This document shows, piece by piece, positions 1-64,000 of a stretch of DNA of 64,000 nucleotides. The notes beneath the pieces were generated by a model that did not search any database, had not been told where the DNA came from, and saw only the letters and a program-made list of their open reading frames with translations. How positions within the stretch are numbered: position 1 is the stretch's first letter; each line of letters begins with the position of its first letter. The translations under genes and the position numbers were made by a program. The DNA comes from Desertimonas flava (GTDB lineage Bacteria; Actinomycetota; Acidimicrobiia; Acidimicrobiales; Ilumatobacteraceae): assembly GCF_003426815.1 (NCBI RefSeq), contig NZ_QKYK01000004.1, forward strand, positions 62,001 through 126,000, written 5' to 3'.

Positions 1-556
1 GTGGGCGACGGGCTGGCGCGACATGATCGAGCTCAACAGCACGGCGATGGGCATGGCCGCCGAAGGCGCCGAACTGATCGCGTCGATCGAGGACGAGATC
101 GCCGAGACCGTCGGCGCCTACCCCGAGCTCGAGGGGCGCACGACGATGTTCATGACCCACATCGACCCGACCGACCTCAGCGAGATCGGCTTCTACACCA
201 CCCACGACACTCGCGTGCAGTTCTTTACCGACCTCGGCCTGGCGATGCCGCCGAGCATCGACGAGCTCTCGGCCGGCACCGACCGCTTCGCGCTGTCGCA
301 GAGCTCCGAGCAGATGGACGTGTTCGACGACGTCGACATCATCGTCACCTACGGCGACGAGAACGACGAGACGCTCGCCGAGGTCGCACACGATCCGCTG
401 CTGTCGCAGATCCCCGCCATCGAGCGTGGCTCGGTCGTGACGCTGCCGGGTTCGTCGCCGCTCGGCACCGCGGCCAACCCCACGCCCCTGGCGATCTCAT
501 GGGTGCTCGAGGACTACGTCGCGCTCCTCGCCGAGGCGGCCGCCAAGGTCGGGTGA
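1..556 (+). CDS. Iron-siderophore ABC transporter substrate-binding protein, 3' part
   Basis: This is the C-terminal 184 residues of a periplasmic binding protein; the start lies outside the window and the reading frame is already open at base 2. The sequence resembles the second lobe of FecB/FepB-type (class III) binding proteins, with phrases such as FFTDLGLAMP, DVDIIVTYG and DPLLSQIPAIERGSVV that recur in that family. The protein would capture a ferric siderophore outside the membrane and deliver it to the permeases encoded next. Its stop overlaps the GTG start of the first permease (GTGA at 553-556), so the genes are translationally coupled. Family assignment rests mainly on these phrases and on the neighbours. 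Confidence 0.85.
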   Translation, partial: WATGWRDMIELNSTAMGMAAEGAELIASIEDEIAETVGAYPELEGRTTMFMTHIDPTDLSEIGFYTTHDTRVQFFTDLGLAMPPSIDELSAGTDRFALSQSSEQMDVFDDVDIIVTYGDENDETLAEVAHDPLLSQIPAIERGSVVTLPGSSPLGTAANPTPLAISWVLEDYVALLAEAAAKVG

Positions 557-1593
557 CCACTCAGTCCGACACAGCTGCGGCGGGCGTCCGGATGCGACGC
601 CCGCCGCGATGGCGCGCGGTGTGGCTGCTGGCCGTCGCCGTCGTCTTGTTGCTCCTGCTCATCGCCTCGGTGCGGATCGGCTCCCGCTCGGTCGGGTGGC
701 ACGACATCGTCGCCGCCCTCGGCGGCAGCACCGACACGCTCGAAGAGGCCGCCGTCGCCAAGCGCATCCCCCGCACCCTGCTGGCGGCGATCAGCGGCGC
801 CGGGCTCGCCGTCGCCGGCGTGGTGATGCAGGGCGTGACGCGCAACCCGCTCGCCGATCCGGGCATCCTCGGCGTCAACATCGGCGCGTCACTCGCCGTC
901 CTCGTGGGCATCGTGTGGCTGCAACTCGTGTCGGCCGATCAGTTCGTCTGGGTCGCCATCATCGGCGCCGGCTGCGCCGCAGTCTTCGTCTATGCCGTCG
1001 GGTCGCTCGGGCGCGGCGGGGCGACCCCGATGAAGGTGGCCCTCGCCGGCGCCGCTGTGTCGGCCGCCCTCGCGTCGTTCACCACCGCGGTGCTGCTCCC
1101 CCGCGCCGACATCGCCGGCACGTTCCAGTCGTGGCAGATCGGCGGCGTCGGCGGCGCCACCTACGACGCCCTGCGCCACGTGGGGCCGTTCGTCGCGGTG
1201 GGGTTCGCCGTGTCGATGCTGTCGGCGCGTGGGCTCAACTCGCTCGCACTGGGTGACGAGGTGGCGGCCGGACTCGGCCAGCGCGTCGCGCTGACCCGGG
1301 CCCTGGCTGCGCTCGGCGGCGTCGTGCTCTGCGGCGCCGTCACGGCCGTGACCGGACCGATCTCGTTCGTCGGTCTCGTGGTGCCGCACGCCTGCCGGCT
1401 GGTCATCGGCGTCGACCACCGGTGGCTCATCCCGCTGTCGGCGCTCGTCGGCGCCGCCCTGCTCACGGGTTCCGACGTGATCGGACGGGTCGTCGCTCGT
1501 CCCGAGGAGATCGACGTTGGCATCGTGACGGCGCTGATCGGAGCGCCGTTCTTCATCTACTTGGTGCGGCGCCAGAAGGTGCGCGACCTGTGA
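553..1593 (+). CDS. FecCD-family siderophore ABC permease (first)
   Basis: A 346-residue integral membrane permease that forms half of the channel of an iron-siderophore importer. The family signature MQGVTRNPLADPGILG followed by NIGAS lies near residues 92-113, and about nine or ten hydrophobic segments follow. The GTG at 553 is chosen because it gives the usual family length and overlaps the stop of the binding protein; the longer open frame upstream is a shadow. It ends in another GTGA overlap with the second permease at 1590-1593. Paired non-identical FecCD subunits are normal for FepD/FepG-type systems. Confidence 0.9.
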   Translation: MTTQSDTAAAGVRMRRPPRWRAVWLLAVAVVLLLLLIASVRIGSRSVGWHDIVAALGGSTDTLEEAAVAKRIPRTLLAAISGAGLAVAGVVMQGVTRNPLADPGILGVNIGASLAVLVGIVWLQLVSADQFVWVAIIGAGCAAVFVYAVGSLGRGGATPMKVALAGAAVSAALASFTTAVLLPRADIAGTFQSWQIGGVGGATYDALRHVGPFVAVGFAVSMLSARGLNSLALGDEVAAGLGQRVALTRALAALGGVVLCGAVTAVTGPISFVGLVVPHACRLVIGVDHRWLIPLSALVGAALLTGSDVIGRVVARPEEIDVGIVTALIGAPFFIYLVRRQKVRDL

Positions 1594-2639
1594 CCGCGGC
1601 AGCCCTCACACCGAGCACGCTCGAGGTCGTGGTGCGCGGTCGACGGCGGCGCACGATCCGCCGGCGCCTCGTCGGCGCGGTGTTGGTGCTCGGCATCGTG
1701 GCGATAGCGGCGGTGAACATCATGATGGGGCACACCTCCTACGGGCCCGGCGTCGTGTGGCGGGTGATCCTCGGCGAGGACGTCCCCAAGGCCTCGTTCA
1801 CCGTCGGGCGCCTGCGCCTGCCTCGAACCGCGTTGGCGTTCCTGTCGGGGGTCTGCTTCGGCATGGGCGGCGCGACGTTCCAGACCATGCTGCGCAACCC
1901 GCTGGCGAGCCCGGACGTGATCGGCATCAGCTCGGGCGCCAGTGCCGCGGCGGCGTTCGCCATCGTCGTGGCGTCGTGGTCGGGAGCGGCGGTGTCCGCC
2001 GCGGCGATCGTCGCCGGGCTGTCGATCGCGCTCGCGGTGTACGTGCTGTCGTTCCGCGACGGTGTCGCCGGCACCCGCTTGATCCTCGTCGGCATCGGTA
2101 TCGCCGCCATGCTCAACAGCATCATCGCCTACATCCTGAGCACCGCCGGCCAGTGGGACCTGCAGCTCGTGCTGCGGTGGCTCACCGGCAGCCTCAACGG
2201 CACGAGGTGGTCCGAGGTCGTGCCGGTGCTCATCTCCATGGCGGTGCTGGTCCCGCTGCTGCTCGGCCAGGCCCGCAACCTCGGGCTCATGCGGATCGGT
2301 GACGACTCGGCGGCCGCCCTCGGCGTGCGAGTCGAGCGCACCCGCGTGCTCGCCATCGTCGCCGCCGTCGGCCTGGTGTGCTTCGCCACCGCGGCGTCGG
2401 GCCCGATCGCCTTCGTGGCGTTCCTGTCCGGTCCGATCGCCGCGCGGCTCTTCGGCCCTGGTGCCACCCTGCTCGTCCCCGCCGCCGGCGTCGGCGCCCT
2501 GCTGGTGCTCGTGGCCGACTTCGCCGGCCAGTACGCCTTCAGCCTGCGCTACCCGGTCGGCGTGGTCACCGGCCTGCTCGGCGCCCCGTACCTCGTCTAC
2601 CTGATCGTCCGCAGCAACCGTGCCGGAGGCTCGATGTGA
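1590..2639 (+). CDS. FecCD-family siderophore ABC permease (second)
   Basis: A 349-residue FepG-like membrane subunit. The signature FQTMLRNPLASPDVIGISSG is near residues 96-115, and the C-terminal stretch has the typical SGPIAFVAFLSGPIA region that contacts the ATPase. The GTG start at 1590 overlaps the previous stop by four bases and places a basic, cytoplasmic N-terminus (RGRRRRTIRRR) before the first membrane helix at about residues 28-46. It is coupled to the ATPase gene through a further GTGA at 2636-2639. Substrate is inferred only as an iron chelate. Confidence 0.9.
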   Translation: MTAAALTPSTLEVVVRGRRRRTIRRRLVGAVLVLGIVAIAAVNIMMGHTSYGPGVVWRVILGEDVPKASFTVGRLRLPRTALAFLSGVCFGMGGATFQTMLRNPLASPDVIGISSGASAAAAFAIVVASWSGAAVSAAAIVAGLSIALAVYVLSFRDGVAGTRLILVGIGIAAMLNSIIAYILSTAGQWDLQLVLRWLTGSLNGTRWSEVVPVLISMAVLVPLLLGQARNLGLMRIGDDSAAALGVRVERTRVLAIVAAVGLVCFATAASGPIAFVAFLSGPIAARLFGPGATLLVPAAGVGALLVLVADFAGQYAFSLRYPVGVVTGLLGAPYLVYLIVRSNRAGGSM

Positions 2640-3451
2640 CCGCCGCCCATTCGCTCGTCGCCGAGCAGCTCACCGTCGGCTACCGGGAGCGACTCGTCCT
2701 CGAGGGCCTCGACCTCACCGTGCCCGCCGGCCGTGTCACCGCCATCGTCGGCGCCAACGCCTGTGGCAAGTCGACCCTGCTGCGGGCGATGTCGCGCCTG
2801 CTCAAGCCGCGCCATGGCCACGTGCTGCTCGACGGCCACGCCGTGCACCGGCTCCCGGCCAAGGCGCTCGCCCGCTCGCTCGGCCTGCTCCCCCAGTCAC
2901 CCACCGCACCTGATGGCATCACCGTGTCGGACCTCGTGGGACGCGGGCGGCATCCCCACCAGCGGCTCTTCGCCCGGTGGAGCAGCGAGGACGATCGGGC
3001 GGTGGCCGAGGCGCTCGATGCCACCCAGGTCGCCGACCTCGCCGACCGGCCGGTCGACGAGCTCTCCGGCGGCCAGCGCCAGCGCGTGTGGATCGCCATG
3101 GCGCTGGCCCAGGACACCGATGTCCTGCTGCTCGACGAGCCGACGACGTTCCTCGACGTGTGCCACCAGGTGGAGGTGCTCGATCTGCTCATCGATCTCA
3201 ACGATCGTCGCGGCACGACGGTCGTGATGGTGCTCCACGACCTCAACCTGGCGGCCCGCTACGCCGACCACCTGATCGCCATGGTCGGCGGGGCCGTCCA
3301 CGCTGCTGGCACGCCGGAGGAGGTCCTGATGCCCGACACCGTGAAGGCTGTCTTCGGGATCGAGAGCAGCGTCATCGTCGACCCGGTGTCGCAGCGTCCG
3401 CTGATGCTGCCGATCGGCCGCCACCGCGTCATCCGCACGGAGACCGTGTAG
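2636..3451 (+). CDS. Siderophore ABC transporter ATP-binding protein
   Basis: A 271-residue FepC/FecE-type ATPase that powers the two preceding permeases. Visible motifs are Walker A GANACGKST (about residues 38-46), the signature LSGGQRQR (about 143), Walker B DVLLLDEP (about 162) and the H-loop VLHDLN (about 200). The Walker A has Ala where Gly is usual (GPNGCGKST in relatives), which is tolerated in the consensus. It closes the operon. A weak inverted repeat follows in the convergent gap to the next gene. Confidence 0.93.
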   Translation: MTAAHSLVAEQLTVGYRERLVLEGLDLTVPAGRVTAIVGANACGKSTLLRAMSRLLKPRHGHVLLDGHAVHRLPAKALARSLGLLPQSPTAPDGITVSDLVGRGRHPHQRLFARWSSEDDRAVAEALDATQVADLADRPVDELSGGQRQRVWIAMALAQDTDVLLLDEPTTFLDVCHQVEVLDLLIDLNDRRGTTVVMVLHDLNLAARYADHLIAMVGGAVHAAGTPEEVLMPDTVKAVFGIESSVIVDPVSQRPLMLPIGRHRVIRTETV

Positions 3452-3460
3452 TCGATCACC

Positions 3461-3499
3461 GTGACCGCTCCGTGTCGACGTGATCGCGGCCGCGGTCAC
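3461..3499. terminator. Weak inverted repeat in a convergent intergenic gap
   Basis: An 8-bp inverted repeat, GTGACCGC at 3461-3468 and GCGGTCAC at 3492-3499, lies in the 50-bp gap between two converging genes. Its position suits a bidirectional terminator, but the loop is long (23 nt) and there is no T-run, so the call is tentative. Confidence 0.3.
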
Positions 3500-3501
3500 C
3501 G

Positions 3502-4791
3502 CTAGGCCTCGACTCGCACACCGAGGGCGCCGGCGAGGAAGGTGATGACCCGGTGCTCCCACTCGGCGGGTGAGACGGCCAGTCCCTCGGTGTGGGCGGC
3601 GCCCTCGACGTTCCAGGTCTCCACCCGGTCCGGCGCGGCGCCGGCGATGTAGGCGGCGGCGTGCGCCTCATCCGGCACGGCGCCGGCCGTGATGAGCAGG
3701 TACGGCGTGGTGCGCGACTCGCGCACCGCGGTGCGCAGTGAGGTCGGCGGGCTTGCCGCCGTCAAGACGTCGGTGAGCCAGTACTGCATGCGTTCGATCT
3801 GCTCCTGGAGCAGGCCGCGTACGCCGTACTGGTCCGACATCCAGCCCTTGTCGGCGGCCGTCCGTGCAGTCGCCCCCTCGGCGACCACGGCCCGGATGAG
3901 CCGGTTGGAGGCCGAGGCGCCGATCGCCTCCTCGCCGCCCATCGATGAACCGACGACCCCGATGCCGCCGGGCTCGACGTCGTCGCGCTCGGCGAGGAAC
4001 GCGGTGGCTGCGGCGATGTCGGCATCGCCGTGCCATCCGAAGTCCATGGCCCGGCCGCCGCTCTCGCCGTGCCCGCGAGCATCGACGAGCAGCACCCCGA
4101 AACCGTGGCGGGCGAGGATCTCGGCCTCGGGAAGCACGTCGGAGCGCGTCGATCCGGCACCATGGAGCAGCACGACCGCCGCGCCGTTGACCGCCGGCAC
4201 GAACCAGCCGGCGAGGTCGACGCCATCGGCGGTGCGCAGCGTCACGTCGTCGTAGGCCAGGCCGACGCTCGCCGGCGTGGCAGAGACCTCCGGCCGCGGA
4301 ACGTTCGTCACCGCTACGGCCGGGCCGACGACGAACGTGACGATCGCTGCGGCGACCAGCGTGCCCAGCCCGGCCCCGGCTCGACGCAGCCGGCCCCTCC
4401 CGCGCGTCCGCGCGACCGTTCCCAGCACGACGAGGGACGCCCCGCTGACAACGGCGCCGATCGCCGCGACGGACCCGAGGGAAGCGGGCTTCTCGACGAC
4501 GTAGGGCACGAAGCCGACTCCGGCGGGGAGCACGACGAGGCCGACCATCACCATCAGCCACCCGACCGACCGCTCGGGAAGGCGCGAGACGGTGACGAAC
4601 GCAGCCGCCGCCAGGGCGCCGACGAGGACGACACGGACGAGCTGCCACAGCACGTCGCCGTCGCGGCCGACCATGATGGCGAGGGCGACGAATGCTGCCG
4701 CAAGGAGCGCCGTCGACCATCTCGCCGGCGGCGACGCGACGCGTGACGTCGTCACGTCCGTTGAGGAATCGTCGGTGGCGATGGCCATCAC
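3502..4791 (-). CDS. Membrane-anchored alpha/beta hydrolase
   Basis: A 429-residue protein with about four to five hydrophobic helices in the first 165 residues, followed by an alpha/beta hydrolase domain of the dienelactone hydrolase/prolyl oligopeptidase-like type. The oxyanion-hole HGAGSTR is near residue 208, the nucleophile elbow GSSMGG near 281-286 (Ser in the middle), and a likely catalytic His in GAAHTEGL near 398. The start codon used is GTG at 4791; an ATG directly after it (4788) is equally possible. Substrate is unknown. It is transcribed toward the iron operon and away from the next gene. Confidence 0.8.
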   Translation of the reverse strand: MMAIATDDSSTDVTTSRVASPPARWSTALLAAAFVALAIMVGRDGDVLWQLVRVVLVGALAAAAFVTVSRLPERSVGWLMVMVGLVVLPAGVGFVPYVVEKPASLGSVAAIGAVVSGASLVVLGTVARTRGRGRLRRAGAGLGTLVAAAIVTFVVGPAVAVTNVPRPEVSATPASVGLAYDDVTLRTADGVDLAGWFVPAVNGAAVVLLHGAGSTRSDVLPEAEILARHGFGVLLVDARGHGESGGRAMDFGWHGDADIAAATAFLAERDDVEPGGIGVVGSSMGGEEAIGASASNRLIRAVVAEGATARTAADKGWMSDQYGVRGLLQEQIERMQYWLTDVLTAASPPTSLRTAVRESRTTPYLLITAGAVPDEAHAAAYIAGAAPDRVETWNVEGAAHTEGLAVSPAEWEHRVITFLAGALGVRVEA

Positions 4792-5302
4792 GGGCTCCGA
4801 TCTCTCACTCGCGGAACTCTCTCGGCGGCGTCGGTCGCGGTGACGCCCAGCTCGCAGTCCGCCAACGTCACCAACCCGTTCTCGGCCTGGCTGATGACAG
4901 CGGTGTCGTGTTCATCGCGATCTCCTCGGGTCGCACGCAGCTCCGAGTTCAGCGTGCTCCGTTCGCGATCGCAGGGGTAGGGCCGATGGGCCTCGCGTCG
5001 CGCTGTCATTCGGAGTTGACGACACGCAATGCTTCGACGCGCGCGACCCGAGGTCGAAGATGGCACCGTCGCCTGGCGAGGCGCCCGCCGACCTCTCAGC
5101 GGGTCGAGTTGATCGGCTGGCGTTCCAGAGCCAGCGCTGAGCCCAAGCCAATGTCCGTCGGCATGGAGCGGGGCGCAGATGCACGAACTCGTCCCCGGGG
5201 ACCGACGATCGAGGACACCGTGCCTGTCGTCGGATGACGGTGTTATCAGCTGGCCCGGCGGCGTCGCTCGGGTAAGCATTGGCACGACCAAGGGAGGTGC
5301 GC
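4792..5302. other. Intergenic stretch without a recognisable gene
   Basis: About 510 bp between divergent genes. Both strands have open frames but none has a recognisable protein, a good ribosome site or sensible composition. It presumably holds the promoters of the hydrolase and the methyltransferase; I see no clear promoter pair. The only firm signal is the ribosome-binding AGGGAGG at 5291-5297 that serves the methyltransferase. Confidence 0.5.
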
Positions 5303-6178
5303 ATGCCTGACGTGTACTCCGTGATCACCGAGGCGGACGACGCCGTCATCGAGCGAGTGGCCATGGCGATGGAGACCAGCGCCGCCGATCCCCAACACGA
5401 GGCGATGGTCGCCGACTACCTCAGCAGGCTCGACCCCTCCGACCGTTCGCGCGTCGTCGAGATCGGTTGTGGCACCGGTGCGATCGCTCGGATCATCACT
5501 CGGTTGATCGAGGTCGGTGAGTACGTCGGTACCGATCCGTCGGAGCCGCTGCTGGAGCGGGCCCGCCGCTTCGCGCCCGGCGGCAGGTTGCGGTTCGAAC
5601 GCGCCGACGGCGCCGACCTGCCGTTCGACGACGCGTCCTTCGACGCCGCGATCATCCATCGCGTGTTGTCTCACGCCCCGGACCCGACGGCGGTCGTGAC
5701 CGAGGCGGTTCGGGTGCTGCGCCCTGGAGGAGTCCTGGCGATCTGTGACGGGGACTACGCAACGACGACGGTGGCGCTGTCGGCCACCGACCCGCTGCAG
5801 TGTTGCGTCGCCGCGTTCACGCCGGCGTTCGTGAACGACGCGTGGGTGGTCCGTCGGCTCTCGCGGCTCGCGACCGAAGCAGGGGTCGAACGGCTGCAGG
5901 TCCGCAGCTACGGGTTCGTGCAGGTCCACGACGCTGACTACATGCTGTCGATCATCGAGCGCGGTGCCGCCCAGCTGGTGACGACCGGGACGATCGGCCC
6001 GCAGCTCGCCGCCGCCCTGACCGGCGAAGCGCAACGACGAGTCGACAACGGCATCTTCTTCGGGCACGTCGCCTACGGCAGCCTGACCGCAACGAAGCCC
6101 CGGATGCAGCCCAGGTCAGAGGCTGGAAAGCCTCAGCGCGCTCGGAGGGAGTCGAACCCCCGACCTTCTGATCCGTAG
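5303..6178 (+). CDS. SAM-dependent class I methyltransferase with tRNA-derived C-terminus
   Basis: A 291-residue UbiE/Methyltransf_11-type enzyme. Motif I VVEIGCGTGAIAR is at about residues 51-63, an acidic motif II follows at YVGTDPSE, and the LRPGGVLAICDGDY post-motif is typical. The ATG at 5303 is chosen because a strong AGGGAGG stands five bases upstream; an earlier in-frame ATG at 5279 lacks one. The last 13 residues (RARRESNPRPSDP) and the TAG stop are read from the antisense of a tRNA-Arg fragment at 6136-6185. The native C-terminus probably ended in or just before this point. Methyl acceptor unknown. Confidence 0.85.
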   Translation: MPDVYSVITEADDAVIERVAMAMETSAADPQHEAMVADYLSRLDPSDRSRVVEIGCGTGAIARIITRLIEVGEYVGTDPSEPLLERARRFAPGGRLRFERADGADLPFDDASFDAAIIHRVLSHAPDPTAVVTEAVRVLRPGGVLAICDGDYATTTVALSATDPLQCCVAAFTPAFVNDAWVVRRLSRLATEAGVERLQVRSYGFVQVHDADYMLSIIERGAAQLVTTGTIGPQLAAALTGEAQRRVDNGIFFGHVAYGSLTATKPRMQPRSEAGKPQRARRESNPRPSDP

Positions 6179-6185
6179 TGAGATG
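6136..6185 (-). repeat. Partial tRNA-Arg copy (putative attachment-site remnant)
   Basis: This 50-bp stretch matches 9410-9459 of the intact tRNA-Arg region at 48 of 50 positions (differences correspond to 9436 and 9454). It covers the acceptor 3' strand, T arm, variable loop and anticodon arm, then diverges abruptly. It has the same orientation as the intact gene and lies on its 3' side. That is the arrangement expected of attL/attR after site-specific insertion into a tRNA 3' end. It cannot fold as a whole tRNA. Confidence 0.85.
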
Positions 6186-6748
6186 GCAATGCGTCCTGCC
6201 GGTGTCAACTTGTGTTTGCATCTGCCGATCTACCAGGCCCTTCCTCCTGCCGAGCGACACACCGATCACGCCGCGCGCCGGCCAACCATTCACCGACCAC
6301 TACCGCGCGCAACCCAGCCCTCCCCCGACTCAGTCGATCCTGTCAACCACGGACGCAACCCGGACGGCCTCACGGCGCCGCCAGTGTGCACCATCTCCAC
6401 GCTCCTGCTCGTCGGTATTCATCTCAGCCTCGCCGTCTACCGGGCGTACGGCGGTCAGGAGGCCGTGCGGGGCGACGTCTCCGAGACGATCACGCGAGTG
6501 GTGTCGTTCGGCGTACATACTCTGATTCGAGGAAGCGATCAGACGTCCCGCGGCCAACTCTGTCGAGTCCACCGCTGTACCTTCGGCGCCTCTGCGTGGG
6601 GTGAGGACACCGGTCTCCTCGATTCGCCAACGCGCGGGTCTGCCTACGGCCAGATCGAACACGGCCGCCACGATCAGGCCGAAAACCTCGGCGCAGCCGC
6701 GGGGCACTGACCACAACGAGATGGATCGGCACTTCGGCGATGCATCGG
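6186..6748. other. Islet stretch without a recognisable gene
   Basis: About 560 bp immediately inside the left tRNA repeat. Open frames exist on both strands (for example 6183-6710 plus and 6330-6716 minus) but none looks like a known family, and their composition is irregular for this genome. It may contain decayed element DNA. I see no promoter, terminator or RNA gene I would defend. Confidence 0.45.
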
Positions 6749-8355
6749 TCAGCGCGCGCCGAGCGTGGCTCCGTCGACCTCGATCACGGTGTCGATGCCG
6801 AGGCGCCCGAGGAAGGCGTCGTCGTGGCTGACCACCAGCAACGCGCCGCGGTAGGCGCCGAGCGCGTCGACAAGCTGCTCGACGGTCGCCACGTCGAGGT
6901 TGTTCGTCGGCTCGTCGAGAACCAGAAGCTGCGGTGGCGGATCGGCCAGCAGCAACCTCGCCAGGGCGACGCGGAACCGTTCGCCGCCCGACAGCGTGGC
7001 GACGGGCCGTTCGACATCGCTCCCGCGCAGCAGCAGACGGGCCAGTTGCCCGCGTAGCACGCCGGCAGGCGTGGAGGGGGCGGCGGCACGAACGTTTGTG
7101 AGGGCACTGGCGGAGTCGTCGAGGCCGTCAAGTCGCTGGGGGAGGTAGCCGACACGATCGGTGAAGAGCGTGGCCGATGGTCGACCGTCGACGCTCGGAA
7201 CGCCATGGACGAGACGTTCCACCAAGGTCGACTTGCCAGCGCCGTTGGGCCCCACGAGCGCCACCCGCTGCGGCCCCTGGATCACCCATGCACGATCGGC
7301 GTCGCGCAGCTCGGCGATGCGGCGACGAGCGGGAACATCGGGATCGGGCAGTTCCAGGCGGATGTGCTCGTCATCACGGACGCGGGCCGACGCCAGGTCG
7401 AGCGCTGCCTGCGCAGCGCGGACCTTGGCGTCGAGGCCGGTTCGCATCGCGCCGGCAGACGCTTGGGCCCGGCTCGCCCGATTGCCGGCGAGGATCCGCG
7501 GAATGCCTCCGTCGCGCTGGGTCGCGCGAGCGGTCCGGTCCCGTCGAGCGAGCTTGGTCTCGGCCTCCACGCGCTGGCGCCGTTCCACCTTCAGCGCCTG
7601 CTCGGCGGCGCGAGCCGCCTGTTGGGCCGCAGCCTGACGCTGATCGGCGTGGTCGCGCCACTCGTGGTAGGGCCCGCCGAAGACGTCGAGGTGACCGTCG
7701 TGGAGCTCGGCGGTGCGCTCCATGCGGTCGAGCAGTTGGGTGTCGTGGCTCACCACGACCAGCGTCCCCGGCCACGAGTCGATCAGCTCGGCCACGCGGT
7801 GACGGGTCGGCCGATCGAGGTTGTTCGTCGGCTCGTCGAGCAGCGTGATCGACGTCCGGCGCAGCCGCAGTCCGGTGATCGCGATCAGCATCGTCTCGCC
7901 ACCCGACAGCTGCTCGATCCGCCGGTCGAGGTCGGCGGCGCCGAACCCGATGGCACGAAGCGCCTCGTCGGCGCGGTGCTCGATGTCCCAGTCCTCGCCG
8001 ACGGCATCGAAGTGGTGCTCTGCGACGTCGCCGGATTCGATCGCGCGGATGGCATGGAGGGTCTCGGCGATGCCGAGCAGGCCGGCACGGTGGCATCGCG
8101 CTGCAGCGTGAGCGACTGGGCGAGATGGCCCACGTCGCCGACGACGTCGACGTGGCCCGAGGTCGGAACGCACCGGCCCGACACGAGACGCAGCAGTGTG
8201 GATTTGCCGACGCCGTTGCGACCGACCAGCCCGGTGCGGCCGGTGCTGAGCGTGCCGTTGACGCGTGACAGGACGACACTGCCATCGGGCCATGCGAACG
8301 ACAGGTCGCGGAATGTGACCGCAGGGGCGGGCGATGACGGAGAGATGGGTGGCAA
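6749..8355 (-). pseudogene. ABC-F family ATPase with an apparent one-base frameshift
   Basis: The two halves of an ABC-F protein (about 535 residues) are found in two frames. The N-terminal part starts at TTG 8355, with AGGAG six bases upstream, and carries Walker A GRNGVGKST. It runs to about 8085, where the sequence ...RDATVPAC goes out of frame. The second frame picks up at GLLGIAETL and continues through LSGGE, LLDEPTNNLD, a coiled-coil linker, the second Walker A GPNGAGKST, LSGGERFR and LVLDEPTNNLD to a TGA at 6749. One missing base in the GTGCCGGCC area would restore VAGLLGIA. ABC-F proteins act on the ribosome (resistance or translation factors). Either a true disruption or a sequencing error. 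Confidence 0.8.
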
Positions 8356-8710
8356 GGAGTGCTCCTGGTCCGGCCGAGGGCCGTGAGGGCCGACACGTGA
8401 CGCGTTCGAGCGGCAGGTCGGGCGGGGACGACAGCAACGTGAAGCGGCGGCGCGGAGCGCGTGACGGGCACACTCGATCCGGGCGGGGCGCCGCCTCGAC
8501 GGACGGCTACGGTCTGTCGACCTCGATCAGCACGAATTTCACCATATCGGTGGACCGCCTCGAACGAACGCCGACGGCCCGCCGACGCGACACCACTGCG
8601 CTCGCCGCTGTCCTGGTCATCGCTTCATGCGACTGCCGGCCCAGTGAGCAGCCACGGCGCCATGATGCGCGGGGCACCACATGCGTCGACGACCACGGCG
8701 CGCCAGCTCG
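8356..8710. other. Intergenic stretch between ABC-F and toxin-antitoxin genes
   Basis: About 355 bp between divergent genes of the islet. It must contain the promoters for both directions. Apart from the AGGAG of the ABC-F start (around 8362-8366, minus strand) and the -10-like element listed next, I see nothing definite. Open frames through it lack any family resemblance. Confidence 0.4.
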
Positions 8711-8724
8711 GGTATACTTCTGGT
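8711..8724 (+). promoter_or_regulatory. -10-like element immediately before the antitoxin start
   Basis: TATACT at 8713-8718 ends only six bases before the antitoxin ATG (8725), so transcription from it would give a leaderless or nearly leaderless message. GGTATACT is partly repeated as GGTATGGC across the start, a plausible binding site for ribbon-helix-helix autorepression. No good -35 is visible. Inference from position and sequence only. Confidence 0.4.
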
Positions 8725-8958
8725 ATGGCCGAGGTGACGACGATGAAGGTGTCCACCGAGACGCGGGACCGATTGCGTGCACTCGGCCGCAATGGCGAGT
8801 CACTCGAGGACGTCGTCGTCGCGGCCCTCGACGCGTACGAAGCCGAGCAGTTCTGGGCCGCTGCCGAGGCTGCGGCTGTCGCGGAGACGGCTGAAGAGCG
8901 AACCGAGCGCAAACGGATCGAGGCCGAGGTAGATGCCTGGATGGATGACGCACGTTGA
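8725..8958 (+). CDS. Ribbon-helix-helix antitoxin
   Basis: A 77-residue protein. Residues 4-45 (TMKVSTETRDRLRALG then a second helix ending at about AYEAEQ) fit a ribbon-helix-helix DNA-binding fold. The remainder is an acidic, charged helix (AEERTERKRIEAEVDAWMDD) of the kind that wraps a toxin. Start ATG 8725 is chosen because of the promoter-like element just before it and because upstream in-frame residues look non-coding. The stop overlaps the start of the next gene by four bases (TTGA), the usual antitoxin-first arrangement. It would neutralise the toxin and repress the operon. Confidence 0.75.
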   Translation: MAEVTTMKVSTETRDRLRALGRNGESLEDVVVAALDAYEAEQFWAAAEAAAVAETAEERTERKRIEAEVDAWMDDAR

Positions 8959-9254
8959 CGCCCTCGGCCGGCGAGTTCTGGCTCGCTGATCGCGGCGACG
9001 AGACGCGCCGGCTCGTCTTCGTCGTTTCCGACTCCAGGTTCCATCGCCTCGCCGAGCGAGCGGTCGTCGCCCCCGTGCTCGATGAGGCACCGGCGCAACT
9101 GCGCCCGTGGCACATCAGCATCGGTGAGGAACGGATCATCGCCGTCAACCTGGCCGGCACGGTGCCGACGGAGCGTCTGCTGGAACGCGCCGACGTCGTC
9201 GCCGGGGACGCACTCGTGCGCGTTCGCCGGGCAGCCCGAGCGATCATCGGCTGA
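8955..9254 (+). CDS. PemK/MazF-like toxin
   Basis: A 99-residue protein starting at TTG 8955, overlapping the antitoxin stop. The N-terminus GEFWLADRGDETRRLVFVVSD and the following AVVAPVLDEAP and HISIGEERIIAVNLAGTVP segments match the small beta-barrel layout of the MazF/PemK/CcdB superfamily, and members of that family are endoribonucleases or gyrase poisons. Sequence is divergent, so the exact activity cannot be told. Gene order, size and overlap support a type II toxin. It sits at the right edge of the tRNA-bounded islet, a typical place for a stabilising module. Confidence 0.65.
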   Translation: MTPSAGEFWLADRGDETRRLVFVVSDSRFHRLAERAVVAPVLDEAPAQLRPWHISIGEERIIAVNLAGTVPTERLLERADVVAGDALVRVRRAARAIIG

Positions 9255-9410
9255 CCGGATCGCTCCCTGCTGGAGGCGCGCGGGTCGTTCCACCGTGGCG
9301 GCTGCTCATCCGGACCGTGCCGCACCGGTCCTCCAGTCACCGTCCTGAGCCGGACGGTCTGACCGGACCCCCGGATACCGTCAGTCCTGGTAGATCACAT
9401 TTCTGGCTGG

Positions 9411-9483
9411 CGCGCTCGGAGGGAGTCGAACCCCCAACCTTCTGATCCGTAGTCAGATGCTCTATCCATTGAGCTACGAGCGC
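9411..9483 (-). tRNA. tRNA-Arg(ACG)
   Basis: A 73-nt cloverleaf on the minus strand. The acceptor stem is GCGCTCG paired with CGAGCGC, with discriminator G. The anticodon stem TCTGA/TCAGA encloses the loop CTACGGA, anticodon ACG (position 34 is expected to be edited to inosine). The T loop reads GTTCGACT. CCA is not encoded. Its 3' part is duplicated at 6136-6185. Confidence 0.96.
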
Positions 9484-9601
9484 AGTTGTTGTGGCTCGAT
9501 GAGTCTAGGCCGATTGCTGCCAGTTGCACCCGTCGATCTCGAGCAGGTCGCGCGCCACGACGCGGAGCCTCGGCGCCTACTGCCGGCCTGGTTCGGGCGC
9601 G

Positions 9602-10552
9602 CTACGTGGGCGTCACGGTGATCCTGCCGTCGGTGACGTGGACGGCCATCGGGTCGCTGATCCATCCCCCGAATCCGTGATCGTCGTGCTCGCGCCACGC
9701 CAGGGCGACGGGCCGGGCGGGGCGGTCGGTCGAGCTCGGCGGCGTCACCAGCTTCGCCCCGTACCACCCCTCATCGAGGATCAGATGGAGACGATCCCAG
9801 TCCCAGGGGCCGAGCGGACCGGCCGTCGAGGGCACCACGTACGTGCCGGGATCGGTCCCGGCGTGGCCCTCTGCCGGCACGGAGCCCCGGGCGCTCGAGA
9901 ACAACAGGAACCAGCGCCCGTCCAGCTCGATGACGTCAGGAATCTCCAGATGGCCGAACGGGGTCGGCCCGCTCAGCGGGGGCCGCACTTCCCACGTCGT
10001 CAGGTCGGGCGAGGTCGCCCGACCGATCGTGCCGCGCTCACTCCTCTCGCCGGTCGGCAGACGCGCCGTGACCAGCGCGTTCCAGACACCGTCGACGTGC
10101 ACCACCACCGGATCACGCCACGCCTGGTCGTGCCAGATCGACGTGTCCAGCGTCTCGTACCAACGGTCGTCGAGCTCGAAGGCCCGGCCGTCGCCGACAC
10201 GCTCCCACGCGATCAGATCATCCGACACGGCGTGCCCCACGCGCTGGACCAGCCCGCTCTCGGCGCGCGAGGTGCCGGTGTACAGCAGATGCCACCGGTC
10301 GGGCCCGCGCACGACGTTGCCCGTCCAGACCGTGTAGTCGTCCCACGCCGGGCCGGGCGAGGGAGCGAGGGCATCGGGGAGCACCGTCCACCCGCGCAGG
10401 TCACGCGACACCGCGTGGCCGATCGACGAGTTCCAATGCCGCTGATCGGCATCACCGAGCGCGCGGTCAGCCTGCAGGTAGAAGAGATGCACGTCGGCGC
10501 CGTCGGCCACGCACCAGAAGTCCCAGACCCATCGATCGGCCAGTCGCAGCAC
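9602..10552 (-). CDS. GH32-like glycoside hydrolase
   Basis: A 316-residue single-domain protein that fits a five-bladed propeller of clan GH-J/GH43 type. The N-terminal WVWDFW supplies a candidate nucleophile Asp. The motif HDQAWRDP (about residue 142) matches the RDP motif, and HLEIPDV (about 200) matches the ECPD acid/base motif of GH32 with Ile for Cys. There is no signal peptide and no C-terminal beta-sandwich, so it should act in the cytoplasm on an imported fructoside such as sucrose or a short fructan. Start is GTG 10552. It is the last gene of the LacI-regulated sugar operon, six bases after the permease. Confidence 0.75.
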   Translation of the reverse strand: MLRLADRWVWDFWCVADGADVHLFYLQADRALGDADQRHWNSSIGHAVSRDLRGWTVLPDALAPSPGPAWDDYTVWTGNVVRGPDRWHLLYTGTSRAESGLVQRVGHAVSDDLIAWERVGDGRAFELDDRWYETLDTSIWHDQAWRDPVVVHVDGVWNALVTARLPTGERSERGTIGRATSPDLTTWEVRPPLSGPTPFGHLEIPDVIELDGRWFLLFSSARGSVPAEGHAGTDPGTYVVPSTAGPLGPWDWDRLHLILDEGWYGAKLVTPPSSTDRPARPVALAWREHDDHGFGGWISDPMAVHVTDGRITVTPT

Positions 10553-10558
10553 GGAGAC

Positions 10559-11434
10559 CTATCCCTTCACGCCGGTCGACGCGACGCCCCGGACGAACCA
10601 GCGCTGGAAGAGCACGAACACCGTCAGGACGGGCAACGTCATCAGCGTGGCGTAGGCCATGATGTCGCCCCACTGCACCGGCGGCGTCGTCTTGAACGTG
10701 CCGATGCCGAGCGGCAGGGGCCGCACGTCGATCCCCCTGGTCACCATCACCGGCCACAGGAACTGGCCCCACGAGAACAGGAAGCCGAGGATCGCCATCG
10801 TCGCGTACGCCGGTTTGGCGAGCGGCATCACGATCGACACGAACGTCCGGACGGGGCCGGCGCCGTCGACCTTCGCTGCCTCCTCCAGGGACTTCGGCAC
10901 GTTGAGGAAGAACGTGTAGAAGAGGTACACGAACAGCGGGTTGGCGATGAACGGGACGATCTGCACCCGGTAGCTGTCGAGCCACCCGAGTTCGGCGGCG
11001 AGGTAGAGCAACGGAACGGCGAGGGCCTCGAACGGGATGATGATCAAGGCGATGACCGAGACGATGATCACGCTGCGTCCGCGGAACTTCAGGCGCGCCA
11101 GGGCGTAGCCGAACAGGCTGTTGACGACCAGCCCGACGATCACGATGCTGCCGGAGATCACCACGCTGTTGAGGAACGCCCGCGTCAACGACGCCCGGTC
11201 GACGGCGTCGCGGTAGTTCTCCAGACCGACGAACGGTGTGGGTGAGAACGCGCTCACCGAGTCGCCGCTCGACAGCACGGCCGAGTCCTCCTTGAACGAC
11301 GAGGCCACCATGTAGACGAGCGGGAACAGGAAGAACGCCGCGGCGACGATCATGATGACGTACTGAACGGTCGCCATGCGCCGCCGGTCACGGCGCAGCG
11401 AACGGCCCTCGTGATCATCCGATGTGGCGGTCAT
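10559..11434 (-). CDS. Carbohydrate ABC transporter permease, MalG type
   Basis: A 291-residue inner-membrane subunit of a CUT1 sugar importer. Six helices are visible, the first at about residues 24-44. The cytoplasmic EAA loop reads EEAAKVDGAG near residue 187 and contacts the ATPase. The ATG at 11434 overlaps the stop of the MalF-type gene (ATGA), so the pair is coupled. No ATPase gene lies in this operon; a shared MsiK-like ATPase encoded elsewhere is common in actinomycetes and is the likely partner. Confidence 0.92.
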   Translation of the reverse strand: MTATSDDHEGRSLRRDRRRMATVQYVIMIVAAAFFLFPLVYMVASSFKEDSAVLSSGDSVSAFSPTPFVGLENYRDAVDRASLTRAFLNSVVISGSIVIVGLVVNSLFGYALARLKFRGRSVIIVSVIALIIIPFEALAVPLLYLAAELGWLDSYRVQIVPFIANPLFVYLFYTFFLNVPKSLEEAAKVDGAGPVRTFVSIVMPLAKPAYATMAILGFLFSWGQFLWPVMVTRGIDVRPLPLGIGTFKTTPPVQWGDIMAYATLMTLPVLTVFVLFQRWFVRGVASTGVKG

Positions 11435-12339
11435 GACTCCTGGCTCGCTTCCTTCACGAAGCGCCGCTGGACGATCGTGAGGCTCAGGACGAGCACGAAG
11501 AAGATGATGGCGATCGCCGACCCCCGACCGATCTGCTGGCGCCCGAACCCGGTCTCGACGAGATCGAGCATCATCGTGCGGGTCGAGTTGCGCGGCCCGC
11601 CCGGCGACCGGGGCATGAGCCACACCTGATCGAAGAGCCGGAACGACAGGATCGTCGTCACGGTGACGACGAAGAGCAGGCCGTTGCGGATCCCGGGCAC
11701 GGTGACGTGGCGGAACTGCTCCCAGCGCGACGCACCGTCGATCGACGCCGCCTCGTAGAGGCTCGCCGGCACGTCCTGCAGCGCCGCCAGCAGGATGATC
11801 ATCTGGAAGCCGACGCCCTGCCAGAGCGACACGATCATCACGGCGGGCAGGGCCCAGGTCGTGCTCTGCAGCCAGTCGGGGTGGAACGCGCCGAACGTCA
11901 CCGTCTCGAGCACGGCGTTCACGAGCCCGTCCGGGTTGAACAGCAGCGTCCAGATCGTCGCCGCTGCGGCCATCACGGTGACGACGGGCATGAAGTAGAT
12001 GGTGCGGAACACGACGCGGCCCCGCAGGTTCGTGTTCACCAGCAGGGCCAGCCCGAGCGCACCCGCTGTCTGCACGGGGACGATGACGGCGACGAAGATC
12101 AAGTTGTTCTTGAGCCCGCGCCAGAACGCTCCGTCGGTCAGGACGTCGCGGAAGTTCTCGAACCCGACGAACCTCGTGGGCAGCGGTGAGATCAGCCGGC
12201 GATTGGTCAGCGAGAACCAGCCGGCCAGGGCGAACGGGAGCGCGACGGTGGCGAGCAGCAGCACGATGGCCGGTGCCGAGAACAGCAATCCGGCGCGGGC
12301 TTCGGCGCGTTCGGCATTGGGTCGCCGCAGCGTGATCAT
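11431..12339 (-). CDS. Carbohydrate ABC transporter permease, MalF type
   Basis: A 302-residue CUT1 permease partner of the following MalG-like protein. It has six predicted helices and the EAA motif YEAASIDGAS near residue 194. Start is ATG 12339. It is separated from the upstream binding-protein gene by 92 bp that contain a strong hairpin, which probably lowers permease expression relative to the binding protein. Substrate is inferred from the neighbouring GH32-like enzyme to be a fructose-containing sugar. Confidence 0.92.
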   Translation of the reverse strand: MITLRRPNAERAEARAGLLFSAPAIVLLLATVALPFALAGWFSLTNRRLISPLPTRFVGFENFRDVLTDGAFWRGLKNNLIFVAVIVPVQTAGALGLALLVNTNLRGRVVFRTIYFMPVVTVMAAAATIWTLLFNPDGLVNAVLETVTFGAFHPDWLQSTTWALPAVMIVSLWQGVGFQMIILLAALQDVPASLYEAASIDGASRWEQFRHVTVPGIRNGLLFVVTVTTILSFRLFDQVWLMPRSPGGPRNSTRTMMLDLVETGFGRQQIGRGSAIAIIFFVLVLSLTIVQRRFVKEASQES

Positions 12340-12376
12340 GGTTCGGCCTCCACGGCTTCGACCTCCAGGCGGACCG

Positions 12377-12413
12377 GCAGCGGCCGCCGCGCCGGAACGT
12401 CGGCGGCCGCTGC
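12377..12413 (-). promoter_or_regulatory. Perfect 13-bp intergenic hairpin between binding protein and permeases
   Basis: GCAGCGGCCGCCG (12377-12389) and CGGCGGCCGCTGC (12401-12413) form a perfect 13-bp stem with an 11-nt loop. It lies between the binding-protein stop and the MalF-type start. Without a T-run it is more likely an mRNA-stabilising or attenuating element than a full terminator, as seen between malE and malF-type genes. Confidence 0.65.
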
Positions 12414-12431
12414 GTGGGGGGATGGTTGCGT

Positions 12432-13769
12432 TCAGCCCGGAGCCGGATAGCCCTCGTTGGCCTCGATGTCGGCATCGATCTCGTCGACCGCGGCGTCCAG
12501 CTCAACCTGCACGTCGGCGCCCTGGATGATGTTGTCGATCAGCGTGCGGAACACGCTCGTGATCGTCGGGTACGCCGGCGTGACCGGCCGGGGCACAGCG
12601 ACGTCGGGCGCCCCGTCGAGCTGCTCGACGAACAACTCCAGGTCGCCGCCCGGCTGATGGAGCGGCGACTGCTCGACCGCCGACCGGGTCCCCGGGATCG
12701 CCCCGTTCACGTCGGTGATCGCGAGGATCGTCTCGTCCGACATGAGGAACTCGATCACGGCCCAGGCGGCGTCGGGGTCGCCGGCGTTGGACGTCATGCC
12801 CCACGCCCACGAGCCCATCCCCGTACGGGTCCCGTTGCCGAAGTCCGGAAGCGGGAGCACGACCAGGTCGTCGCCGGCCGCCTCCTTGTACGGGACGTAC
12901 ATCCAGTGACCGACCCACGAGATCGGCGAACGCTGCTCGAGGAAGTTGGAGTCGTCGGCGGCATCGGCATCGATCAGCCCGTCGGTCACCCACGTCTGGA
13001 ACTGGGTCAGCGCGGCGGCCACCTCGGGCGTGTTGAGCGCGCCGTCGGCGGTGGCGCCTGTTTCACGGTCGATGAGATCGCCGCCCGCCGACCAGACGAT
13101 CGGGGCGAAGGCGTACGTCGACCACTCGCCCTGCACGCCGTACCAGAACTTGGTGTCGAGCGGGTGCTCGTAGCCGGCCTCCTGCAGGTCGCGGAGAATC
13201 TGTTCCAGCTCATCGGCCGTCCAGGCGTCATCGGCCCCGGCGGGGATCCGCGCTCCCACCTCCTCGAGCGCCGACGCCCAGGCGTACAGGCCGAGCCCGG
13301 AGTCGAAGCTGCCGAGACCGTAGAGCTCGCCGTTGTAGGTCCCCTGCTCGACGATCGAGGGCAGAAGGTTGTTGCGCACCTCGTCGGTCACGCACGACTC
13401 GAGCGACACGAGACTGCCAACCCAGGCGAGGTTCGCCATGTTGGGGCCGTCGAAGTCGAGCACCGCCGGCAGGTCGCCGGCGGCCGCCGCCGAGTTGATC
13501 TGGTCGGTGTACTGGCCCTCAGGGATGAGCGTCAGGTCGACCGAGACGCCGATGTCCGCTCCCGGTCCGGCGTTGAACGCTTCGATGGCCGCTGTGTAGG
13601 CGTCAGCCTCGCTGCCTTCGTGGGCGAACATCGACAGTGTTCCCTCGTCGATGGTGCCGTCGCAGCCGGTCGCGGCCGACCCGCTGGCCGGCAACGCCGA
13701 GGCCGTGGCCGTCGCGGTCGCCGCTATCGTCAGCGTCGCCGCGAGGCCGATCAGTGATCGCTTCTGCAT
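12432..13769 (-). CDS. Extracellular solute-binding protein family 1 (sugar)
   Basis: A 445-residue exported sugar receptor for the CUT1 importer. Residues 1 to about 33 form a signal peptide (basic MQKR, then an Ala-rich core). A Cys follows at about residue 36 but without a good lipobox, so lipid anchoring is uncertain. Family-1 features include the early GTLSMFAHEGSEADAYTAAI, the NSAAAAGDLPAVLDFDGP segment and a late IEFLMSDETILAITDVNGA. The start lies nine bases after the LacI gene stop, so both are probably on one transcript. High abundance relative to the permeases is expected from the hairpin behind it. Confidence 0.92.
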   Translation of the reverse strand: MQKRSLIGLAATLTIAATATATASALPASGSAATGCDGTIDEGTLSMFAHEGSEADAYTAAIEAFNAGPGADIGVSVDLTLIPEGQYTDQINSAAAAGDLPAVLDFDGPNMANLAWVGSLVSLESCVTDEVRNNLLPSIVEQGTYNGELYGLGSFDSGLGLYAWASALEEVGARIPAGADDAWTADELEQILRDLQEAGYEHPLDTKFWYGVQGEWSTYAFAPIVWSAGGDLIDRETGATADGALNTPEVAAALTQFQTWVTDGLIDADAADDSNFLEQRSPISWVGHWMYVPYKEAAGDDLVVLPLPDFGNGTRTGMGSWAWGMTSNAGDPDAAWAVIEFLMSDETILAITDVNGAIPGTRSAVEQSPLHQPGGDLELFVEQLDGAPDVAVPRPVTPAYPTITSVFRTLIDNIIQGADVQVELDAAVDEIDADIEANEGYPAPG

Positions 13770-13778
13770 GGGTGCTCC

Positions 13779-14843
13779 TCATCCGGTGGTGGTTGCTGGT
13801 TGCTGCACCGGCGCTGTTGGAGCAGCGCCGGTGCTCCGGCGCACGACGAGCTGCAGGGGCAGCGCGACGTGGCGCCGGGATGGTTTGTCGCCGCCCGCCA
13901 GCGACGTGATCAGCTGCGCGGCGCGGCGTCCCGACTCGGCGATCGGTTGTCGGATGGTCGTCAGGCCGGCGGACTCGGCGATCTCCACGTCGTCGAAGCC
14001 GACCACCGAGAGCTCGCCGGGGACGTCGATCCCCAGCTCCCGTGCCGCGGCGAGCACGCCGACGGCCTGCGTGTCCGAGGTCGTCACGATCCCGGTCGGC
14101 CGATCTCGCCCCGTCAGCAACTGCACGGCCAGCTCGCGGGCGACATCCTTGGAGTGCGGGCCGGTGAGGCAGTTGCGCAGCTCGAGCCCACGCTCGGCGA
14201 GCGCCGAGGTGACGCCCCGAAGCCGTTCGGCGGCCGAGGTGAAGCCGAAGCCACTGTGGGCCTCGTCGTCACCGATGAACGCGATCGCCTCGTGCCCCAG
14301 TGACAGCAGATGATCAGCGGCCAGCCGGCCACCTTCGGCGTTGTCGATGAACAAGCTGACGTGACCCTGCACCTTGGCGTCGATCCACACCACCGGGAAG
14401 TCGGCCTCGAGCAACCGCCGGCGCACGTCGCCGTCGGGCGTGAGCGACACGACGATCACCCCTTCGGGCCGCAGGCTGCCGAGCAGCATGAGGAACTGGC
14501 CACGGGCGTGTTCGGGGGTCTCGACGTCGAGGATCGACACGGGCGTGCCGCTCGGGCGGAGCCCTTCGATGATGCCCTGGACGCGCGTCACCGCCGAGGG
14601 ATGGGTGACGAAGGGAACGACGACCACCACTGTGGCCAGCCGGCCCCGCGCCAGGCTCTGGGCGGCGTAGCTCGGGGCGTAGCCGAGGTCGGCGATCGCC
14701 GCCTCGACGCGCGAGCGGGTCGCGGCGCTGACATTGCCTCCGCCGTTGAGCACTCGCGAGACCGTGCCCTTGCCCACTCCGGCGTGCGAAGCGACGTCGT
14801 TGATCGTGACGTTCGCTGGCGACTGTTTCCCCATTCCCTGCAC
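13779..14843 (-). CDS. LacI-family transcriptional repressor
   Basis: A 354-residue regulator. Residues 12-34 (VTINDVASHAGVGKGTVSRV plus hinge) are the LacI helix-turn-helix, and the rest is a periplasmic-binding-like effector domain with the FPVVWIDAK and SVVGFDDVEIAE segments. It heads the sugar operon, so it probably represses its own synthesis and that of the transporter; sugar binding would release it. A perfect operator palindrome and promoter lie just upstream. GTG 14843 is used; ATG 14834 is an alternative three codons later. Confidence 0.93.
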   Translation of the reverse strand: MQGMGKQSPANVTINDVASHAGVGKGTVSRVLNGGGNVSAATRSRVEAAIADLGYAPSYAAQSLARGRLATVVVVVPFVTHPSAVTRVQGIIEGLRPSGTPVSILDVETPEHARGQFLMLLGSLRPEGVIVVSLTPDGDVRRRLLEADFPVVWIDAKVQGHVSLFIDNAEGGRLAADHLLSLGHEAIAFIGDDEAHSGFGFTSAAERLRGVTSALAERGLELRNCLTGPHSKDVARELAVQLLTGRDRPTGIVTTSDTQAVGVLAAARELGIDVPGELSVVGFDDVEIAESAGLTTIRQPIAESGRRAAQLITSLAGGDKPSRRHVALPLQLVVRRSTGAAPTAPVQQPATTTG

Positions 14844-14877
14844 GGCTCCCCCTGCGCAGTCCGGACGCCGGCCGGTT

Positions 14878-14891
14878 TGGAACCGGTTCCA
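14878..14891. promoter_or_regulatory. LacI-type operator palindrome
   Basis: TGGAACCGGTTCCA is a perfect 14-bp palindrome with the central CG typical of LacI-family operators. It sits 35 bp upstream of the lacI-type start and overlaps the expected transcription start of the promoter at 14897-14927, so repressor binding would block initiation. Confidence 0.85.
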
Positions 14892-14896
14892 TTTCC

Positions 14897-14927
14897 AGTA
14901 TGCCTACGGCCCTCGCCGCGATGTCAA
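14897..14927 (-). promoter_or_regulatory. Sigma-70-type promoter of the sugar operon
   Basis: On the minus strand TTGACA (14922-14927) is followed after 19 bases by CATACT (14897-14902). The -35 is a perfect consensus; the spacing is slightly long. Transcription would start near 14890, inside the operator. Confidence 0.65.
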
Positions 14928-15020
14928 GAGTCACGACGGCTCGGGCGGCGCGCGACGGCCGGCGCACCGAACGGGGCGGCCGTCTCGGGGATCAGCGCGA
15001 GATGGCGTCGGAGGTGTGGT

Positions 15021-15428
15021 TCAACCGCGCCGGCCGCGGAAGTCGTCGAGGCGCCGGCGGTCGCGCTTTGTGGGGCGGCCGGTGCCGGCGTCCCGGCGGA
15101 AGAGCGGGGCGACGTACTCGCGAGGCGGAGGGGGCGGGCTGTGGTCGACGAGACACTCGGCGGCGAGCGGGGCCGAAACGCGCTTGTCGATGAGCTTGAC
15201 GACCTCGAGGACGCGGTCGCGCTCGGCGATGTGGGCCTCGACCCGGTCCCCGACGCGCAGCGATGAGGCCGGCTTGGCCGAGCGGCCGTTGATGCTCACG
15301 TGGCCGCCCTTGCACGCGTCGGTCGCCAGCGATCGGGTCTTCACCAGACGGACGGCCCACATCCACACGTCGACACGCATCGTGTCGCCCGAGTCGCTCG
15401 CGTCCTTCGCCGCCGGTCGTGCCGTCAC
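15021..15428 (-). CDS. S4-domain RNA-binding protein, HslR-like
   Basis: A small basic protein of 135 residues. MRVDVWMWAVRLVKTRSLAT (from residue 17) followed by GGHVSINGRSAKPASSLRVGD is the S4 domain of the Hsp15/HslR family, which in E. coli binds free 50S subunits carrying stalled nascent chains. A proline-rich segment and a basic tail (TGRPTKRDRRRLDDFRG) follow, as in relatives. The ATG at 15380 starts exactly at the domain and may be the true start instead of GTG 15428. It is divergent from the YjbR-like gene. Confidence 0.85.
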   Translation of the reverse strand: MTARPAAKDASDSGDTMRVDVWMWAVRLVKTRSLATDACKGGHVSINGRSAKPASSLRVGDRVEAHIAERDRVLEVVKLIDKRVSAPLAAECLVDHSPPPPPREYVAPLFRRDAGTGRPTKRDRRRLDDFRGRRG

Positions 15429-15484
15429 GTGGCCTGCCCCATGCGCGCATCGTAGGAGCCGCCGGGCGCGCCAGAATCGTCGGT

Positions 15485-15877
15485 ATGGCCGATCAACGCC
15501 GCGCCGCCGAGGCGCTCGAACGTGTGCGGGAGATCTGCCTCGGGCTCCCCGAGGTGAGCGAGCGGCTCTCGCACGGCTCGCCGGCGTGGTTCGTGCGTGG
15601 GAAGAAGACGGTGGCGATGTTCGTCGACGATCACCACGGCGACGGCATCCTCGGCATCTGGTGCCCGGCGTTCCCGGGCGTGCAGGCCGAGATGGTTGAG
15701 GCCGAGCCCGAGCGCTTCTTCCGGCCGCCCTACGTCGGTCCGTCGGGCTGGCTCGGCGTCCGGCTCGACCGTGACGTCAGCTGGGACGAGGTGGCGTCGA
15801 TCGTCACCGACAGCTTCCGCAAGGTGGCGCCCAAGACCCTCGTCGCCAAGCTCGACGCAACCGGCGACGCCGGCTGA
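15485..15877 (+). CDS. MmcQ/YjbR (DUF419) family protein
   Basis: A 130-residue protein with the family's layout: an N-terminal helix (ALERVREICLGLPEVSERLS), a strand pair around AWFVRGKKTVAMFVDD, and the basic-aromatic RPPYVGPSGWLGVRLDR segment. These proteins have a CyaY-like DNA-binding fold; function is not established. ATG 15485 is selected because residues before it do not fit the family. It converges with the VanZ-like gene across a repeat-containing gap. Confidence 0.8.
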   Translation: MADQRRAAEALERVREICLGLPEVSERLSHGSPAWFVRGKKTVAMFVDDHHGDGILGIWCPAFPGVQAEMVEAEPERFFRPPYVGPSGWLGVRLDRDVSWDEVASIVTDSFRKVAPKTLVAKLDATGDAG

Positions 15878-15902
15878 GGTCGCCCCCGCCGACGTCTCTC
15901 TT

Positions 15903-15965
15903 ATCCGAGTACTGAAGGTCACCCGAGTACCGAAGGGCCAGAATCTGCGCGCTCGGTACTCGGAT
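15903..15965. repeat. Tandem 18-bp repeat with an inverted third copy
   Basis: Two 18-bp units, starting ATCCGAGTACTGAAGG (15903) and ACCCGAGTACCGAAGG (15921), match at 15 of 18 positions. A third copy is inverted at 15950-15965 (GTACTCGGAT). Either direct copy can pair with the inverted one to make a 12-13 bp stem. It lies between converging genes and may act as a bidirectional terminator. Confidence 0.6.
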
Positions 15966-15976
15966 GAAGCAACCCG

Positions 15977-16474
15977 TCACGCGTAGGGGCGGCGGGCGAA
16001 CAGCGCGGCCAGGCCGCTGTAGAGCAGGTAGCAGCACGCGACGAACACCGTCCCGAGGGCGACGCCGGCGAAGTTGGCGGTGAGGTCGGAGGTTTCGACC
16101 TCCCGAGAGGTCGACACCGATCCCTGCAGCTTCTCGATCACCGCACTGGCGCCGAAGACGACGATCGATCCGACGATCAGGCCGATCCAGCTCCACAACG
16201 CCCAGCCCACGAACACGGTGGCGATCGCCCACACGGCGATGTGCACGATCGTGTCGCTGCGGGGTAGGCGGGGGTCGTTCAGCACGTCGGCACCTCGGCC
16301 GCCGAGGTCGATGCGATCGAACAGCCTCGTGATCGTCGCCCCGCCGACGCGCTTCAGATACCCGGGCGCTCGGTCGGAGAGCATCAGCACGGCGTTGAAG
16401 AGCATGGCGACGACGCCGACGAGCGCGACGAACGCCCGCAGGACGACTGGTGGCCGGCGACGGGGAGACGCCAT
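15977..16474 (-). CDS. VanZ-like membrane protein
   Basis: A 165-residue protein with about four membrane helices (AFVALVGVVAMLFNAVLML; IVHIAVWAIATVFVGWALWS; LIVGSIVVFGASAVIEKLQG; the C-terminal GVALGTVFVACCYLLY). SDTIVHIAVWAIATV and the GSVSTSREVETSDLTANFAG segment match the VanZ-like pattern in which a conserved His and an R-x-x-x-x-x-D-x-x-x-N region recur. VanZ proteins have been tied to glycopeptide tolerance and sporulation, but most family members are uncharacterised. ATG 16474 is preferred over an upstream start that adds a non-conserved tail. Confidence 0.65.
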   Translation of the reverse strand: MASPRRRPPVVLRAFVALVGVVAMLFNAVLMLSDRAPGYLKRVGGATITRLFDRIDLGGRGADVLNDPRLPRSDTIVHIAVWAIATVFVGWALWSWIGLIVGSIVVFGASAVIEKLQGSVSTSREVETSDLTANFAGVALGTVFVACCYLLYSGLAALFARRPYA

Positions 16475-16538
16475 CGGCTCAACCGTACGGGCCGGGCAGC
16501 GCCGGAACCCGTCGGGGGCGGCCACCGGAGTGTGGAAT

Positions 16539-16588
16539 GCCCGGCATCGGGCCGTCCGACACTCGGGCGCGGTTCAACACTCGGACGG
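16539..16588 (-). terminator. Possible terminator behind the LysM gene
   Basis: In the 90-bp gap after the LysM gene stop there are two small inverted repeats: GCCCG-GCAT-CGGGC (16539-16552) and CCGTCCGA (16552-16559) with TCGGACGG (16581-16588). No T-run. Position fits transcript ending, evidence is modest. Confidence 0.3.
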
Positions 16589-16617
16589 GTCGAGACGGGC
16601 GGGTGGACCGGGCGGGG

Positions 16618-17955
16618 TCAGCCGAGGGCCCAGGGTCCCCAGCCACCGGAGCGCTGGTACAGGTAGTACGCCGCCTGGATGTTGGTGCGGGCGTCGAACA
16701 GCTGGCTGACGGACGTGATGCCGTAGTCGGCGAGCCAGCTGAGGTGCTGCTCGTGGATCTGGAACACGCCGTGGCAGCAGCCGGTGCGCGACGTGACGTC
16801 GGGGCGATAGTTGCTCTCGCGCCAGGCGATCTGCAACGCCCGCTCCTCCTGGTCGTCGGGCCAGATCTCGCGGATCATCTGCTCGACCTCGCCGCCGCTC
16901 GGGACGGGCCCCGATGGCCGATCGTCGTCGTCCTCGTCGGGCGCCTGCGTCGTGGCGGGCGGGCTGGTGGTCTCGGGCGCCTCCGTGGTGGCCGGCTGCG
17001 TGGTGGCCACGGTGGTCTCCGGCGCGTCGGTCGCGGCCGGCGCCGCGGTCGTCGGGGCCGCGGTCGTGGGGGCCGGGCTCGGAGCGGCCGTGGTGGCCGG
17101 GGCCGCCGTGGTGGGCGGAGCGATCGACGTGCCGAGTGGGAGGCAGACGATCGAGCCCGGGTACAACGGCGTGTCGGAGGTCGCCTCGTTGTACTCCAGC
17201 AGCTGGGCGAGTGGGTAGTCGATCTTGTTGGCGATCCCCATCCAGTAGTCGCCGGAGGCCACCTCGTAGGGGTTGCCGCACTGTGCGGCGACACGGACGG
17301 CCGGAGCGGCGAGCACGCCGGACCCGGCACTCTCGCCATCGCTGGAGCCGCCACCGGATCCCGAGCCGGTCGACATCCCCCCGGTCTCGTCGGCGGGGGC
17401 GTCGCCGGCGCCGGCCGAGCGGCTGGAGCTGCCGGAATCGTCGTCGGCCGTCACCGGTGCGGTGATCACGACGGCCGTCGTGGTCGGCGCGAGCGTCGTC
17501 GCCGTGGTGGCGATGGTCGAGGTGGACGCGGCGGCCACCGAGCGGACGTCGTCGGGACTGTCCTTGTCGCCGAGCGCCCCGAACAGCGGAACGGCGAGGA
17601 CGGCGGCGACCGACAGGGCGCCGACGCTGAGCAGTCGAGGATCGACGCTGCCGAGCAGTCCGGTGCGACGGCGGGACCGCCGACCGAGCCCGGGCCAGGC
17701 GCCGGTGGTGGGCTCGATCCAGACGGTGCCCGTGTCGTCGTCGCGCCCCGCCGGCTCGCCGTGGGTGCGCATGGCGCCGGTGCGGGGGACGCTGCCGGTG
17801 CGGGCGAGACCTCTCGTCGACGTCGGATCCTTCTCGACGACCCGGTGGGTCCGGGTTCGTTCCGGGGCTTTACGCACCCGGTTGAGCTGGATGGTGGGCT
17901 CGGAGCGCTTGGTCTCCCAGAAGCCTGTGTCGTCGTCGTCGAAGAAATCCGTCAT
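16618..17955 (-). CDS. Membrane-anchored LysM protein with lysozyme-like domain
   Basis: A 445-residue cell-wall protein. A basic cytoplasmic N-terminus of about 105 residues precedes one membrane helix (about 108-128). A Thr/Ser/Gly-rich linker leads to a LysM-type domain (about 223-272, CGNPYEVASGDYWMGIANK), then a long Thr/Ala/Pro-rich spacer. The C-terminal lysozyme-like domain (about 358-445) has IAWRESNYRPDV with a candidate catalytic Glu and GVFQIHEQH. It would bind peptidoglycan through LysM and cleave or remodel it, like resuscitation-promoting-factor or SLT enzymes. The protein is topologically type II. Confidence 0.82.
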   Translation of the reverse strand: MTDFFDDDDTGFWETKRSEPTIQLNRVRKAPERTRTHRVVEKDPTSTRGLARTGSVPRTGAMRTHGEPAGRDDDTGTVWIEPTTGAWPGLGRRSRRRTGLLGSVDPRLLSVGALSVAAVLAVPLFGALGDKDSPDDVRSVAAASTSTIATTATTLAPTTTAVVITAPVTADDDSGSSSRSAGAGDAPADETGGMSTGSGSGGGSSDGESAGSGVLAAPAVRVAAQCGNPYEVASGDYWMGIANKIDYPLAQLLEYNEATSDTPLYPGSIVCLPLGTSIAPPTTAAPATTAAPSPAPTTAAPTTAAPAATDAPETTVATTQPATTEAPETTSPPATTQAPDEDDDDRPSGPVPSGGEVEQMIREIWPDDQEERALQIAWRESNYRPDVTSRTGCCHGVFQIHEQHLSWLADYGITSVSQLFDARTNIQAAYYLYQRSGGWGPWALG

Positions 17956-18291
17956 TGGTTGGTTCCCCTCGCCGGGGGGTGAGCCAGGCGTGCGGTCGAC
18001 GCCGCCGGCCGCACTGGTCTATCACGGGTCGTCATGAAACCGCAACATCGGCGTCATAAGCGACATCTCGGCGACACGAGAGCGCGACAAATCCCCCCTG
18101 TGTCATTCCCGCGGGGCCGTGGCGAGAGGCCACGACCGTCGTGGCGGTCGGCAGTGGTCCTGCCGGTGGGCGTCACGAGTTCCGGGCTTCTGATCCCGCG
18201 TCGACCGGATGGCTCGAGGGCCGTCCGTGACCCGGATCGGTTGGGGGCGCGGCGATGCGGCTCGCGGCGATAGCATCGGGCGACACATATT
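17956..18291. other. Intergenic region upstream of the LysM gene and tRNA-Ser
   Basis: About 335 bp between divergent transcripts. It should contain the LysM-gene leader and the tRNA promoter; TAGCAT at about 18271 is a possible tRNA -10. The leader next to the LysM gene is GC-rich with short complementary blocks, but I cannot fit it to a known riboswitch. No gene seen. Confidence 0.4.
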
Positions 18292-18382
18292 GGAGAGGTG
18301 GCGGAGCCCGGTCGAACGCGCCTTCCTGCTAAGAAGGTGGCTGCTTAACGGTAGCCCGTGGGTTCAAATCCCACCCTCTCCG
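18292..18382 (+). tRNA. tRNA-Ser(GCT)
   Basis: A 91-nt class II tRNA with acceptor GGAGAGG/CCTCTCC and discriminator G. The anticodon stem CCTTC/GAAGG holds the loop CTGCTAA, anticodon GCT. A long variable arm follows, and the T loop is GTTCAAAT. CCA is not encoded. It reads serine AGC/AGU codons. Confidence 0.96.
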
Positions 18383-18492
18383 CTGCGAACCAGGACGGTG
18401 CGTCACGCGTCGTGAACGACATCGAGACGTCGCCGGCTCAGCCTCGTTCCACGAAGGCGCCAGACTTCTGGGGGCCGGGATCGCGGAACGGC

Positions 18493-19599
18493 TCAGCCGG
18501 CGTTGCTTGCCGGATCGAGGGGGTTGGTCCCGCCGATGATCTCGTCGTTGTCGTACAGGCCGTCGCCGTCGGTGTCCTTGGCGCCGGCATCGGTACCGAG
18601 GTCCGCCTCCTCGCCATCGGTGAGGCCGTCGTCGTCGCTGTCGGGATCGGTGGGGTCCGAGTTGAAGGCGCCGGACGCTTCCTCGTAGTCGCTGAGCCCG
18701 TCACCGTCGGTGTCGGCCTTGTTGACGTCGGACCCGATGACGATCTCGTCCTCATCGCTGAGGCCGTCGCCGTCGGAGTCGAACTGCGCCGGTGCCACCG
18801 GCTCGGTGTTGTTCGGCACAGAGTTGTCCGGCACGGTCGTGCCTGTCGACGCGACGGTCGTCGCGGTCGACGCCGTCGTCGCTGGCGTCGTCACCGCAGC
18901 CACGGTGCGATCGCCGATCACCGCGACCACGACCACTGCCGGCCGGGTGGCGTCGTTGGCGAGCGACGTGCCACCCGCGACCTGGGACCCCGATCCGGCG
19001 GCGATGGCGGTGCCGCCGTCCGGGGTGACCGCACCGGCGGTGACGAGCACGAACTGCGGCAGGTCGCTCGCAACCGACAACACCTCGCCGGGTCCGAGCA
19101 CATCGCGCACGAGGTTGACGTCGCGGACGCCGGCTCCGGGTTCGATGCCACCACCGGCGTCGGGCGACGACGTCAGCAGGATCGACCAATAGCCGGCTGG
19201 CCCGTCGATCGCCTGCAAGGTCACCGGCAACGAACGAGGGTCGAAGATCGCTTCGCCGGCCTCGAGGATGGCGCCGCGCCCGTCGCCGCTCGTGACGAGC
19301 ATGCGTCCCGTGTCGCCGAGGACGAATTGCGACCCCGGCGCGTCGACCTGCGTGCCATCGGAGTCGGAGCTGCCCGCCGTGGCCGTCCAGGTGAAGCGAC
19401 CGTCTGGGAAGTCGATCAGGCCCTGTGCAACCACCTGCGCATGGTCGGACTCGGTGCTCGCCGGACTCGCGGTCGTGACCGCTGACGGGGCGGTCGACGT
19501 CGGCGGCGTCGACGCCCTGCCGATGCCGGCCGGACCGACCACGATCACGCTCACCGCGGCTGCGAGCACCGGAATCGACACCAACGTCTTCGACATCAT
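18493..19599 (-). CDS. Secreted protein with thrombospondin type 3-like calcium repeats
   Basis: A 368-residue protein with a signal peptide (about residues 1-29). The middle region, about residues 45-230, has beta-rich segments around SQFVLGDTGRMLV and GPGEVLSVASDLPQFVLV and looks like a cupin-type or adhesin-like domain, but I do not recognise it. After a Thr-rich linker, residues from about 270 carry repeated D-x-D-x-D-G-L-x-D units (DSDGDGLSD, DTDGDGLSD, DSDDDGLTD, DTDGDGLYD) that bind calcium in TSP3 domains. No LPXTG or membrane anchor is visible. ATG 19599 and ATG 19596 are adjacent alternatives. Confidence 0.8.
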   Translation of the reverse strand: MMSKTLVSIPVLAAAVSVIVVGPAGIGRASTPPTSTAPSAVTTASPASTESDHAQVVAQGLIDFPDGRFTWTATAGSSDSDGTQVDAPGSQFVLGDTGRMLVTSGDGRGAILEAGEAIFDPRSLPVTLQAIDGPAGYWSILLTSSPDAGGGIEPGAGVRDVNLVRDVLGPGEVLSVASDLPQFVLVTAGAVTPDGGTAIAAGSGSQVAGGTSLANDATRPAVVVVAVIGDRTVAAVTTPATTASTATTVASTGTTVPDNSVPNNTEPVAPAQFDSDGDGLSDEDEIVIGSDVNKADTDGDGLSDYEEASGAFNSDPTDPDSDDDGLTDGEEADLGTDAGAKDTDGDGLYDNDEIIGGTNPLDPASNAG

Positions 19600-19832
19600 G
19601 ACTGACCTGACATGACTGACCTGACCTTGTCACCTGTACGGCCCCGATGGCCGGCCGGGACGATACGCCCGGCGGTCTCGGCGATGCTGCCGAATTCTCC
19701 GGGTGGCCCCAACCGTGGGACTCGGGACCCGCTCCCCTGCGCCGGGCAGCGGACTCGGGACATGACGTTCGACATCCGGTGGCTCGTGCGCGCGTACCTC
19801 GAGATCTCCTTCACTGAGGCGGGCGAGGAAGC

Positions 19833-19861
19833 GAACAGATGGTGCCAGGCACCATCTGTTC
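19833..19861. repeat. Palindrome with GTGCC-N-GGCAC core (copy 1)
   Basis: A perfect 14-bp inverted repeat (19833-19846 and 19848-19861) around a single central base. The core GGTGCC-A-GGCACC is shared with two other palindromes in the window while the outer arm (GAACAGAT) is unique to this site. Beyond it, pairing resumes imperfectly. It lies about 33 bp past the zinc peptidase stop. Confidence 0.85.
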
Positions 19862-19893
19862 CATTCGCTCCCGCATCACCTGCTCACTCGCGG

Positions 19894-20760
19894 TCACTCG
19901 AGCCAGCCAGCGTCGCGGGCGGCCCACGGGTTGCACTCGTACAGCGTCGGCATCACGTCGGCGACCGGGTCGAGGGACGGGTGGATGCCCCAGCCGAACC
20001 AGTTCGCCACGTTCTCGCTGGTGCCGTGCTCGCGCAGTTCGCCCGGCCGATCGCCGGCGCCCCCGTTGTTCTGGATGGCCTGATCGGTGAGCGTCTGATC
20101 GATGCTTCCCCGACCGTTGTTCGTGCCGTAGAACATGCCCGACAGGCACCAGGCCTGCAGCTCGAACTGGCGTGACAGCAGCTGGCCGGCGTCGCTGTCC
20201 CAACCAGCCGCCTGACGCCGCGCGGCATACGCGGCGATGACGCCGAACTGCTGCTGCAGATGGTGGCCGTACTCGTGCGACAGCACGGCGAGGGCGTAGC
20301 CAGGCCCGTACTCGGCGACCGGCAGCATCGTGTCGAACGGCAGGACGAGCGTCTGGTCGAGGTCGCAGTAAAAGGCCTCGCGGCCGAACGTGTTGCTCCC
20401 GCACGCCCCGTCGTACGCCGCGGTCTCCGCCCCCGCCCACAGCCCTGGCGACTCCAACTCGACACCGAAGTGAGCGAGGGTGCCGCGCCACGCGTCGTCG
20501 TGACAGACGATCAGCGCCTGGTACACCGCTTCCACGGAGGCCGGGTCGAGCGACCACGCGGGCAGCACGCAGTCGACCGCGGCGATTCCCACACCGACCT
20601 CGATGAACGCCGGGTTCGATCCCAGCCACGGGTCGGTGAGGACGGGCCCCGAAGTGTCGATCGGCGGTGCCGCCGAACCTGGCAACGGAGTGAGGGTGAG
20701 CGCGATGCCGGCCATCACCAGTCCGGCACCGGTTGTCGGGCGCTTCCAACCGGTCAGCAT
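19894..20760 (-). CDS. Neutral zinc metallopeptidase, YpfJ-like
   Basis: A 288-residue exported protein with a signal sequence (about residues 1-30). The zinc motif HEYGHH is near residues 158-163 (LSHEYGHHLQQQFG), and the partner segment RQFELQAWCLSGMF matches the RQ-x-E-L-Q-A-D-C region of YpfJ-like peptidases, here with Trp in place of Asp. The DLDQTLVLPFDTML stretch before the active site also fits the family. Physiological substrate is not known. It is followed by the GTGCC-type palindrome. Confidence 0.82.
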   Translation of the reverse strand: MLTGWKRPTTGAGLVMAGIALTLTPLPGSAAPPIDTSGPVLTDPWLGSNPAFIEVGVGIAAVDCVLPAWSLDPASVEAVYQALIVCHDDAWRGTLAHFGVELESPGLWAGAETAAYDGACGSNTFGREAFYCDLDQTLVLPFDTMLPVAEYGPGYALAVLSHEYGHHLQQQFGVIAAYAARRQAAGWDSDAGQLLSRQFELQAWCLSGMFYGTNNGRGSIDQTLTDQAIQNNGGAGDRPGELREHGTSENVANWFGWGIHPSLDPVADVMPTLYECNPWAARDAGWLE

Positions 20761-20995
20761 GGAATCGACCGTAACCGGGTGGACCGCAACGAGGTCAGCA
20801 GGGGGCGCCTACCGGGGTGACGACCGTTCGCGTCAGGCAGGGACGACTCGGTACGGAAGTACGTCGGCGACACCCTGCGATCCCTCGCGTTCCGAGTTCC
20901 CTGCGGCCTCGAGCCGTGCGGCCCCGCCGCCTTGGTGACGGGTGCGACACGGGCCCGGCTCGTCGGCGTCGAGCCGAGGCAAGCAGAATCGCGCC

Positions 20996-22219
20996 ATGCC
21001 CGACGCATTCATCATCGACGCCGTCCGCACCCCTCGCGGAATCGGCAAGCAGGGCAAGGGTGCCCTCGCCCACCTCCACCCCCAGCACCTCGGCCGCACG
21101 GTCCTCGAAGCGCTCGTCGCCCGCAACGGGTTCGACACCGCCGACGTCGACGACATCACATGGGGCACCAGCGCCCAGGTCGTCGAGCAAGGCGGCGACA
21201 TCGGTCGCATGTCGGCCCTCGACGCCGGCTACGACATCAAGGCGAGCGGGGTCACGCTCGACCGCTTCTGCGGCTCAGGAATCACGGCCACCAACATCGC
21301 CGCCAACTCGGTGATGGCCGGCATGGACAGCCTCGTCATCGCCGGCGGAACAGAGATGATGTCGCTGCCCAAGAAGGGCATGCTGCCGATGGGCGCCGGC
21401 AACGCCCATCTCCAGGAGCTTCACCCCCAGTCGCACCAGGGCGTGTGTGCCGATGCGATCGCCACGATCGAGGGCATCTCCCGCGAGGACCTCGACGCCC
21501 TCGCCGTCGAGTCGCAGCGTCGCGCCGAGATCGCCATCAAGGAGGGCCGGTTCGACAAGAGCCTCGTGCCGGTGCTCAACCTCGACGGCACCGTCGCCCT
21601 CGATCGTGAGGAGTTCCCCCGGCCGGGCACGACGCTCGAGTCGCTGGCCGCGCTCCCGCCGAGCTTCCCCGCCGTGGCCGACTATCGCCACGCCGAAGGC
21701 CTGCCGACGTTCCGCGAGCTGATCAACCAGCGCTATCCCGACGTCGACATCCAGCACGTCCACCACGCCGGCAACTCCTCGGGCGTCGTCGACGGCTCGG
21801 GTGCCATCTTGATGGCCAGCGCCGACTACGCCAAGGCCCACGGTCTCAAGCCCCGGGCCCGCGTCGTCGCCACCGCCACCATCGGCGACGACCCGACGCT
21901 GATGCTCAACGCCCCGGTGCCGGCCACCGAGAAGGTCCTCACCCGCGCCGGCATGACGCTCGACGACATCGACCTGTTCGAGGTCAACGAGGCGTTTGCC
22001 GTGGTCGCCGAGCGCTACATCCGCAAGCTCAACATCGACCGCGACAAGATCAACGTCAACGGCGGCGCGATGGCCCTCGGCCACCCGATCGGTGCGACCG
22101 GGGCGATGCTGATCGGCACCGTGCTCGACGAGCTCGAGCGCCGTGACCTGCAGGTCGGCCTCGTCACGATGTGCACGGGCGGCGGCATGGCCCCCGCCAT
22201 CATCATCGAGCGCGTCTGA
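20996..22219 (+). CDS. Acetyl-CoA C-acyltransferase (thiolase)
   Basis: A 407-residue thiolase that joins or cleaves acyl-CoA units, in beta-oxidation or in polymer/sterol side-chain metabolism. The acylated Cys92 is in [12 protein letters not shown], His363 in [11 protein letters not shown], and Cys393 in [10 protein letters not shown], the complete catalytic set. ATG 20996 starts the conserved [15 protein letters not shown]; upstream in-frame sequence is not conserved-looking. It is the only fatty-acid gene here and probably monocistronic, ending just before a palindrome shared with the converging regulator. Confidence 0.95.
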
Positions 22220-22229
22220 CCGTCTCGAT

Positions 22230-22266
22230 GCGCTCCGAGATAGTGCCTGGCACTATCTCGGAGCGC
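22230..22266. repeat. Palindrome with GTGCC-N-GGCAC core (copy 2)
   Basis: A perfect 18-bp inverted repeat, 22230-22247 and 22249-22266, around one central T. It includes the core GTGCC-T-GGCAC. It lies between two converging genes, and its right arm contains the last codons and TAG stop of the GlxA-type regulator, so the left arm is an inverted copy of that gene end. It can serve as a bidirectional terminator. Confidence 0.9.
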
Positions 22267-23212
22267 GGAAGTTGCGGCGGTAGGCCTGGGGCGTCACGCC
22301 GACCACCCGGGTGAAATGACGACGGAGGCGGGCGGCGTCGCGGAAGCCGGTCTGCTGGGCGATCTCCTCGATCGACGAACGCCCGGCCTCCAACAACCGC
22401 TGCGCCCGACGCACCCGCTCGCGCAAGAGCCACTGCAGCGGTGTCACACCGGTGCCCTCCGGGAAGCGGCGCACGAGCGTCCGGGTGCTCATGTTGGCGT
22501 GGGCGGCGATGTCGGCCAGTCGCAGCGGTTCGTGCAGGTGCTCCTGCATCCACGCCAGCACCGAGGCGAGCGAACCGCCACGGGCTGCGGTCTCCTCGTA
22601 GCGCACGAACTGGGCCTGGCCGCCCTCGCGGTTCGGCGCCATCACCGTGCGCCGCGCCGCGTAGGCCGCAACCTCGGCGCCGTGATCTCGGCGGATCATG
22701 TGGAGGCAGAGATCCATCCCGCTCGCCACGCCGGCCGACGTGAGGATGTCGCCATCGTCGATGAAGAGCACCGATGGATCGACATCGACGCCGGGATGCG
22801 CCGCTGTGAGCTCGTTGACATGGGCCCAATGCGTGGTGGCCCGGCGACCGTCGAGGAGACCGGCGGCCGCGAGCAGGAACGCCCCGGTGCAAATCGACGC
22901 GATGCGGATGTCGCGCCGATGGGCCGTGCGGAGCAGATCGAGCACCGCTGCCGGCTGGCCGCCGGCGCGTGACGACGCCGGCACGATGATCGTCTCGCAG
23001 TCGAGCGCGGCATCGAGCCGGTGGGGCGGGGTCATCCGGAAGATCTCGTCGCCGGCGGCCGTGACCTCCACGTGGGGCGCACCGCACACCCGGATGTCGT
23101 AGAGCCGCTCGTCGTCCGCGCCGGGGCGGCGGGCGGCACCGAGGATCTGGGCCGGCGTCGCCAGCTCGAACCCCACCACCCCGTCGATCGCCAGGACGGC
23201 GACGGTGTGCAT
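22253..23212 (-). CDS. GlxA-family transcriptional regulator (DJ-1/PfpI domain plus AraC helix-turn-helix)
   Basis: A 319-residue regulator. Residues 1-170 are a class I glutamine-amidotransferase-like sensor domain ([19 protein letters not shown] with the elbow Cys), and about residues 215-319 are two AraC helix-turn-helices ([41 protein letters not shown]). ATG 23212 begins the DJ-1 fold ([12 protein letters not shown]); a GTG 12 codons upstream is possible. The gene diverges from a DJ-1/PfpI gene only about 70 bp away, its most likely target. Confidence 0.9.
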
Positions 23213-23283
23213 GGCGTGAAAGTACCCGAAGTGTGTCGTTCTGGCCACTGGCGGCGATCATCCGACCGGGCGACGATCGCCGC

Positions 23284-23883
23284 ATGCGAATCGAAGTCCT
23301 GATGTTCGACGGGATCGCCGAGGCCGACGCGTTGCTCGCCCACGCCGTGCTGATGAAGGCCCGACACGCAGGCGCCGACATCGAGCCGGTGCTGGTGACC
23401 GCCGACGGCCGGCCGGAGATCGTCGGTTGCTACGACACGCGGTTCGGCGGCCTGCAGCCGTCGGAGCCGGCGCGGGCGGCCGCACTCGTGGTCGCCGGAG
23501 GCTGGGTCGACGAGATCATCGCCGACGGCGAGCTCACTGCGTTCCTCGCCCGGGCGAAGGCGACGAATGCCGATCTCGTGCTCGCCGGGGTGTGCTCGGG
23601 GTCGCTCTTCCTCGCCGCCGCCGGCCTGCTCGAGGGCCGCACGGCGACCACGTACGACCGCGACGTCGACACTCTGAAGCAGTGGTGCGACGTGGTCGAC
23701 GCCCGCATCGTCGACGACGGTGACATCGTCACCACGGGCAGCGGCTGGCTCTCCGGCCTGGACATCTCGCTGTACCTGATCGAACGCGAGGTGGAGCGGC
23801 CGGATCTCGCCATCGATATCGAGCGGCGCATCGGCCACGACCGCCGCGGCACCGTCTGGCGCACCGACCGCGCCTCATCGTGA
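23284..23883 (+). CDS. DJ-1/PfpI family protein
   Basis: A 199-residue single-domain protein starting at ATG 23284. The nucleophile elbow reads AGVCSGSLFLAAAGLLEGR with Cys104, and the early segment MFDGIAEADALLAHAVLMKA resembles isonitrile-hydratase/ThiJ-like proteins. Possible activities in this family include glyoxalase III, isonitrile hydratase or protein repair; none can be chosen here. It is divergent from a GlxA-type regulator that contains the same fold, suggesting regulation by the same kind of ligand. Confidence 0.87.
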   Translation: MRIEVLMFDGIAEADALLAHAVLMKARHAGADIEPVLVTADGRPEIVGCYDTRFGGLQPSEPARAAALVVAGGWVDEIIADGELTAFLARAKATNADLVLAGVCSGSLFLAAAGLLEGRTATTYDRDVDTLKQWCDVVDARIVDDGDIVTTGSGWLSGLDISLYLIEREVERPDLAIDIERRIGHDRRGTVWRTDRASS

Positions 23884-23886
23884 CGA

Positions 23887-23932
23887 TCTGGGCGCGGATC
23901 CGTGACGCTGAGCGTCACGGATCGCGCCCAGA
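23887..23932. terminator. Long hairpin between convergent genes
   Basis: A 21-bp stem with one bulged G and a 3-nt loop: TCTGGGCGC-G-GATCCGTGACGC, loop TGA, then the complement ending at 23932. It starts three bases after the DJ-1 gene stop, and its right arm is partly repeated at 23947-23963. A good candidate for a bidirectional terminator serving the efflux gene as well. Confidence 0.75.
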
Positions 23933-23977
23933 AGCGGAAGTGGCACGATTCGCGCCCAGAAGCTGACGGCACGACGG

Positions 23978-25555
23978 TCAGGCCATGGCGCCGGCGGCTT
24001 CCTCCATCGCGTCGGACAGGCCGGCACGCGGGCGGAGGGGGCGCTCGGGCAGGAGCACGGCGGCGATGAAGCCGACGACCATCACGCCTGCGCACACCAG
24101 ATAGATGCGACCCACGCCGATCGCCAGCGAGTCGACGACGGCGGCCCGGCTGGCCGGCGGGAGGGCCTTGATGTCGTCGGGCTCGCGGATCAGTCCCGTG
24201 GCCGAACGCGGTGAGATGTCGAGGCGCTTGGGGATCTCGGACCGGATCGTCGAGTTGAGGATCGAGCCGAAGATCGCCAGCCCGAACGAGCCGCCGAGCG
24301 AGCGGAAGAACATGATCGTCGCCGTGGCCACCCCGAGGTCGTGGAACTCGACGGCGTTCTGCGTGGCGATCGACGTGGTGGTGAACACCGACGCGACACC
24401 GAAGCCCATAGCGACCATCGGCATGATCAGCCAGGCGTACGACGTCGATCCGGTGATGTGGCTGATGACGTACAGGCCGACGGCGCCGACCGCCGTGCCC
24501 ACCACCGGGAACGCCTTGTAGCGACCGGTGCGGAGCACCAGTCGTCCGACGCCGAACGTGCCGAGCGTGACGCCGACCATCTGCGGAAGCATCCGCAACC
24601 CGGAAGCCGTCGGCGACACGAACAGGGAGTCCTGGAAGTACAGCGTGAGGAACTGCGAGCCGCCGAAGGCGATGATGCCTGCGCACATCCCGGCGACGAT
24701 GGAGGCGAGCACCACCGGGTTGCGGAACAGCTGGAGCGGGATCATCGGTTCGACGGCGCGCCGCTCGACGGCGACGAACGCCACGACCGCGACAGCCGAC
24801 CCGCCGAGCAGGAGCAGCACGATCGGCTTCGACCACCCGTTCGTACCTCCCTCCTCCAGGCCGACCATCACCGCACCGATGGCGATCGACAGCAGCACGG
24901 CGCCGGGGACGTCGATGCGTGCAGCGCGACGCGGGAAGGGAAGACGCAGGGCGCGGTAGCTGACGGCGCTGGCGATGGCGGCGAGCGGGATGTTGATGAA
25001 GAAGATCCACGGCCACGACCAGTGATCGATGATCACGCCGCCGATCAGCGGCCCGAGGAGCGCCGACCCGACGAACGCGACGGTGAAGTAGCCGATGTAG
25101 CGGCCGCGCTCCCGGGGCGGCAGGATGTCGCCGAGGATGGAGAACGCCAGGGCCTGGATGGCCCCGCCGCCGAGCCCCTGCAGCGCCCGGGCGGCGATCA
25201 GCTGGGTCATGTTCTGCGAGATGCCGCACAGGAACGACCCGACGATGAACAGGCCCATCGTCGCCTGGAATACGAGCCGCCGGCCGTAGAGGTCCGACAG
25301 CTTGCCCAGCAACGGTGTGCCGATCGCCGACGTGGCGATGTACGCCGTGCCGACCCAGGCGTAGCTCTCGAAGGCGTTGAACTCGCCGGCGATCGTCGGC
25401 AGGGCGGTGGCGATGATGGAGATCTCCATCGACGCCAACATGACGGCGAGGATGAGGGCGCCGAGGACGACCCACAGCTGCCGGTTGGAGAACCCCGGAA
25501 CCGTCGACTCTGACACTGCCGCCACCGTACGCAGGGTTCCGCGAGCGGTTCGCAC
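23978..25555 (-). CDS. DHA2-type MFS efflux transporter, EmrB/QacA-like
   Basis: A 525-residue drug:proton antiporter with about 14 helices. The conserved loop after the second helix reads GKLSDLYGRRLVFQ, motif C-type GPLIGGVIID follows in helix 5, and the family phrase WPWIFFINIPLA is present. Such pumps export toxic organic compounds. Start choice is uncertain among GTG codons at 25555, 25525 and 25516; the membrane domain starts at about residue 26 of the longest form. No TetR-like regulator is adjacent. Confidence 0.9.
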   Translation of the reverse strand: MRTARGTLRTVAAVSESTVPGFSNRQLWVVLGALILAVMLASMEISIIATALPTIAGEFNAFESYAWVGTAYIATSAIGTPLLGKLSDLYGRRLVFQATMGLFIVGSFLCGISQNMTQLIAARALQGLGGGAIQALAFSILGDILPPRERGRYIGYFTVAFVGSALLGPLIGGVIIDHWSWPWIFFINIPLAAIASAVSYRALRLPFPRRAARIDVPGAVLLSIAIGAVMVGLEEGGTNGWSKPIVLLLLGGSAVAVVAFVAVERRAVEPMIPLQLFRNPVVLASIVAGMCAGIIAFGGSQFLTLYFQDSLFVSPTASGLRMLPQMVGVTLGTFGVGRLVLRTGRYKAFPVVGTAVGAVGLYVISHITGSTSYAWLIMPMVAMGFGVASVFTTTSIATQNAVEFHDLGVATATIMFFRSLGGSFGLAIFGSILNSTIRSEIPKRLDISPRSATGLIREPDDIKALPPASRAAVVDSLAIGVGRIYLVCAGVMVVGFIAAVLLPERPLRPRAGLSDAMEEAAGAMA

Positions 25556-25577
25556 CGGAAGACCGGGCGAACGGCGC

Positions 25578-26018
25578 TCAGTCGGACGGGGCGTCCACGG
25601 TGTCGTCGCCTGCGGCGTCCGAGTCGTCCCCGTCGACCGAACCTGCCGCGGCGACCTCGTGCTCGCCGGTCGCCGTGCTCGGCGCCCAGTCCGGTGCCGT
25701 GCCGGTCTCCAACTCGATCAGCCTCGCCTTGGCCTCGCGCCACGCGGCGTCGGCTTCGTCGACGCCGGAGCGCTTGGCACGGGCCCTCTTGACGTTCTCG
25801 ATCGCCCGGTCGAGGTGCCGTTGCGCCGCAACCAGGGCATCGGCGCGCGCTCGGGCGGCCTTGGCCTCCTCGGCGGCGTCGTGCTTGCGCTGCGCCTTGC
25901 GTTCCCGCTCGGCGCGCTCGCGCTCGGCCGACTCGCGCAGCATCACGCCGAAGCGTGACACGGGATCGTCCATGACCGGCTGCTCGGACTTGCCTCGGTG
26001 TCGTCGTCGTGCTGGCAC
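25578..26018 (-). CDS. Charged coiled-coil protein of unknown function
   Basis: A 146-residue protein. A long, very regular Ala/Arg/Glu/Lys-rich helix runs from about residue 27 to 105 (ESAERERAERERKAQRKH and onward), typical of a coiled coil, and ends in a short acidic tail. No family recognised. GTG 26018 or ATG 25973 (MDDPVSRFG) may be the start. The codon pattern is that of real genes here and the opposite strand has no convincing alternative. Confidence 0.6.
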   Translation of the reverse strand: MPARRRHRGKSEQPVMDDPVSRFGVMLRESAERERAERERKAQRKHDAAEEAKAARARADALVAAQRHLDRAIENVKRARAKRSGVDEADAAWREAKARLIELETGTAPDWAPSTATGEHEVAAAGSVDGDDSDAAGDDTVDAPSD

Positions 26019-26048
26019 CCCGACATCATGCCGCAGTCCGTGGCCGTC

Positions 26049-26075
26049 GGTGAGTCCGGTGAGTCCGGTGAGTCG
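26049..26075. repeat. 9-bp tandem repeat
   Basis: GGTGAGTCC occurs twice in direct tandem and a third, altered unit follows (GGTGAGTCG). It lies in the 67-bp gap between two minus-strand genes. Slippage-type repeat; no function apparent. Confidence 0.6.
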
Positions 26076-26085
26076 GTCGAGTCAG

Positions 26086-27129
26086 TCAGTCGAGCGCGGT
26101 GCCGAGGGCCACGCTCAGCTCACGCGACACCGGCCAGGCGCCGTCGGTCCAGTTGGAGATCACCGTGTGGGTGAGATCGCGGCTGGGGTCGTGCACGCTC
26201 ACGAACGACACGCCGGCGTCACCGCCGTGGATGCGCACCCACGGTCGAGCGTCCCGGGGGACCCAGAACCCCAGGCCGTAGCGCAGACGATCGGCGTCGC
26301 TCAGCGGCGTGTGCATCCGCTGCCGCCAGTCGTCGTCGACGATGGCCCCGGCGAACAAGGCCGTCCAGAACGACCGGATGTCGGCGACCGTCGAGTACAA
26401 CCCGCCGTCTCCGCAGCCCCGAACCGGGAGGTGCAAGGTGTTCACGCGCAGCCGGTCGGGGTGGTCGTCGGGATGGATGTACCCGGTGGCGACGTCACCC
26501 GTCAGCCGGTCGAGACGCAGGAACCCCGACGCCGTCATGCCGGCGGGCTGCAGCACGAGCCGATCGACGAGGTCGTAGTACGACTCGCCTGCCGCCCGCT
26601 CGGCGAGCAGGGCGAGCAGCACGTAGCCGCCGTTGTTGTAGGCGAAGGCGCTCCCGGCGGGAAAGGCCGTCGGGTAGCCGTCGATGAGGGGCAGGTAGGT
26701 CTCGGGGTCGTAGAGCTGGTGGACCGGCCGCGACAGGACGGGTTCGGCGAAGTCCTCGATCTCGTCCTCGTCGAGGTAGTCGCCGATTCCCGACCGATGG
26801 GCCAGCAGCTGCTCGACCGTGACGTCGTCGGCGACGAGTGGGAGGTCGTCGCCGAGCAGCGAGCGAGCCGTGGTGTCGAGCGGCAGCACGCCGTCCTGGG
26901 CGAGGCGGACGACCGTCAGGGCCGTCACCGGCTTGGCCCCGCTGGCGAGGCCGAAGCGATGCCCGGCCGTGACGGGGATGTCGTGGGCCCGGTCGGCGAG
27001 CCCGTAGACGCGTTCGTGCACCTCCCCGTCGACGTCGACCCGGACGACGCCGCTGAACACCTGGTCGGCGACCACGGCACCGATCGTCTCGTCGAGGTCG
27101 ATGATGTCTGCTCGGGTTCCCAGCTCCAT
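26086..27129 (-). CDS. Serine hydrolase, beta-lactamase class C-like
   Basis: A 347-residue protein of the AmpC/EstB superfamily. The catalytic Ser63-x-x-Lys66 is in GLASGAKPVTALTV, the Tyr motif YNN is in FAYNNGGYVLLALLAE, and the third box is close to HGGDAG (H-x-G type). There is no signal peptide, favouring an intracellular esterase or peptidase rather than a beta-lactamase. ATG 27129 begins MELGTRADIIDLDETIG. It diverges from a membrane protein gene. Confidence 0.85.
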   Translation of the reverse strand: MELGTRADIIDLDETIGAVVADQVFSGVVRVDVDGEVHERVYGLADRAHDIPVTAGHRFGLASGAKPVTALTVVRLAQDGVLPLDTTARSLLGDDLPLVADDVTVEQLLAHRSGIGDYLDEDEIEDFAEPVLSRPVHQLYDPETYLPLIDGYPTAFPAGSAFAYNNGGYVLLALLAERAAGESYYDLVDRLVLQPAGMTASGFLRLDRLTGDVATGYIHPDDHPDRLRVNTLHLPVRGCGDGGLYSTVADIRSFWTALFAGAIVDDDWRQRMHTPLSDADRLRYGLGFWVPRDARPWVRIHGGDAGVSFVSVHDPSRDLTHTVISNWTDGAWPVSRELSVALGTALD

Positions 27130-27322
27130 GGGTTCGACAGTCTGGCCGTCCGCCGTCGACGGCGACAGCGCAATTCGCGACGGGGAGTGTGGCTACCACC
27201 ACCTCCTGGACACCGGCTGGTGCACTCCCGGAGGTGGCGGCGGTCTGCGCACGATCGCCGCACGACGCCGCCGACGGCTGGCGTCGAACGGCTCACTGCA
27301 CATGAACGAAGAGGAGATCGCC

Positions 27323-28018
27323 GTGTCCACCATCCTGTCCCCCCTCGGCGTCGCGGCCGACGCAACGCCCGAGACGCCCAGTCGGCGCGCTCGCTGGCCG
27401 TGGTTCGGCGTCGCCGCCGCGGCCGCCGGACTCGTCTCGTCGATGCTGACGATCAACGACCTCGACGAGGAGATCGTCGCCCAGGGCGTCGACGTGCTCG
27501 ACCACCTCGATCGTGGCCGCTTCCACGTCGCGTTCGTCGTCGGGCTGATCGGCGTCGCGCTGCTCTTCGTGACGTCGACCGGATGGAAGCGCTGGGCCGA
27601 GACCCATGCGCCCGACGATCTGGCGGCCCGCACGATCGGTCCCGCCCTCGCCGCCACGGCGACGATCAACGTGATCTTCGTGTGCCTCACCGGGTCGATG
27701 GCGCTCTACATGCCCGGCGGCACGGATGAGGGTTGGTTGTCACGCGAGGCGATGTTCGTGAACTACACGCTGCTCGACTTCGGTCAGCTCCTCGGTTGGT
27801 GGGGTGGCATGGTCGCCGCCGGCTGTGTCGCCTCACTTGCGTTGCGGCGGATCAACGTCGTGCCCCGCTGGATGGGCATCGTCAGCGTGGTCCTCATGCT
27901 GCCGGCCGCGGCGATGGCCCTCGTCATGGGCCTGCCCGGGTTCCCCGGACTCGTCATGCCGATCTGGCTGGCCGTCATGAGCATCGGCCTCGTCGTCAGC
28001 CGCAAGATCCGGGCCTGA
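27323..28018 (+). CDS. Integral membrane protein of unknown function
   Basis: A 231-residue protein with about six helices, beginning with WPWFGVAAAAAGLVSSML. A DUF4386-like identity is possible but not certain. GTG 27323 is favoured because GAGGAG (27311-27316) stands six bases before it; an in-frame ATG at 27302 would place that purine block inside the gene. A single conserved-looking region, FVNYTLLDFGQLLGWWGG, lies between helices. No operon partner is evident. Confidence 0.7.
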   Translation: MSTILSPLGVAADATPETPSRRARWPWFGVAAAAAGLVSSMLTINDLDEEIVAQGVDVLDHLDRGRFHVAFVVGLIGVALLFVTSTGWKRWAETHAPDDLAARTIGPALAATATINVIFVCLTGSMALYMPGGTDEGWLSREAMFVNYTLLDFGQLLGWWGGMVAAGCVASLALRRINVVPRWMGIVSVVLMLPAAAMALVMGLPGFPGLVMPIWLAVMSIGLVVSRKIRA

Positions 28019-28043
28019 CGCTGGTAGACGTAGCGTCGTCGCC

Positions 28044-28844
28044 ATGGAACACCGCACCCTCGCTCCTGGCCTCGACGTCCCGGTCGTCGGGATGGGCACG
28101 TCGAAGACGTTCGACGTGCCCGAGGTGGATGCCGCTGGCCAGGCCGTGACCGACGCCGCCCTGTCGACCGGCGCCACGTTCGTCGACTCGTCCCCGATGT
28201 ACGGCGAGGCCGAGCGCATCCTCGGCGCCACCCTCGGCGACCGCCGATCCGAGGCGATCGTGGCGACCAAGGTGTGGACGCCCGACGACGAGACGGCCGA
28301 GCGCCAGATCGACGCCTCGCTCGGCTACTTCGGCGGACGAGTCGACGTGTTCCAGGTGCACAACCTCGTCGAATGGCGAACGCGCCTCGATCAACTGGAG
28401 CGCCGGCGGGACGCCGGCGAGGTGGGCGTGGTCGCGGCGACCCACTGGAAGGTCGACGCCTTCGACGAGATGGAGGCGGTGATGCGCACGGGCCGCGTCG
28501 CCGCGGTTCAGCTGCCGTACAACCCGCTGGAGCGGGACGTCGAACAGCGTCTCCTCCCGCTCGCCGCCGACCTCGGCATCGGGGTGATCCTGATGCGCCC
28601 GTTCGCAGCCGGCGGGCTGGTCGGCCGCAGTCCCGGCCCGGCCGACCTCGCACCGCTCGCCGACTTCGGTGTCACCTCGTGGTCACAGGCGCTGTTGAAG
28701 TACGGGCTCAGCCACCCTGCCGTCACGGTGACGATCCCGGCGACCACGAGCCCCGAGCGGATGACATCCAACGCCGCGGCCGGTGACGGCCCGTGGTTCG
28801 GGCCCGAGGAGAAGGCCCTCGTCGAGCGTCTCGCCACCGCCTGA
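28044..28844 (+). CDS. Aldo/keto reductase
   Basis: A 266-residue NAD(P)H-dependent oxidoreductase with a TIM-barrel fold. The catalytic tetrad is complete: Asp48 and Tyr53 in FVDSSPMYGE, Lys76 in VATKVW and His106 in VFQVHNL. The C-terminal HPAVTVTIPATTSPERMTSNAAAG is the cofactor-binding region. It is somewhat shorter than the 300-residue norm but nothing essential is missing. Substrate unknown. Confidence 0.92.
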   Translation: MEHRTLAPGLDVPVVGMGTSKTFDVPEVDAAGQAVTDAALSTGATFVDSSPMYGEAERILGATLGDRRSEAIVATKVWTPDDETAERQIDASLGYFGGRVDVFQVHNLVEWRTRLDQLERRRDAGEVGVVAATHWKVDAFDEMEAVMRTGRVAAVQLPYNPLERDVEQRLLPLAADLGIGVILMRPFAAGGLVGRSPGPADLAPLADFGVTSWSQALLKYGLSHPAVTVTIPATTSPERMTSNAAAGDGPWFGPEEKALVERLATA

Positions 28845-28877
28845 CCGCCGTCCACGCGGCGACGTCGGCCTCAGCGC

Positions 28878-31800
28878 TCAAACGGGCGCGTCGGGGAGCT
28901 GCATGCAGTTGCCGGTGTCGTAGTCGGGTGCGCCGTCACCGTTCACATCGGCGATCTCGTGGGTGCCGATGGTGACCACGACGCAGATGGCGTTGGCGTC
29001 GGCAGGGCGATTGACCACGTCGAAGAAGACGTCGTCGACGCGCTCGGGCTGGTCCCACACGAGCCATTGCACCGTGCCGGGCATGCCGGCGGCCTCCGCC
29101 GGCGCCGAGTTCCAGTACAGGTGAACGTGCAGGTCGCCGCCGACGGCCGGCGCGAAGTTCTGCGTGGCGATCGTCGGGATGTAGCGCTGGCCGACCGTCT
29201 CGATGCTGACGATCTCCGCACGCGGGGTCGTCGGCGCGTCGACCCAGACCCGGACCTCGGCGAGCACGTTGTCACCGGCGAGGCCCACCCAGACGACGGC
29301 GCCGAGCGGCTGCAAGCCGAGCGGTCGGCGACCGACGTCGATCGTCTGCGTCACGGTCGCGGTCGTCCGGTCGACGAGGACCAAGGTGCCCGCCTCGGTG
29401 TCGATCACCCAGAGGCGATCGCCGTCGATGGCGAGCCCGGCCGGTGCGGTGCCGATGTTCACCTGGTTGGTCACCTGCTGGTAGATCGAGTCGAAGCGGG
29501 CGACCGTTCCCTCTCCGCGATTGGCGACCCACACGGCGCTGCCGTCGGCAACGATCGCGTCGGGACCGGTCCCGATCGGAAAACGCCCGAGCACCTGGTT
29601 CGAGGCGAGGTCGATCTTCACCAGCTCGTTGGTCGAGCTGGCCGTCACCCAGGCCGCGTTGCCGGCGATGGCGACCCCCTTGGCCCCGGGCACGTCGACG
29701 CTCGCCGTGACGGTGAACGAGACGGGATCGACGCGGTCGATCTGGCCTGTGTCGCCGACCACCCAGAGGCTGTCCGCCCCCAACGCGAGGAACGCCGGCT
29801 GATCGCCCACGGCGAGCCGTTCGACCTCGAGCGTCTCGGGGTTGATGCGTGCCAGCTGATCGGTCCCGGCCAGGGTGACGAACACGGCGTCAGGCGTCGA
29901 CAGCACCGCGATCGGCTTGGAGCCCGGCTCGAGCGTGATCACCTCCTGCTGACCGGTCACTGGCTCGAGGCGCGTGACCCGGTCGCCGAACGACGCCGCC
30001 GTCCACAAACGGCCCGCGGCATCGGTCGCCACGCCGTCCGGGAACGCCCCGACCGGGACTCGGCGGCCGGTGCTGAGGGCGGCGACCTGCGCATTCGGCA
30101 GGGGCACGGTCGTCGGCGCTGCTGTCGTGGACGACGTGGACGTCGTCGTCGACGGAGGCGCCGTCGAGGTGGTGGCCGGCACCGTCGTCGATGTCGTCGT
30201 GGTCGTGGAGGTCGTGCTCGTGGTCGTGGAGGTCGACGTCGTTGCCACAGGCTCCGTCGTCAAGGCGGGCTCGGTCGTCTCGACGGGTTCGGTCGTCTCC
30301 ACCACCGGTTCGGTCGTCGCCACCGGCTCCGTCGTCAAGACGGGCTCCGTCGTCTCGACGGGCTCGGTCGTCTCCACCGTTGGCTCCGTCGTCTCCACCG
30401 GCTCCGTCGTCAAGACGGGCTCCGTCGTCTCGACGGGCTCGGTCGTCTCCACCACCGGTTCGGTCGTCGCCACCGGCTCCGTCGTCTCCACAGGGTCGGT
30501 CGTCTCCGCCGGCTCCGTCGTCTCCACGGGTTCCGTCGTCTCCACGGCTCCGGTCGTCTCGACCACCTCCACGGCAGTGGTGATCGTCGCCGGCTCCGTC
30601 GTCGTCACGGCCGCCGGCTCGGTCGTCTCGACCGGCTCGGTCGTGGCCGCTGGCGGCTCGGTCGTCTCCACGGGTTCGGTCGAGGCGGTCACCGGTGCGG
30701 TCGTCTCCTCGACGACGGCATCCAGCGTCTGGACATCACCCAGCGGCGCGGTGGTGGCGTCATCCGGCGGAATCGTCGTACTCGTCGACGCGGCCGCCGC
30801 GTCCGAGTCGGCGGCGGCGTCCGTCTCCGGGCTCACCGCCGTCTCCGCCGGACCGTTCGTCGTCGACGTGATCGGCGACCCGGCCGTGGTGGACGATTCT
30901 GTGCTGTTGGTGGCGACGGCCTGGTTCGCGCCCTGGCCGTCGTCGCCATCACCGCCGCCACCGCCCCGAGAGGCGATGAGGATCGCGGCGACGACCACGA
31001 TCACCAGCAGCGGGGCGCCGATGTAGAGCATCCGGCGCCAGTCGATCCCGCCGCCGGCACCACCGCCACCGTCACCGGCAGCACCGCCCTCGGCGTCGCC
31101 GTCGTCACCGCCTGGCCCGCCGGGGCCCGAGGGTGGCGGGAGCGGTGGAGGGGTCGCCATCGCCGACCGCACCGTCGGTCGCGACCGGCCGCTGGGCGGG
31201 CCGTCCGCAGGCGCCAGGTCGTCCGACGTCGGCGGCTCGGCGGGTGGGGGCGGCGTGGGCGGCGGCGTCGGGGAGTTCGGTGCGGCCAGGGGCGTGTTGC
31301 GGGGCGGGATGATCTCCGCCCCGGGAGGGAGGGAACGCCCACGTTCCCGGGCGAGACCGGCCTCGGCCTCCAGCGCCGTGCCGAGACTGACGGCATGCTT
31401 CGGGTGCGTGTCGACGGCGACGCGGCGGCCGAGCGCCTCGCTCACCAGGTCGGCCACCACGGGCATCCGCGACGTTCCGCCCACCAGCAACACGGCGTCG
31501 AGCTGATCGGGGGTCACCTGCGCCGATCGCAGCGCTCGCTCGAGGGCACCGATCGTCGCCGCCAGGGACGGGCGCACCAGCGCCTCGAGCTCGTCGCGGG
31601 TGATCCGGACCTCCCGCTGCACGTTGGGCAGCATCACGGGGATCACGGCTTCGGTGTCCGTCGAGAGCGCCTCTTTCGCTTCGACGCAGTCGCGGCGCAG
31701 GCGCGCGGCCCCGGCGGTCACGAGCGGGTCGTCGGGATCGAGGCCGTCGAGGGCTCCTCCCAGCTCGCGCGCCACCAACCCGAACACGGCCTCGTCGATG

Positions 31801-32414
31801 TCGATGCCGCCGAGGTGTTCGATGCCTTCCGGCGTGCCGAGGATCTCGAATCCGTCGGCGGTCGCCTCGAGGACGGCGGCGTCGAAGGTCCCGCCACCGA
31901 GGTCGTACACCACGACCGTGTCGCCGATGGCCAGCCGTTGCGTCGACGCGTAGTAGCGGGCGGCCGCCTCCGGCTCGGTGACGGTGGTCGCCGTCTCCAG
32001 GTCGGCCAGCCGCACGGCCTGTTCGAGCAGACCGAGCTTGTACGGGCCCCAGTTCGCCGGGTGGCTGACGGCCACGTGCTCCGGAGGCCCACCCTGTTCG
32101 GCGGTCACGAGGTCGATCACCCAGCGGAGCACGCTCGCCATCAACGCCTGGGGCGCCATCGGGGTGCCGCCGAGCAGCAGCGGAGCCGTGTCGCCCACGC
32201 GTCGCTTGAACTCCCGAGCGACCCGGGCCGGCGACGTGACCGCCCGCCGATTGGCCGTCTCACCGATCAGCAGCTGACCCTCCTCGGTGAGGAAGACGAC
32301 GGTGGGCACGACCGAGGAGCGCAACCCGAGCTGGACGACCTCGGCGCGTCCGTCAGCGACGACCGCGGCGCTCGTGTAGGTCGTCCCGAGGTCGATCCCC
32401 AGCACGTAGCTCAA
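28878..32414 (-). CDS. Membrane-anchored Hsp70 ATPase domain fused to a beta-propeller
   Basis: A 1178-residue chimera. Residues 1 to about 355 are an Hsp70/DnaK nucleotide-binding domain (IDLGTTYTSAAVV, VVYDLGGGTFDAAVLE, AVLLVGGTSRMPVVADLV). The Hsp70 substrate-binding domain is absent. A Pro/Gly-rich linker leads to one membrane helix (about 463-485, YIGAPLLVIVVVAAILIA). Outside, a Thr/Glu/Pro repeat stalk (about 571-725, units of VETTEP) precedes a seven-bladed-type YVTN/Vgb propeller (about 778-1058, e.g. VGAFPDGVATDAAGRLW), then a C-terminal domain ending in DVNGDGAPD, an EF-hand-like loop. Start is TTG 32414 with a G-rich ribosome site. A role linking cytoplasmic ATPase and cell-surface sensing is inferred. 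Confidence 0.88.
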   Translation of the reverse strand: MSYVLGIDLGTTYTSAAVVADGRAEVVQLGLRSSVVPTVVFLTEEGQLLIGETANRRAVTSPARVAREFKRRVGDTAPLLLGGTPMAPQALMASVLRWVIDLVTAEQGGPPEHVAVSHPANWGPYKLGLLEQAVRLADLETATTVTEPEAAARYYASTQRLAIGDTVVVYDLGGGTFDAAVLEATADGFEILGTPEGIEHLGGIDIDEAVFGLVARELGGALDGLDPDDPLVTAGAARLRRDCVEAKEALSTDTEAVIPVMLPNVQREVRITRDELEALVRPSLAATIGALERALRSAQVTPDQLDAVLLVGGTSRMPVVADLVSEALGRRVAVDTHPKHAVSLGTALEAEAGLARERGRSLPPGAEIIPPRNTPLAAPNSPTPPPTPPPPAEPPTSDDLAPADGPPSGRSRPTVRSAMATPPPLPPPSGPGGPGGDDGDAEGGAAGDGGGGAGGGIDWRRMLYIGAPLLVIVVVAAILIASRGGGGGDGDDGQGANQAVATNSTESSTTAGSPITSTTNGPAETAVSPETDAAADSDAAAASTSTTIPPDDATTAPLGDVQTLDAVVEETTAPVTASTEPVETTEPPAATTEPVETTEPAAVTTTEPATITTAVEVVETTGAVETTEPVETTEPAETTDPVETTEPVATTEPVVETTEPVETTEPVLTTEPVETTEPTVETTEPVETTEPVLTTEPVATTEPVVETTEPVETTEPALTTEPVATTSTSTTTSTTSTTTTTSTTVPATTSTAPPSTTTSTSSTTAAPTTVPLPNAQVAALSTGRRVPVGAFPDGVATDAAGRLWTAASFGDRVTRLEPVTGQQEVITLEPGSKPIAVLSTPDAVFVTLAGTDQLARINPETLEVERLAVGDQPAFLALGADSLWVVGDTGQIDRVDPVSFTVTASVDVPGAKGVAIAGNAAWVTASSTNELVKIDLASNQVLGRFPIGTGPDAIVADGSAVWVANRGEGTVARFDSIYQQVTNQVNIGTAPAGLAIDGDRLWVIDTEAGTLVLVDRTTATVTQTIDVGRRPLGLQPLGAVVWVGLAGDNVLAEVRVWVDAPTTPRAEIVSIETVGQRYIPTIATQNFAPAVGGDLHVHLYWNSAPAEAAGMPGTVQWLVWDQPERVDDVFFDVVNRPADANAICVVVTIGTHEIADVNGDGAPDYDTGNCMQLPDAPV
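30241..30696. repeat. 18-bp coding minisatellite in the Hsp70-propeller gene
   Basis: About 25 imperfect tandem units of 18 bp (plus-strand form GGCTCCGTCGTCTCCACC and variants) encode the VETTEP-type stalk on the minus strand. There are also longer blocks of nearly identical sequence within it. Such a tract is prone to length variation by slippage. Confidence 0.85.
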
Positions 32415-32528
32415 TGTGGCCCACCCCCCTTCCTGCGCGAGACAGCTCCTCCGTCGAGATGGAAGGCCACAGAATAGGGACCACCCGCCGTGTCGTTCCC
32501 ACCATTAAGCGGAGTCCGCCTGGCGCCT

Positions 32529-32565
32529 GACCTGACGGTTGGTGCCCGGCACCAACCGTCAGGTC
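32529..32565. repeat. Palindrome with GTGCC-N-GGCAC core (copy 3)
   Basis: A perfect 18-bp inverted repeat, 32529-32546 and 32548-32565, around one central C. Core GGTGCC-C-GGCACC as in the other two copies; the outer arm (GACCTGACGGTT) is unique. Unlike those, it lies in a divergent intergenic region between the Hsp70 chimera and the FHA-redox gene, where a terminator is not expected. Confidence 0.9.
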
Positions 32566-32593
32566 GCGATCCGTCGCCTCGACGGCAAAGCGG

Positions 32594-35500
32594 TTGACGT
32601 TGCGGGCGGCGTTCGCGACGCTCCATCTCGTGGAAGCACCCGGGCTGGGTGGCCGGGCGGGGCCCGACGCACCGTTGATCGAGATCCGGGAGTGGGGTCG
32701 CCCGGCGCGCCGGTTCGCCCTCACCCAGCCGACGGAGTTCGGTCGGGACTGCGACGGTGAGCTGCTCGACGACTCCGAGGTGTCGCGCCGGCACCTCCGG
32801 CTGGTCGCCAGCCCGACGGCGCTGTCGGCCGTCGACCTCGGCAGCAGGAACGGGACGATGCTCAACGGGGTCGCGCTCCACGGGCGGGCCTCGCTGCGCA
32901 CCGGTGACGTCATCCGCATCGGCCGCTCGGAGATCATCGTCCTCGACGCGCCGATCGATGGACCCCGCGACGACGACGCCGATCACGCCGACGAGTACGA
33001 CGCGGCGCGGCAGACACTGCGCCCGGTCACGTCGGCACCGATACCACCGCCGCCGGCGAGCGCCGAGCGGCCCGCCTCGACGGCGATCGCCATCGCCACC
33101 CGGTTGCTGGACATCGAGCGCCGTGACGGAACCGACCCGTTCGCGGCATTCACCGAGCTGCCGTCACGGGTCCCGCGATGGCTGTGGCCCGTCGCTCGGG
33201 TGGTCAGCCTCGGCGCGTTCGTCACGCTCGCCGTCGCCCTGTTCGTCCGGCCGGTGGGCGGCCTGTTCGTGCTGTTCGGGGTCATCGTGCCACTGCTCCC
33301 TGTGCTGTTTCTGGGCGCCCCCGGCTTCTGGCGCAACGTCTGCCCGCTCGCCACGTGGAACCAACTTCCCCGGGTGCTCGGATTCGCTCGCGCCGGCAAT
33401 CCGCCCGACGTGATCTACGGGCGCGGCTACCTGATCGCCGTCGCCTTGTTCTTCGGGATCGCCGGGTCGCGACTGGCCGGGCTCGACCGCACCGGCGCGG
33501 CGGCCGGCGTGGCGCTCGTCGGCGCGGGCTCGGCGGCGCTCGTCGGCGGCGTGTTCTACAAGGGCAAGAGCGGATGGTGCAGCAGCATCTGCCCGTTGTT
33601 CCCGCTGCAGCGGGCGTACGGGCAGACGCCGTTCGTCACCGTGCCCAACCGGCAGTGCCCCTCGTGCGTCGGCTGCGCGAAGAACTGCTACGACTTCCGA
33701 CCGGTCGCGGCCTACCAGGCCGATCTCGTCGACACCGACCGGTCGTGGAGCGGGCCCCGCAAGCTGTTCGCCGCCGCCCTGCCCGGCTTCGTCCTCGGGT
33801 TCTTCAACCTCGCCGGTGACGCCGATCGTTCGCTGCCGGGCACGTACGCCCTCCTCGCCCTCGTCGTGCTCGTGGCGGTCGGCTCGTTCTTCGCCATCGA
33901 GGCGGTGACGCCGCTGAGCCCGTCGATGCTCACGGCCGGCTACGTCGCCGTCGCCCTCAACGGCTTCTACTGGTTCGCCGGCCCCGTGATCGCGGCGTCG
34001 GCGGCCGAGATCACCGGCGTCGAGATGGCGTGGGTGCGTTGGCCGATCAGCGCGGCGATCCTCCTCGCCTCGTCGCTCTGGCTCGCCCGGACCCGGGTGC
34101 GCGAGCTGCAGTTCGCCGTGGCGACCGGTGTGCGCACCGAGCCGGTGGCCCTGCCGTTCCCGAGACGGCGGCCCGACGCGGCGGCACCCGCACCGGCGGC
34201 GCAGGTGCGCTTCGGTGCCGAGGCACCGGCCGTCGCCGCCGACTCCGGCGCCAGCTTGCTCGAGGTGGCCGAACGGGTCGGCCTGCCGATCGAGGCCGGC
34301 TGCCGCATGGGCGTGTGCGGCGCCGACCCGGTCGCGGTGCTCGACGGGACGTCGTGCCTGTCGCCGCCCGACCAGGACGAGCGCAACACGCTCCGCCGGC
34401 TCGGCTTCGCCGCCAACACCCGCATGGCCTGTTGCGCCCGCCTCGATGCCGGGTCGGTGACCGTGTCGCTCACGCCGGAGCCCGGCGACGGTGCGGCCGG
34501 GCCCGGGGCTGCTGATCGGGCCGGCGTCGACCGCTCGATCGTCAGCGTGGTGGTGATCGGCAACGGCATCGCCGGGGTCACCGCCGCCGACTTCGTACGG
34601 CGCGGGCACCCCGACTGCGAGATCCACCTCGTCGGTCGCGAGCCACACGGTCTCTACAACCGCATGGGCATCTCCCGGCTCGTGTACGGCCGCTCGGCGA
34701 TGCACGGGCTCTCGCTCCTGCCCGACGGCTGGTACGACGACCACGCCATCACCGCCTGGCTCAACACGCTCGTCACCAAGATCGACGTCGAGGCGCGACG
34801 CGTCCACCTCGGCACCGGCCAGGTGATCCCGTACGACCGGTTGATCCTCGCCATGGGTGCGGCCAGCGCGGTCCCGCCGATCCCCGGGTTGGACCGGCCG
34901 GGATGCTTCGTGTTGCGCGAGGCGGGCGACGCGATGCAGCTGCGTGCCTACGTCCAGCGGCACCGCGGCACGCGGGCGGTCGTCGCCGGCGCCGGTCTGC
35001 TCGGGCTCGAGGCGGCCTACGCGCTGCGGCAGCTCGGCCTGGGCGTGACGGTGCTCGAGCGCAACGATCGGCTGCTGCACCGCCAGGTCGACGCCCGTTG
35101 TTCGGAGATGGTGCGGCAGCACCTCCAGCGCCTCGGCATCGACGTGCAGTGCCGGTCGGAGGCGGCACAGATCGCGGGCGACCCCGCCGTCACCTCCGTC
35201 ACGCTGGCCGACGGACGCGTGCTCGACTGCGACATCGTGCTGACCGCCGTGGGAATCCGGCCGAACGTCGATCTGGCGCGTGAGGCCGGCATCCCCGTCG
35301 GCAACGGTGTGCTGGTGGACGACCGGATGCAGACCAACGTGGCCGGCGTGTACGCGGCCGGGGATGTCGCCGAACACCGCGGCACGATCCACGGCCTGTG
35401 GCCGATCGCCGCCGAGCAGGCGCAGGCGGCGGCGGTGAACGCGCTCGGGGGCGACATGGAGATCGTCACCGAGACGCCGGCCACGATCCTCAAGGGCGTG

Positions 35501-35779
35501 GGTCTGGGGCTGTTCGCGATCGGCCGGACCGAGGCCAAGGCGGGCGACGACGTCATCACCGTCGAGGGCTCGGCCCCGCCGTCGTACCGACGGCTCGTCC
35601 TGATGGACGGCCGGGCGGTGGGCGCGGTGATCCTCGGTCCCCACCCCGCCGACCAGGCCGCCGTACACACCGTCGTCCGCAACCGGCTGGAGGTGCCCGT
35701 CGGTGTCCGCAGTGCCCTTCGCGCCGGCGACTGGTCGCCGCTCCATCACCTGGCGACGGCGGCAAGTCAGCCGGCGTGA
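32594..35779 (+). CDS. FHA domain / membrane polyferredoxin / 2Fe-2S ferredoxin / FAD-NAD oxidoreductase fusion
   Basis: A 1061-residue multidomain redox protein. Residues about 28-118 are an FHA phosphothreonine-binding domain (FGRDCDGELL, SRRHLRL, GSRNGTMLNG). From about 196 to 505 come membrane helices with NapH/NosR-like cysteine motifs (NVCPLATWNQL; CSSICPLFP; CPSCVGCAKNC), i.e. iron-sulfur ligands. A plant-type 2Fe-2S ferredoxin domain follows (AGCRMGVCGADPV, RMACCARL). From about 655 there is a pyridine nucleotide-disulfide reductase with FAD (VVVIGNGIAG), NAD (GAGLLG) and AAGD motifs. Electrons could pass from NAD(P)H through FAD to the membrane centres. The start is not certain (TTG 32594). 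It ends three bases before the converging FHA gene. Confidence 0.85.
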   Translation: MTLRAAFATLHLVEAPGLGGRAGPDAPLIEIREWGRPARRFALTQPTEFGRDCDGELLDDSEVSRRHLRLVASPTALSAVDLGSRNGTMLNGVALHGRASLRTGDVIRIGRSEIIVLDAPIDGPRDDDADHADEYDAARQTLRPVTSAPIPPPPASAERPASTAIAIATRLLDIERRDGTDPFAAFTELPSRVPRWLWPVARVVSLGAFVTLAVALFVRPVGGLFVLFGVIVPLLPVLFLGAPGFWRNVCPLATWNQLPRVLGFARAGNPPDVIYGRGYLIAVALFFGIAGSRLAGLDRTGAAAGVALVGAGSAALVGGVFYKGKSGWCSSICPLFPLQRAYGQTPFVTVPNRQCPSCVGCAKNCYDFRPVAAYQADLVDTDRSWSGPRKLFAAALPGFVLGFFNLAGDADRSLPGTYALLALVVLVAVGSFFAIEAVTPLSPSMLTAGYVAVALNGFYWFAGPVIAASAAEITGVEMAWVRWPISAAILLASSLWLARTRVRELQFAVATGVRTEPVALPFPRRRPDAAAPAPAAQVRFGAEAPAVAADSGASLLEVAERVGLPIEAGCRMGVCGADPVAVLDGTSCLSPPDQDERNTLRRLGFAANTRMACCARLDAGSVTVSLTPEPGDGAAGPGAADRAGVDRSIVSVVVIGNGIAGVTAADFVRRGHPDCEIHLVGREPHGLYNRMGISRLVYGRSAMHGLSLLPDGWYDDHAITAWLNTLVTKIDVEARRVHLGTGQVIPYDRLILAMGAASAVPPIPGLDRPGCFVLREAGDAMQLRAYVQRHRGTRAVVAGAGLLGLEAAYALRQLGLGVTVLERNDRLLHRQVDARCSEMVRQHLQRLGIDVQCRSEAAQIAGDPAVTSVTLADGRVLDCDIVLTAVGIRPNVDLAREAGIPVGNGVLVDDRMQTNVAGVYAAGDVAEHRGTIHGLWPIAAEQAQAAAVNALGGDMEIVTETPATILKGVGLGLFAIGRTEAKAGDDVITVEGSAPPSYRRLVLMDGRAVGAVILGPHPADQAAVHTVVRNRLEVPVGVRSALRAGDWSPLHHLATAASQPA

Positions 35780-35782
35780 GCG

Positions 35783-37222
35783 TCAGATGTCGTCGCGGAA
35801 CGTGAACACGTGCGTGGCCACGCTGAGGCTCCAGCCCGAAGGCAGCTCGGTCGGCTCGGACCCCACCATCTCCCACGCGTCCGCCCCCGGGGCGGCGACG
35901 AAGGTTCCGGCGGGCGTGCCGGCGTCTCGCACCGACACCCTGCCGTCGACCACGGAGACGTGGGCGTGCACGCGCGACACCTGGTCGTCGCGGAGCACGA
36001 TCGGTGAGGCGAGGCCCTGGCGAACCGACTCGTCGGACAGCGGCTCGCGGCCGATGACGTAGGAGCGATCGAGCGGATAGATGGCGCCGCCCTCGACGGC
36101 GGTCAGCGAGCCCACCCGGCGGGCGACCTCGACGGTCGGGTTGCCCGGCCGCGCGGCCGGCACCACACCAGGGGGTCGGGTGAGCCCCTCGTACACGAAC
36201 GTGCGACGGCCGACGGCCCCGTGCTCCCCCGGCCGGATGACGCGTGGCTGACCCGGGATCAGACGGTCCCAGGCGCCGCTGGTCTCGTTCCAGAGGTGGG
36301 TGCCGTTCGTCGATCCACGGTCGATCAGATGGACCTCGGGGGCGGCCAGGCGCACTTCGGCGTGCACGCGCGACACCGTGTCGGCCGCGTCGTCGAGGGC
36401 GATCGGCCGAGCGCTCCCCGCCACGACCGACTCGTCGATCTCGGGCTCACGTCCGAGCACGTAGTCCTCGTCGAGCCCGAACGCCGACCCGTCGTCGAAG
36501 ACGAGGAGGCCGAGCGACATCCGCTGATCGCGCGGATCCGGAGCCGGCAGCGCGGCCGGCTCGGCGGAGACCGCCTCCTCGACCGCCTCGGCCGGCTCGG
36601 CCGCTGCCGCTGCCACGCCGGACTCGTCGACGGCCGCCGGCGCACTGGCCGCCGGCCGTTCCACGCCGTCCACCGGGAGCGGAGGTCTGGGCTCGACGCC
36701 CTCGGCCGACAGGGGGAACAGTTCGAACTCCGTGGCGACCACCGGGGCGACCTGCCTGGCCGTCGCGGTGACGCGCAGCCAGCCGCCCGGGACGACGCCC
36801 GCTTCGAGCCGCAGCGGGCTGCTGCCCGGTCGTGCCGATCCGGCCGGGGTGATGAGCACGGCGTCGGCCGTCGCCGGGACGATCCGGTCGGTCCACGTGA
36901 CCGACGAGGCGCCCGACAGCACCTCCTCGGTGCCGGCCGCCGTCACCGCGGCCTCGACCGGACCGTGCAGGAGCACGAGCCAGCCGTCGTCGAGCGCGGC
37001 GATCGCGCCGAAGGCCGGCGTCTCGTCGTCGCCGGTGACGAGCGCGGCGAGCCGCTGGGCCAGCGGGCGACCCGGTGGCCCGTCGGCCGCGGCCACGTCG
37101 CGCACCAGATCGACGAGCCGTTCGGCGGCGTCACCGTCGACCACGAACAGGGCGACGTCGCCGACAGCGGCCACGACTCCCGAGCCGCTGCCGAGCTCGA
37201 TGGTCGGCCAGTCCCGGGGCAT
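35783..37222 (-). CDS. Double-FHA-domain protein
   Basis: A 479-residue cytoplasmic protein. About the first 190 residues are an unrecognised domain beginning PTIELGSGSGVVAAVGD, followed by an Ala/Glu/Pro-rich linker. FHA domain 1 (about 255-345) has YVLGREPEIDESV, SRVHAEV and RGSTNGTHLW, intact for phosphopeptide binding. FHA domain 2 (about 385-479) has YVIGREP and SRVHAHV but AGTPAGT in place of S-x-N-G-T, so its binding loop is altered. ATG 37222 is used; it lies 25 bp after the pseudokinase stop. It is the last gene of the kinase/lipid run and likely reads phosphorylation set by the neighbouring kinases. Confidence 0.85.
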   Translation of the reverse strand: MPRDWPTIELGSGSGVVAAVGDVALFVVDGDAAERLVDLVRDVAAADGPPGRPLAQRLAALVTGDDETPAFGAIAALDDGWLVLLHGPVEAAVTAAGTEEVLSGASSVTWTDRIVPATADAVLITPAGSARPGSSPLRLEAGVVPGGWLRVTATARQVAPVVATEFELFPLSAEGVEPRPPLPVDGVERPAASAPAAVDESGVAAAAAEPAEAVEEAVSAEPAALPAPDPRDQRMSLGLLVFDDGSAFGLDEDYVLGREPEIDESVVAGSARPIALDDAADTVSRVHAEVRLAAPEVHLIDRGSTNGTHLWNETSGAWDRLIPGQPRVIRPGEHGAVGRRTFVYEGLTRPPGVVPAARPGNPTVEVARRVGSLTAVEGGAIYPLDRSYVIGREPLSDESVRQGLASPIVLRDDQVSRVHAHVSVVDGRVSVRDAGTPAGTFVAAPGADAWEMVGSEPTELPSGWSLSVATHVFTFRDDI

Positions 37223-37247
37223 CAGCGCCTCACCACCGCGCGCGTGG

Positions 37248-38063
37248 TCATGTCGTCGCCGCCAGCCGGTCGAGTTCACCTGCGAGCAGTTCGGCCGTCG
37301 CCGGACGGTCGGCCCGTTCCGCGCTGAGGCACCACGAGATCAGCTCGGCCTCCTCGTCGCTCAGGCCGTCCGCCAGCGCCGGCGGGGTCTCCAACACATG
37401 GCGGAGGGCGGCGAACACACTCTCGGTGGGGAGCTCACCGAAGACCGACGCGGACGTCAGCGAGCGATGCAGCGTGACGGCGAGCGCCCAGATGTCCGAT
37501 GCCCTGCCGGCCGGGCGGCCGAGCAGGGCCCCCGGTTCGGTGAACTCCATGGCGCCGACCGGGCCGATCCCCGTGACCGTTTGACCCGGGGCGAGGAGGT
37601 GGGCGAGACCGACGTCGGCGAGCTTGCCGCCCGCACCGTCGAGCATGACGTTGCTCGGCTTGATCGCGCGGTGGGCGATCCCGGCTTCGTGCAGGGCGTG
37701 GGCGCCGCGAGCCGCGTCGGCGACGGCGCGCAGGGTCTGGGCCCGCGTCGGCGCCGTGGCCGGCCGGGCCAGCGATCCACCGGCGCAGAGCTCGGTGACC
37801 GTGAAGATCGTCCCGTCCTGGTGACCGGCGTCGAGGAGGGCGACGAGCGAGGGAGCCTCGACCGAGGAGATCTGCCGCAGCTCGTCGGCCACGCGCCGGC
37901 GGGCGTCGGGGCCGGCCGCCGTGGCATGGACCTTGAGCACGACCCGGTCACCGGCGAGCCCGAGACGCGAAGGTGGGCGGGCGACGATGCACTCGCCGTG
38001 GCTCCCGCGACCGAGCTCCTCGATCGGCTCGTAGTCGGCGATCGGTCGCGAGGTGTCCAGCAT
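37248..38063 (-). CDS. Ser/Thr kinase-like protein, predicted pseudokinase
   Basis: A 271-residue kinase fold without a membrane anchor. The glycine loop LGRGSHGE and Lys44 are present, but the catalytic HRD is HRA (Ala133 in AHRAIKPSN, confirmed by the GCG codon), DFG is DVG (150-152), and the APE loop reads GAMEFTEP. Loss of the catalytic Asp predicts no phosphotransfer, so it probably acts as an allosteric partner or scaffold. It starts nine bases after an intact kinase and precedes the double-FHA gene, which fits a signalling complex. Confidence 0.82.
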   Translation of the reverse strand: MLDTSRPIADYEPIEELGRGSHGECIVARPPSRLGLAGDRVVLKVHATAAGPDARRRVADELRQISSVEAPSLVALLDAGHQDGTIFTVTELCAGGSLARPATAPTRAQTLRAVADAARGAHALHEAGIAHRAIKPSNVMLDGAGGKLADVGLAHLLAPGQTVTGIGPVGAMEFTEPGALLGRPAGRASDIWALAVTLHRSLTSASVFGELPTESVFAALRHVLETPPALADGLSDEEAELISWCLSAERADRPATAELLAGELDRLAATT

Positions 38064-38072
38064 GGCCGGGCG

Positions 38073-39521
38073 TCAACGAGTGCTGCGAGAGAGATCGGAC
38101 AACAGGCCCTCGCACGTCCGCACGACGTCTCCGGCCGCAGCGGCGACCGCACGCGACGTCAGCGGGTGCTCGGCCCGGCGCTTCCAGCGCTCGATGACGG
38201 CCTCGGCAGCCGCGCGCAGTTCGTCGGCCGATGCGTCGGCCTCGAGCCCGAGGCGGTCGGCCGCCGTGGTGCCGGCGCCGCCGATCAGCCGCTCGACCTC
38301 GGCCTGGTCGTCGGGCGGCAACGTCAGCTCGCCGGATCGCAACTTGCGGAGGAGCGCCAGCTCGCGCAGCTCGTGGGCCGTCGACTCGGCGCGCTCGATC
38401 TCGCTGGCGAGGCGCCGGGCCTCGGTCGTGGTGGCGCGGCCGAGGAGGAGCCGCAGTTCCCGGAGGTGCTCCTGCCGGCTGTCCTCGGCGTTCTCGGCCA
38501 CCGGCAGCAGCGTCGCCGGGTCGGCGGGCGGGGGCCCGACGGCACGCGTCACCCGCTCGGGACGAACGGGACCGCCGACCGAAGGCGGCGGGGTCACCGC
38601 GGCCACGTGCTCGGTGAGGGCGGCGACCTGACCGCCGAGCGACGCGCGCAATCCCGTGCGCGCCAACCAGCCGCGTCCGAATACGTCGGTCGCCCGCTCG
38701 GCCAGCTCCATGGCGAAGGCGTGGGCGGTCGGAGGCCGGTGCTCGGGATCGGTCATCAGCGCCCACATCACCAGTTCGGCGATGCGGTCGGGGACGGTCG
38801 GCGCGACGGACGGGAGCGGGGTCGGCGACGTGTGCACCCGCTGATAGAGCACGGCGAGCGCCGACTCCCCGCGGGGGAACGGCAGCGTGCCCGACAGCAG
38901 CTCGTAGAGCGTGACGCCGAGGGCGTAGACATCGGTCGCCGGCGTGACCGGTCCGCCGGTCGCCTGCTCGGGCGCCATGTAGGCCGGCGTCCCGAGCACC
39001 TCACCGGCCGCCGTGGCCATCGTCCGCCCACCGGCGATGACGCGGGCGATGCCGAAGTCGGCCACCTTCACCTGAGCAAGATCGCCGGTGAACAGCAGGT
39101 TCTCCGGCTTGATGTCGCGGTGCAGCACGCCGTGGCTGTGGGCGTACTCGAGCGCCACCGCCGTGCAGAGCACCATGCCGCACGTCGAGCGCGCATCGAG
39201 CCCCTCGGACGTGAACCGGGTCCACGCCGTGCCGCCCGACAGCTGCTCCATCACCAGCAGGCACAGGCCGTCGCGCTCGACGTAGTCGTACACCGGGACG
39301 ATGTGCGGGTGGTCGAGCGACGCCAGCAGCCGGGCCTCGGCGGCGAACCGGGCGCGGACATCGGGGTCGCTGGCGAAGGCAGGGGGCAGCTGCTTGATCG
39401 CGACGTCACGGCCGAGGCGTGTGTGCCGCCCGGCCAACACGACGCCCCATCCCCCGCGGCCCAGCTCATCACCGATGTCGTAGCCCGGGAGGGCGGCGGC
39501 AACGGCGTCCCGATCGGTCAT
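38073..39521 (-). CDS. Ser/Thr protein kinase with C-terminal helical extension
   Basis: A 482-residue protein. The kinase domain (about 14-275) is complete: LGRGGWGVV, Lys43, HRDIKPEN with Asp136, ADFGIA and TPAYMAPEQ. The remaining 200 residues are mostly helical and charged (HLRELRLLLGRATTTEARR and onward), with no membrane helix. The last 60 residues, LGLEADASADELRAAAEAV...AEHPL, vaguely recall a J-domain with HPL for HPD; this is only a suggestion. ATG 39521 is the start; longer frames upstream are shadows. It is probably the activator or partner of the pseudokinase that follows. Confidence 0.88.
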   Translation of the reverse strand: MTDRDAVAAALPGYDIGDELGRGGWGVVLAGRHTRLGRDVAIKQLPPAFASDPDVRARFAAEARLLASLDHPHIVPVYDYVERDGLCLLVMEQLSGGTAWTRFTSEGLDARSTCGMVLCTAVALEYAHSHGVLHRDIKPENLLFTGDLAQVKVADFGIARVIAGGRTMATAAGEVLGTPAYMAPEQATGGPVTPATDVYALGVTLYELLSGTLPFPRGESALAVLYQRVHTSPTPLPSVAPTVPDRIAELVMWALMTDPEHRPPTAHAFAMELAERATDVFGRGWLARTGLRASLGGQVAALTEHVAAVTPPPSVGGPVRPERVTRAVGPPPADPATLLPVAENAEDSRQEHLRELRLLLGRATTTEARRLASEIERAESTAHELRELALLRKLRSGELTLPPDDQAEVERLIGGAGTTAADRLGLEADASADELRAAAEAVIERWKRRAEHPLTSRAVAAAAGDVVRTCEGLLSDLSRSTR

Positions 39522-39562
39522 CGTCGCGAACAGTACTTGTGGTTGGGGCCGGGCCGTCCGGT

Positions 39563-40420
39563 TCAGTCGAGTCGGGAGCCGAGCCGGAGCAGCTGTCCGA
39601 ACATCCCGGCGCTCTGTGGGCGGCGGTCGGGGTCCTTCGCCAGGGCCATGAGGATGGCGTGACCGAGATCGGCGGGAACGTCGGGGACGCGGGTGGACGG
39701 GTCCTCGGGAGCATCCTGGAGGTGGGCCCACAGCACCTTCATCCCCTTGCGGTCGGCGAAGGGCGGCGCCCCGGTGATGCAGGCGTAGGCCACACAGCCG
39801 AGGGCGTAGACGTCGGTGGCCGGCGTGACCGCGTCGCCGCGGATCTGTTCCGGCGAGATGTAGTCGATGGTGCCGAGCGCCTGTCCGGCGGCCGTCAGCA
39901 GCGTCCCATTGGTCTCCTTCACGAGACCGAAGTCGGCGATGTAGGCGGTGTCGGCTGGTCCGGCGTCGAGGAGGATGTTGGCCGGCTTGACGTCGCGGTG
40001 GACGATGCCGGCGGCGTGCATCGCGTCGAGCCCGCTGGCCACCTGGCGGCAGATCCGCACCGTCGTCGACGCGTCGAGGCGGCGCTCGCGCTCGATGCGC
40101 TGGGCGAGCGTGCCCCCGCCGATCAGCCGTTGCACCATGTAGGGCGTTCCGTCCTGCTCACCGGTGGCCAGCACGGGCACGACGTGGTCGTGTTCGATGC
40201 CCTGGGCGATGCGGGCCTCACGGTTGAAGCGGCGGCGGAACGTCATGTCGTCGGCGAGGTCCGGCTTGACCACCTTGAGCGCGACGGCACAGCCGGACTC
40301 GTCCTCGGCGCGGTAGACGAACCCGACCCCGCCTTCGCCGAGCAGTCCGGTGACCACGTAGTCGCCGAAGCGTTGGCCGACGCTCGCCGGGCTGTTCGGG
40401 TTTCCGGCGGGTCCGCTCAT
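39563..40420 (-). CDS. Ser/Thr protein kinase, PknB-like catalytic domain
   Basis: A 285-residue protein consisting almost only of a kinase domain: LLGEGGVGFVYRAED, Lys49, HRDVKPAN with Asp143, ADFGLV and TIDYISPEQ. There is no juxtamembrane segment or PASTA domain, so it is soluble; it may be held at the membrane by the preceding membrane protein, whose stop overlaps its ATG (ATGA at 40417-40420). It should phosphorylate Ser/Thr residues recognised by the FHA proteins of the locus. Confidence 0.92.
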   Translation of the reverse strand: MSGPAGNPNSPASVGQRFGDYVVTGLLGEGGVGFVYRAEDESGCAVALKVVKPDLADDMTFRRRFNREARIAQGIEHDHVVPVLATGEQDGTPYMVQRLIGGGTLAQRIERERRLDASTTVRICRQVASGLDAMHAAGIVHRDVKPANILLDAGPADTAYIADFGLVKETNGTLLTAAGQALGTIDYISPEQIRGDAVTPATDVYALGCVAYACITGAPPFADRKGMKVLWAHLQDAPEDPSTRVPDVPADLGHAILMALAKDPDRRPQSAGMFGQLLRLGSRLD

Positions 40421-41130
40421 CGGTCGACTCCGAGCAGCGAGCGTGACGTGGAGCCGGGTGTGAGCTGGAGGTCCTGGAAGGCCTTGGCCGCGGCGCGCCA
40501 GTCGAACTCGGTGCCGGGCTCTCCGCGGCGGTGGACCTGGATGGCGTAGCCGATCGCCCCCAGCAGGCCCATCGTGGCGAAGGCGATCTGCACGCTGAGC
40601 TTGCCTTCCTCGGACCAGTAGACGTCGTCCAAGGACAGCAGGAGGGCGGCCTCGTCGAGCACGAGCGCGCTGCCGATGCCGAACGGGATCGCCAGCCAGC
40701 GGTTGCGCGAGTCGCGCGACAGGCTGATCGCCGAGCCGCCGCTGAGCAGGCTGAGCACCGTGCCGGGGACGAGGTGGTGGATGTGGCGACCGCCGGCGAC
40801 GAGGTTGCGGATCGGGCCGAGTCCACCGCGGGCGCGGATGGCGTGGGTGATCCCGCGAGTGATGGCGAACGTGGTGACGAACGAGGCGACCATGTTCAAG
40901 ATCGCGTTCTCGCGTGTAGAGCTGACCTTGTAGCCCTCGTAAAGGACGGCCGGCACCCGCCGCAGCGGGATGCGACCGTCGGTGTCGTCCTCGCCGTAGA
41001 TCACCGGCATCTTGCCGAGGCGCCAGACGCGCACCGTCTCGGCGCCCAGGAGCACGCCGACCGTGCCCACGGACAATCCGCCGAGCGCCTTGGTGCCCCA
41101 GGCGATGCGATTCAGTCGCCGCGTGCTCAC
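40417..41130 (-). CDS. Conserved membrane protein coupled to the kinase genes
   Basis: A 237-residue protein with about five hydrophobic segments (GGLSVGTVGVLLGAETV; ILNMVASFVTTFAITRGI; LVPGTVLSLLSGGSAISL; WLAIPFGIGSALVLDEAALL; QIAFATMGLLGAIGYAI). A His-rich HIHHLVPG loop and a D-E-A motif in helix four could bind metal. The family is not recognised. GTG 41130 is selected because it overlaps the previous stop (GTGA); its own stop overlaps the kinase start. It may anchor or sense for the kinase. Confidence 0.75.
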   Translation of the reverse strand: MSTRRLNRIAWGTKALGGLSVGTVGVLLGAETVRVWRLGKMPVIYGEDDTDGRIPLRRVPAVLYEGYKVSSTRENAILNMVASFVTTFAITRGITHAIRARGGLGPIRNLVAGGRHIHHLVPGTVLSLLSGGSAISLSRDSRNRWLAIPFGIGSALVLDEAALLLSLDDVYWSEEGKLSVQIAFATMGLLGAIGYAIQVHRRGEPGTEFDWRAAAKAFQDLQLTPGSTSRSLLGVDR

Positions 41131-41774
41131 GCCGCCGGCTCCCGGCGTCGCGGCTTGCCGTACACCCGCCACAGCTCGCCGAGGAAGAGGCGATTGAAGC
41201 GCAGCAGCGCCCCGACGTTGCCGGCGGCACCGGCACCCCGCGCGCGGAACGTGGTGAGCTGTCGGGCGAAGGAGCGGGGGGTGATCCGCAGGATCCCCGA
41301 GGCGATGATCGGTGCGGCCTCGTCGCCATCGGCCTCCACGTGGCCCGACAGCAACCGCGTGAACAGCGTGGTCGTGTCGGGCCAGAGATCGAAGCCGGGA
41401 TCGTCGGCGATCACCTTGTGGCCGACGAGCGTCAACGGCGACCCGACGCCGTCGCGGAAGTGGAGGCGGTAGCGCATGCGCCGCTCGCCCCGGCGCTCGG
41501 TGGCGACGAAGAGGTGGAAGCGACCCTGCTCGACGGGACGCTTGCCGCCGAGCGCCTCACAGCGGATCCAGCCGGTGGCCGCGGCCTCGTGGGTCGCATC
41601 GGCCACGAACTCGTCGATGGGCGGGGTCTCGATCGTCAGGTGGAACAGCAGCGAGGTCTTCGCTGCGACGCCGCGCTCGTGGCCGCGCTCGTAGTCCTCC
41701 TCGCCGAACGCGAGGTGACCCTGCATCTCCTCGGTGAACCGCACGCTGGCGGCCGTGGTCGTCGTCCCCGTCAT
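41127..41774 (-). CDS. GMC-oxidase-associated domain protein
   Basis: A 215-residue protein with mixed beta strands (FHLTIETPPIDEFVADATHE; RFHLFVATERRGERRMRYRLHF) and a C-terminal helix ending in LLRFNRLFLGELWRVYGK. As I recall, a comparable domain links GMC oxidase and hydrolase domains in large cholesterol-oxidase-like fusions; here it is a separate gene beside both parts. That parallel is from family knowledge and should be checked. ATG 41774 starts seven bases after the GMC gene stop. Confidence 0.65.
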   Translation of the reverse strand: MTGTTTTAASVRFTEEMQGHLAFGEEDYERGHERGVAAKTSLLFHLTIETPPIDEFVADATHEAAATGWIRCEALGGKRPVEQGRFHLFVATERRGERRMRYRLHFRDGVGSPLTLVGHKVIADDPGFDLWPDTTTLFTRLLSGHVEADGDEAAPIIASGILRITPRSFARQLTTFRARGAGAAGNVGALLRFNRLFLGELWRVYGKPRRREPAA

Positions 41775-41781
41775 CGAAGTC

Positions 41782-43517
<1,736 letters not shown>

Positions 43518-43521
<4 letters not shown>

Positions 43522-44999
43522 CCGGTGGACCTCCCCCAGATCTCGGCCGTCTCCCGCTGGCGCCGAACGTGTTCGGGCGCGGCGAACCGCTCGTAGTACG
43601 GCAGCTCGACGTGTGAGAACTGTGCCCAGATGCCCGGCAGGTTCCAGGCGTCGGTGTGGGCCGGGAAGCGACCGTACGTGTCGTAGATGTACGAGCAGAT
43701 CTCCTTGGTGTAGGCGACCGCTTCGCGCGGGTGCGGCGCCTGGAGGCGGAGATAGGCCTCGGCGTCGGCCCGATCGCGATAGCGCGTGGCGAACACCTCG
43801 GCGTCGGCGTAGGCGCCACCGTTGCCGTACTTCTCCTCGAGCACCATGTCGACCGCTTCGTCCATCGACGACACGTACGGGGGACAGAGCCCTTGGAGAA
43901 CCCCGTCGATCCCGACGTAGTTGGGCTGGGACGCCGGTGTCGGCGGCCAGCGCCGCCACCGCGACAGCTTCGGGCCATGCTCGCGGAACCCGAGCCCGAG
44001 CAGCCCTGCCGACTCGTCGCGCTGCATCACGTACGGCGGCAGCGGGCACGAGTGGATCCAGCCGCCGAGGCCGAGCGCCTCACCCGTCAGCAGCAGGGTC
44101 TGCAGGCCGAGGAACGCCTCGTGGTCGGTACGGGCGCTGCCGACGAATCCGAGGGGCGCCGGGACGTCCTTGGTGAAGCGACCCTCGCGGACCCGCTTGA
44201 CGCCGCCGATCGGTTGGTACGGGATGCGCTCGACGAGCCGCAGGTTCATCGCCGCCCAGGCGAGCCAGTCGGTGAGGGTGCGCGGATGGAACGTCCGGAA
44301 GTCGTCGATGAACAGCGGGGCCTTCCCGGCCGGCTCGCTCGCCAGGATCAACATGGCGTTGATGTACTGGCGGGTGTTGTCGACGACGGGCAGGAAGCAC
44401 GTCGTGCCCGGTGCGTTCGAGTGCTGGGCGTTCCAGCCGAGGTAGTAGGGCCACTCCCGGGGGAACGACATGCGGTCGGCGTACACCCTGCGCTTCACGT
44501 GGTCGGCGGCGGCCACCCAGTCGGCCTCGGTGCGGTCGGCCCACCGCGCCGGGAAGTCGCGGAGGAAGTCGGCGGCCTCGCGGCCGCGCAGCCGGCGGAT
44601 CAACCACACGCCCTCGTCGTTGATCATGAAGAAATGCGTCGCCTGGGCGTTGTCGGCGCTCGACGCCCCGCCGGCGACGACGTTGAGGAACGGGCTGCCC
44701 AGCTCGTCGGCGCCGCCCGGCTTCGTCAAAGGACCGTCGTGCAGCACGGCCCCGGTGGTCCCGATCGACGCGATCAGGATCGCCTCCTCGAGCGGGCTGA
44801 GCGGCTCGGGCTCGCTCGTACTGTGGTGACTGAGCGGCCCGGCCTCGATCGAGACGCCGCGGGCCACGCGCCGCGTGCGCCGCTCCCGGACGGCATCGAT
44901 GAGGGGGTAGCTGAACAGGTCGCGGAGGCCGGCATGATCGGCCGCCCCGGCGGCGTCCGCAGTGTCGGTTCCCGCCTCGTCCACCCGCATGTCGTCCAT
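43518..44999 (-). CDS. Conserved protein of the sterol-oxidase cluster, possibly nitroreductase-like
   Basis: A 493-residue soluble protein that I do not firmly recognise. The region PLSPLEEAILIASIGTTGAV and the following FMN-type segment with NAQATHFFMINDEGVWLIRRL recall the nitroreductase fold, extended by a large C-terminal part (GWNAQHSNAPGTTCFLPVVD, YEKYGNGG-like VLEEKYGNGGAYADAEVFA). It starts at ATG 44999, where the hydrolase stop overlaps by one base (TGATG), and ends overlapping the GMC gene. Constant coupling to these two suggests action on the same substrate, perhaps in electron transfer. Confidence 0.6.
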
Positions 45000-46084
45000 C
45001 AGTTGAACCGTTCCAGCTCCTCGAGCGCGAGTGGGAACACGTCGACCGCCGCCCCCTCGCCGATCCAGCAGTCCATGTGCGCATAGCCCGGAATGACCGT
45101 CCGGCGGTAGAGGTCGTCACCGTTCACGGCCCGCAACGCGTCGTAGGTGAGCTCGGTGGAGCGCGGGATGAACATCCGGTTGTGCTCGCCGTGCAGGAAC
45201 GTGATCGGGATCGCCACGCGGTCGAGGTGCGGCATGTAGACGTCCTGGCCGGCGGCATCGACGACGTGCCCCTTGCGGATCATCGCCGTGATGTGCTTGA
45301 ACGCCGTCAGCCGCGTCTTGCCGAAGATGTGGACGATCGCGTCGTGGGTCGCCTCGTTCAGCTGATCGTGGTCGAAGACCTCGCCGTAGATGAACAGGAT
45401 GCGATGGCAGACCTCGCTGTCACACTTCTCCCGCGTCGGCCAGTGCTTCATCACCCGTTCCAGTGCCCGGTCCTCGAACGCCGAGCTGTGAAACGTCGTG
45501 GTGAGCCGCTCGATCCCGACGCCGTGCAGCAGGGCGGCCATGCGGCTCTGCGCCTTCATGCGGTTGATCGCCACGGGGATCGGGTGCAGACCGAGCTGCG
45601 AGCACACTGCCGAGCGCACGCCCGACATGCCGGTCGTCATCGCCATCAGGAACGTCAGCGAGCCCATGCAGTGCGGCACCACCTGCACCGACTCGGCCCC
45701 GGTCACCTCGAGCACCTTGGCGATCGCCGCCGGCCAGTCCCGCGTCGCGATGTCGTCCATCGTGTAGTCGGTCGACGCGGCCGGCAGCATCGGGCTGGCG
45801 CGGTAGTCGAGCAGCCAGATGTCGTAGCCGTGCTCGGCGAGGTATTCGGGGAAGTTGGTCTCGACCGTGTCGATCGTCCAGGCGAGCGTCGACGTCCCGT
45901 ACCCGGGCGCGAGCACGACCGGGCCCTTGTTGCCGGCCGGGAAGCGGGTCAGGCGAATGTCCCGACCGTCACTCGTGGTGACGTCGAAGATCGTCTCGCC
46001 ATCGAGACGCAACGGCCGATGCGGAACAGGCAGGATCCCCGACGGCATGGGGGCGAACGTATCCCTCGCCGAGAGCCAGTGCAT
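44999..46084 (-). CDS. Alpha/beta hydrolase with Cys at the nucleophile position
   Basis: A 361-residue hydrolase fold: oxyanion region VVLAPGYGTSTLAW, elbow VVPHCMGSLTF with Cys139 where Ser is usual, a candidate Asp/Glu in FLHGEHNRMF, and a late His in GYAHMDCW. Hydrolases of this type occur as a domain or partner of GMC cholesterol-oxidase-like proteins. The Cys is confirmed by the TGC codon. ATG 46084 is chosen since AGGGGGA lies about seven bases upstream; ATG 46048 lacks a ribosome site. It is the first gene of a nine-gene coupled run. Confidence 0.82.
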   Translation of the reverse strand: MHWLSARDTFAPMPSGILPVPHRPLRLDGETIFDVTTSDGRDIRLTRFPAGNKGPVVLAPGYGTSTLAWTIDTVETNFPEYLAEHGYDIWLLDYRASPMLPAASTDYTMDDIATRDWPAAIAKVLEVTGAESVQVVPHCMGSLTFLMAMTTGMSGVRSAVCSQLGLHPIPVAINRMKAQSRMAALLHGVGIERLTTTFHSSAFEDRALERVMKHWPTREKCDSEVCHRILFIYGEVFDHDQLNEATHDAIVHIFGKTRLTAFKHITAMIRKGHVVDAAGQDVYMPHLDRVAIPITFLHGEHNRMFIPRSTELTYDALRAVNGDDLYRRTVIPGYAHMDCWIGEGAAVDVFPLALEELERFN

Positions 46085-46221
46085 CCGAATTCCCCCTGCA
46101 CCCGACGCTGCTGTGTGGATCGACCCCGGTCGACGGCCGCTAATTCGGCTGCACGCGAGCACTCGAACCACTAGACCGTCGGTCCGATGGGTGCGTACGC
46201 GACCCGGAAGCGGCGCCGGCG

Positions 46222-47421
46222 ATGACGGCGATCGAAGGACCCGACACCACCGAGCGCGTCTGGAGCGCCCGGCGGGTCGGGCCGCTGACGATCGAGTGGC
46301 GCGGACAGCGCACGCTGGCCGGCTGGTCCGACGACGTCGTCACGGTCGGCATCGGCGCCATCGGCGCTGCGGCGATGTACTGGGACTCGTGGCGCCACAA
46401 CGGCAAGGCGATCGCGAGCGACGGCTTCTGGAGCCCGCCGCACATCCTGCTGTACGTCGCGCTCGGCGCCGTCGGCTACTGGATCGGGCTCATCGTGCTG
46501 CGGCGTCAGCAGCCCGGGTTCAAGGCGCTCAATCTGGCTGCCATCCCTCGCGGCTACGGCATCGGCATGGTGGGGCTCGCCCTTGCCGGCGTCGGCGGCA
46601 TCGGTGACTACATCTGGCATGCCATCTTCGGGTTCGAGGATCAGGTCAACGCCTTCTGGAGCCCGCCCCACCAGCTGCTGTTCCTCGGCGGGACGCTGGT
46701 GGTGACGGCGCCGCTCGTGTCGAGCTGGTATCGCCATGACGGTCCACTCGACGCCCGCAGCGCGGTGCCGGTCGTCGGGTCGCTGGCGCTCATCATGAGC
46801 ACGGCCACCTATGCCCTGACGCACCTGTCGCCGCTGTGGAACAACCTCGCACCGACGCCGGCGTTCCAGCAGCAACTCACCCGCTTCGACGACGCCTATC
46901 CGGCCGGGGACCTCGGTCCGGGCCACGTCGGCCTCGACGTCGCCGTGCGCAACCTCGGCGACTCGAGCTTCCCGTACTACTTCCACACGCTGAACCACTC
47001 GGTGGCCTCGTTCCTGCTGCTGTCGATCACGCTCGTCGCGCCGGTGCTGTTCCTGGTTCGTCGGTGGTCCCCGCCGCCCGGCGCGGTTGCCGTGATCTTC
47101 GGCCTCTACGGCCTCGTGGCCAGCATCCCGACGGAGTTCCGCGACATCGAGCTCGTCGCCGGGCTCGTGGTGGCCGGCGCGGTGATCGACGTGCTGATCG
47201 CCCGGCTGCAACCGGCGTTGCCGTCACGTCCGTGGCAGTTCCGCGCCATCGGGGCATTGGTGCCGCCACTGTCGATCGGGGGGTATCTCCTCGCCCTCGA
47301 GGTGCTCGGCGCCGGCCTGGCCTGGGGCATCTCGATCTGGCTCGGCGTGATGATCACGGCGGGCATCATCGGACTGGGCCTGGCGTGCCTGATGGCCCCG
47401 CCCAGCACCGGCGCCCGATGA
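46222..47421 (+). CDS. Polytopic membrane protein of unknown function
   Basis: A 399-residue protein with about nine or ten helices and repeated W-S-P-P-H elements (GFWSPPHILLYVALG; AFWSPPHQLLFLGG), which suggest an internal duplication with His residues at the membrane surface. No family recognised. It is divergent from the hydrolase and coupled by ATGA (47418-47421) to an SCP2-like gene, so a role with membrane lipids or sterols is a reasonable guess. Confidence 0.75.
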   Translation: MTAIEGPDTTERVWSARRVGPLTIEWRGQRTLAGWSDDVVTVGIGAIGAAAMYWDSWRHNGKAIASDGFWSPPHILLYVALGAVGYWIGLIVLRRQQPGFKALNLAAIPRGYGIGMVGLALAGVGGIGDYIWHAIFGFEDQVNAFWSPPHQLLFLGGTLVVTAPLVSSWYRHDGPLDARSAVPVVGSLALIMSTATYALTHLSPLWNNLAPTPAFQQQLTRFDDAYPAGDLGPGHVGLDVAVRNLGDSSFPYYFHTLNHSVASFLLLSITLVAPVLFLVRRWSPPPGAVAVIFGLYGLVASIPTEFRDIELVAGLVVAGAVIDVLIARLQPALPSRPWQFRAIGALVPPLSIGGYLLALEVLGAGLAWGISIWLGVMITAGIIGLGLACLMAPPSTGAR

Positions 47422-47822
47422 AGGCGACGACCCTCGTCAGCGTGGCCCGGCGCACGCCGCGACCGATCCTGCGCATGGCGACGCGACGGCCGGCGAGCGG
47501 CGCCGTGATCGGTCAGGTCTTCCGGCGCATGCCCGAGCTCCTCAGCCCCGCCGGCCGCAAGGCACGCGGGGTGATCCGCTTCGACATCCGGACCGGGTCG
47601 GCCGTCGAGACGTGGTACGCCACCTTCGGCGCCGGGACGTGCACCACCGGGCGCCGGGTCGACACCCGTCCCCGGGTGACGATCTCCCTCGAGGCCCTCG
47701 ACTTCGTGCAGCTGGCCAGCGGCACCGACCCGATCGAGCTGTTTCGCGCCGGCCGGCTGCGCCTCGCCGGCGACACCTACTTCGGCGCATCGGTGGGCGA
47801 GCTGTTCGACCTCCGCCCCTGA
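47418..47822 (+). CDS. SCP2 sterol-carrier-like protein
   Basis: A 134-residue protein beginning at ATG 47418. KARGVIRFDIRTGSAVETWYATF, then RPRVTISLEALDFVQLASGTDP and LRLAGDTYFGASVGELF follow the SCP2 pattern of a beta sheet closed by helices around a lipid-binding tunnel. Such proteins carry sterols or acyl-CoA. Together with the GMC oxidase cluster on the other strand it supports a lipid or sterol theme for this region. Confidence 0.78.
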   Translation: MKATTLVSVARRTPRPILRMATRRPASGAVIGQVFRRMPELLSPAGRKARGVIRFDIRTGSAVETWYATFGAGTCTTGRRVDTRPRVTISLEALDFVQLASGTDPIELFRAGRLRLAGDTYFGASVGELFDLRP

Positions 47823-47848
47823 CGCGGGACGCCGCCGGTCGCTCGCGG

Positions 47849-48616
47849 TTACGACTTGCGCAGCTTCTCCGGCCGGCCGAACTTCTCGGACATGCGCAGC
47901 GTGAGCGACTGCGGCATCAGACGCTGCGCCCTGGTGAACCAGCGGATCGCCCCGCCAGGGACGATCGAGCCGGCGTCGCGGTCGTAGGCGCGCAGCGCCT
48001 GCTCCACCACCCGCTCGACGGGGATCTTGCCGACGAGCTTGATCCCGCCCACTCCGGCCGTCTCCTGGAACTCGGTGGCCACGGGTCCGGGACAGACGGC
48101 GAGCACGCGCACCCCAGACCCCTTCAGCTCGACGCGCAGGGCGGCGCTGAAGCTGAGCAGGAAGGCCTTCGACGCTCCGTACACCGCCTCGTACGGCATC
48201 GGCTGGAACCCGAAGATGGACGAGAGGTTGATGATGCCACCGGCGCCACGGTCGACCATCGCCGGGAGGAACGCTCTGCTGAGCGTGACGACGGCCTCGC
48301 AGTTGAGCCGCACCTGGGCGGCATCGCGGCCCTCCGGGATCTTCCAGAAGCGGTCGTGGTTGCCGAACCCGGCGTTGTTGACGAGCAGATCGACGTCCAC
48401 GCCGAGCGCCTCGACACGCGCGGGAAGCGCCGCGGCGTCGGCGCCGAGATCGCACGGCAACACGTGCACCTTGGTCGGGAGTTCCGCCGCCAGGCGCTCG
48501 AGCCGGTCGGCCCGTCTCGCCACCAACACCAGATCGTGCCCGCGCGCCGCCAGTTGGCGCGCGAACTCCTCACCGATCCCCGACGAGGCTCCGGTGATCA
48601 TCGCCACGTTGCTCAT
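47849..48616 (-). CDS. Short-chain dehydrogenase/reductase
   Basis: A 255-residue SDR. TGASSGIGEEFARQLA is the NAD(P)-binding turn, LVNNAGFG the structural motif, INLSSIFG the catalytic Ser and YGASKAF the Tyr-x-x-x-Lys pair. Arg residues after the second strand (VARRADRLERL) favour NADP. Relatives act on acyl chains, sterols or quinones. ATG 48616. It is followed convergently by the SCP2-like gene. Confidence 0.93.
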   Translation of the reverse strand: MSNVAMITGASSGIGEEFARQLAARGHDLVLVARRADRLERLAAELPTKVHVLPCDLGADAAALPARVEALGVDVDLLVNNAGFGNHDRFWKIPEGRDAAQVRLNCEAVVTLSRAFLPAMVDRGAGGIINLSSIFGFQPMPYEAVYGASKAFLLSFSAALRVELKGSGVRVLAVCPGPVATEFQETAGVGGIKLVGKIPVERVVEQALRAYDRDAGSIVPGGAIRWFTRAQRLMPQSLTLRMSEKFGRPEKLRKS

Positions 48617-48654
48617 CCGCGCTCTCCTGTCTGTTCATCCACCGGTCGGCCCGA

Positions 48655-49557
48655 TCACGTCCCGATGAGGTGCTTGACCAACCAGTCGCGGCTCGCCGCG
48701 CTCGTCAGGTCGAACGATTCCCGGTACGCGTCGTAGTGGTTCCCGGGCAGCAGCACAAGCTGTTTCGGCTCGAGCGCCCGGGCGTAGAACTCGATCGCAT
48801 CGTCGGCGAGCGTGACGAGATCGTTGGTCATCACGATCATCTGCAGCGGCGTCGGACTCACCCGGTCGAGGAACATCCCCGCCTCGTACTCGCTCGCCAT
48901 CTCGGCCGAGCGCAACGTCAGCTCGTTGCGCCAGGCGGGCGCCCGCTCGGCGTGGGTCGACGTGAAGAAGTCGTACGACTCCTGCTGCGGCAGCACGACG
49001 TAGGGGTCGAACGGCCGCTCGGCGACGAGCGGGATCATCTGGGGCGCGGCGCCGGCGAACCTCGCCCGCCGGTCGCCGTCGAACGCGGCACGGATCATCG
49101 GCGCCAAGTGCGGCTGGAGGAAGCGACGGAACTGCCGGTAGCCCGACACCATCGGGATCAGCGACACGACGCACTTGCACCGCCGGTCGAGCGCCGCGGC
49201 GACGATCGCGTTGCCGCCTCCGTAGCTGACCCCCCAGAACCCGATCCGGTCGTTGTCGACCTCTTCGAGCGTCTCGGCGAACGTGCAGGCGTTGCGATAG
49301 TCACGGATCTGCGCCCACGGGTCGAGCTCCTGGCGAGGCTCGCCGTCGCTCGCACCGAAGCAGCGGTTGTCGTAGACGACGCAGGCGAGACCGGCGGCGG
49401 CGAACACCCGGGCGAAGTCGTCGAGGTACATCTCCTTCACGCAGGAGATTCCGTGGGCCATGATCACCGTCGGGAACGGACCGGTCCCCTCGTCCGGCGT
49501 GAAGAGCCAGCCGCGCAGCGTCACTCCGTCGGCGTCGAACTCGACATCGCGTTGCAT
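48655..49557 (-). CDS. Alpha/beta hydrolase (acetyl xylan esterase/DLH-like)
   Basis: A 300-residue hydrolase. FPTVIMAHGISCVKEMYL carries the oxyanion hole, GFWGVSYGGGNAI the Ser nucleophile, and LLPGNHYDAYRES the His. A short cap region (VSGYRQFRRFLQPHLAPM) lies between. Cytoplasmic, no signal peptide. ATG 49557 begins MQRDVEFDADGVTLRGWL. Separated by about 95 bp from the importer operon upstream. Substrate unknown. Confidence 0.87.
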   Translation of the reverse strand: MQRDVEFDADGVTLRGWLFTPDEGTGPFPTVIMAHGISCVKEMYLDDFARVFAAAGLACVVYDNRCFGASDGEPRQELDPWAQIRDYRNACTFAETLEEVDNDRIGFWGVSYGGGNAIVAAALDRRCKCVVSLIPMVSGYRQFRRFLQPHLAPMIRAAFDGDRRARFAGAAPQMIPLVAERPFDPYVVLPQQESYDFFTSTHAERAPAWRNELTLRSAEMASEYEAGMFLDRVSPTPLQMIVMTNDLVTLADDAIEFYARALEPKQLVLLPGNHYDAYRESFDLTSAASRDWLVKHLIGT

Positions 49558-49653
49558 CGTGGTGGTACTCCTGCGTGGATCCGGCGACCCGGTGATGTTG
49601 TCGTCTCAGAGCCACCCGTGCACGGGATTTCGTGGTCGCGCTCCCCCGAGAGA

Positions 49654-50547
49654 TCAGAGTCTGCCGGCGTCGATCCCGGGCACCTCGACGCTGACCGCGA
49701 GGAGTACCCCGTCGCGCCGGTCCGCCGTCTTCCCGTTGCCGAGTGGCGGACCGGCGCAGAGGTACAAGGTGCGCAGGTCCGGCCCGCCGAGCGTGACCGC
49801 GAACGCCGTCAGCTCGCCGAGGTCGACGACGTCGAGAACTGCGCCGCCGGGCGCCACCCGCATCGCGCCTCCGCCACCGGCGTCTGCAACCCAGACGGCA
49901 CCCGACGCGTCGAGCGCGATCCCGTCGGGGAGCACGGCACCTCCGGCGATGGCGTCTCCCACGGTGGCCGCCGCCGCATCGTCGAACCGAGCCCACGTCC
50001 GACGGCCCGACAACGAGCCGCGAGCCGAGACATCGAACGCCGTGATGCGCGAGGCGAACGTCTCGGCGACGAGCAGCGTCGTTCCGTCCTGGGACAGGGC
50101 CATCCCGTTCGGGAAGACGAGATCGGTCGCCGCCAGGTCGACCGACCCGTCTCGCGACACCCGCCACAGGCCGGTGCTCGCCAGCGGGCTGGAGAGTTCG
50201 AGCGGGAAGCCGAAGCTGCCTACGAACGCGCCGGTCGGCGTGACCAGGAGATCGTTGAGGGGATGGTCGACGAGCGAGGACAGGTCGGCCGCGACCGCGA
50301 GGGCGTCACCTGCCCACCGGAGAACCCGCCGATCGGTCATCGACACCACCAGCAACGCCCCGTCGACGAATCCCAGGCCCGATGGTCGTCCTGCAAGTTG
50401 ACACACGTCGACCACCGAGCCCTCGGGATCGAGGCGATGCACGAGCCCGGTGAACAGGTCCGAGAGCCAGAGCCGGCCGTCGTGCCATCTCGGCGATTCG
50501 AGGAACGAGAACCCGCTGGCGACGACGCGGACGCGCGAGTCGGTCAT
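49654..50547 (-). CDS. SMP-30/gluconolactonase/LRE-like protein
   Basis: A 297-residue six-bladed propeller. FSFLESPRWHDGRLWLSDL at the start contains the conserved metal-ligand Glu, and later FPNGMALSQDG, LPDGIALDASGAVWVAD supply the Asn and Asp ligands. These enzymes hydrolyse lactones or phosphoesters with Ca or Zn. ATG 50547 overlaps the ATPase stop (ATGA), so it is the last gene of the Dpp-type import operon and may process the imported compound. Confidence 0.87.
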   Translation of the reverse strand: MTDSRVRVVASGFSFLESPRWHDGRLWLSDLFTGLVHRLDPEGSVVDVCQLAGRPSGLGFVDGALLVVSMTDRRVLRWAGDALAVAADLSSLVDHPLNDLLVTPTGAFVGSFGFPLELSSPLASTGLWRVSRDGSVDLAATDLVFPNGMALSQDGTTLLVAETFASRITAFDVSARGSLSGRRTWARFDDAAAATVGDAIAGGAVLPDGIALDASGAVWVADAGGGGAMRVAPGGAVLDVVDLGELTAFAVTLGGPDLRTLYLCAGPPLGNGKTADRRDGVLLAVSVEVPGIDAGRL

Positions 50548-51587
50548 GGTTCGAGCGATGTCAGCGACGCCTCCATCCCCAGCCCGGTCGCGATCGGCTG
50601 TGGCGTCGTCGCCGTCTGGTCGTAGAGGTGACATCGGACGTGGCCGCCTCCGACCACTGGGGTCGCGACCGGAAAGGTGCTCCAGCAGGGTTCGAACGCG
50701 TAGGAGCATCGGGGCGCGAATGGACAGCCGTCGGCGGGCTCGGCCGCTCGCTGGGGTGCCGCCGCCAACAGACGGCGGCGCAGCTCGCGCCGGCGCGTCT
50801 GCACGACGGGATCAGGCACCGGGACCGACGCCACGAGCGCCTGCGTGTAGGGATGGGCGGGCTGATCGGCGACCCGTGCGGCACCGCCGTCCTCGACGAC
50901 GCGCCCCCGGTACAGCGCAGCGATGCGATGGCTCAGGTGACGCACGACCGTGAGGTCGTGGGCGATGAAGAGGTAGCCGACGCCGGAGTCCGCTTGCACA
51001 TCGGCGAGGAGGTTGATGACTTGGCTCTGGGTCGATACGTCCAGCGCACTGACCGGTTCGTCGAGCACCATCAGGGACGGCTCGCTCAACAACGCTCGGG
51101 CGATGCAGACCCGCTGCCGCTGACCACCAGAGAGCTCGTACGGATACCGCTCGAGATGACGTCGCTCGAGACCAACCCGCTCGAGCGCGTGCGCCGCTCG
51201 CTCTCGGCGCTCGCTGCGGCCGAGACCGAGATGGGTGACGAGGGGTTCGGCCACCAGGTCGGCGATCACCTTCGTCGGATCGAGCGACGAGTACGGATCC
51301 TGGAACACCGCTTGAATCGCTCGCCGGAGTTCGGCCGGCAGCCGGCCGCGGATGGCGGTCAGATCGCGGCCCGAGAACGTGATGGTGCCGGACCGGGGCC
51401 GAAGGAGGTGAAGGACCGCCCGACCGATCGTCGACTTACCCGAGCCCGACTCCCCCACCAGGCCGAGCGTCTCACCAGGAGCGATCTGGAACGAGACGTC
51501 GCGCACCGCGGCCACCACGTCGCGGCGACCGAGGGACCGTCTCGTGCGGAACTCCACCGAGAGCGCGTCGACGTCGAGGAGTGTCAC
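50544..51587 (-). CDS. Oligopeptide/dipeptide ABC transporter ATPase, DppF/OppF type
   Basis: A 347-residue ATPase: Walker [10 protein letters not shown] (about 45-53), signature LSGGQRQR, Walker B LMVLDEP, and the Opp-type C-terminal cysteine region [14 protein letters not shown] that may bind an Fe-S cluster. GTG 51587 overlaps the previous stop by four bases. It pairs with the ATPase half of the upstream fusion protein. Confidence 0.92.
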
Positions 51588-53548
51588 GATGCGTCCCGCG
51601 TGGGGGCTGCGACGGGCTGGTCCGCGACGGCCCGCCAACAACGGGCCTGGTGGCGATCACCCAGGTCCACCAGCGACTGCGCGGCCTCACAACGGTCGGC
51701 GACCGAGGGGCAGCGGTCGAGGAACCGACACCCGGCACCCCAGGTCCCCGGAGCCGGAACGGACCCGGGGATCGCGGCCAGCCGTTCACCCTTGCGATCC
51801 CGCATCGGCCGCGACTCGATGAGCGCCGCCGTGTAGGGATGCCGTGGCGACCGGAGGAGCGTCGTGACATCGGCGGACTCGACCAGCTCTCCGGCATACA
51901 TCACGGCCGCGCGATCACACGCGTCGGCCACCACACCGAGATCGTGCGTGATGAAGAGGATGCTCGTGCCGAGCTCGGCCTGGACCTCGCGGAGCAGGTC
52001 GATCACCTGACCTTGAACCGTCACGTCGAGGGCCGTGGTCGGCTCGTCGGCGATCAGCAGGCTCGGCCGGCACGACAGGGCCATGGCGATCATGACCCGC
52101 TGGGCCATACCGCCGGACAGCTCGTGGGGGTACGAGGCGAGCACGCGTGCCGGCCCCGGAATGTGGACCATCTCGGTGAGCTCGAGCGCGCGCGCCGAGG
52201 CCGCTCTCCGTGTCGTGTCCCCGTGCAGCCGGATCGCCTCACGAAGCTGCGCCCCGACCGTCAGAGCCGGATTCAAACTGCTCATGGGGTCCTGGAAGAC
52301 CATCCCGATCTGGGCACCACGCACGCCACGCATCTCGCGCGCCGACAACGTGACCAGTTCCGTGCCTTGCAGGCTGACGCTCGCGGCGGTGGCCGTCGAC
52401 CCAGCGGGCAACAGCCCTGCGATCGCCAACGCCGTGGCGCTCTTGCCACAGCCCGACTCTCCGACGAGTCCCAAGGTCTCACCCGGGCCGATGCTGAACG
52501 AGACGCCGCTGACCGCCGCGACGTCGTCGCCTCGCGGCGAGCGAAAGGTCACCCAGAGATCCCTGACGTCCAGAGTGGGGGTGGACTCGGACACGCGTTC
52601 ATCGGGCGGCACTTCTGGGCCGGAGACGAGCGCCTGACCGCCTCCCCGCAGGCGCACCTGCACGGGACGGAGCGAACCGCCTTCGACCCCACGGCCCACC
52701 GAATCCCGAACCGCATCGCCGAGCACGTTGACCGACAGCACGGTGAAGGCGATCGCGAGCCCGGGCGGCAAGGGGATGAACCAGTTGCGGACGGCGAACG
52801 GTGCGCTCTCGGCGAGCATGCTCCCCCAGCTCGCCTGGGGTGGCTGGACACCGAGCCCGAGGAAGCTGAGACCGGCCTCGGCCAAGAGCGCGGCGCCGAA
52901 CGCCAGGGTGACCTGGACGATCAGGGGCGCCGCGACGTTGGGCAGGACGTGACGGAACATGATCACCCGGTCCTTTGTCCCGATCACCTGGGACGTGACC
53001 ACGTACAGGTGCTCGCGTGCGGCGAGGACTGCGGCCCTCGTGAGCCGGAGCAACGACATGGCGAACACGAGGCCGATGGCCAGCATGGCGTTGGTGAGGC
53101 CGGCGCCGAGGACGGCCAGCACACAGATCGCCAGCACCAGACCGGGGATGGCGACCACACCTTCGACGATCCGCATGACGATCCGATCCCACCATCCGCC
53201 CCGATATCCGATGAACATCCCGATGGGGATGCCGACACCGGCGGCGATCGCCACCGCTTCGAGCGACGAGGTCAGCGCAACTCGCGTTGCGGAGACCAGC
53301 CGGCTGAGGATGTCACGGCCGAGGTTGTCCGTCCCCAGCCAGTGCTCTCGGGAGGGGTACGAGAGCACGGCGCGCAGGTCCTGCTGGCCTGGATCATGAG
53401 CGACCAGGAACGGTCCGACGATGGAGACCGCAACGAGCGCGACGAGGAAGGCCGCGGCCACCGTGGCGTCCCGCCGGCTGAGCAGCCGACCGAGGGTGCG
53501 TCGGCGCGCCGAGAGTGCGGGCGCCGGCTCGATCTGCGCGACCGTCAC
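51584..53548 (-). CDS. DppC-DppD fusion: peptide ABC permease joined to ATPase
   Basis: A 654-residue protein. Residues 1 to about 300 are a DppC-type permease ([40 protein letters not shown] near the ATPase contact). From about 330 to 654 is a DppD-type ATPase with Walker [26 protein letters not shown] and the [14 protein letters not shown] tail. Usually these are two genes. GTG 53548 is preferred because GGGAG stands seven bases upstream; ATG 53572 has no clear site. Part of the five-gene importer operon. Confidence 0.9.
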
Positions 53549-53588
53549 AGGTCTGCTCCCCCGCGAGCGCATGCCGCCCGGCCGGACG

Positions 53589-54536
53589 TCATGCCACTCG
53601 CACCCGCGGGTCGAGCAGGCCGTAGCACACGTCGGTCAGCAGATTGACCACCACGACGACGAGCGCGGTGTACATGACGACGCCCTGCATCATCGTGACG
53701 TCGCTCTCTCGGACCGAGCGCACCGCGAGCGAACCCAATCCGGGCAGGTTGAAGACCTGTTCCACCACGAGTGCGCCACCGAGCAACGCCGTGAACTGGA
53801 ACGCGACGACGGTGACCACCGGGATGCAGGCGTTCTTGAGGGCGTGACGGACGACGACACGGACCGGACCGGCACCCTTGGCGACGGCGGTGCGGGCATA
53901 ATCGGACTGGAGGGCGGCGGCGAGTCCGCTGCGGGTCTGGCGAGCGACGACCGCGGCAGAGGACAGCCCGAGCGCGATGCACGGCAGCGCGATCGACCGG
54001 AACCACTGCCCCGGAGACTCCGTCAAGGCCGTGTAGCCCGTGGCGGGAAACCAGCCGAGCGTCAAGCTGAAGAGACGCACGAGCAGGATCGCCGCCCAGA
54101 AATGGGGCACGGCCAGCCCCACGGTGGCGCCGAAGGTGACGCCGCGGTCGACGGGCGAACCGGCGGTGGCACCGCCGATCACTCCGGCGCCGATGCCGAC
54201 CACGATGCTGACCAGGATCGCACCGGTCGCGACCGACAGCGTCACCGGCATGCGAGCCCACACGGCCTCGCTCACCTCCTGACCGTTGGACAGCGAGATC
54301 CCGAAGTCGCCCCGGAGAGCCCCGCCCAGCCAACGGGCGTACTGCACCGGGACGGGACGGTCGAGGCCCAACTCCTTCTCGAGCGCCGCATACTGCTCAG
54401 CGGTGGCGTTCTCGGCCCCGAGCCGGACGAGCACCGGGTCGCCGGGCAGCAACTGGAGCGACAGGAACGCGACGATGCTGACGACGAACAGGAGCGGGAC
54501 GATCGCCAGCAACCGGCGAACGACGAGCGCGGGCAT
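53589..54536 (-). CDS. Peptide ABC permease, DppB type
   Basis: A 315-residue membrane subunit with six helices. MPALVVRRLLAIVPLLFVVSIV leads into the typical DppB start; LLPGDPV follows helix one, and the C-terminal VEQVFNLPGLGSLAVRSV is the signature before the last helix. It lies eight bases after the binding-protein stop. Substrates of this transporter class include peptides, nickel chelates, opines and glycosides; the locus does not decide. Confidence 0.93.
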   Translation of the reverse strand: MPALVVRRLLAIVPLLFVVSIVAFLSLQLLPGDPVLVRLGAENATAEQYAALEKELGLDRPVPVQYARWLGGALRGDFGISLSNGQEVSEAVWARMPVTLSVATGAILVSIVVGIGAGVIGGATAGSPVDRGVTFGATVGLAVPHFWAAILLVRLFSLTLGWFPATGYTALTESPGQWFRSIALPCIALGLSSAAVVARQTRSGLAAALQSDYARTAVAKGAGPVRVVVRHALKNACIPVVTVVAFQFTALLGGALVVEQVFNLPGLGSLAVRSVRESDVTMMQGVVMYTALVVVVVNLLTDVCYGLLDPRVRVA

Positions 54537-54544
54537 GCCCGACG

Positions 54545-56080
54545 TCAGGTGCCGACCCCGATCCCGACAGGGTCTGGGAAGAACTCACCGGTGTGCCACA
54601 CGACGTCCGAGACGTCGTCCGCGTACAGCGCGATCTGCTCACCGCGGACCACCGACACGATGATGCCGTCGCCCACCACCCTGCCGAACAGAACGTCGTA
54701 CGCCGCCTGTCGCTCATCGGCGACGACCGGCGCCGCAGCCGCGTTCGCCATGTCCACCAACTCCTCGTCGACGACACCCCACGCCAGATTGTACGGAGCA
54801 TCTTCGGTCCACAGCCAGAGGTGCCACTTCGAGGGGTCGGGAATGGGCGTCGGGGTGACGAACACCGGATACCCCCCGGAACGGACCTGTTCGGCCATCC
54901 CGCCCGCCTGGACGAGCTCGACACTGGTGTCGATGCCGATCTCGCTCCAGTAGTTGGCCAGGGCCTGGGCGAAGGTCTGCGTGGACGGGATGGCCGGCAC
55001 GGTGAGCTCGAAGCCGTCGGCGTAGCCGGCTTCGGCGAGCAGGGCCCGTGCAGCATCGGGGTCGTAGGCGAGAGCGTCGTCGAGGGCCGCGACATGCCCG
55101 AGCTCACCATCGAGGTAGGGCTGCGTCGTCGGTTCGGCGTGACCGAAGAAGACACCTTCGGCGATGGCCTCCCGATCGATCGCCATCGCCATCGCCTGAC
55201 GGACACGGGCGTCGGCGAGGGCCGGCAGCATGGTCCCGTCGCGGTCGAGGACCACGGCATACCAGACGAACCCGAGCGTGCTCGACGTCTCGAAGCCCTG
55301 GGAGATGAACTGATCGACCTGTGCCTCGCCGAGCACCGTCACGTCGACCTCGTCGTTCTGCAGGGCGTTGGCACGGGCGGCCTCATCCGTGATGGGAACG
55401 ATCTCGAGCCGGGCCACGGTCTGTCGGCTCGCGTCCCAGTAGTTCTCGCTCGGCACGTAGACGAAGCGGTCACCAGCAGCGCTGGTCGAGGGATCGAGCA
55501 CGTACGGGCCGGACGTCCCGCCCGGGCTGGTCTCGAACGTCGTCCCGTCGAACGATGACGGATTGACGAGCATCCCCGGTGCCTGGGCGAGGTCGACGAG
55601 CAGCGTCGGGGCCGGACCGTCGAACGTCAGCGTGACGGTGCGATCGTCCGTCGCCTCCACCGACGACAGCGTCGCGAACGCCGCGCCACCCACCGTCGCG
55701 AAACGTTCGATGTTGGCGACCACTGCTTCCGCGTCGATCGCCGTACCGTCGGCGAAGGCGGGCCCCTCGCGGAGGCTCAGGGTGGCCGTGGTCCCGTCCC
55801 ACTCCCACGACTCGGCGACGCCGGGCTGGGGCGTGTTCTCCTCGTCGAGACGCAGCAGTGTGTCGTACACGGGTTGCAGGTAGAAGAGCTGCGCGTTCTG
55901 AACCCGCGCCGGATCGAACGTCTGGAGATTGGTGTTGGGGGCGACTCGCAGCGTGCCCGTCGGCTCGGTGGTCGCCGGCGACGCGGCGCCGGCAGTCATC
56001 CCGGCGGCGCCGCACGACGCAGCGAGAAGCGCCACTGCCGCAATCATGCGGCGGTGACGCGTGGCGAGATCAACAGACAT
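54545..56080 (-). CDS. Solute-binding protein family 5 (peptide/nickel type)
   Basis: A 511-residue exported receptor. MIAAVALLAASC near residues 12-23 is a probable lipoprotein signal with Cys23. GTLRVAPNTNLQTFDPARVQ, YDTLLRLDEENTPQPGVAESW and RQAMAMAIDREAIAEGVFFG are the family-5 landmarks. It would bind the ligand for the downstream DppB and DppC-D/F components. ATG 56080. A large LuxR regulator is encoded upstream in the same direction. Confidence 0.92.
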   Translation of the reverse strand: MSVDLATRHRRMIAAVALLAASCGAAGMTAGAASPATTEPTGTLRVAPNTNLQTFDPARVQNAQLFYLQPVYDTLLRLDEENTPQPGVAESWEWDGTTATLSLREGPAFADGTAIDAEAVVANIERFATVGGAAFATLSSVEATDDRTVTLTFDGPAPTLLVDLAQAPGMLVNPSSFDGTTFETSPGGTSGPYVLDPSTSAAGDRFVYVPSENYWDASRQTVARLEIVPITDEAARANALQNDEVDVTVLGEAQVDQFISQGFETSSTLGFVWYAVVLDRDGTMLPALADARVRQAMAMAIDREAIAEGVFFGHAEPTTQPYLDGELGHVAALDDALAYDPDAARALLAEAGYADGFELTVPAIPSTQTFAQALANYWSEIGIDTSVELVQAGGMAEQVRSGGYPVFVTPTPIPDPSKWHLWLWTEDAPYNLAWGVVDEELVDMANAAAAPVVADERQAAYDVLFGRVVGDGIIVSVVRGEQIALYADDVSDVVWHTGEFFPDPVGIGVGT

Positions 56081-56190
56081 TGGAAACAGACCCCCTCTGA
56101 GTGACTGGTTGCAGTCAACTCCTTCGGTCGCAGCCAGTGCAGTAGGGAGCCCCCAACACTTTGCTAGTGGTCTAGCGGCCCCACCGTGAC

Positions 56191-58989
56191 TCAGATGTGC
56201 CCCGATCTCACGGCGATCGCCAGGTCGACGCGCGACGCGCAGCCGACCTTGCGGTAGAGCCGGCTCAGGTAGACCTCGACGGTCTTGTGGCTGAGATGGA
56301 GCTCGCCGGCGATCTGACGATTGGTGAGACCCCAACTGACCAGCTCGGCGAGCCGCCGTTCGGACGCTGTGAGCCCCGAGCCCGTGCGATCCGCGCGCGG
56401 GAGCCGACGGCCGAGGCGCCGCAGCAACAGCGCGACGTCGCGTTCGCGGGCGGGAACCCGCAGCCGCCGGAACACGTGCACCGCCTCCACGAGAGCGTCG
56501 GCGTCCGAGTCGAGCCTTCCGGCGACGACCAGGCCTCGCGCTCGTTCGAACTCGAAGCCGTGCTCCGCGGCGAGCGTCGCTGCGGTGCGCGCCGAGTCGA
56601 CATCTTCATGTGCGGCGGCCACGGCGAGGGCGGTGAGCACCCGCTCGCGGGCGCTCGGCGTCGCCGGTTGGGCGGATCGGAGCTGGGCGACGACGCGCTG
56701 GGCGGCGTCCCGGCGGCCGGCGGCGAGCTCGATGTCCACGAGCAGTGAAGCGCTGCGCGCGAGGTCGCCGATCCGGCCGATGGCGAGTTGATGGCGCAGA
56801 GCCCGGCCGGCTTCGGCACGAGCCTGGTCGAGGTCACCCGCCATCAGGTGCACGTGGGCACATGCGGCCAGCGTCGTGCTCCGGAACACCGGCGCCACGC
56901 CGATCTCGTCGGTGACCCGCCGGGCGGCCGCCAGTTCCCCCCGCTCGGCGTGGACGTGCGCACTGGTCGACAGCAACAACGGACGAAGGGCGGCGTCGCA
57001 CTCGCCGGCGACCTCGGCCTTCTCTGTGATCGCCAGAACCTCGTCCCAGGCGCCGGCCATGAAACGCTCGTGCACCCGGGCGACCACAATCGTTCCGGGC
57101 AGAACGTGCGCATCGTCGAGCTCCGACAGCCACGTCGCCGCTTCTCGCGGCTCGCCGTTGTACGCCGCCGCCGATGCCAACGCCACGAGGGAGCCCGTGG
57201 CGCGCAGACCTTGGGTCTCCCGCACGATGGCCTCGAGACGACTCGACACCTCCTGGGCCTCTGCCGTCCGGCCGGTCGTGAGGTACATGTTGAGCCGGGC
57301 GCCGTCGACCAGCGAGTCGCTCGTGTCACCGGCCATCTCACCGGCGCGCTCGAGACTCGTCTCGGCCTCGGCGAGACGATCGAACCAGAGCAGCAGTTGA
57401 CCTCGCTGGGCGACGACCCGGGCCGTGAGCATCTCCTCCCCCACGTACTCGTCCACCAACTCGAGCGCGTCGGCGAACCGGCCGTCACGCTGCAGCGCGA
57501 CGAAGAGCAGCTCGACCGTACGGGCGAACGTGGGGCCGGATGGGAGCAGGGCGAGCGCTTGCCGGGCCGCGTCAGCCGCCTCGCCATGCTGTGACGAGAG
57601 ATGCAGCGCACGTGCGAGCCGGGAGAGCACCGCCCCGCGGTTGGGTGCGTCCGACGGCATCATGGTCAACGCGTCCCGATACCACTCGACGGCACCACGG
57701 GGCGCCTGGTCTGCCGCCTCGTCGCCCGCGGCCGCGAAGATCTGGCTCGTCGTGGGGTCGACCGTGCCCGCGAGGCGCAGGTGACGCGCGATGTCGGCGA
57801 CCCTGACGTTGCGGCCGAGCTCGCGCTGGGCGATCCGGAGGTCAGCCACCGAGCGATGGAGGCGGCTGCGATCCGCCGGGCCCAACTGCTCGTAGATCGT
57901 GTCGCGCACGATCGGATGGGCGTATGCGTACCCGCCGTCGGCCGCCGCGAGGATTCCCGCCTCCACCAGCCGATCGAATGCCGTCTCGACAGCGGGTGCG
58001 TCGAGCCCGGTGATCTCCACCACCCACGGCAGGTCGGACACGTCCACGGTGGGCAGCACGGCGACGGTCCGGCTCACCACGACCGCGTCATCGCCGAGGC
58101 TGGCGACGCGACGGAGAACGGACACCGAGCCCGACGCGCTCATCGATGCGTCCGCGGTCGCGGTGAGCTCGCCGCCGTCGTCGCGCGTGAGCAGATCCTG
58201 CTCCTCGAGGGACCTGAGCAGCTCGACCGTGAAGAACGGGTTGCCGCGGGTGCGTTGCCAGATGCGGCTCGCCAACTCGCGGCTCGGTGCGGCCCCGCAG
58301 TGCGCGGCGATCAACGCCGCGTGCTCGTCGGCATCGAGCGGTTCGACGTCGATCACCGTGCTCGGCGACGCTGAGACGATCCGCTCGATCGCGCTCGCTG
58401 CCATCACGTCGACGTCCGGCGCGTGCCGCCGGGTGGTCATGGCGATGAGCAGTCGGGCGTCGACGTGTCGCCCCAGATATCCCAGTGCATCGAGGCTGTC
58501 GGCGTCAGCACTGTGCACATCGTCGATGGCGAGCAGCAGCGGAGCCCGGTCGGCCCAATCGTGCAGCACCTCAGCAAGGAGGGTCAGCAGCTCCGCGGGG
58601 CGGTGATCGCCGATCGCCAGCCGGCCTCCAGCGCTCAACAGCGCCAACAGTCGGGTGGTCGCGGGCCGCGCCCGGGGACTCTCCTCGACACGAAGTCCGG
58701 GACGAAGCGCCAGCGTGATCGGCGCCAACGGCACGCGCTTGTCGAACTCATCGGCGCGAGATGCCATGACCCTGACACGTTGGGTCCTGGCACGGGCGCG
58801 GAGCGTGTCGAGGAGTCGGGTCTTGCCGACTCCCGGATCGCCACGCAACAGCACGACATGTGGCTGACCGCTGCGCACAACGGCGAGCGCGTCGTCGAGT
58901 GCAGCCGTCTCTCGCTCCCGCCCGATGAGGCCATCGAACATGTCCGGCCTCGCCCGGAGCTCGCGACCTGTCGTCGGCAGGGCTCCCAC
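56191..58989 (-). CDS. Large LuxR-family transcriptional regulator with AAA ATPase domain
   Basis: A 932-residue LAL-type regulator. Walker A GDPGVGKT is at residues 50-57 and LLLAIDDVHSADADSLDAL is the Walker B region. A middle portion of about 400 residues has TPR-like helical repeats. The C-terminus (about 868-930) is a LuxR helix-turn-helix, LTASERRLAELVSWGLTNRQIAGELHLSHKTVEVYLSRL. ATP-dependent activator, probably sensing a ligand. GTG 58989 or ATG 58941 may be the start. It lies 110 bp upstream of the Dpp-type operon, a plausible target. Confidence 0.92.
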   Translation of the reverse strand: MGALPTTGRELRARPDMFDGLIGRERETAALDDALAVVRSGQPHVVLLRGDPGVGKTRLLDTLRARARTQRVRVMASRADEFDKRVPLAPITLALRPGLRVEESPRARPATTRLLALLSAGGRLAIGDHRPAELLTLLAEVLHDWADRAPLLLAIDDVHSADADSLDALGYLGRHVDARLLIAMTTRRHAPDVDVMAASAIERIVSASPSTVIDVEPLDADEHAALIAAHCGAAPSRELASRIWQRTRGNPFFTVELLRSLEEQDLLTRDDGGELTATADASMSASGSVSVLRRVASLGDDAVVVSRTVAVLPTVDVSDLPWVVEITGLDAPAVETAFDRLVEAGILAAADGGYAYAHPIVRDTIYEQLGPADRSRLHRSVADLRIAQRELGRNVRVADIARHLRLAGTVDPTTSQIFAAAGDEAADQAPRGAVEWYRDALTMMPSDAPNRGAVLSRLARALHLSSQHGEAADAARQALALLPSGPTFARTVELLFVALQRDGRFADALELVDEYVGEEMLTARVVAQRGQLLLWFDRLAEAETSLERAGEMAGDTSDSLVDGARLNMYLTTGRTAEAQEVSSRLEAIVRETQGLRATGSLVALASAAAYNGEPREAATWLSELDDAHVLPGTIVVARVHERFMAGAWDEVLAITEKAEVAGECDAALRPLLLSTSAHVHAERGELAAARRVTDEIGVAPVFRSTTLAACAHVHLMAGDLDQARAEAGRALRHQLAIGRIGDLARSASLLVDIELAAGRRDAAQRVVAQLRSAQPATPSARERVLTALAVAAAHEDVDSARTAATLAAEHGFEFERARGLVVAGRLDSDADALVEAVHVFRRLRVPARERDVALLLRRLGRRLPRADRTGSGLTASERRLAELVSWGLTNRQIAGELHLSHKTVEVYLSRLYRKVGCASRVDLAIAVRSGHI

Positions 58990-59146
58990 GAGCTCAGACC
59001 TTAGTGTCGCGCCCCGTGGAAGCTGCGGCCCGGTCGACCGCTGTCGCCGCGACGAGTGTCGACGGTCGGCTCACCGTCGGGGAGTGCGGCAGAAGTAGGG
59101 GGGTTCCGACTGTGAGGGCCGGTGCGGGTTCCCTACGTTCGTCGGC

Positions 59147-59872
59147 GTGATCCCGAACGTTCCTGCGCCGCTCGTCGTGGAGCAGCACCTCGGCTGGACG
59201 CGCCTGTTGCTCTCACGGCCCGATTCGCGCAACGCGCTGGACCGTCACCTCATCAGCTCGCTGCGAGCGGCCATCGTCGCCGCAGACCGGGATCCGACGA
59301 TTCACGCAATCGTGCTCGGCGGGGCCGGAGGTGCTTTCTGCTCGGGCCTCGATCTCGACGAGTTGCGCCGCGACCGTCACGACGTGGTGGAGCTGCTCGA
59401 CGAGCTGCGCCGGCTGCATGTGGCGCTGCTGACCACGTCCACTCCGCTGATCGGCGCGTGTGAGAAGTTCGCCATCAACGCCGGGGTCGCCCTGGCACTC
59501 GCCTGCGATCTCTTGATCGCCGGCGACTCGACGTTCATCCAGGTGGGCGAGATCAGCCAAGGCATGGGGATCCCGATGAACGCCGCGTGGCTGCGGATCC
59601 GGACCACCGAGGCCACCGCGATGCGTCTCGCCCTCGGGGGGGACCGCATCCCAGCTCGGGAAGCTCACCGACTCGGCCTGTTCGCCGAGGTCGTCGACGA
59701 CGACTCGGTGATGGACCGCGCCGTCCAACTGGCCGTTCGCCTGGCGGGGTTCCCGGCGGGTGGGCCCGCCCTGGTCAAACGGAGCGTCATGGCGACTCGA
59801 ACGATCGACCCAGAGACCTGGCTGCCCGGACCGGATGAGATCGCCGCGGGCTTCATGGAGCGCGTTCGGTGA
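59147..59872 (+). CDS. Enoyl-CoA hydratase/isomerase family protein
   Basis: A 241-residue crotonase-fold protein. LLLSRPDSRNALDRHLIS, then VLGGAGGAFCSGLDLDEL provides the oxyanion hole, and PLIGACEKFAINAGVALALACDLLIA the core. The usual catalytic Glu positions are replaced or shifted (EKFAINAG; GEISQGMGIPMNAAW), so the reaction may be isomerisation or hydrolysis rather than hydration. GTG 59147 start. Coupled to the acyl-CoA synthetase by GTGA at 59869-59872. Confidence 0.87.
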   Translation: MIPNVPAPLVVEQHLGWTRLLLSRPDSRNALDRHLISSLRAAIVAADRDPTIHAIVLGGAGGAFCSGLDLDELRRDRHDVVELLDELRRLHVALLTTSTPLIGACEKFAINAGVALALACDLLIAGDSTFIQVGEISQGMGIPMNAAWLRIRTTEATAMRLALGGDRIPAREAHRLGLFAEVVDDDSVMDRAVQLAVRLAGFPAGGPALVKRSVMATRTIDPETWLPGPDEIAAGFMERVR

Positions 59873-61413
59873 ACCGCCCACCGACGACGCAGAGCGTGCC
59901 GACGGCGGGAACGTTCCTTCCCGCGGCGGCGAGCCGACCGGACGAGACCGCCATCGTGTGGAGCGACCAGTCCATCAGTTGGTCCCAGCTCGACGAACGG
60001 GCGAGGCGCTGGGCGAGCCGGCTCGGACGGCTCGGCATCGAGCGAGGCGACCGCCTGGCCGTGATGGCGAAGAACCGACCCGAATGGGTGATCGCGCTGG
60101 TCGGGAACCTGCTGGCCGGGGTTCGGCACGTGCCCATGAATTGGCACCTGACGGTGAGCGAGGTCGCGTACATCCTGCGCGACTCCGGAGCCCGGGTCCT
60201 CGTCGTCGACTCCGACCACGAGTCCGTCGGCCGCGACGCCGCCCGACACGCTGCAGTCGAGCACGTCGTCGTCGTCGACGAGACTGCCGACTGGCTGGAC
60301 GACGTCCCTGTCGAGTGGCGTCCGACCGACCTCGCCGGAGCGCTGCTGCTCTACACGTCCGGGACGACCGGGCATCCCAAAGGGGTGTTGCGATCCGATC
60401 AGCCGCCGAGCCTCGACGAGATCATGCCGAGCTACCGCCGCCTCGCAGACGCGTGGAGGATGACCGAGGGTGGGACGCACCTGGTCGTGTGTCCCCTCTA
60501 CCACGGCACACCGCAGGTGATGACGCTGATGTGTCTCGCGCTCGGCCAGTCGCTCGTCTTGATGCCGTCGTTCGACGCCGAGACGGTGCTCGCCGCGATC
60601 GAGCGTCATCGGGTGACGGCCACGCACCTCGTCCCGACACAACTCCTCCGACTGCTCCGGCTGCCCGACGGCGTGCGGCAGCGGTACGACCTGTCGAGCC
60701 TCGTCGGCCTGTGGCACGGTGCCGCACCCTGCCCCGCCTGGGTCAAACAGGCCATGATCGAATGGTTGGGGCCGGTCGTCATCGAGTACTTCGGATCGAG
60801 CGAGGGAACGGGACCGTTGATCGCTGACTCGAACGAGTGGCTCTCCCATCCCGGCACCGTTGGCCGCCCGCCCCCGTTTCTCGCGGTCGAAGCGGTGGAC
60901 GACGAGGGCACGACGCTTCCGACCGGCGCTGTGGGCACGCTCTACTTCCGCCGACCCGAGGGTCCCCCCACGTACGTCGGAGCGCCCGAGAAGACGGCCG
61001 CGAGCAGGCTCTCCGACGGACGGTTCACGGTCGGCGATGTCGGCTGGCTCGACTCTGACGGGTTCGTCTACCTCGCGGACCGCAAGATCGACGTCATCAT
61101 CTCCGGCGGCGTCAACATCTACCCATCGGAGATCGAAGCCGTCATCAGCGAGCACCCGGGGGTCGCAGATTGTGTCGTCTTCGGGATTCCCGACGACGAG
61201 TGGGGCGAACAGGTGAAGGCCGTCGTCGAGCTGCACCGGTCGTCCGAGACCACCGAGCGTGACCTGCTCGATTGGTGCCGCGAACGGCTTGCCGGCTTCA
61301 AGTGCCCGCGCACGATCGACCTCCACGACGCCTTGCCACGGGACGCCACCGGCAAGCTCAAGCGGCGCCTCTTCCGTGATCAGTACTGGGAGACGACGGG
61401 TCGCCGCATCTGA
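59869..61413 (+). CDS. AMP-dependent acyl-CoA synthetase/ligase
   Basis: A 514-residue ANL enzyme that activates a carboxylic acid with ATP and CoA. Visible are the P-loop-like LLYTSGTTGHPKGV, the adenine motif YFGSSEGTGP, the hinge region GDVGWLDSDGFVYLADRKID, GGVNIYPSEIE, and the catalytic Lys in DATGKLKRR near the end. The GTG start overlaps the enoyl-CoA hydratase stop. The pair probably degrades a small aromatic or medium-chain acid; the substrate is not evident. Confidence 0.93.
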   Translation: MNRPPTTQSVPTAGTFLPAAASRPDETAIVWSDQSISWSQLDERARRWASRLGRLGIERGDRLAVMAKNRPEWVIALVGNLLAGVRHVPMNWHLTVSEVAYILRDSGARVLVVDSDHESVGRDAARHAAVEHVVVVDETADWLDDVPVEWRPTDLAGALLLYTSGTTGHPKGVLRSDQPPSLDEIMPSYRRLADAWRMTEGGTHLVVCPLYHGTPQVMTLMCLALGQSLVLMPSFDAETVLAAIERHRVTATHLVPTQLLRLLRLPDGVRQRYDLSSLVGLWHGAAPCPAWVKQAMIEWLGPVVIEYFGSSEGTGPLIADSNEWLSHPGTVGRPPPFLAVEAVDDEGTTLPTGAVGTLYFRRPEGPPTYVGAPEKTAASRLSDGRFTVGDVGWLDSDGFVYLADRKIDVIISGGVNIYPSEIEAVISEHPGVADCVVFGIPDDEWGEQVKAVVELHRSSETTERDLLDWCRERLAGFKCPRTIDLHDALPRDATGKLKRRLFRDQYWETTGRRI

Positions 61414-61497
61414 GGACAGCCGGCCGCGCCCGATCGCCAGTCGGCAACCCGGTACGTGGCGGCGCCGACCTCGTCGCCCGGGGCTATCGTGCCTGCC

Positions 61498-61580
61498 GGA
61501 ACGGTGGCAGAGCGGACAAATGCACCCGCCTTGAAAGCGGGAGGGCGCAAGCCCCGGGGGTTCGAATCCCTCCCGTTCCG
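61498..61580 (+). tRNA. tRNA-Ser(TGA)
   Basis: An 83-nt class II tRNA. Acceptor GGAACGG/CCGTTCC with discriminator G; anticodon stem CCCGC/GCGGG around the loop CTTGAAA, anticodon TGA; long variable arm; T loop GTTCGAAT. CCA not encoded. A tyrosine integrase gene follows 163 bp downstream, so its 3' end is a likely attachment site. Confidence 0.96.
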
Positions 61581-61601
61581 CTTGCAGGTGTTTTGTCTCT
61601 T

Positions 61602-61723
61602 CGGGAGTAACAGCCACTCCCAAGGAATATGACCCCTGAACAGGCAGTTTGTCCAACCGGTGGCAATGCGTGCCAAGCGGTTTCAAACAGCGTTACTCCC
61701 GGCGTAGCTCCCGGTTACTCCCG
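61602..61723. repeat. Repeated GTTACTCCCGG sites upstream of the integrase
   Basis: CGGGAGTAAC at 61602-61611 is inverted relative to GTTACTCCCG at 61692-61701 and 61714-61723. A variant GTAGCTCCCGG lies between the last two (61704-61714), giving three head-to-tail sites spaced 10-12 bp. Sited between the tRNA and the integrase start, they resemble arm-type binding sites or an autoregulatory operator. Confidence 0.65.
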
Positions 61724-61743
61724 GCAGGGTGTACCGTTGAGGC

Positions 61744-62997
61744 ATGCCGAGGACGTCACGCGGCAAGCGGGTCAAGGCCCCAGACGGCACGTTCACCGTC
61801 GCGTCGAAGTCGGCGAACGGTGAAGGCTCGATCTACCGCGAGGTCGACGGCGCCTGGCGAGCCACGTTCAAGGTCCCGGGTGAGAGCCGGCCTCGACGGG
61901 TGCGTGGCCGCACACGAGAAGAGGCGCTCCGACGTCGAGCCGAGGCGATCAAGAACGCCGTCGCTATGCGGCCACGTGCCGCCGACGCCTCATTCACGCC
62001 CAACAACACCGTCGCCGAGTTCGCAGCGTGGTGGCTCACCACGATCGCCGCATTGCGTGTGCGGCCGTCATCACTCGGCAAGTACTCCGATCGCATCGAC
62101 CGCATCAACGCAACGCTCGGCGACGTGCGCCTCGGCAGCCTCCGGGCCGAACAGATCGCCACGTGGCAGTCGGAGCTGTTGACCACCCTGTCGGCGAGCA
62201 CCGTCGCCGACACTCGAACCACGCTGCGTGCCATCCTCGCCGAAGCCGTCAACCTCGACATCATCGAGTCGAACCCCGCCGACAAGGTCCGCCCTCCGAA
62301 AGCCGGTCGATCCAGCAAACGAGCGCTCACAGCGGCCGAGGCCCGTGCGCTCGTTGGCGCGGCTGCCGACGATCGTCTCGCCGCCGCCATCGCCTTGCTC
62401 TTCATCCAAGGCTGGCGAGTGTCCGAGGTCCTCGGTCTGGCGTGGAGCGACCTCGATCTCGACGCCGGCAGCGCAACTGTCTCGCGAGCCAGCGTCTACG
62501 TCGACGGGGTCGGCATGGTCCTCGGGCCGCCCAAGACCGACGGTGCCGAAGGCCATCACCTTCTCACTCCCGTCGTGGTCGACTTCCTTCGTCGGCGCCG
62601 CGAGGCACAGGACGACGATCGACGCATCGCGGGCGAGGCGTGGCCGGCACACATCTACGGCAATCGACCCATCGATCTCGTCTTCACGACGACGACGGGC
62701 GGGCTGCTGCTGCGCCAGGCGGTTGCCAAGGCGGTCGCCGCCGCGGCCGAGCGCGTTGGCATCGACCCGAAGGGCCTGGGCACGCACAGCGGTCGGTCGA
62801 CGGCGATCACCGCGCTCTACACCGAGGAAGGCCTCGACCTCGCCGACATCGCCCGATACGTCGGCCACGCCAGCCCAGCCACCACCGCCGGCTACGTCCG
62901 CCACCTCGGACGTCGACCCGCCGCCACCGCCTCAGCAGCCAGTCGTCTCCTCGATCCCTCCGTCAACCCATCGCCGTGCACCGTGAACGAGCGCTGA
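61744..62997 (+). CDS. Tyrosine site-specific integrase
   Basis: A 417-residue phage-type integrase. An AP2-like N-terminal region (GSIYREVDGAWRATFKVPG) and a SAM-like core-binding domain (TVAEFAAWWLTTIA...) precede the catalytic domain. Catalytic residues are Arg225 (GWRVSEVLGL), His348 and Arg351 (THSGRSTAIT), His375 (VGHAS) and Tyr384 (AGYVRH), a complete set. ATG 61744. Intact and adjacent to tRNA-Ser, so it likely catalysed insertion there. Confidence 0.95.
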   Translation: MPRTSRGKRVKAPDGTFTVASKSANGEGSIYREVDGAWRATFKVPGESRPRRVRGRTREEALRRRAEAIKNAVAMRPRAADASFTPNNTVAEFAAWWLTTIAALRVRPSSLGKYSDRIDRINATLGDVRLGSLRAEQIATWQSELLTTLSASTVADTRTTLRAILAEAVNLDIIESNPADKVRPPKAGRSSKRALTAAEARALVGAAADDRLAAAIALLFIQGWRVSEVLGLAWSDLDLDAGSATVSRASVYVDGVGMVLGPPKTDGAEGHHLLTPVVVDFLRRRREAQDDDRRIAGEAWPAHIYGNRPIDLVFTTTTGGLLLRQAVAKAVAAAAERVGIDPKGLGTHSGRSTAITALYTEEGLDLADIARYVGHASPATTAGYVRHLGRRPAATASAASRLLDPSVNPSPCTVNER

Positions 62998-63000
62998 AGA

Positions 63001-63344
63001 CTGCGGCCTGTCGCGGGGTCGCGATCGACGACCACGCGGTCTCCCGACACGCGCGGCCGCCTCTCGCGGCTGTCGCCCGCCAGTGGCATGGGACCACTTG
63101 AGTTGAGTTCCGCCAGCGTGATGGGACCACCTGTCCGCCAGTGGTGGGACCACCCTGGGGTCCGCCAGTTCGGTGCTGTCAGCGGGTGATCATCGCCGCT
63201 CCTGTTGACAGCTCGAGAGGCGGCGATGGCACTCCGGGAGGTTCCGATGTTCGAGGTTCGAGAAGTCCTTCGTCTGTGGGTGGGGAGGTGAGACGCTGCT
63301 GTCGCGTGCCCGGGTTTGGCGGGCCACCATGACACGCTGGTGGG
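63001..63344. other. Non-coding stretch after the integrase
   Basis: About 340 bp. It contains the CCGCCAG direct repeats listed separately at 63077-63169. The rest shows no gene I can support: open frames are short and unlike known proteins. The last part must hold the promoter of the GNAT-PIN gene; GGTGGGG directly before its GTG is a weak ribosome site. Confidence 0.45.
63077..63169. repeat. Imperfect direct repeats CCGCCAG...GGGACCAC
   Basis: Three units, 63077-63097, 63110-63131 and 63135-63154, share CCGCCAG followed within a few bases by TGGGACCAC; a partial fourth (CCGCCAGT) is at 63162-63169. Multiple short direct repeats like these occur at the ends of IS21-type elements, but no transposase is present, so they may be a remnant or a protein-binding array. 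Confidence 0.6.
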
Positions 63345-64000
63345 GTGCATCTCGAGTCGGTGGAAGCTCACACGGAACACCTCAACGCGGTGATCGGCCT
63401 TGCCAAGCTCGCACGGGCGACGGTCGGGTTCTTGCCGGACTCTGCGTATCGCGACCGTGCTGACCAGGGCACCTTGCTCGCTGCTCGGATCGAAGCACAG
63501 GTCACCGGATACGTCCTTTACGACCTGCCCAGGGATGAAGTCAAAATCGTGCAACTGGTCGTCGACCCGGCCTACCGAGGGCGAGGAGTCGCTCGGGCAC
63601 TTGTCGACGAGATGTGCGCCCGACACGCAGGTCGACGCGGTGTCGCGCTGAGTTGCCGCAACGACTTTCCCGCGCACAGCATGTGGCCGTCGCTCGGGTT
63701 CGTACCGCGCGGCGAGCGGATCGGCCGAAGCTTGGAGGGCAAGCCGCTGACCCGTTGGTGGCGGTCGTTCGGCAAGCCCGACTTGCTCACCTTGATCGAG
63801 GATGCCGACACCCGTCCAACCGCGATGCTCGACTCGTGCGTGTTCTTCGATGTCGTTGGTGATGCTCCGCCCGAAGACGTTCTCCAACTTCGTGCCGACT
63901 GGCTCGGCGACCATGTGCGTCTCGCGATCAGCGGTGAGGTTCTCGTCGAGATCTCGGCCGACAGGGACAATGCACGACGCGAGCGGCAGTACGGTGCTGC
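63345..64000 (+). CDS. GNAT acetyltransferase-PIN domain fusion, 3' end beyond window
   Basis: An open frame of 218 codons that runs off the window. GTG 63345 is the first possible start after an in-frame TGA at 63330. Residues 1 to about 125 form a GNAT fold with the acetyl-CoA loop VQLVVDPAYRGRGVARALVDEM (motif residues 70-90) and SLGFVPRG. From about residue 158, PTAMLDSCVFFDVVGD with Asp163 and LAISGEVLVEIS with Glu202 match the start of a PIN nuclease domain. The combination suggests a toxin or defence gene in the element. The C-terminal PIN residues are not visible. Confidence 0.72.
   Translation, partial: MHLESVEAHTEHLNAVIGLAKLARATVGFLPDSAYRDRADQGTLLAARIEAQVTGYVLYDLPRDEVKIVQLVVDPAYRGRGVARALVDEMCARHAGRRGVALSCRNDFPAHSMWPSLGFVPRGERIGRSLEGKPLTRWWRSFGKPDLLTLIEDADTRPTAMLDSCVFFDVVGDAPPEDVLQLRADWLGDHVRLAISGEVLVEISADRDNARRERQYGA

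What the first reader, a model, noticed from the sequence alone, without database searches (positions are those of the whole stretch)
35783..46084. Nine-gene coupled operon joining sterol/lipid oxidation with a kinase-pseudokinase-FHA signalling set
Minus-strand genes run from 46084 to 35783: Cys-nucleophile hydrolase, conserved unknown, GMC oxidase, companion domain, membrane protein, kinase, kinase, pseudokinase, double-FHA protein. Junctions are TGATG, GTGA, 7 bp, GTGA, ATGA, 41 bp, 9 bp and 25 bp, so co-expression is very likely. An SCP2-like carrier diverges from its head. Combining a lipid oxidase module with a whole writer/reader phosphorylation set in one transcript is, to my knowledge, not a described system.
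Basis: partly seen in the sequence, partly recalled or inferred. Interest (0 to 1): 0.75.

Follow-up and report, generated by a model that had tools for sequence, protein, structure and literature searches.

The report
Lipid-oxidase genes joined to phospho-signalling cassette
A run of nine bacterial genes looks like two older gene sets joined end to end: a fat- or sterol-like oxidation set that already sits beside a protein kinase in distant relatives, and a kinase-like protein plus phospho-reader pair that elsewhere accompanies quite different membrane genes.

Summary
The nine genes, coordinates and tight junctions are real. The single-system reading is only partly right. Module A (hydrolase, unknown, GMC oxidase, companion, membrane protein, first kinase): at all seven Solirubrobacter-group loci found, an STK1 relative lies with GMC, companion and membrane protein; the kinases are reciprocal best hits in S. 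soli. Module B (pseudokinase + FHA) recurs at 29 other loci examined, with an FHA gene close by at 25 and module-A genes at none; 11 have another, oxidoreductase-like membrane operon. The seam is the 41-bp gap before the second kinase, where a promoter-like hexamer lies. The pseudokinase family has changed its catalytic Asp repeatedly (absent in 13 of 29; at least 5 changes), yet FHA phosphothreonine-binding residues are intact in 20 of 25 partners; they are all lost in one clade whose pseudokinases are degenerate. I read module B as a portable phospho-docking pair, working like mycobacterial MviN-FhaA, here placed behind a lipid-type oxidation operon with its own kinase. Substrate, transcription and binding are untested; the join is seen in one genome.

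The parts
44999..46084 (-). HYD, gene 1: alpha/beta hydrolase with Cys at the nucleophile position (PHCMGS); possible start at 46048 after TACGTT. Module A
   Evidence: Pfam Abhydrolase_1 E 7.6e-9; Cys in 66 of 67 aligned family rows, one gap; start hexamer
43518..44999 (-). NTR, gene 2: conserved unknown, 493 aa, only a faint nitroreductase hint. Module A
   Evidence: No Pfam/NCBIfam at E 0.01; 55% relative near GMC in Pleurocapsa L055; 59% in L142; 69% in G113 without GMC beside it; nitroreductase match E 0.028 in one relative
41782..43521 (-). GMC, gene 3: FAD-dependent GMC oxidoreductase with a CxxCGxCxxGC motif. Module A
   Evidence: GMC_oxred_C E 1.2e-20; cholesterol oxidase chains are the best PDB sequence hits; below the cholesterol oxidase cut-off
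41127..41774 (-). CMP, gene 4: companion domain, predicted beta barrel plus C-terminal helix. Module A
   Evidence: Present at 72 of 80 GMC loci and fused to GMC at 41; model pLDDT 91.4
40417..41130 (-). MEM, gene 5: putative membrane protein with HIHH and LDExxLLLxxDDVYW motifs. Module A
   Evidence: 53% identical to the S. soli protein beside GMC; one hydrophobic segment over threshold
39563..40420 (-). STK1, gene 6: soluble Ser/Thr kinase, canonical motifs. Belongs with module A
   Evidence: Pkinase E 1.1e-46; reciprocal best hit of the GMC-adjacent kinase in S. soli
39522..39562 (-). 41-bp seam between modules; TACTGT ends 8 bases before the STK2 ATG (leaderless-promoter-like)
38073..39521 (-). 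STK2, gene 7: soluble Ser/Thr kinase with a C-terminal extension. Assigned to module B
   Evidence: Pkinase E 1.5e-48; no hydrophobic segment over threshold; another STK lies within 6 kb of PSK at 9 of 29 loci
37248..38063 (-). PSK, gene 8: kinase-fold protein; Lys and Glu kept, HRD to HRA, DFG to DVG; activation-loop T162/T164. Module B
   Evidence: Pkinase E 1e-27; motifs and tree
35783..37222 (-). FHA, gene 9: two FHA domains, the first with R258/S284/N306 intact, the second lacking the Asn. Module B
   Evidence: FHA E 5.3e-15, two stretches; residues
46222..47421 (+). MEMB: divergent multi-span membrane protein, belongs with module A
   Evidence: 34-35% identical relatives at 6 of 7 Solirubrobacter-group loci; seven hydrophobic segments over threshold
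47418..47822 (+). SCP2-like sterol/lipid carrier overlapping MEMB by 4 bases; membership in module A only by position
   Evidence: Pfam SCP2 E 2.1e-12; no SCP2 relative at the 80 GMC loci
32675..35779 (+). Convergent FHA + membrane + Fer2 + pyridine-nucleotide oxidoreductase fusion, 3 bp from the FHA gene; possible output partner, link untested

Best explanation
Two modules with separate histories lie head to tail. Module A (HYD, NTR, GMC, CMP, MEM, STK1, with divergent MEMB and perhaps SCP2) is a membrane-associated unit that releases and oxidises a hydrophobic alcohol (lipid or sterol-like): a Cys hydrolase frees or transfers the acyl group, the FAD oxidase oxidises the alcohol, and the CMP barrel and SCP2 carry the ligand. 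STK1 is its dedicated kinase. Module B (STK2, PSK, FHA) is a portable phospho-docking set: an active kinase phosphorylates the activation-loop threonines of the catalytically weak PSK, and the first FHA domain reads them, placing the FHA protein on or off a membrane-redox target. In other genomes the target would be the OXR-SMM-TauE operon; here it would be module A or the neighbouring FHA-redox fusion. Shown: gene content, linkage, residue loss and retention. Inferred: substrate, every enzymatic step, phosphorylation, binding, target.
For: Module A with kinase: 7 of 7 Solirubrobacter-group loci (two of the seven GMC proteins are identical); S. soli STK1 hits window STK1 at 253 bits against 137 for the next, and window STK1 best-hits the GMC-adjacent kinase in 4 of 6 genomes. 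The GMC tree puts window and Solirubrobacter rows in one supported set of 10. Module B: FHA on the same strand close to PSK at 25 of 29 loci, with no called gene between at 24 of them; OXR 11, SMM 13, TauE 7, other STK 9 of 29; one natural PSK-FHA fusion (L039). The HRD Asp is absent in 13 of 29 PSK rows with at least 5 forced changes. FHA R/S/N are intact in 20 of 25 (window included), among them all 7 partners of Asp-less PSKs outside family f15; they are lost together in the four f15 loci examined, where PSK motifs are gone, and partly in the fusion L039.
Against: A and B together are seen only in this genome, so cooperation between them rests on one case. The joint FHA/PSK decay is one clade, so close to one event; L021 of that clade keeps both Thr, and L040 keeps an intact FHA without them. 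In 2 of 6 Solirubrobacter-group genomes another STK1 relative, with no GMC in the held stretch, scores higher. L049, nearest to the window in the GMC tree, has no kinase or MEM within the held 10 kb. Only 2 of 80 GMC loci hold any kinase relative. Window STK2 is only 36% identical to the module-B kinase of L024, so its orthology is unproven. OXR is called an oxidoreductase only by eye: no Pfam family at E 0.01, at best E 0.026. No substrate evidence.
Confidence: 0.5

Rival explanations
1. One dedicated system: all nine genes form one transcript in which both kinases, the pseudokinase and the FHA protein regulate the lipid oxidase.
For: Tight junctions throughout; no sigma-70 promoter or terminator match inside; STK1-oxidase linkage is conserved. 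At one PSK-FHA locus (L032) a GMC oxidoreductase of another subgroup lies two genes from FHA (Pfam), though it does not match the window GMC at E 1e-8.
Against: No tested module-A gene at 29 of 29 other PSK loci, within held stretches that are short in some; no relative of the window FHA protein in the held stretches of 80 GMC loci; promoter-like hexamer at the seam. In Solirubrobacter the GMC gene itself follows such a hexamer in the 3 loci scanned, although one needs a start 6 bases further in and one a TTG start.
Confidence: 0.2
2. Fortuitous neighbours: module B landed downstream of module A and has no functional tie to lipid oxidation; its partner is elsewhere, for instance the adjacent FHA-redox fusion or an unlinked gene.
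For: Module combination seen only here; largest gap and a promoter-like element at the seam; PSK-FHA neighbours vary: OXR/TauE, Na/H exchangers, Clp genes.
Against: Same strand with close spacing (41, 9, 25 bp); module B accompanies membrane genes in 11-13 of 29 other loci, as it does here.
Confidence: 0.25
3. PSK is an active, atypical kinase and the HRA change is tolerated, so it is an enzyme, not a docking scaffold.
For: Lys, Glu and DxG metal Asp are kept in the window protein, and 16 of 29 family rows keep the HRD Asp.
Against: The catalytic Asp changed repeatedly (at least 5 forced changes) and all motifs are lost in one clade, with the FHA neighbour kept.
Confidence: 0.1

Closest known systems
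MviN pseudokinase - FhaA pair of mycobacteria
   Same: A kinase-fold scaffold is phosphorylated by an active kinase (PknB) and then recruits an FHA protein to a membrane process (PMC12599244, passage of section 8).
   Different: The MviN domain lies within a transmembrane protein and has motifs VALT / Lsidhpsr / Y--; PSK here is a free 271-aa protein with VVLK / HRAIKPSN / DVG and sits next to its FHA gene.
PknF - Rv1747 operon (kinase with FHA-bearing ABC transporter)
   Same: A two-gene operon joining a Ser/Thr kinase to a transporter with FHA domains (PMC3908365 and PMC5549992, starts of abstracts in the search listing only).
   Different: No pseudokinase and no oxidase (recalled); the FHA domains are part of the transporter.
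GMC cholesterol oxidase family (NF058674; PDB 1coy)
   Same: Best NCBIfam and PDB sequence matches of the GMC protein.
   Different: 204.8 bits against an 850-bit cut-off; the window enzyme is tied to CMP and a Cys hydrolase.
ActPs1-3 actinobacterial pseudokinase families
   Same: Actinobacterial kinase folds with impaired catalytic motifs (PMC12599244: section 4 part 1, sections 6 and 7, passages of 8).
   Different: ActPs1 has all three motifs substituted; ActPs2 mostly has Arg for the beta3 Lys and long insertions; ActPs3 as MviN. PSK keeps Lys and DxG, and its family mixes active-looking and dead members. Apart from MviN-FhaA, the term search showed no FHA pairing in that text.

Membership tests
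MviN/ActPs3-type pseudokinase | Kinase fold lacking the beta3 Lys, HRD and DFG (VALT / Lsidhpsr or Lsidhpdr / Y-- or FPG in the listed members) | tested here: not met
   Window PSK keeps the beta3 Lys and DxG and lacks only the HRD Asp; motif list read
MviN/ActPs3-type pseudokinase | Phosphorylation by a partner kinase and FHA recruitment | not testable with these tools
   Only indirect: conserved T162/T164 and FHA residue pattern
Cholesterol oxidase (NF058674 equivalog) | Score at or above the curated cut-off (850 bits) | tested here: not met
   204.8 bits
GMC oxidoreductase superfamily | GMC_oxred_N and GMC_oxred_C above gathering score, GxGxxG FAD site | tested here: met
   35.4 and 74.9 bits against 23 and 24.6; GSGFGG in the alignment
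Mycofactocin-system GMC (MftG) | Score at or above cut-off (300-400 bits) | tested here: not met
   34.5 to 56.1 bits for three MftG models
PknB/PASTA kinase (NF033483) | Score over 450 bits, with membrane and PASTA segments | tested here: not met
   STK1 260.9 and STK2 261.0 bits; no PASTA match; no hydrophobic segment over threshold in either
FHA domain reader | Arg, Ser, Asn of the phosphothreonine site (residue roles recalled) | tested here: met
   FHA1: R258, S284, N306; FHA2 lacks the Asn by reading its sequence
Nitroreductase superfamily (gene 2) | Profile match or shared fold | tested here: inconclusive
   E 0.028 in one relative; hhalign probability 2.4; structure model failed, pLDDT 30
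Lipocalin-like barrel (CMP) | Fold match to lipid-binding barrels | tested here: inconclusive
   Foldseek: no match at E 0.001; VIA best Z 9.0, rmsd 3.0 over 110 residues, Lumbricus erythrocruorin, with several barrel types close below

The most novel reading that the evidence does not exclude
The pseudokinase-FHA pair is a portable phospho-relay: a kinase fold that evolution has repeatedly stripped of catalysis but kept as a pThr-bearing docking post for an FHA reader, and which is plugged into interchangeable membrane redox operons. In this genome it was plugged into a lipid-oxidase operon that already had its own kinase, giving a metabolic enzyme set with a layered writer-scaffold-reader control.
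Probability: 0.3. Interest if true: 0.7.

Novelty: new variant of a known kind. Interest (0 to 1): 0.52.

Why it matters
Bacterial pseudokinases are mostly without known function (PMC12599244 abstract). A family in which the catalytic Asp has changed several times while the FHA neighbour and its binding residues stay gives a natural experiment: it predicts which pairs bind through phosphothreonine and which do not. The conserved STK1-GMC linkage in a genus with a type strain (Solirubrobacter soli DSM 22325) makes phospho-control of a lipid-type oxidation enzyme directly testable.

Tried and rejected
Sterol pathway: none of the ten neighbouring ORFs scanned matches a steroid-specific degradation family (the SCP2 carrier and a short-chain dehydrogenase are not specific), and the cholesterol oxidase cut-off is missed; substrate left open.

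Nitroreductase identity of gene 2: a stretch like LQNxxLxGxAxGLG suggested it, but profile and fold tests gave no support.

Fold-based function for CMP: barrel only. VIA Z values up to 9 are spread over unlike barrels (OmpA, designed barrels, GID4, pericyclases), so nothing was concluded beyond 'beta barrel'.

Anti-phage defence: PADLOC hits are only matches of the three kinase-fold proteins to many kinase models; the other seven of ten proteins have none at E 1e-5.

Distant MEM relatives: 93 of 232 genomes of the S. soli order match the MEM profile at E 1e-30, but only seven score over 420 bits. Of the 86 others I looked at the surroundings in 14 (L124-L127, L147-L156, L159); none carries a kinase or GMC label (L148 gave no MEM call); L147 has MEM and CMP without kinase. 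So MEM alone is not a marker of the module.

TANNNT as promoter evidence: in the window 7 of 31 first genes, 2 of 22 internal genes and 15 of 3716 random ATG/GTG carry it; but in the relatives' loci the contrast is weak, 45 of 374 first against 23 of 240 internal. I therefore call it promoter-like only.

Selection of loci: of the 29 PSK loci, 28 were taken by score (the 20 best other than the window, then G219 and G209, then all 6 new ones); G202 (95.0 bits) was skipped, and L022 (G050) was added because FHA lay on the same contig. Without L022 the FHA count is 24 of 28. L026, L128 and L133 lack FHA but only 2.3, 0.6 and 2.4 kb are held downstream of PSK; L129 lacks it with 10 kb held. In L033 two genes lie between PSK and FHA; in L027, L029 and L030 FHA is upstream. 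L020 was left out (truncated PSK). The gene caller missed some FHA genes, so counts come from tblastn.

Trees: 12 of 28 inner branches of the PSK tree are drawn open, and 'changes' of the Asp could in principle include regains; the GMC tree is a quick one without bootstrap.

Novelty statement: no paper joining GMC oxidase, Ser/Thr kinase and FHA was seen in the listings, which cover openly licensed PMC papers only; of 139 papers only 15 were listed.
Full report
What is there. The nine minus-strand genes from 46084 to 35783 are real and the junctions are as written. Domain scans give an alpha/beta hydrolase, a GMC oxidoreductase, two canonical Ser/Thr kinases, a kinase fold with HRA in place of HRD, and an FHA protein; genes 2, 4 and 5 match no Pfam or NCBIfam family at E 0.01. 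The divergent side starts with a membrane protein (46222-47421), followed by the SCP2-like protein. The window lies in a 6.22-Mb genome with 15 kinase-domain matches. It shares its phylum, not its class, with Solirubrobacter: four genomes labelled 'same phylum' reappear with identical MEM coordinates in the order of S. soli. I believe the class is Acidimicrobiia, but that is recall, not a result.

Module B on its own. In 218 genomes of the order, FHA-protein relatives occur in 58 and PSK-like kinases at E 1e-20 in 65, the latter including ordinary kinases. I examined 29 loci outside the window. FHA is on the same strand close to PSK at 25, with no called gene between at 24 (downstream at 22, upstream at 3; two genes between in L033). 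A 520-aa oxidoreductase-like protein (OXR) lies within 5 kb at 11, a small membrane protein (SMM) at 13, a TauE-family transporter at 7, another Ser/Thr kinase within 6 kb at 9, and none of seven module-A or neighbour genes tested (GMC, CMP, MEM, HYD, NTR, MEMB, SCP2) matches at E 1e-8 at any. Some held stretches are short. At seven loci the set OXR, SMM, TauE, PSK, FHA lies together, with 4-base overlaps at many junctions. TauE is a Pfam match; OXR has no family at E 0.01 and is named by eye from a GGGxGS stretch and a faint tryptophan halogenase match, E 0.026. One locus has PSK and FHA fused (L039). Against a clean separation: at L032 a GMC oxidoreductase of another subgroup lies two genes from FHA.

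Module A on its own. CMP accompanies it at 72 of 80 and is fused to it at 41; a hydrolase relative lies in the held stretch at 62; gene 2 at 1 (Pleurocapsa); a kinase at 2; MEM and MEMB at 1; FHA and SCP2 relatives at none (stretches of 5.8 to 21.7 kb). In the window's own family CMP is absent from the 36 other genomes searched. The one locus with MEM and MEMB is Solirubrobacter soli, and there three kinase genes lie directly upstream of GMC-CMP-MEM-MEMB, one of them on the opposite strand. A search of 232 genomes of its order found seven with a MEM of over 420 bits. All seven loci carry the STK1 relative (50-54% identity to window STK1), two further kinases, GMC, CMP and MEM; six carry MEMB; one carries hydrolase and gene 2 as well. 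Two of the seven GMC proteins are identical, so there are six distinct ones.

Is STK1 the same kinase? S. soli STK1 hits window STK1 with 253 bits, the next kinase of the window's genome with 137. In the other direction the GMC-adjacent kinase is the best hit in 4 of 6 genomes; in G1037 and G1042 a copy elsewhere scores higher by 25 and 6 bits, and those copies have no GMC in the held stretch. The GMC tree puts window, the seven and two others in one supported set of 10; inside it the window pairs with L049, which has no kinase within the held stretch. So the oxidase-kinase link spans two classes, but loss, transfer and independent gain cannot be told apart.

The seam. The largest gap of the run (41 bp) separates STK1, which belongs with module A, from STK2. 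TACTGT ends 8 bases before the STK2 ATG. In this window TANNNT at 5-9 bases before a start occurs at 7 of 31 first genes, 2 of 22 internal genes (STK2 is one of the two) and 15 of 3716 random ATG/GTG. The contrast is weak in the relatives' loci (45 of 374 against 23 of 240), so this is a pointer, not proof. The sigma-70 and terminator scan found none of either.

A kinase fold kept without catalysis. Thirteen of 29 PSK rows (window included) lack the HRD Asp; the tree needs 8 changes, at least 5 of them forced by well-supported branches, and the close pair L025/L028 differs at this residue. The activation-loop threonines (window T162, T164) are Thr in 22 and 24 of 29. Of 25 FHA partners (window included), 20 keep the Arg, Ser and Asn of the phosphothreonine site, including all seven partners of Asp-less PSKs outside family f15. 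The exceptions are the four f15 loci examined, whose PSKs have lost Lys, Asp and the DFG Asp (and in three of four the threonines), and the fusion L039. This is what one expects if FHA reads a phosphothreonine on PSK, but the clade amounts to about one event, L021 keeps its threonines, and L040 keeps an intact FHA without them.

Comparison with the known. The review of bacterial pseudokinases that I read in part (PMC12599244: abstract, section 4 (part 1 of 2), sections 6 and 7, and passages of 8 and the discussion) describes MviN: its pseudokinase tail is phosphorylated by PknB and recruits FhaA. Module B works like that in my reading, but the window protein is not a member of that family by its motifs, and no other family in the parts I read is described with an FHA partner. 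The linking of a kinase to an FHA-bearing output in one operon is known in PknF-Rv1747 (search listing only). I saw no paper on a GMC oxidase linked to kinase and FHA genes in the listings.

Verdict. 'One undescribed system' becomes 'two conserved modules joined once': a lipid-type oxidation unit with its own kinase, and a pseudokinase-FHA docking pair that travels with different membrane genes. The join itself is seen in one genome only.

Noticed in passing
window 32675-35779 (+): A single 1034-aa protein with an N-terminal FHA, membrane segments, cysteine clusters that look like 4Fe-4S sites (by eye), Fer2 and a NirB-like flavoprotein; ends 3 bp from the FHA gene. A possible direct redox target of module B.
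   Followed up: partly
window 28878-32405 (-): Hsp70-like protein with a beta-propeller region, divergent from the FHA-redox gene; Hsp70 relatives also lie near PSK, FHA or kinase genes in L037, L129 and L134 (in L134 one protein matches both FHA and Hsp70 references).
   Followed up: partly
L024, L031, L033-L036, L038-L040, L130, L131: Recurring OXR-SMM-(TauE)-PSK-FHA gene set with an oxidoreductase-like protein of no Pfam family at E 0.01; I found no description of it in the one search aimed at it.
   Followed up: partly
L021, L022, L042, L043: Clade in which FHA has lost Arg, Ser and Asn of the phosphothreonine site and its pseudokinase neighbour has lost its catalytic motifs: joint decay of a reader-scaffold pair.
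   Followed up: partly
L011:6788-8320, L147:8438-9895: The companion domain CMP is also joined to patatin-like phospholipases, not only to alpha/beta hydrolases (L011 Patatin by Pfam; L147 judged by eye).
   Followed up: no
L027, L029, L030: In three genomes of one family PSK sits near a trigger factor-ClpP-ClpX locus (Pfam on L027; the other two judged by gene lengths).
   Followed up: no
L025:12553-14778, L037:6958-9075: Sodium/proton exchangers lie beside the PSK-FHA pair (Pfam); another such transporter by eye in L033.
   Followed up: no
L032:6542-8185: A GMC oxidoreductase of another subgroup lies two genes from a PSK-FHA pair; it does not match the window GMC at E 1e-8.
   Followed up: no
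window, starts at 8725, 16474, 20760, 23212, 25516, 59147, 61744: TANNNT 5-9 bases before the start codon at 7 of 31 first genes, suggesting leaderless transcripts in this genome.
   Followed up: partly
L012:4542-7799: An AAA_16 protein with a nucleotide-cyclase-like N-terminus lies directly upstream of a GMC-CMP fusion: a different signalling protein next to a related oxidase.
   Followed up: no
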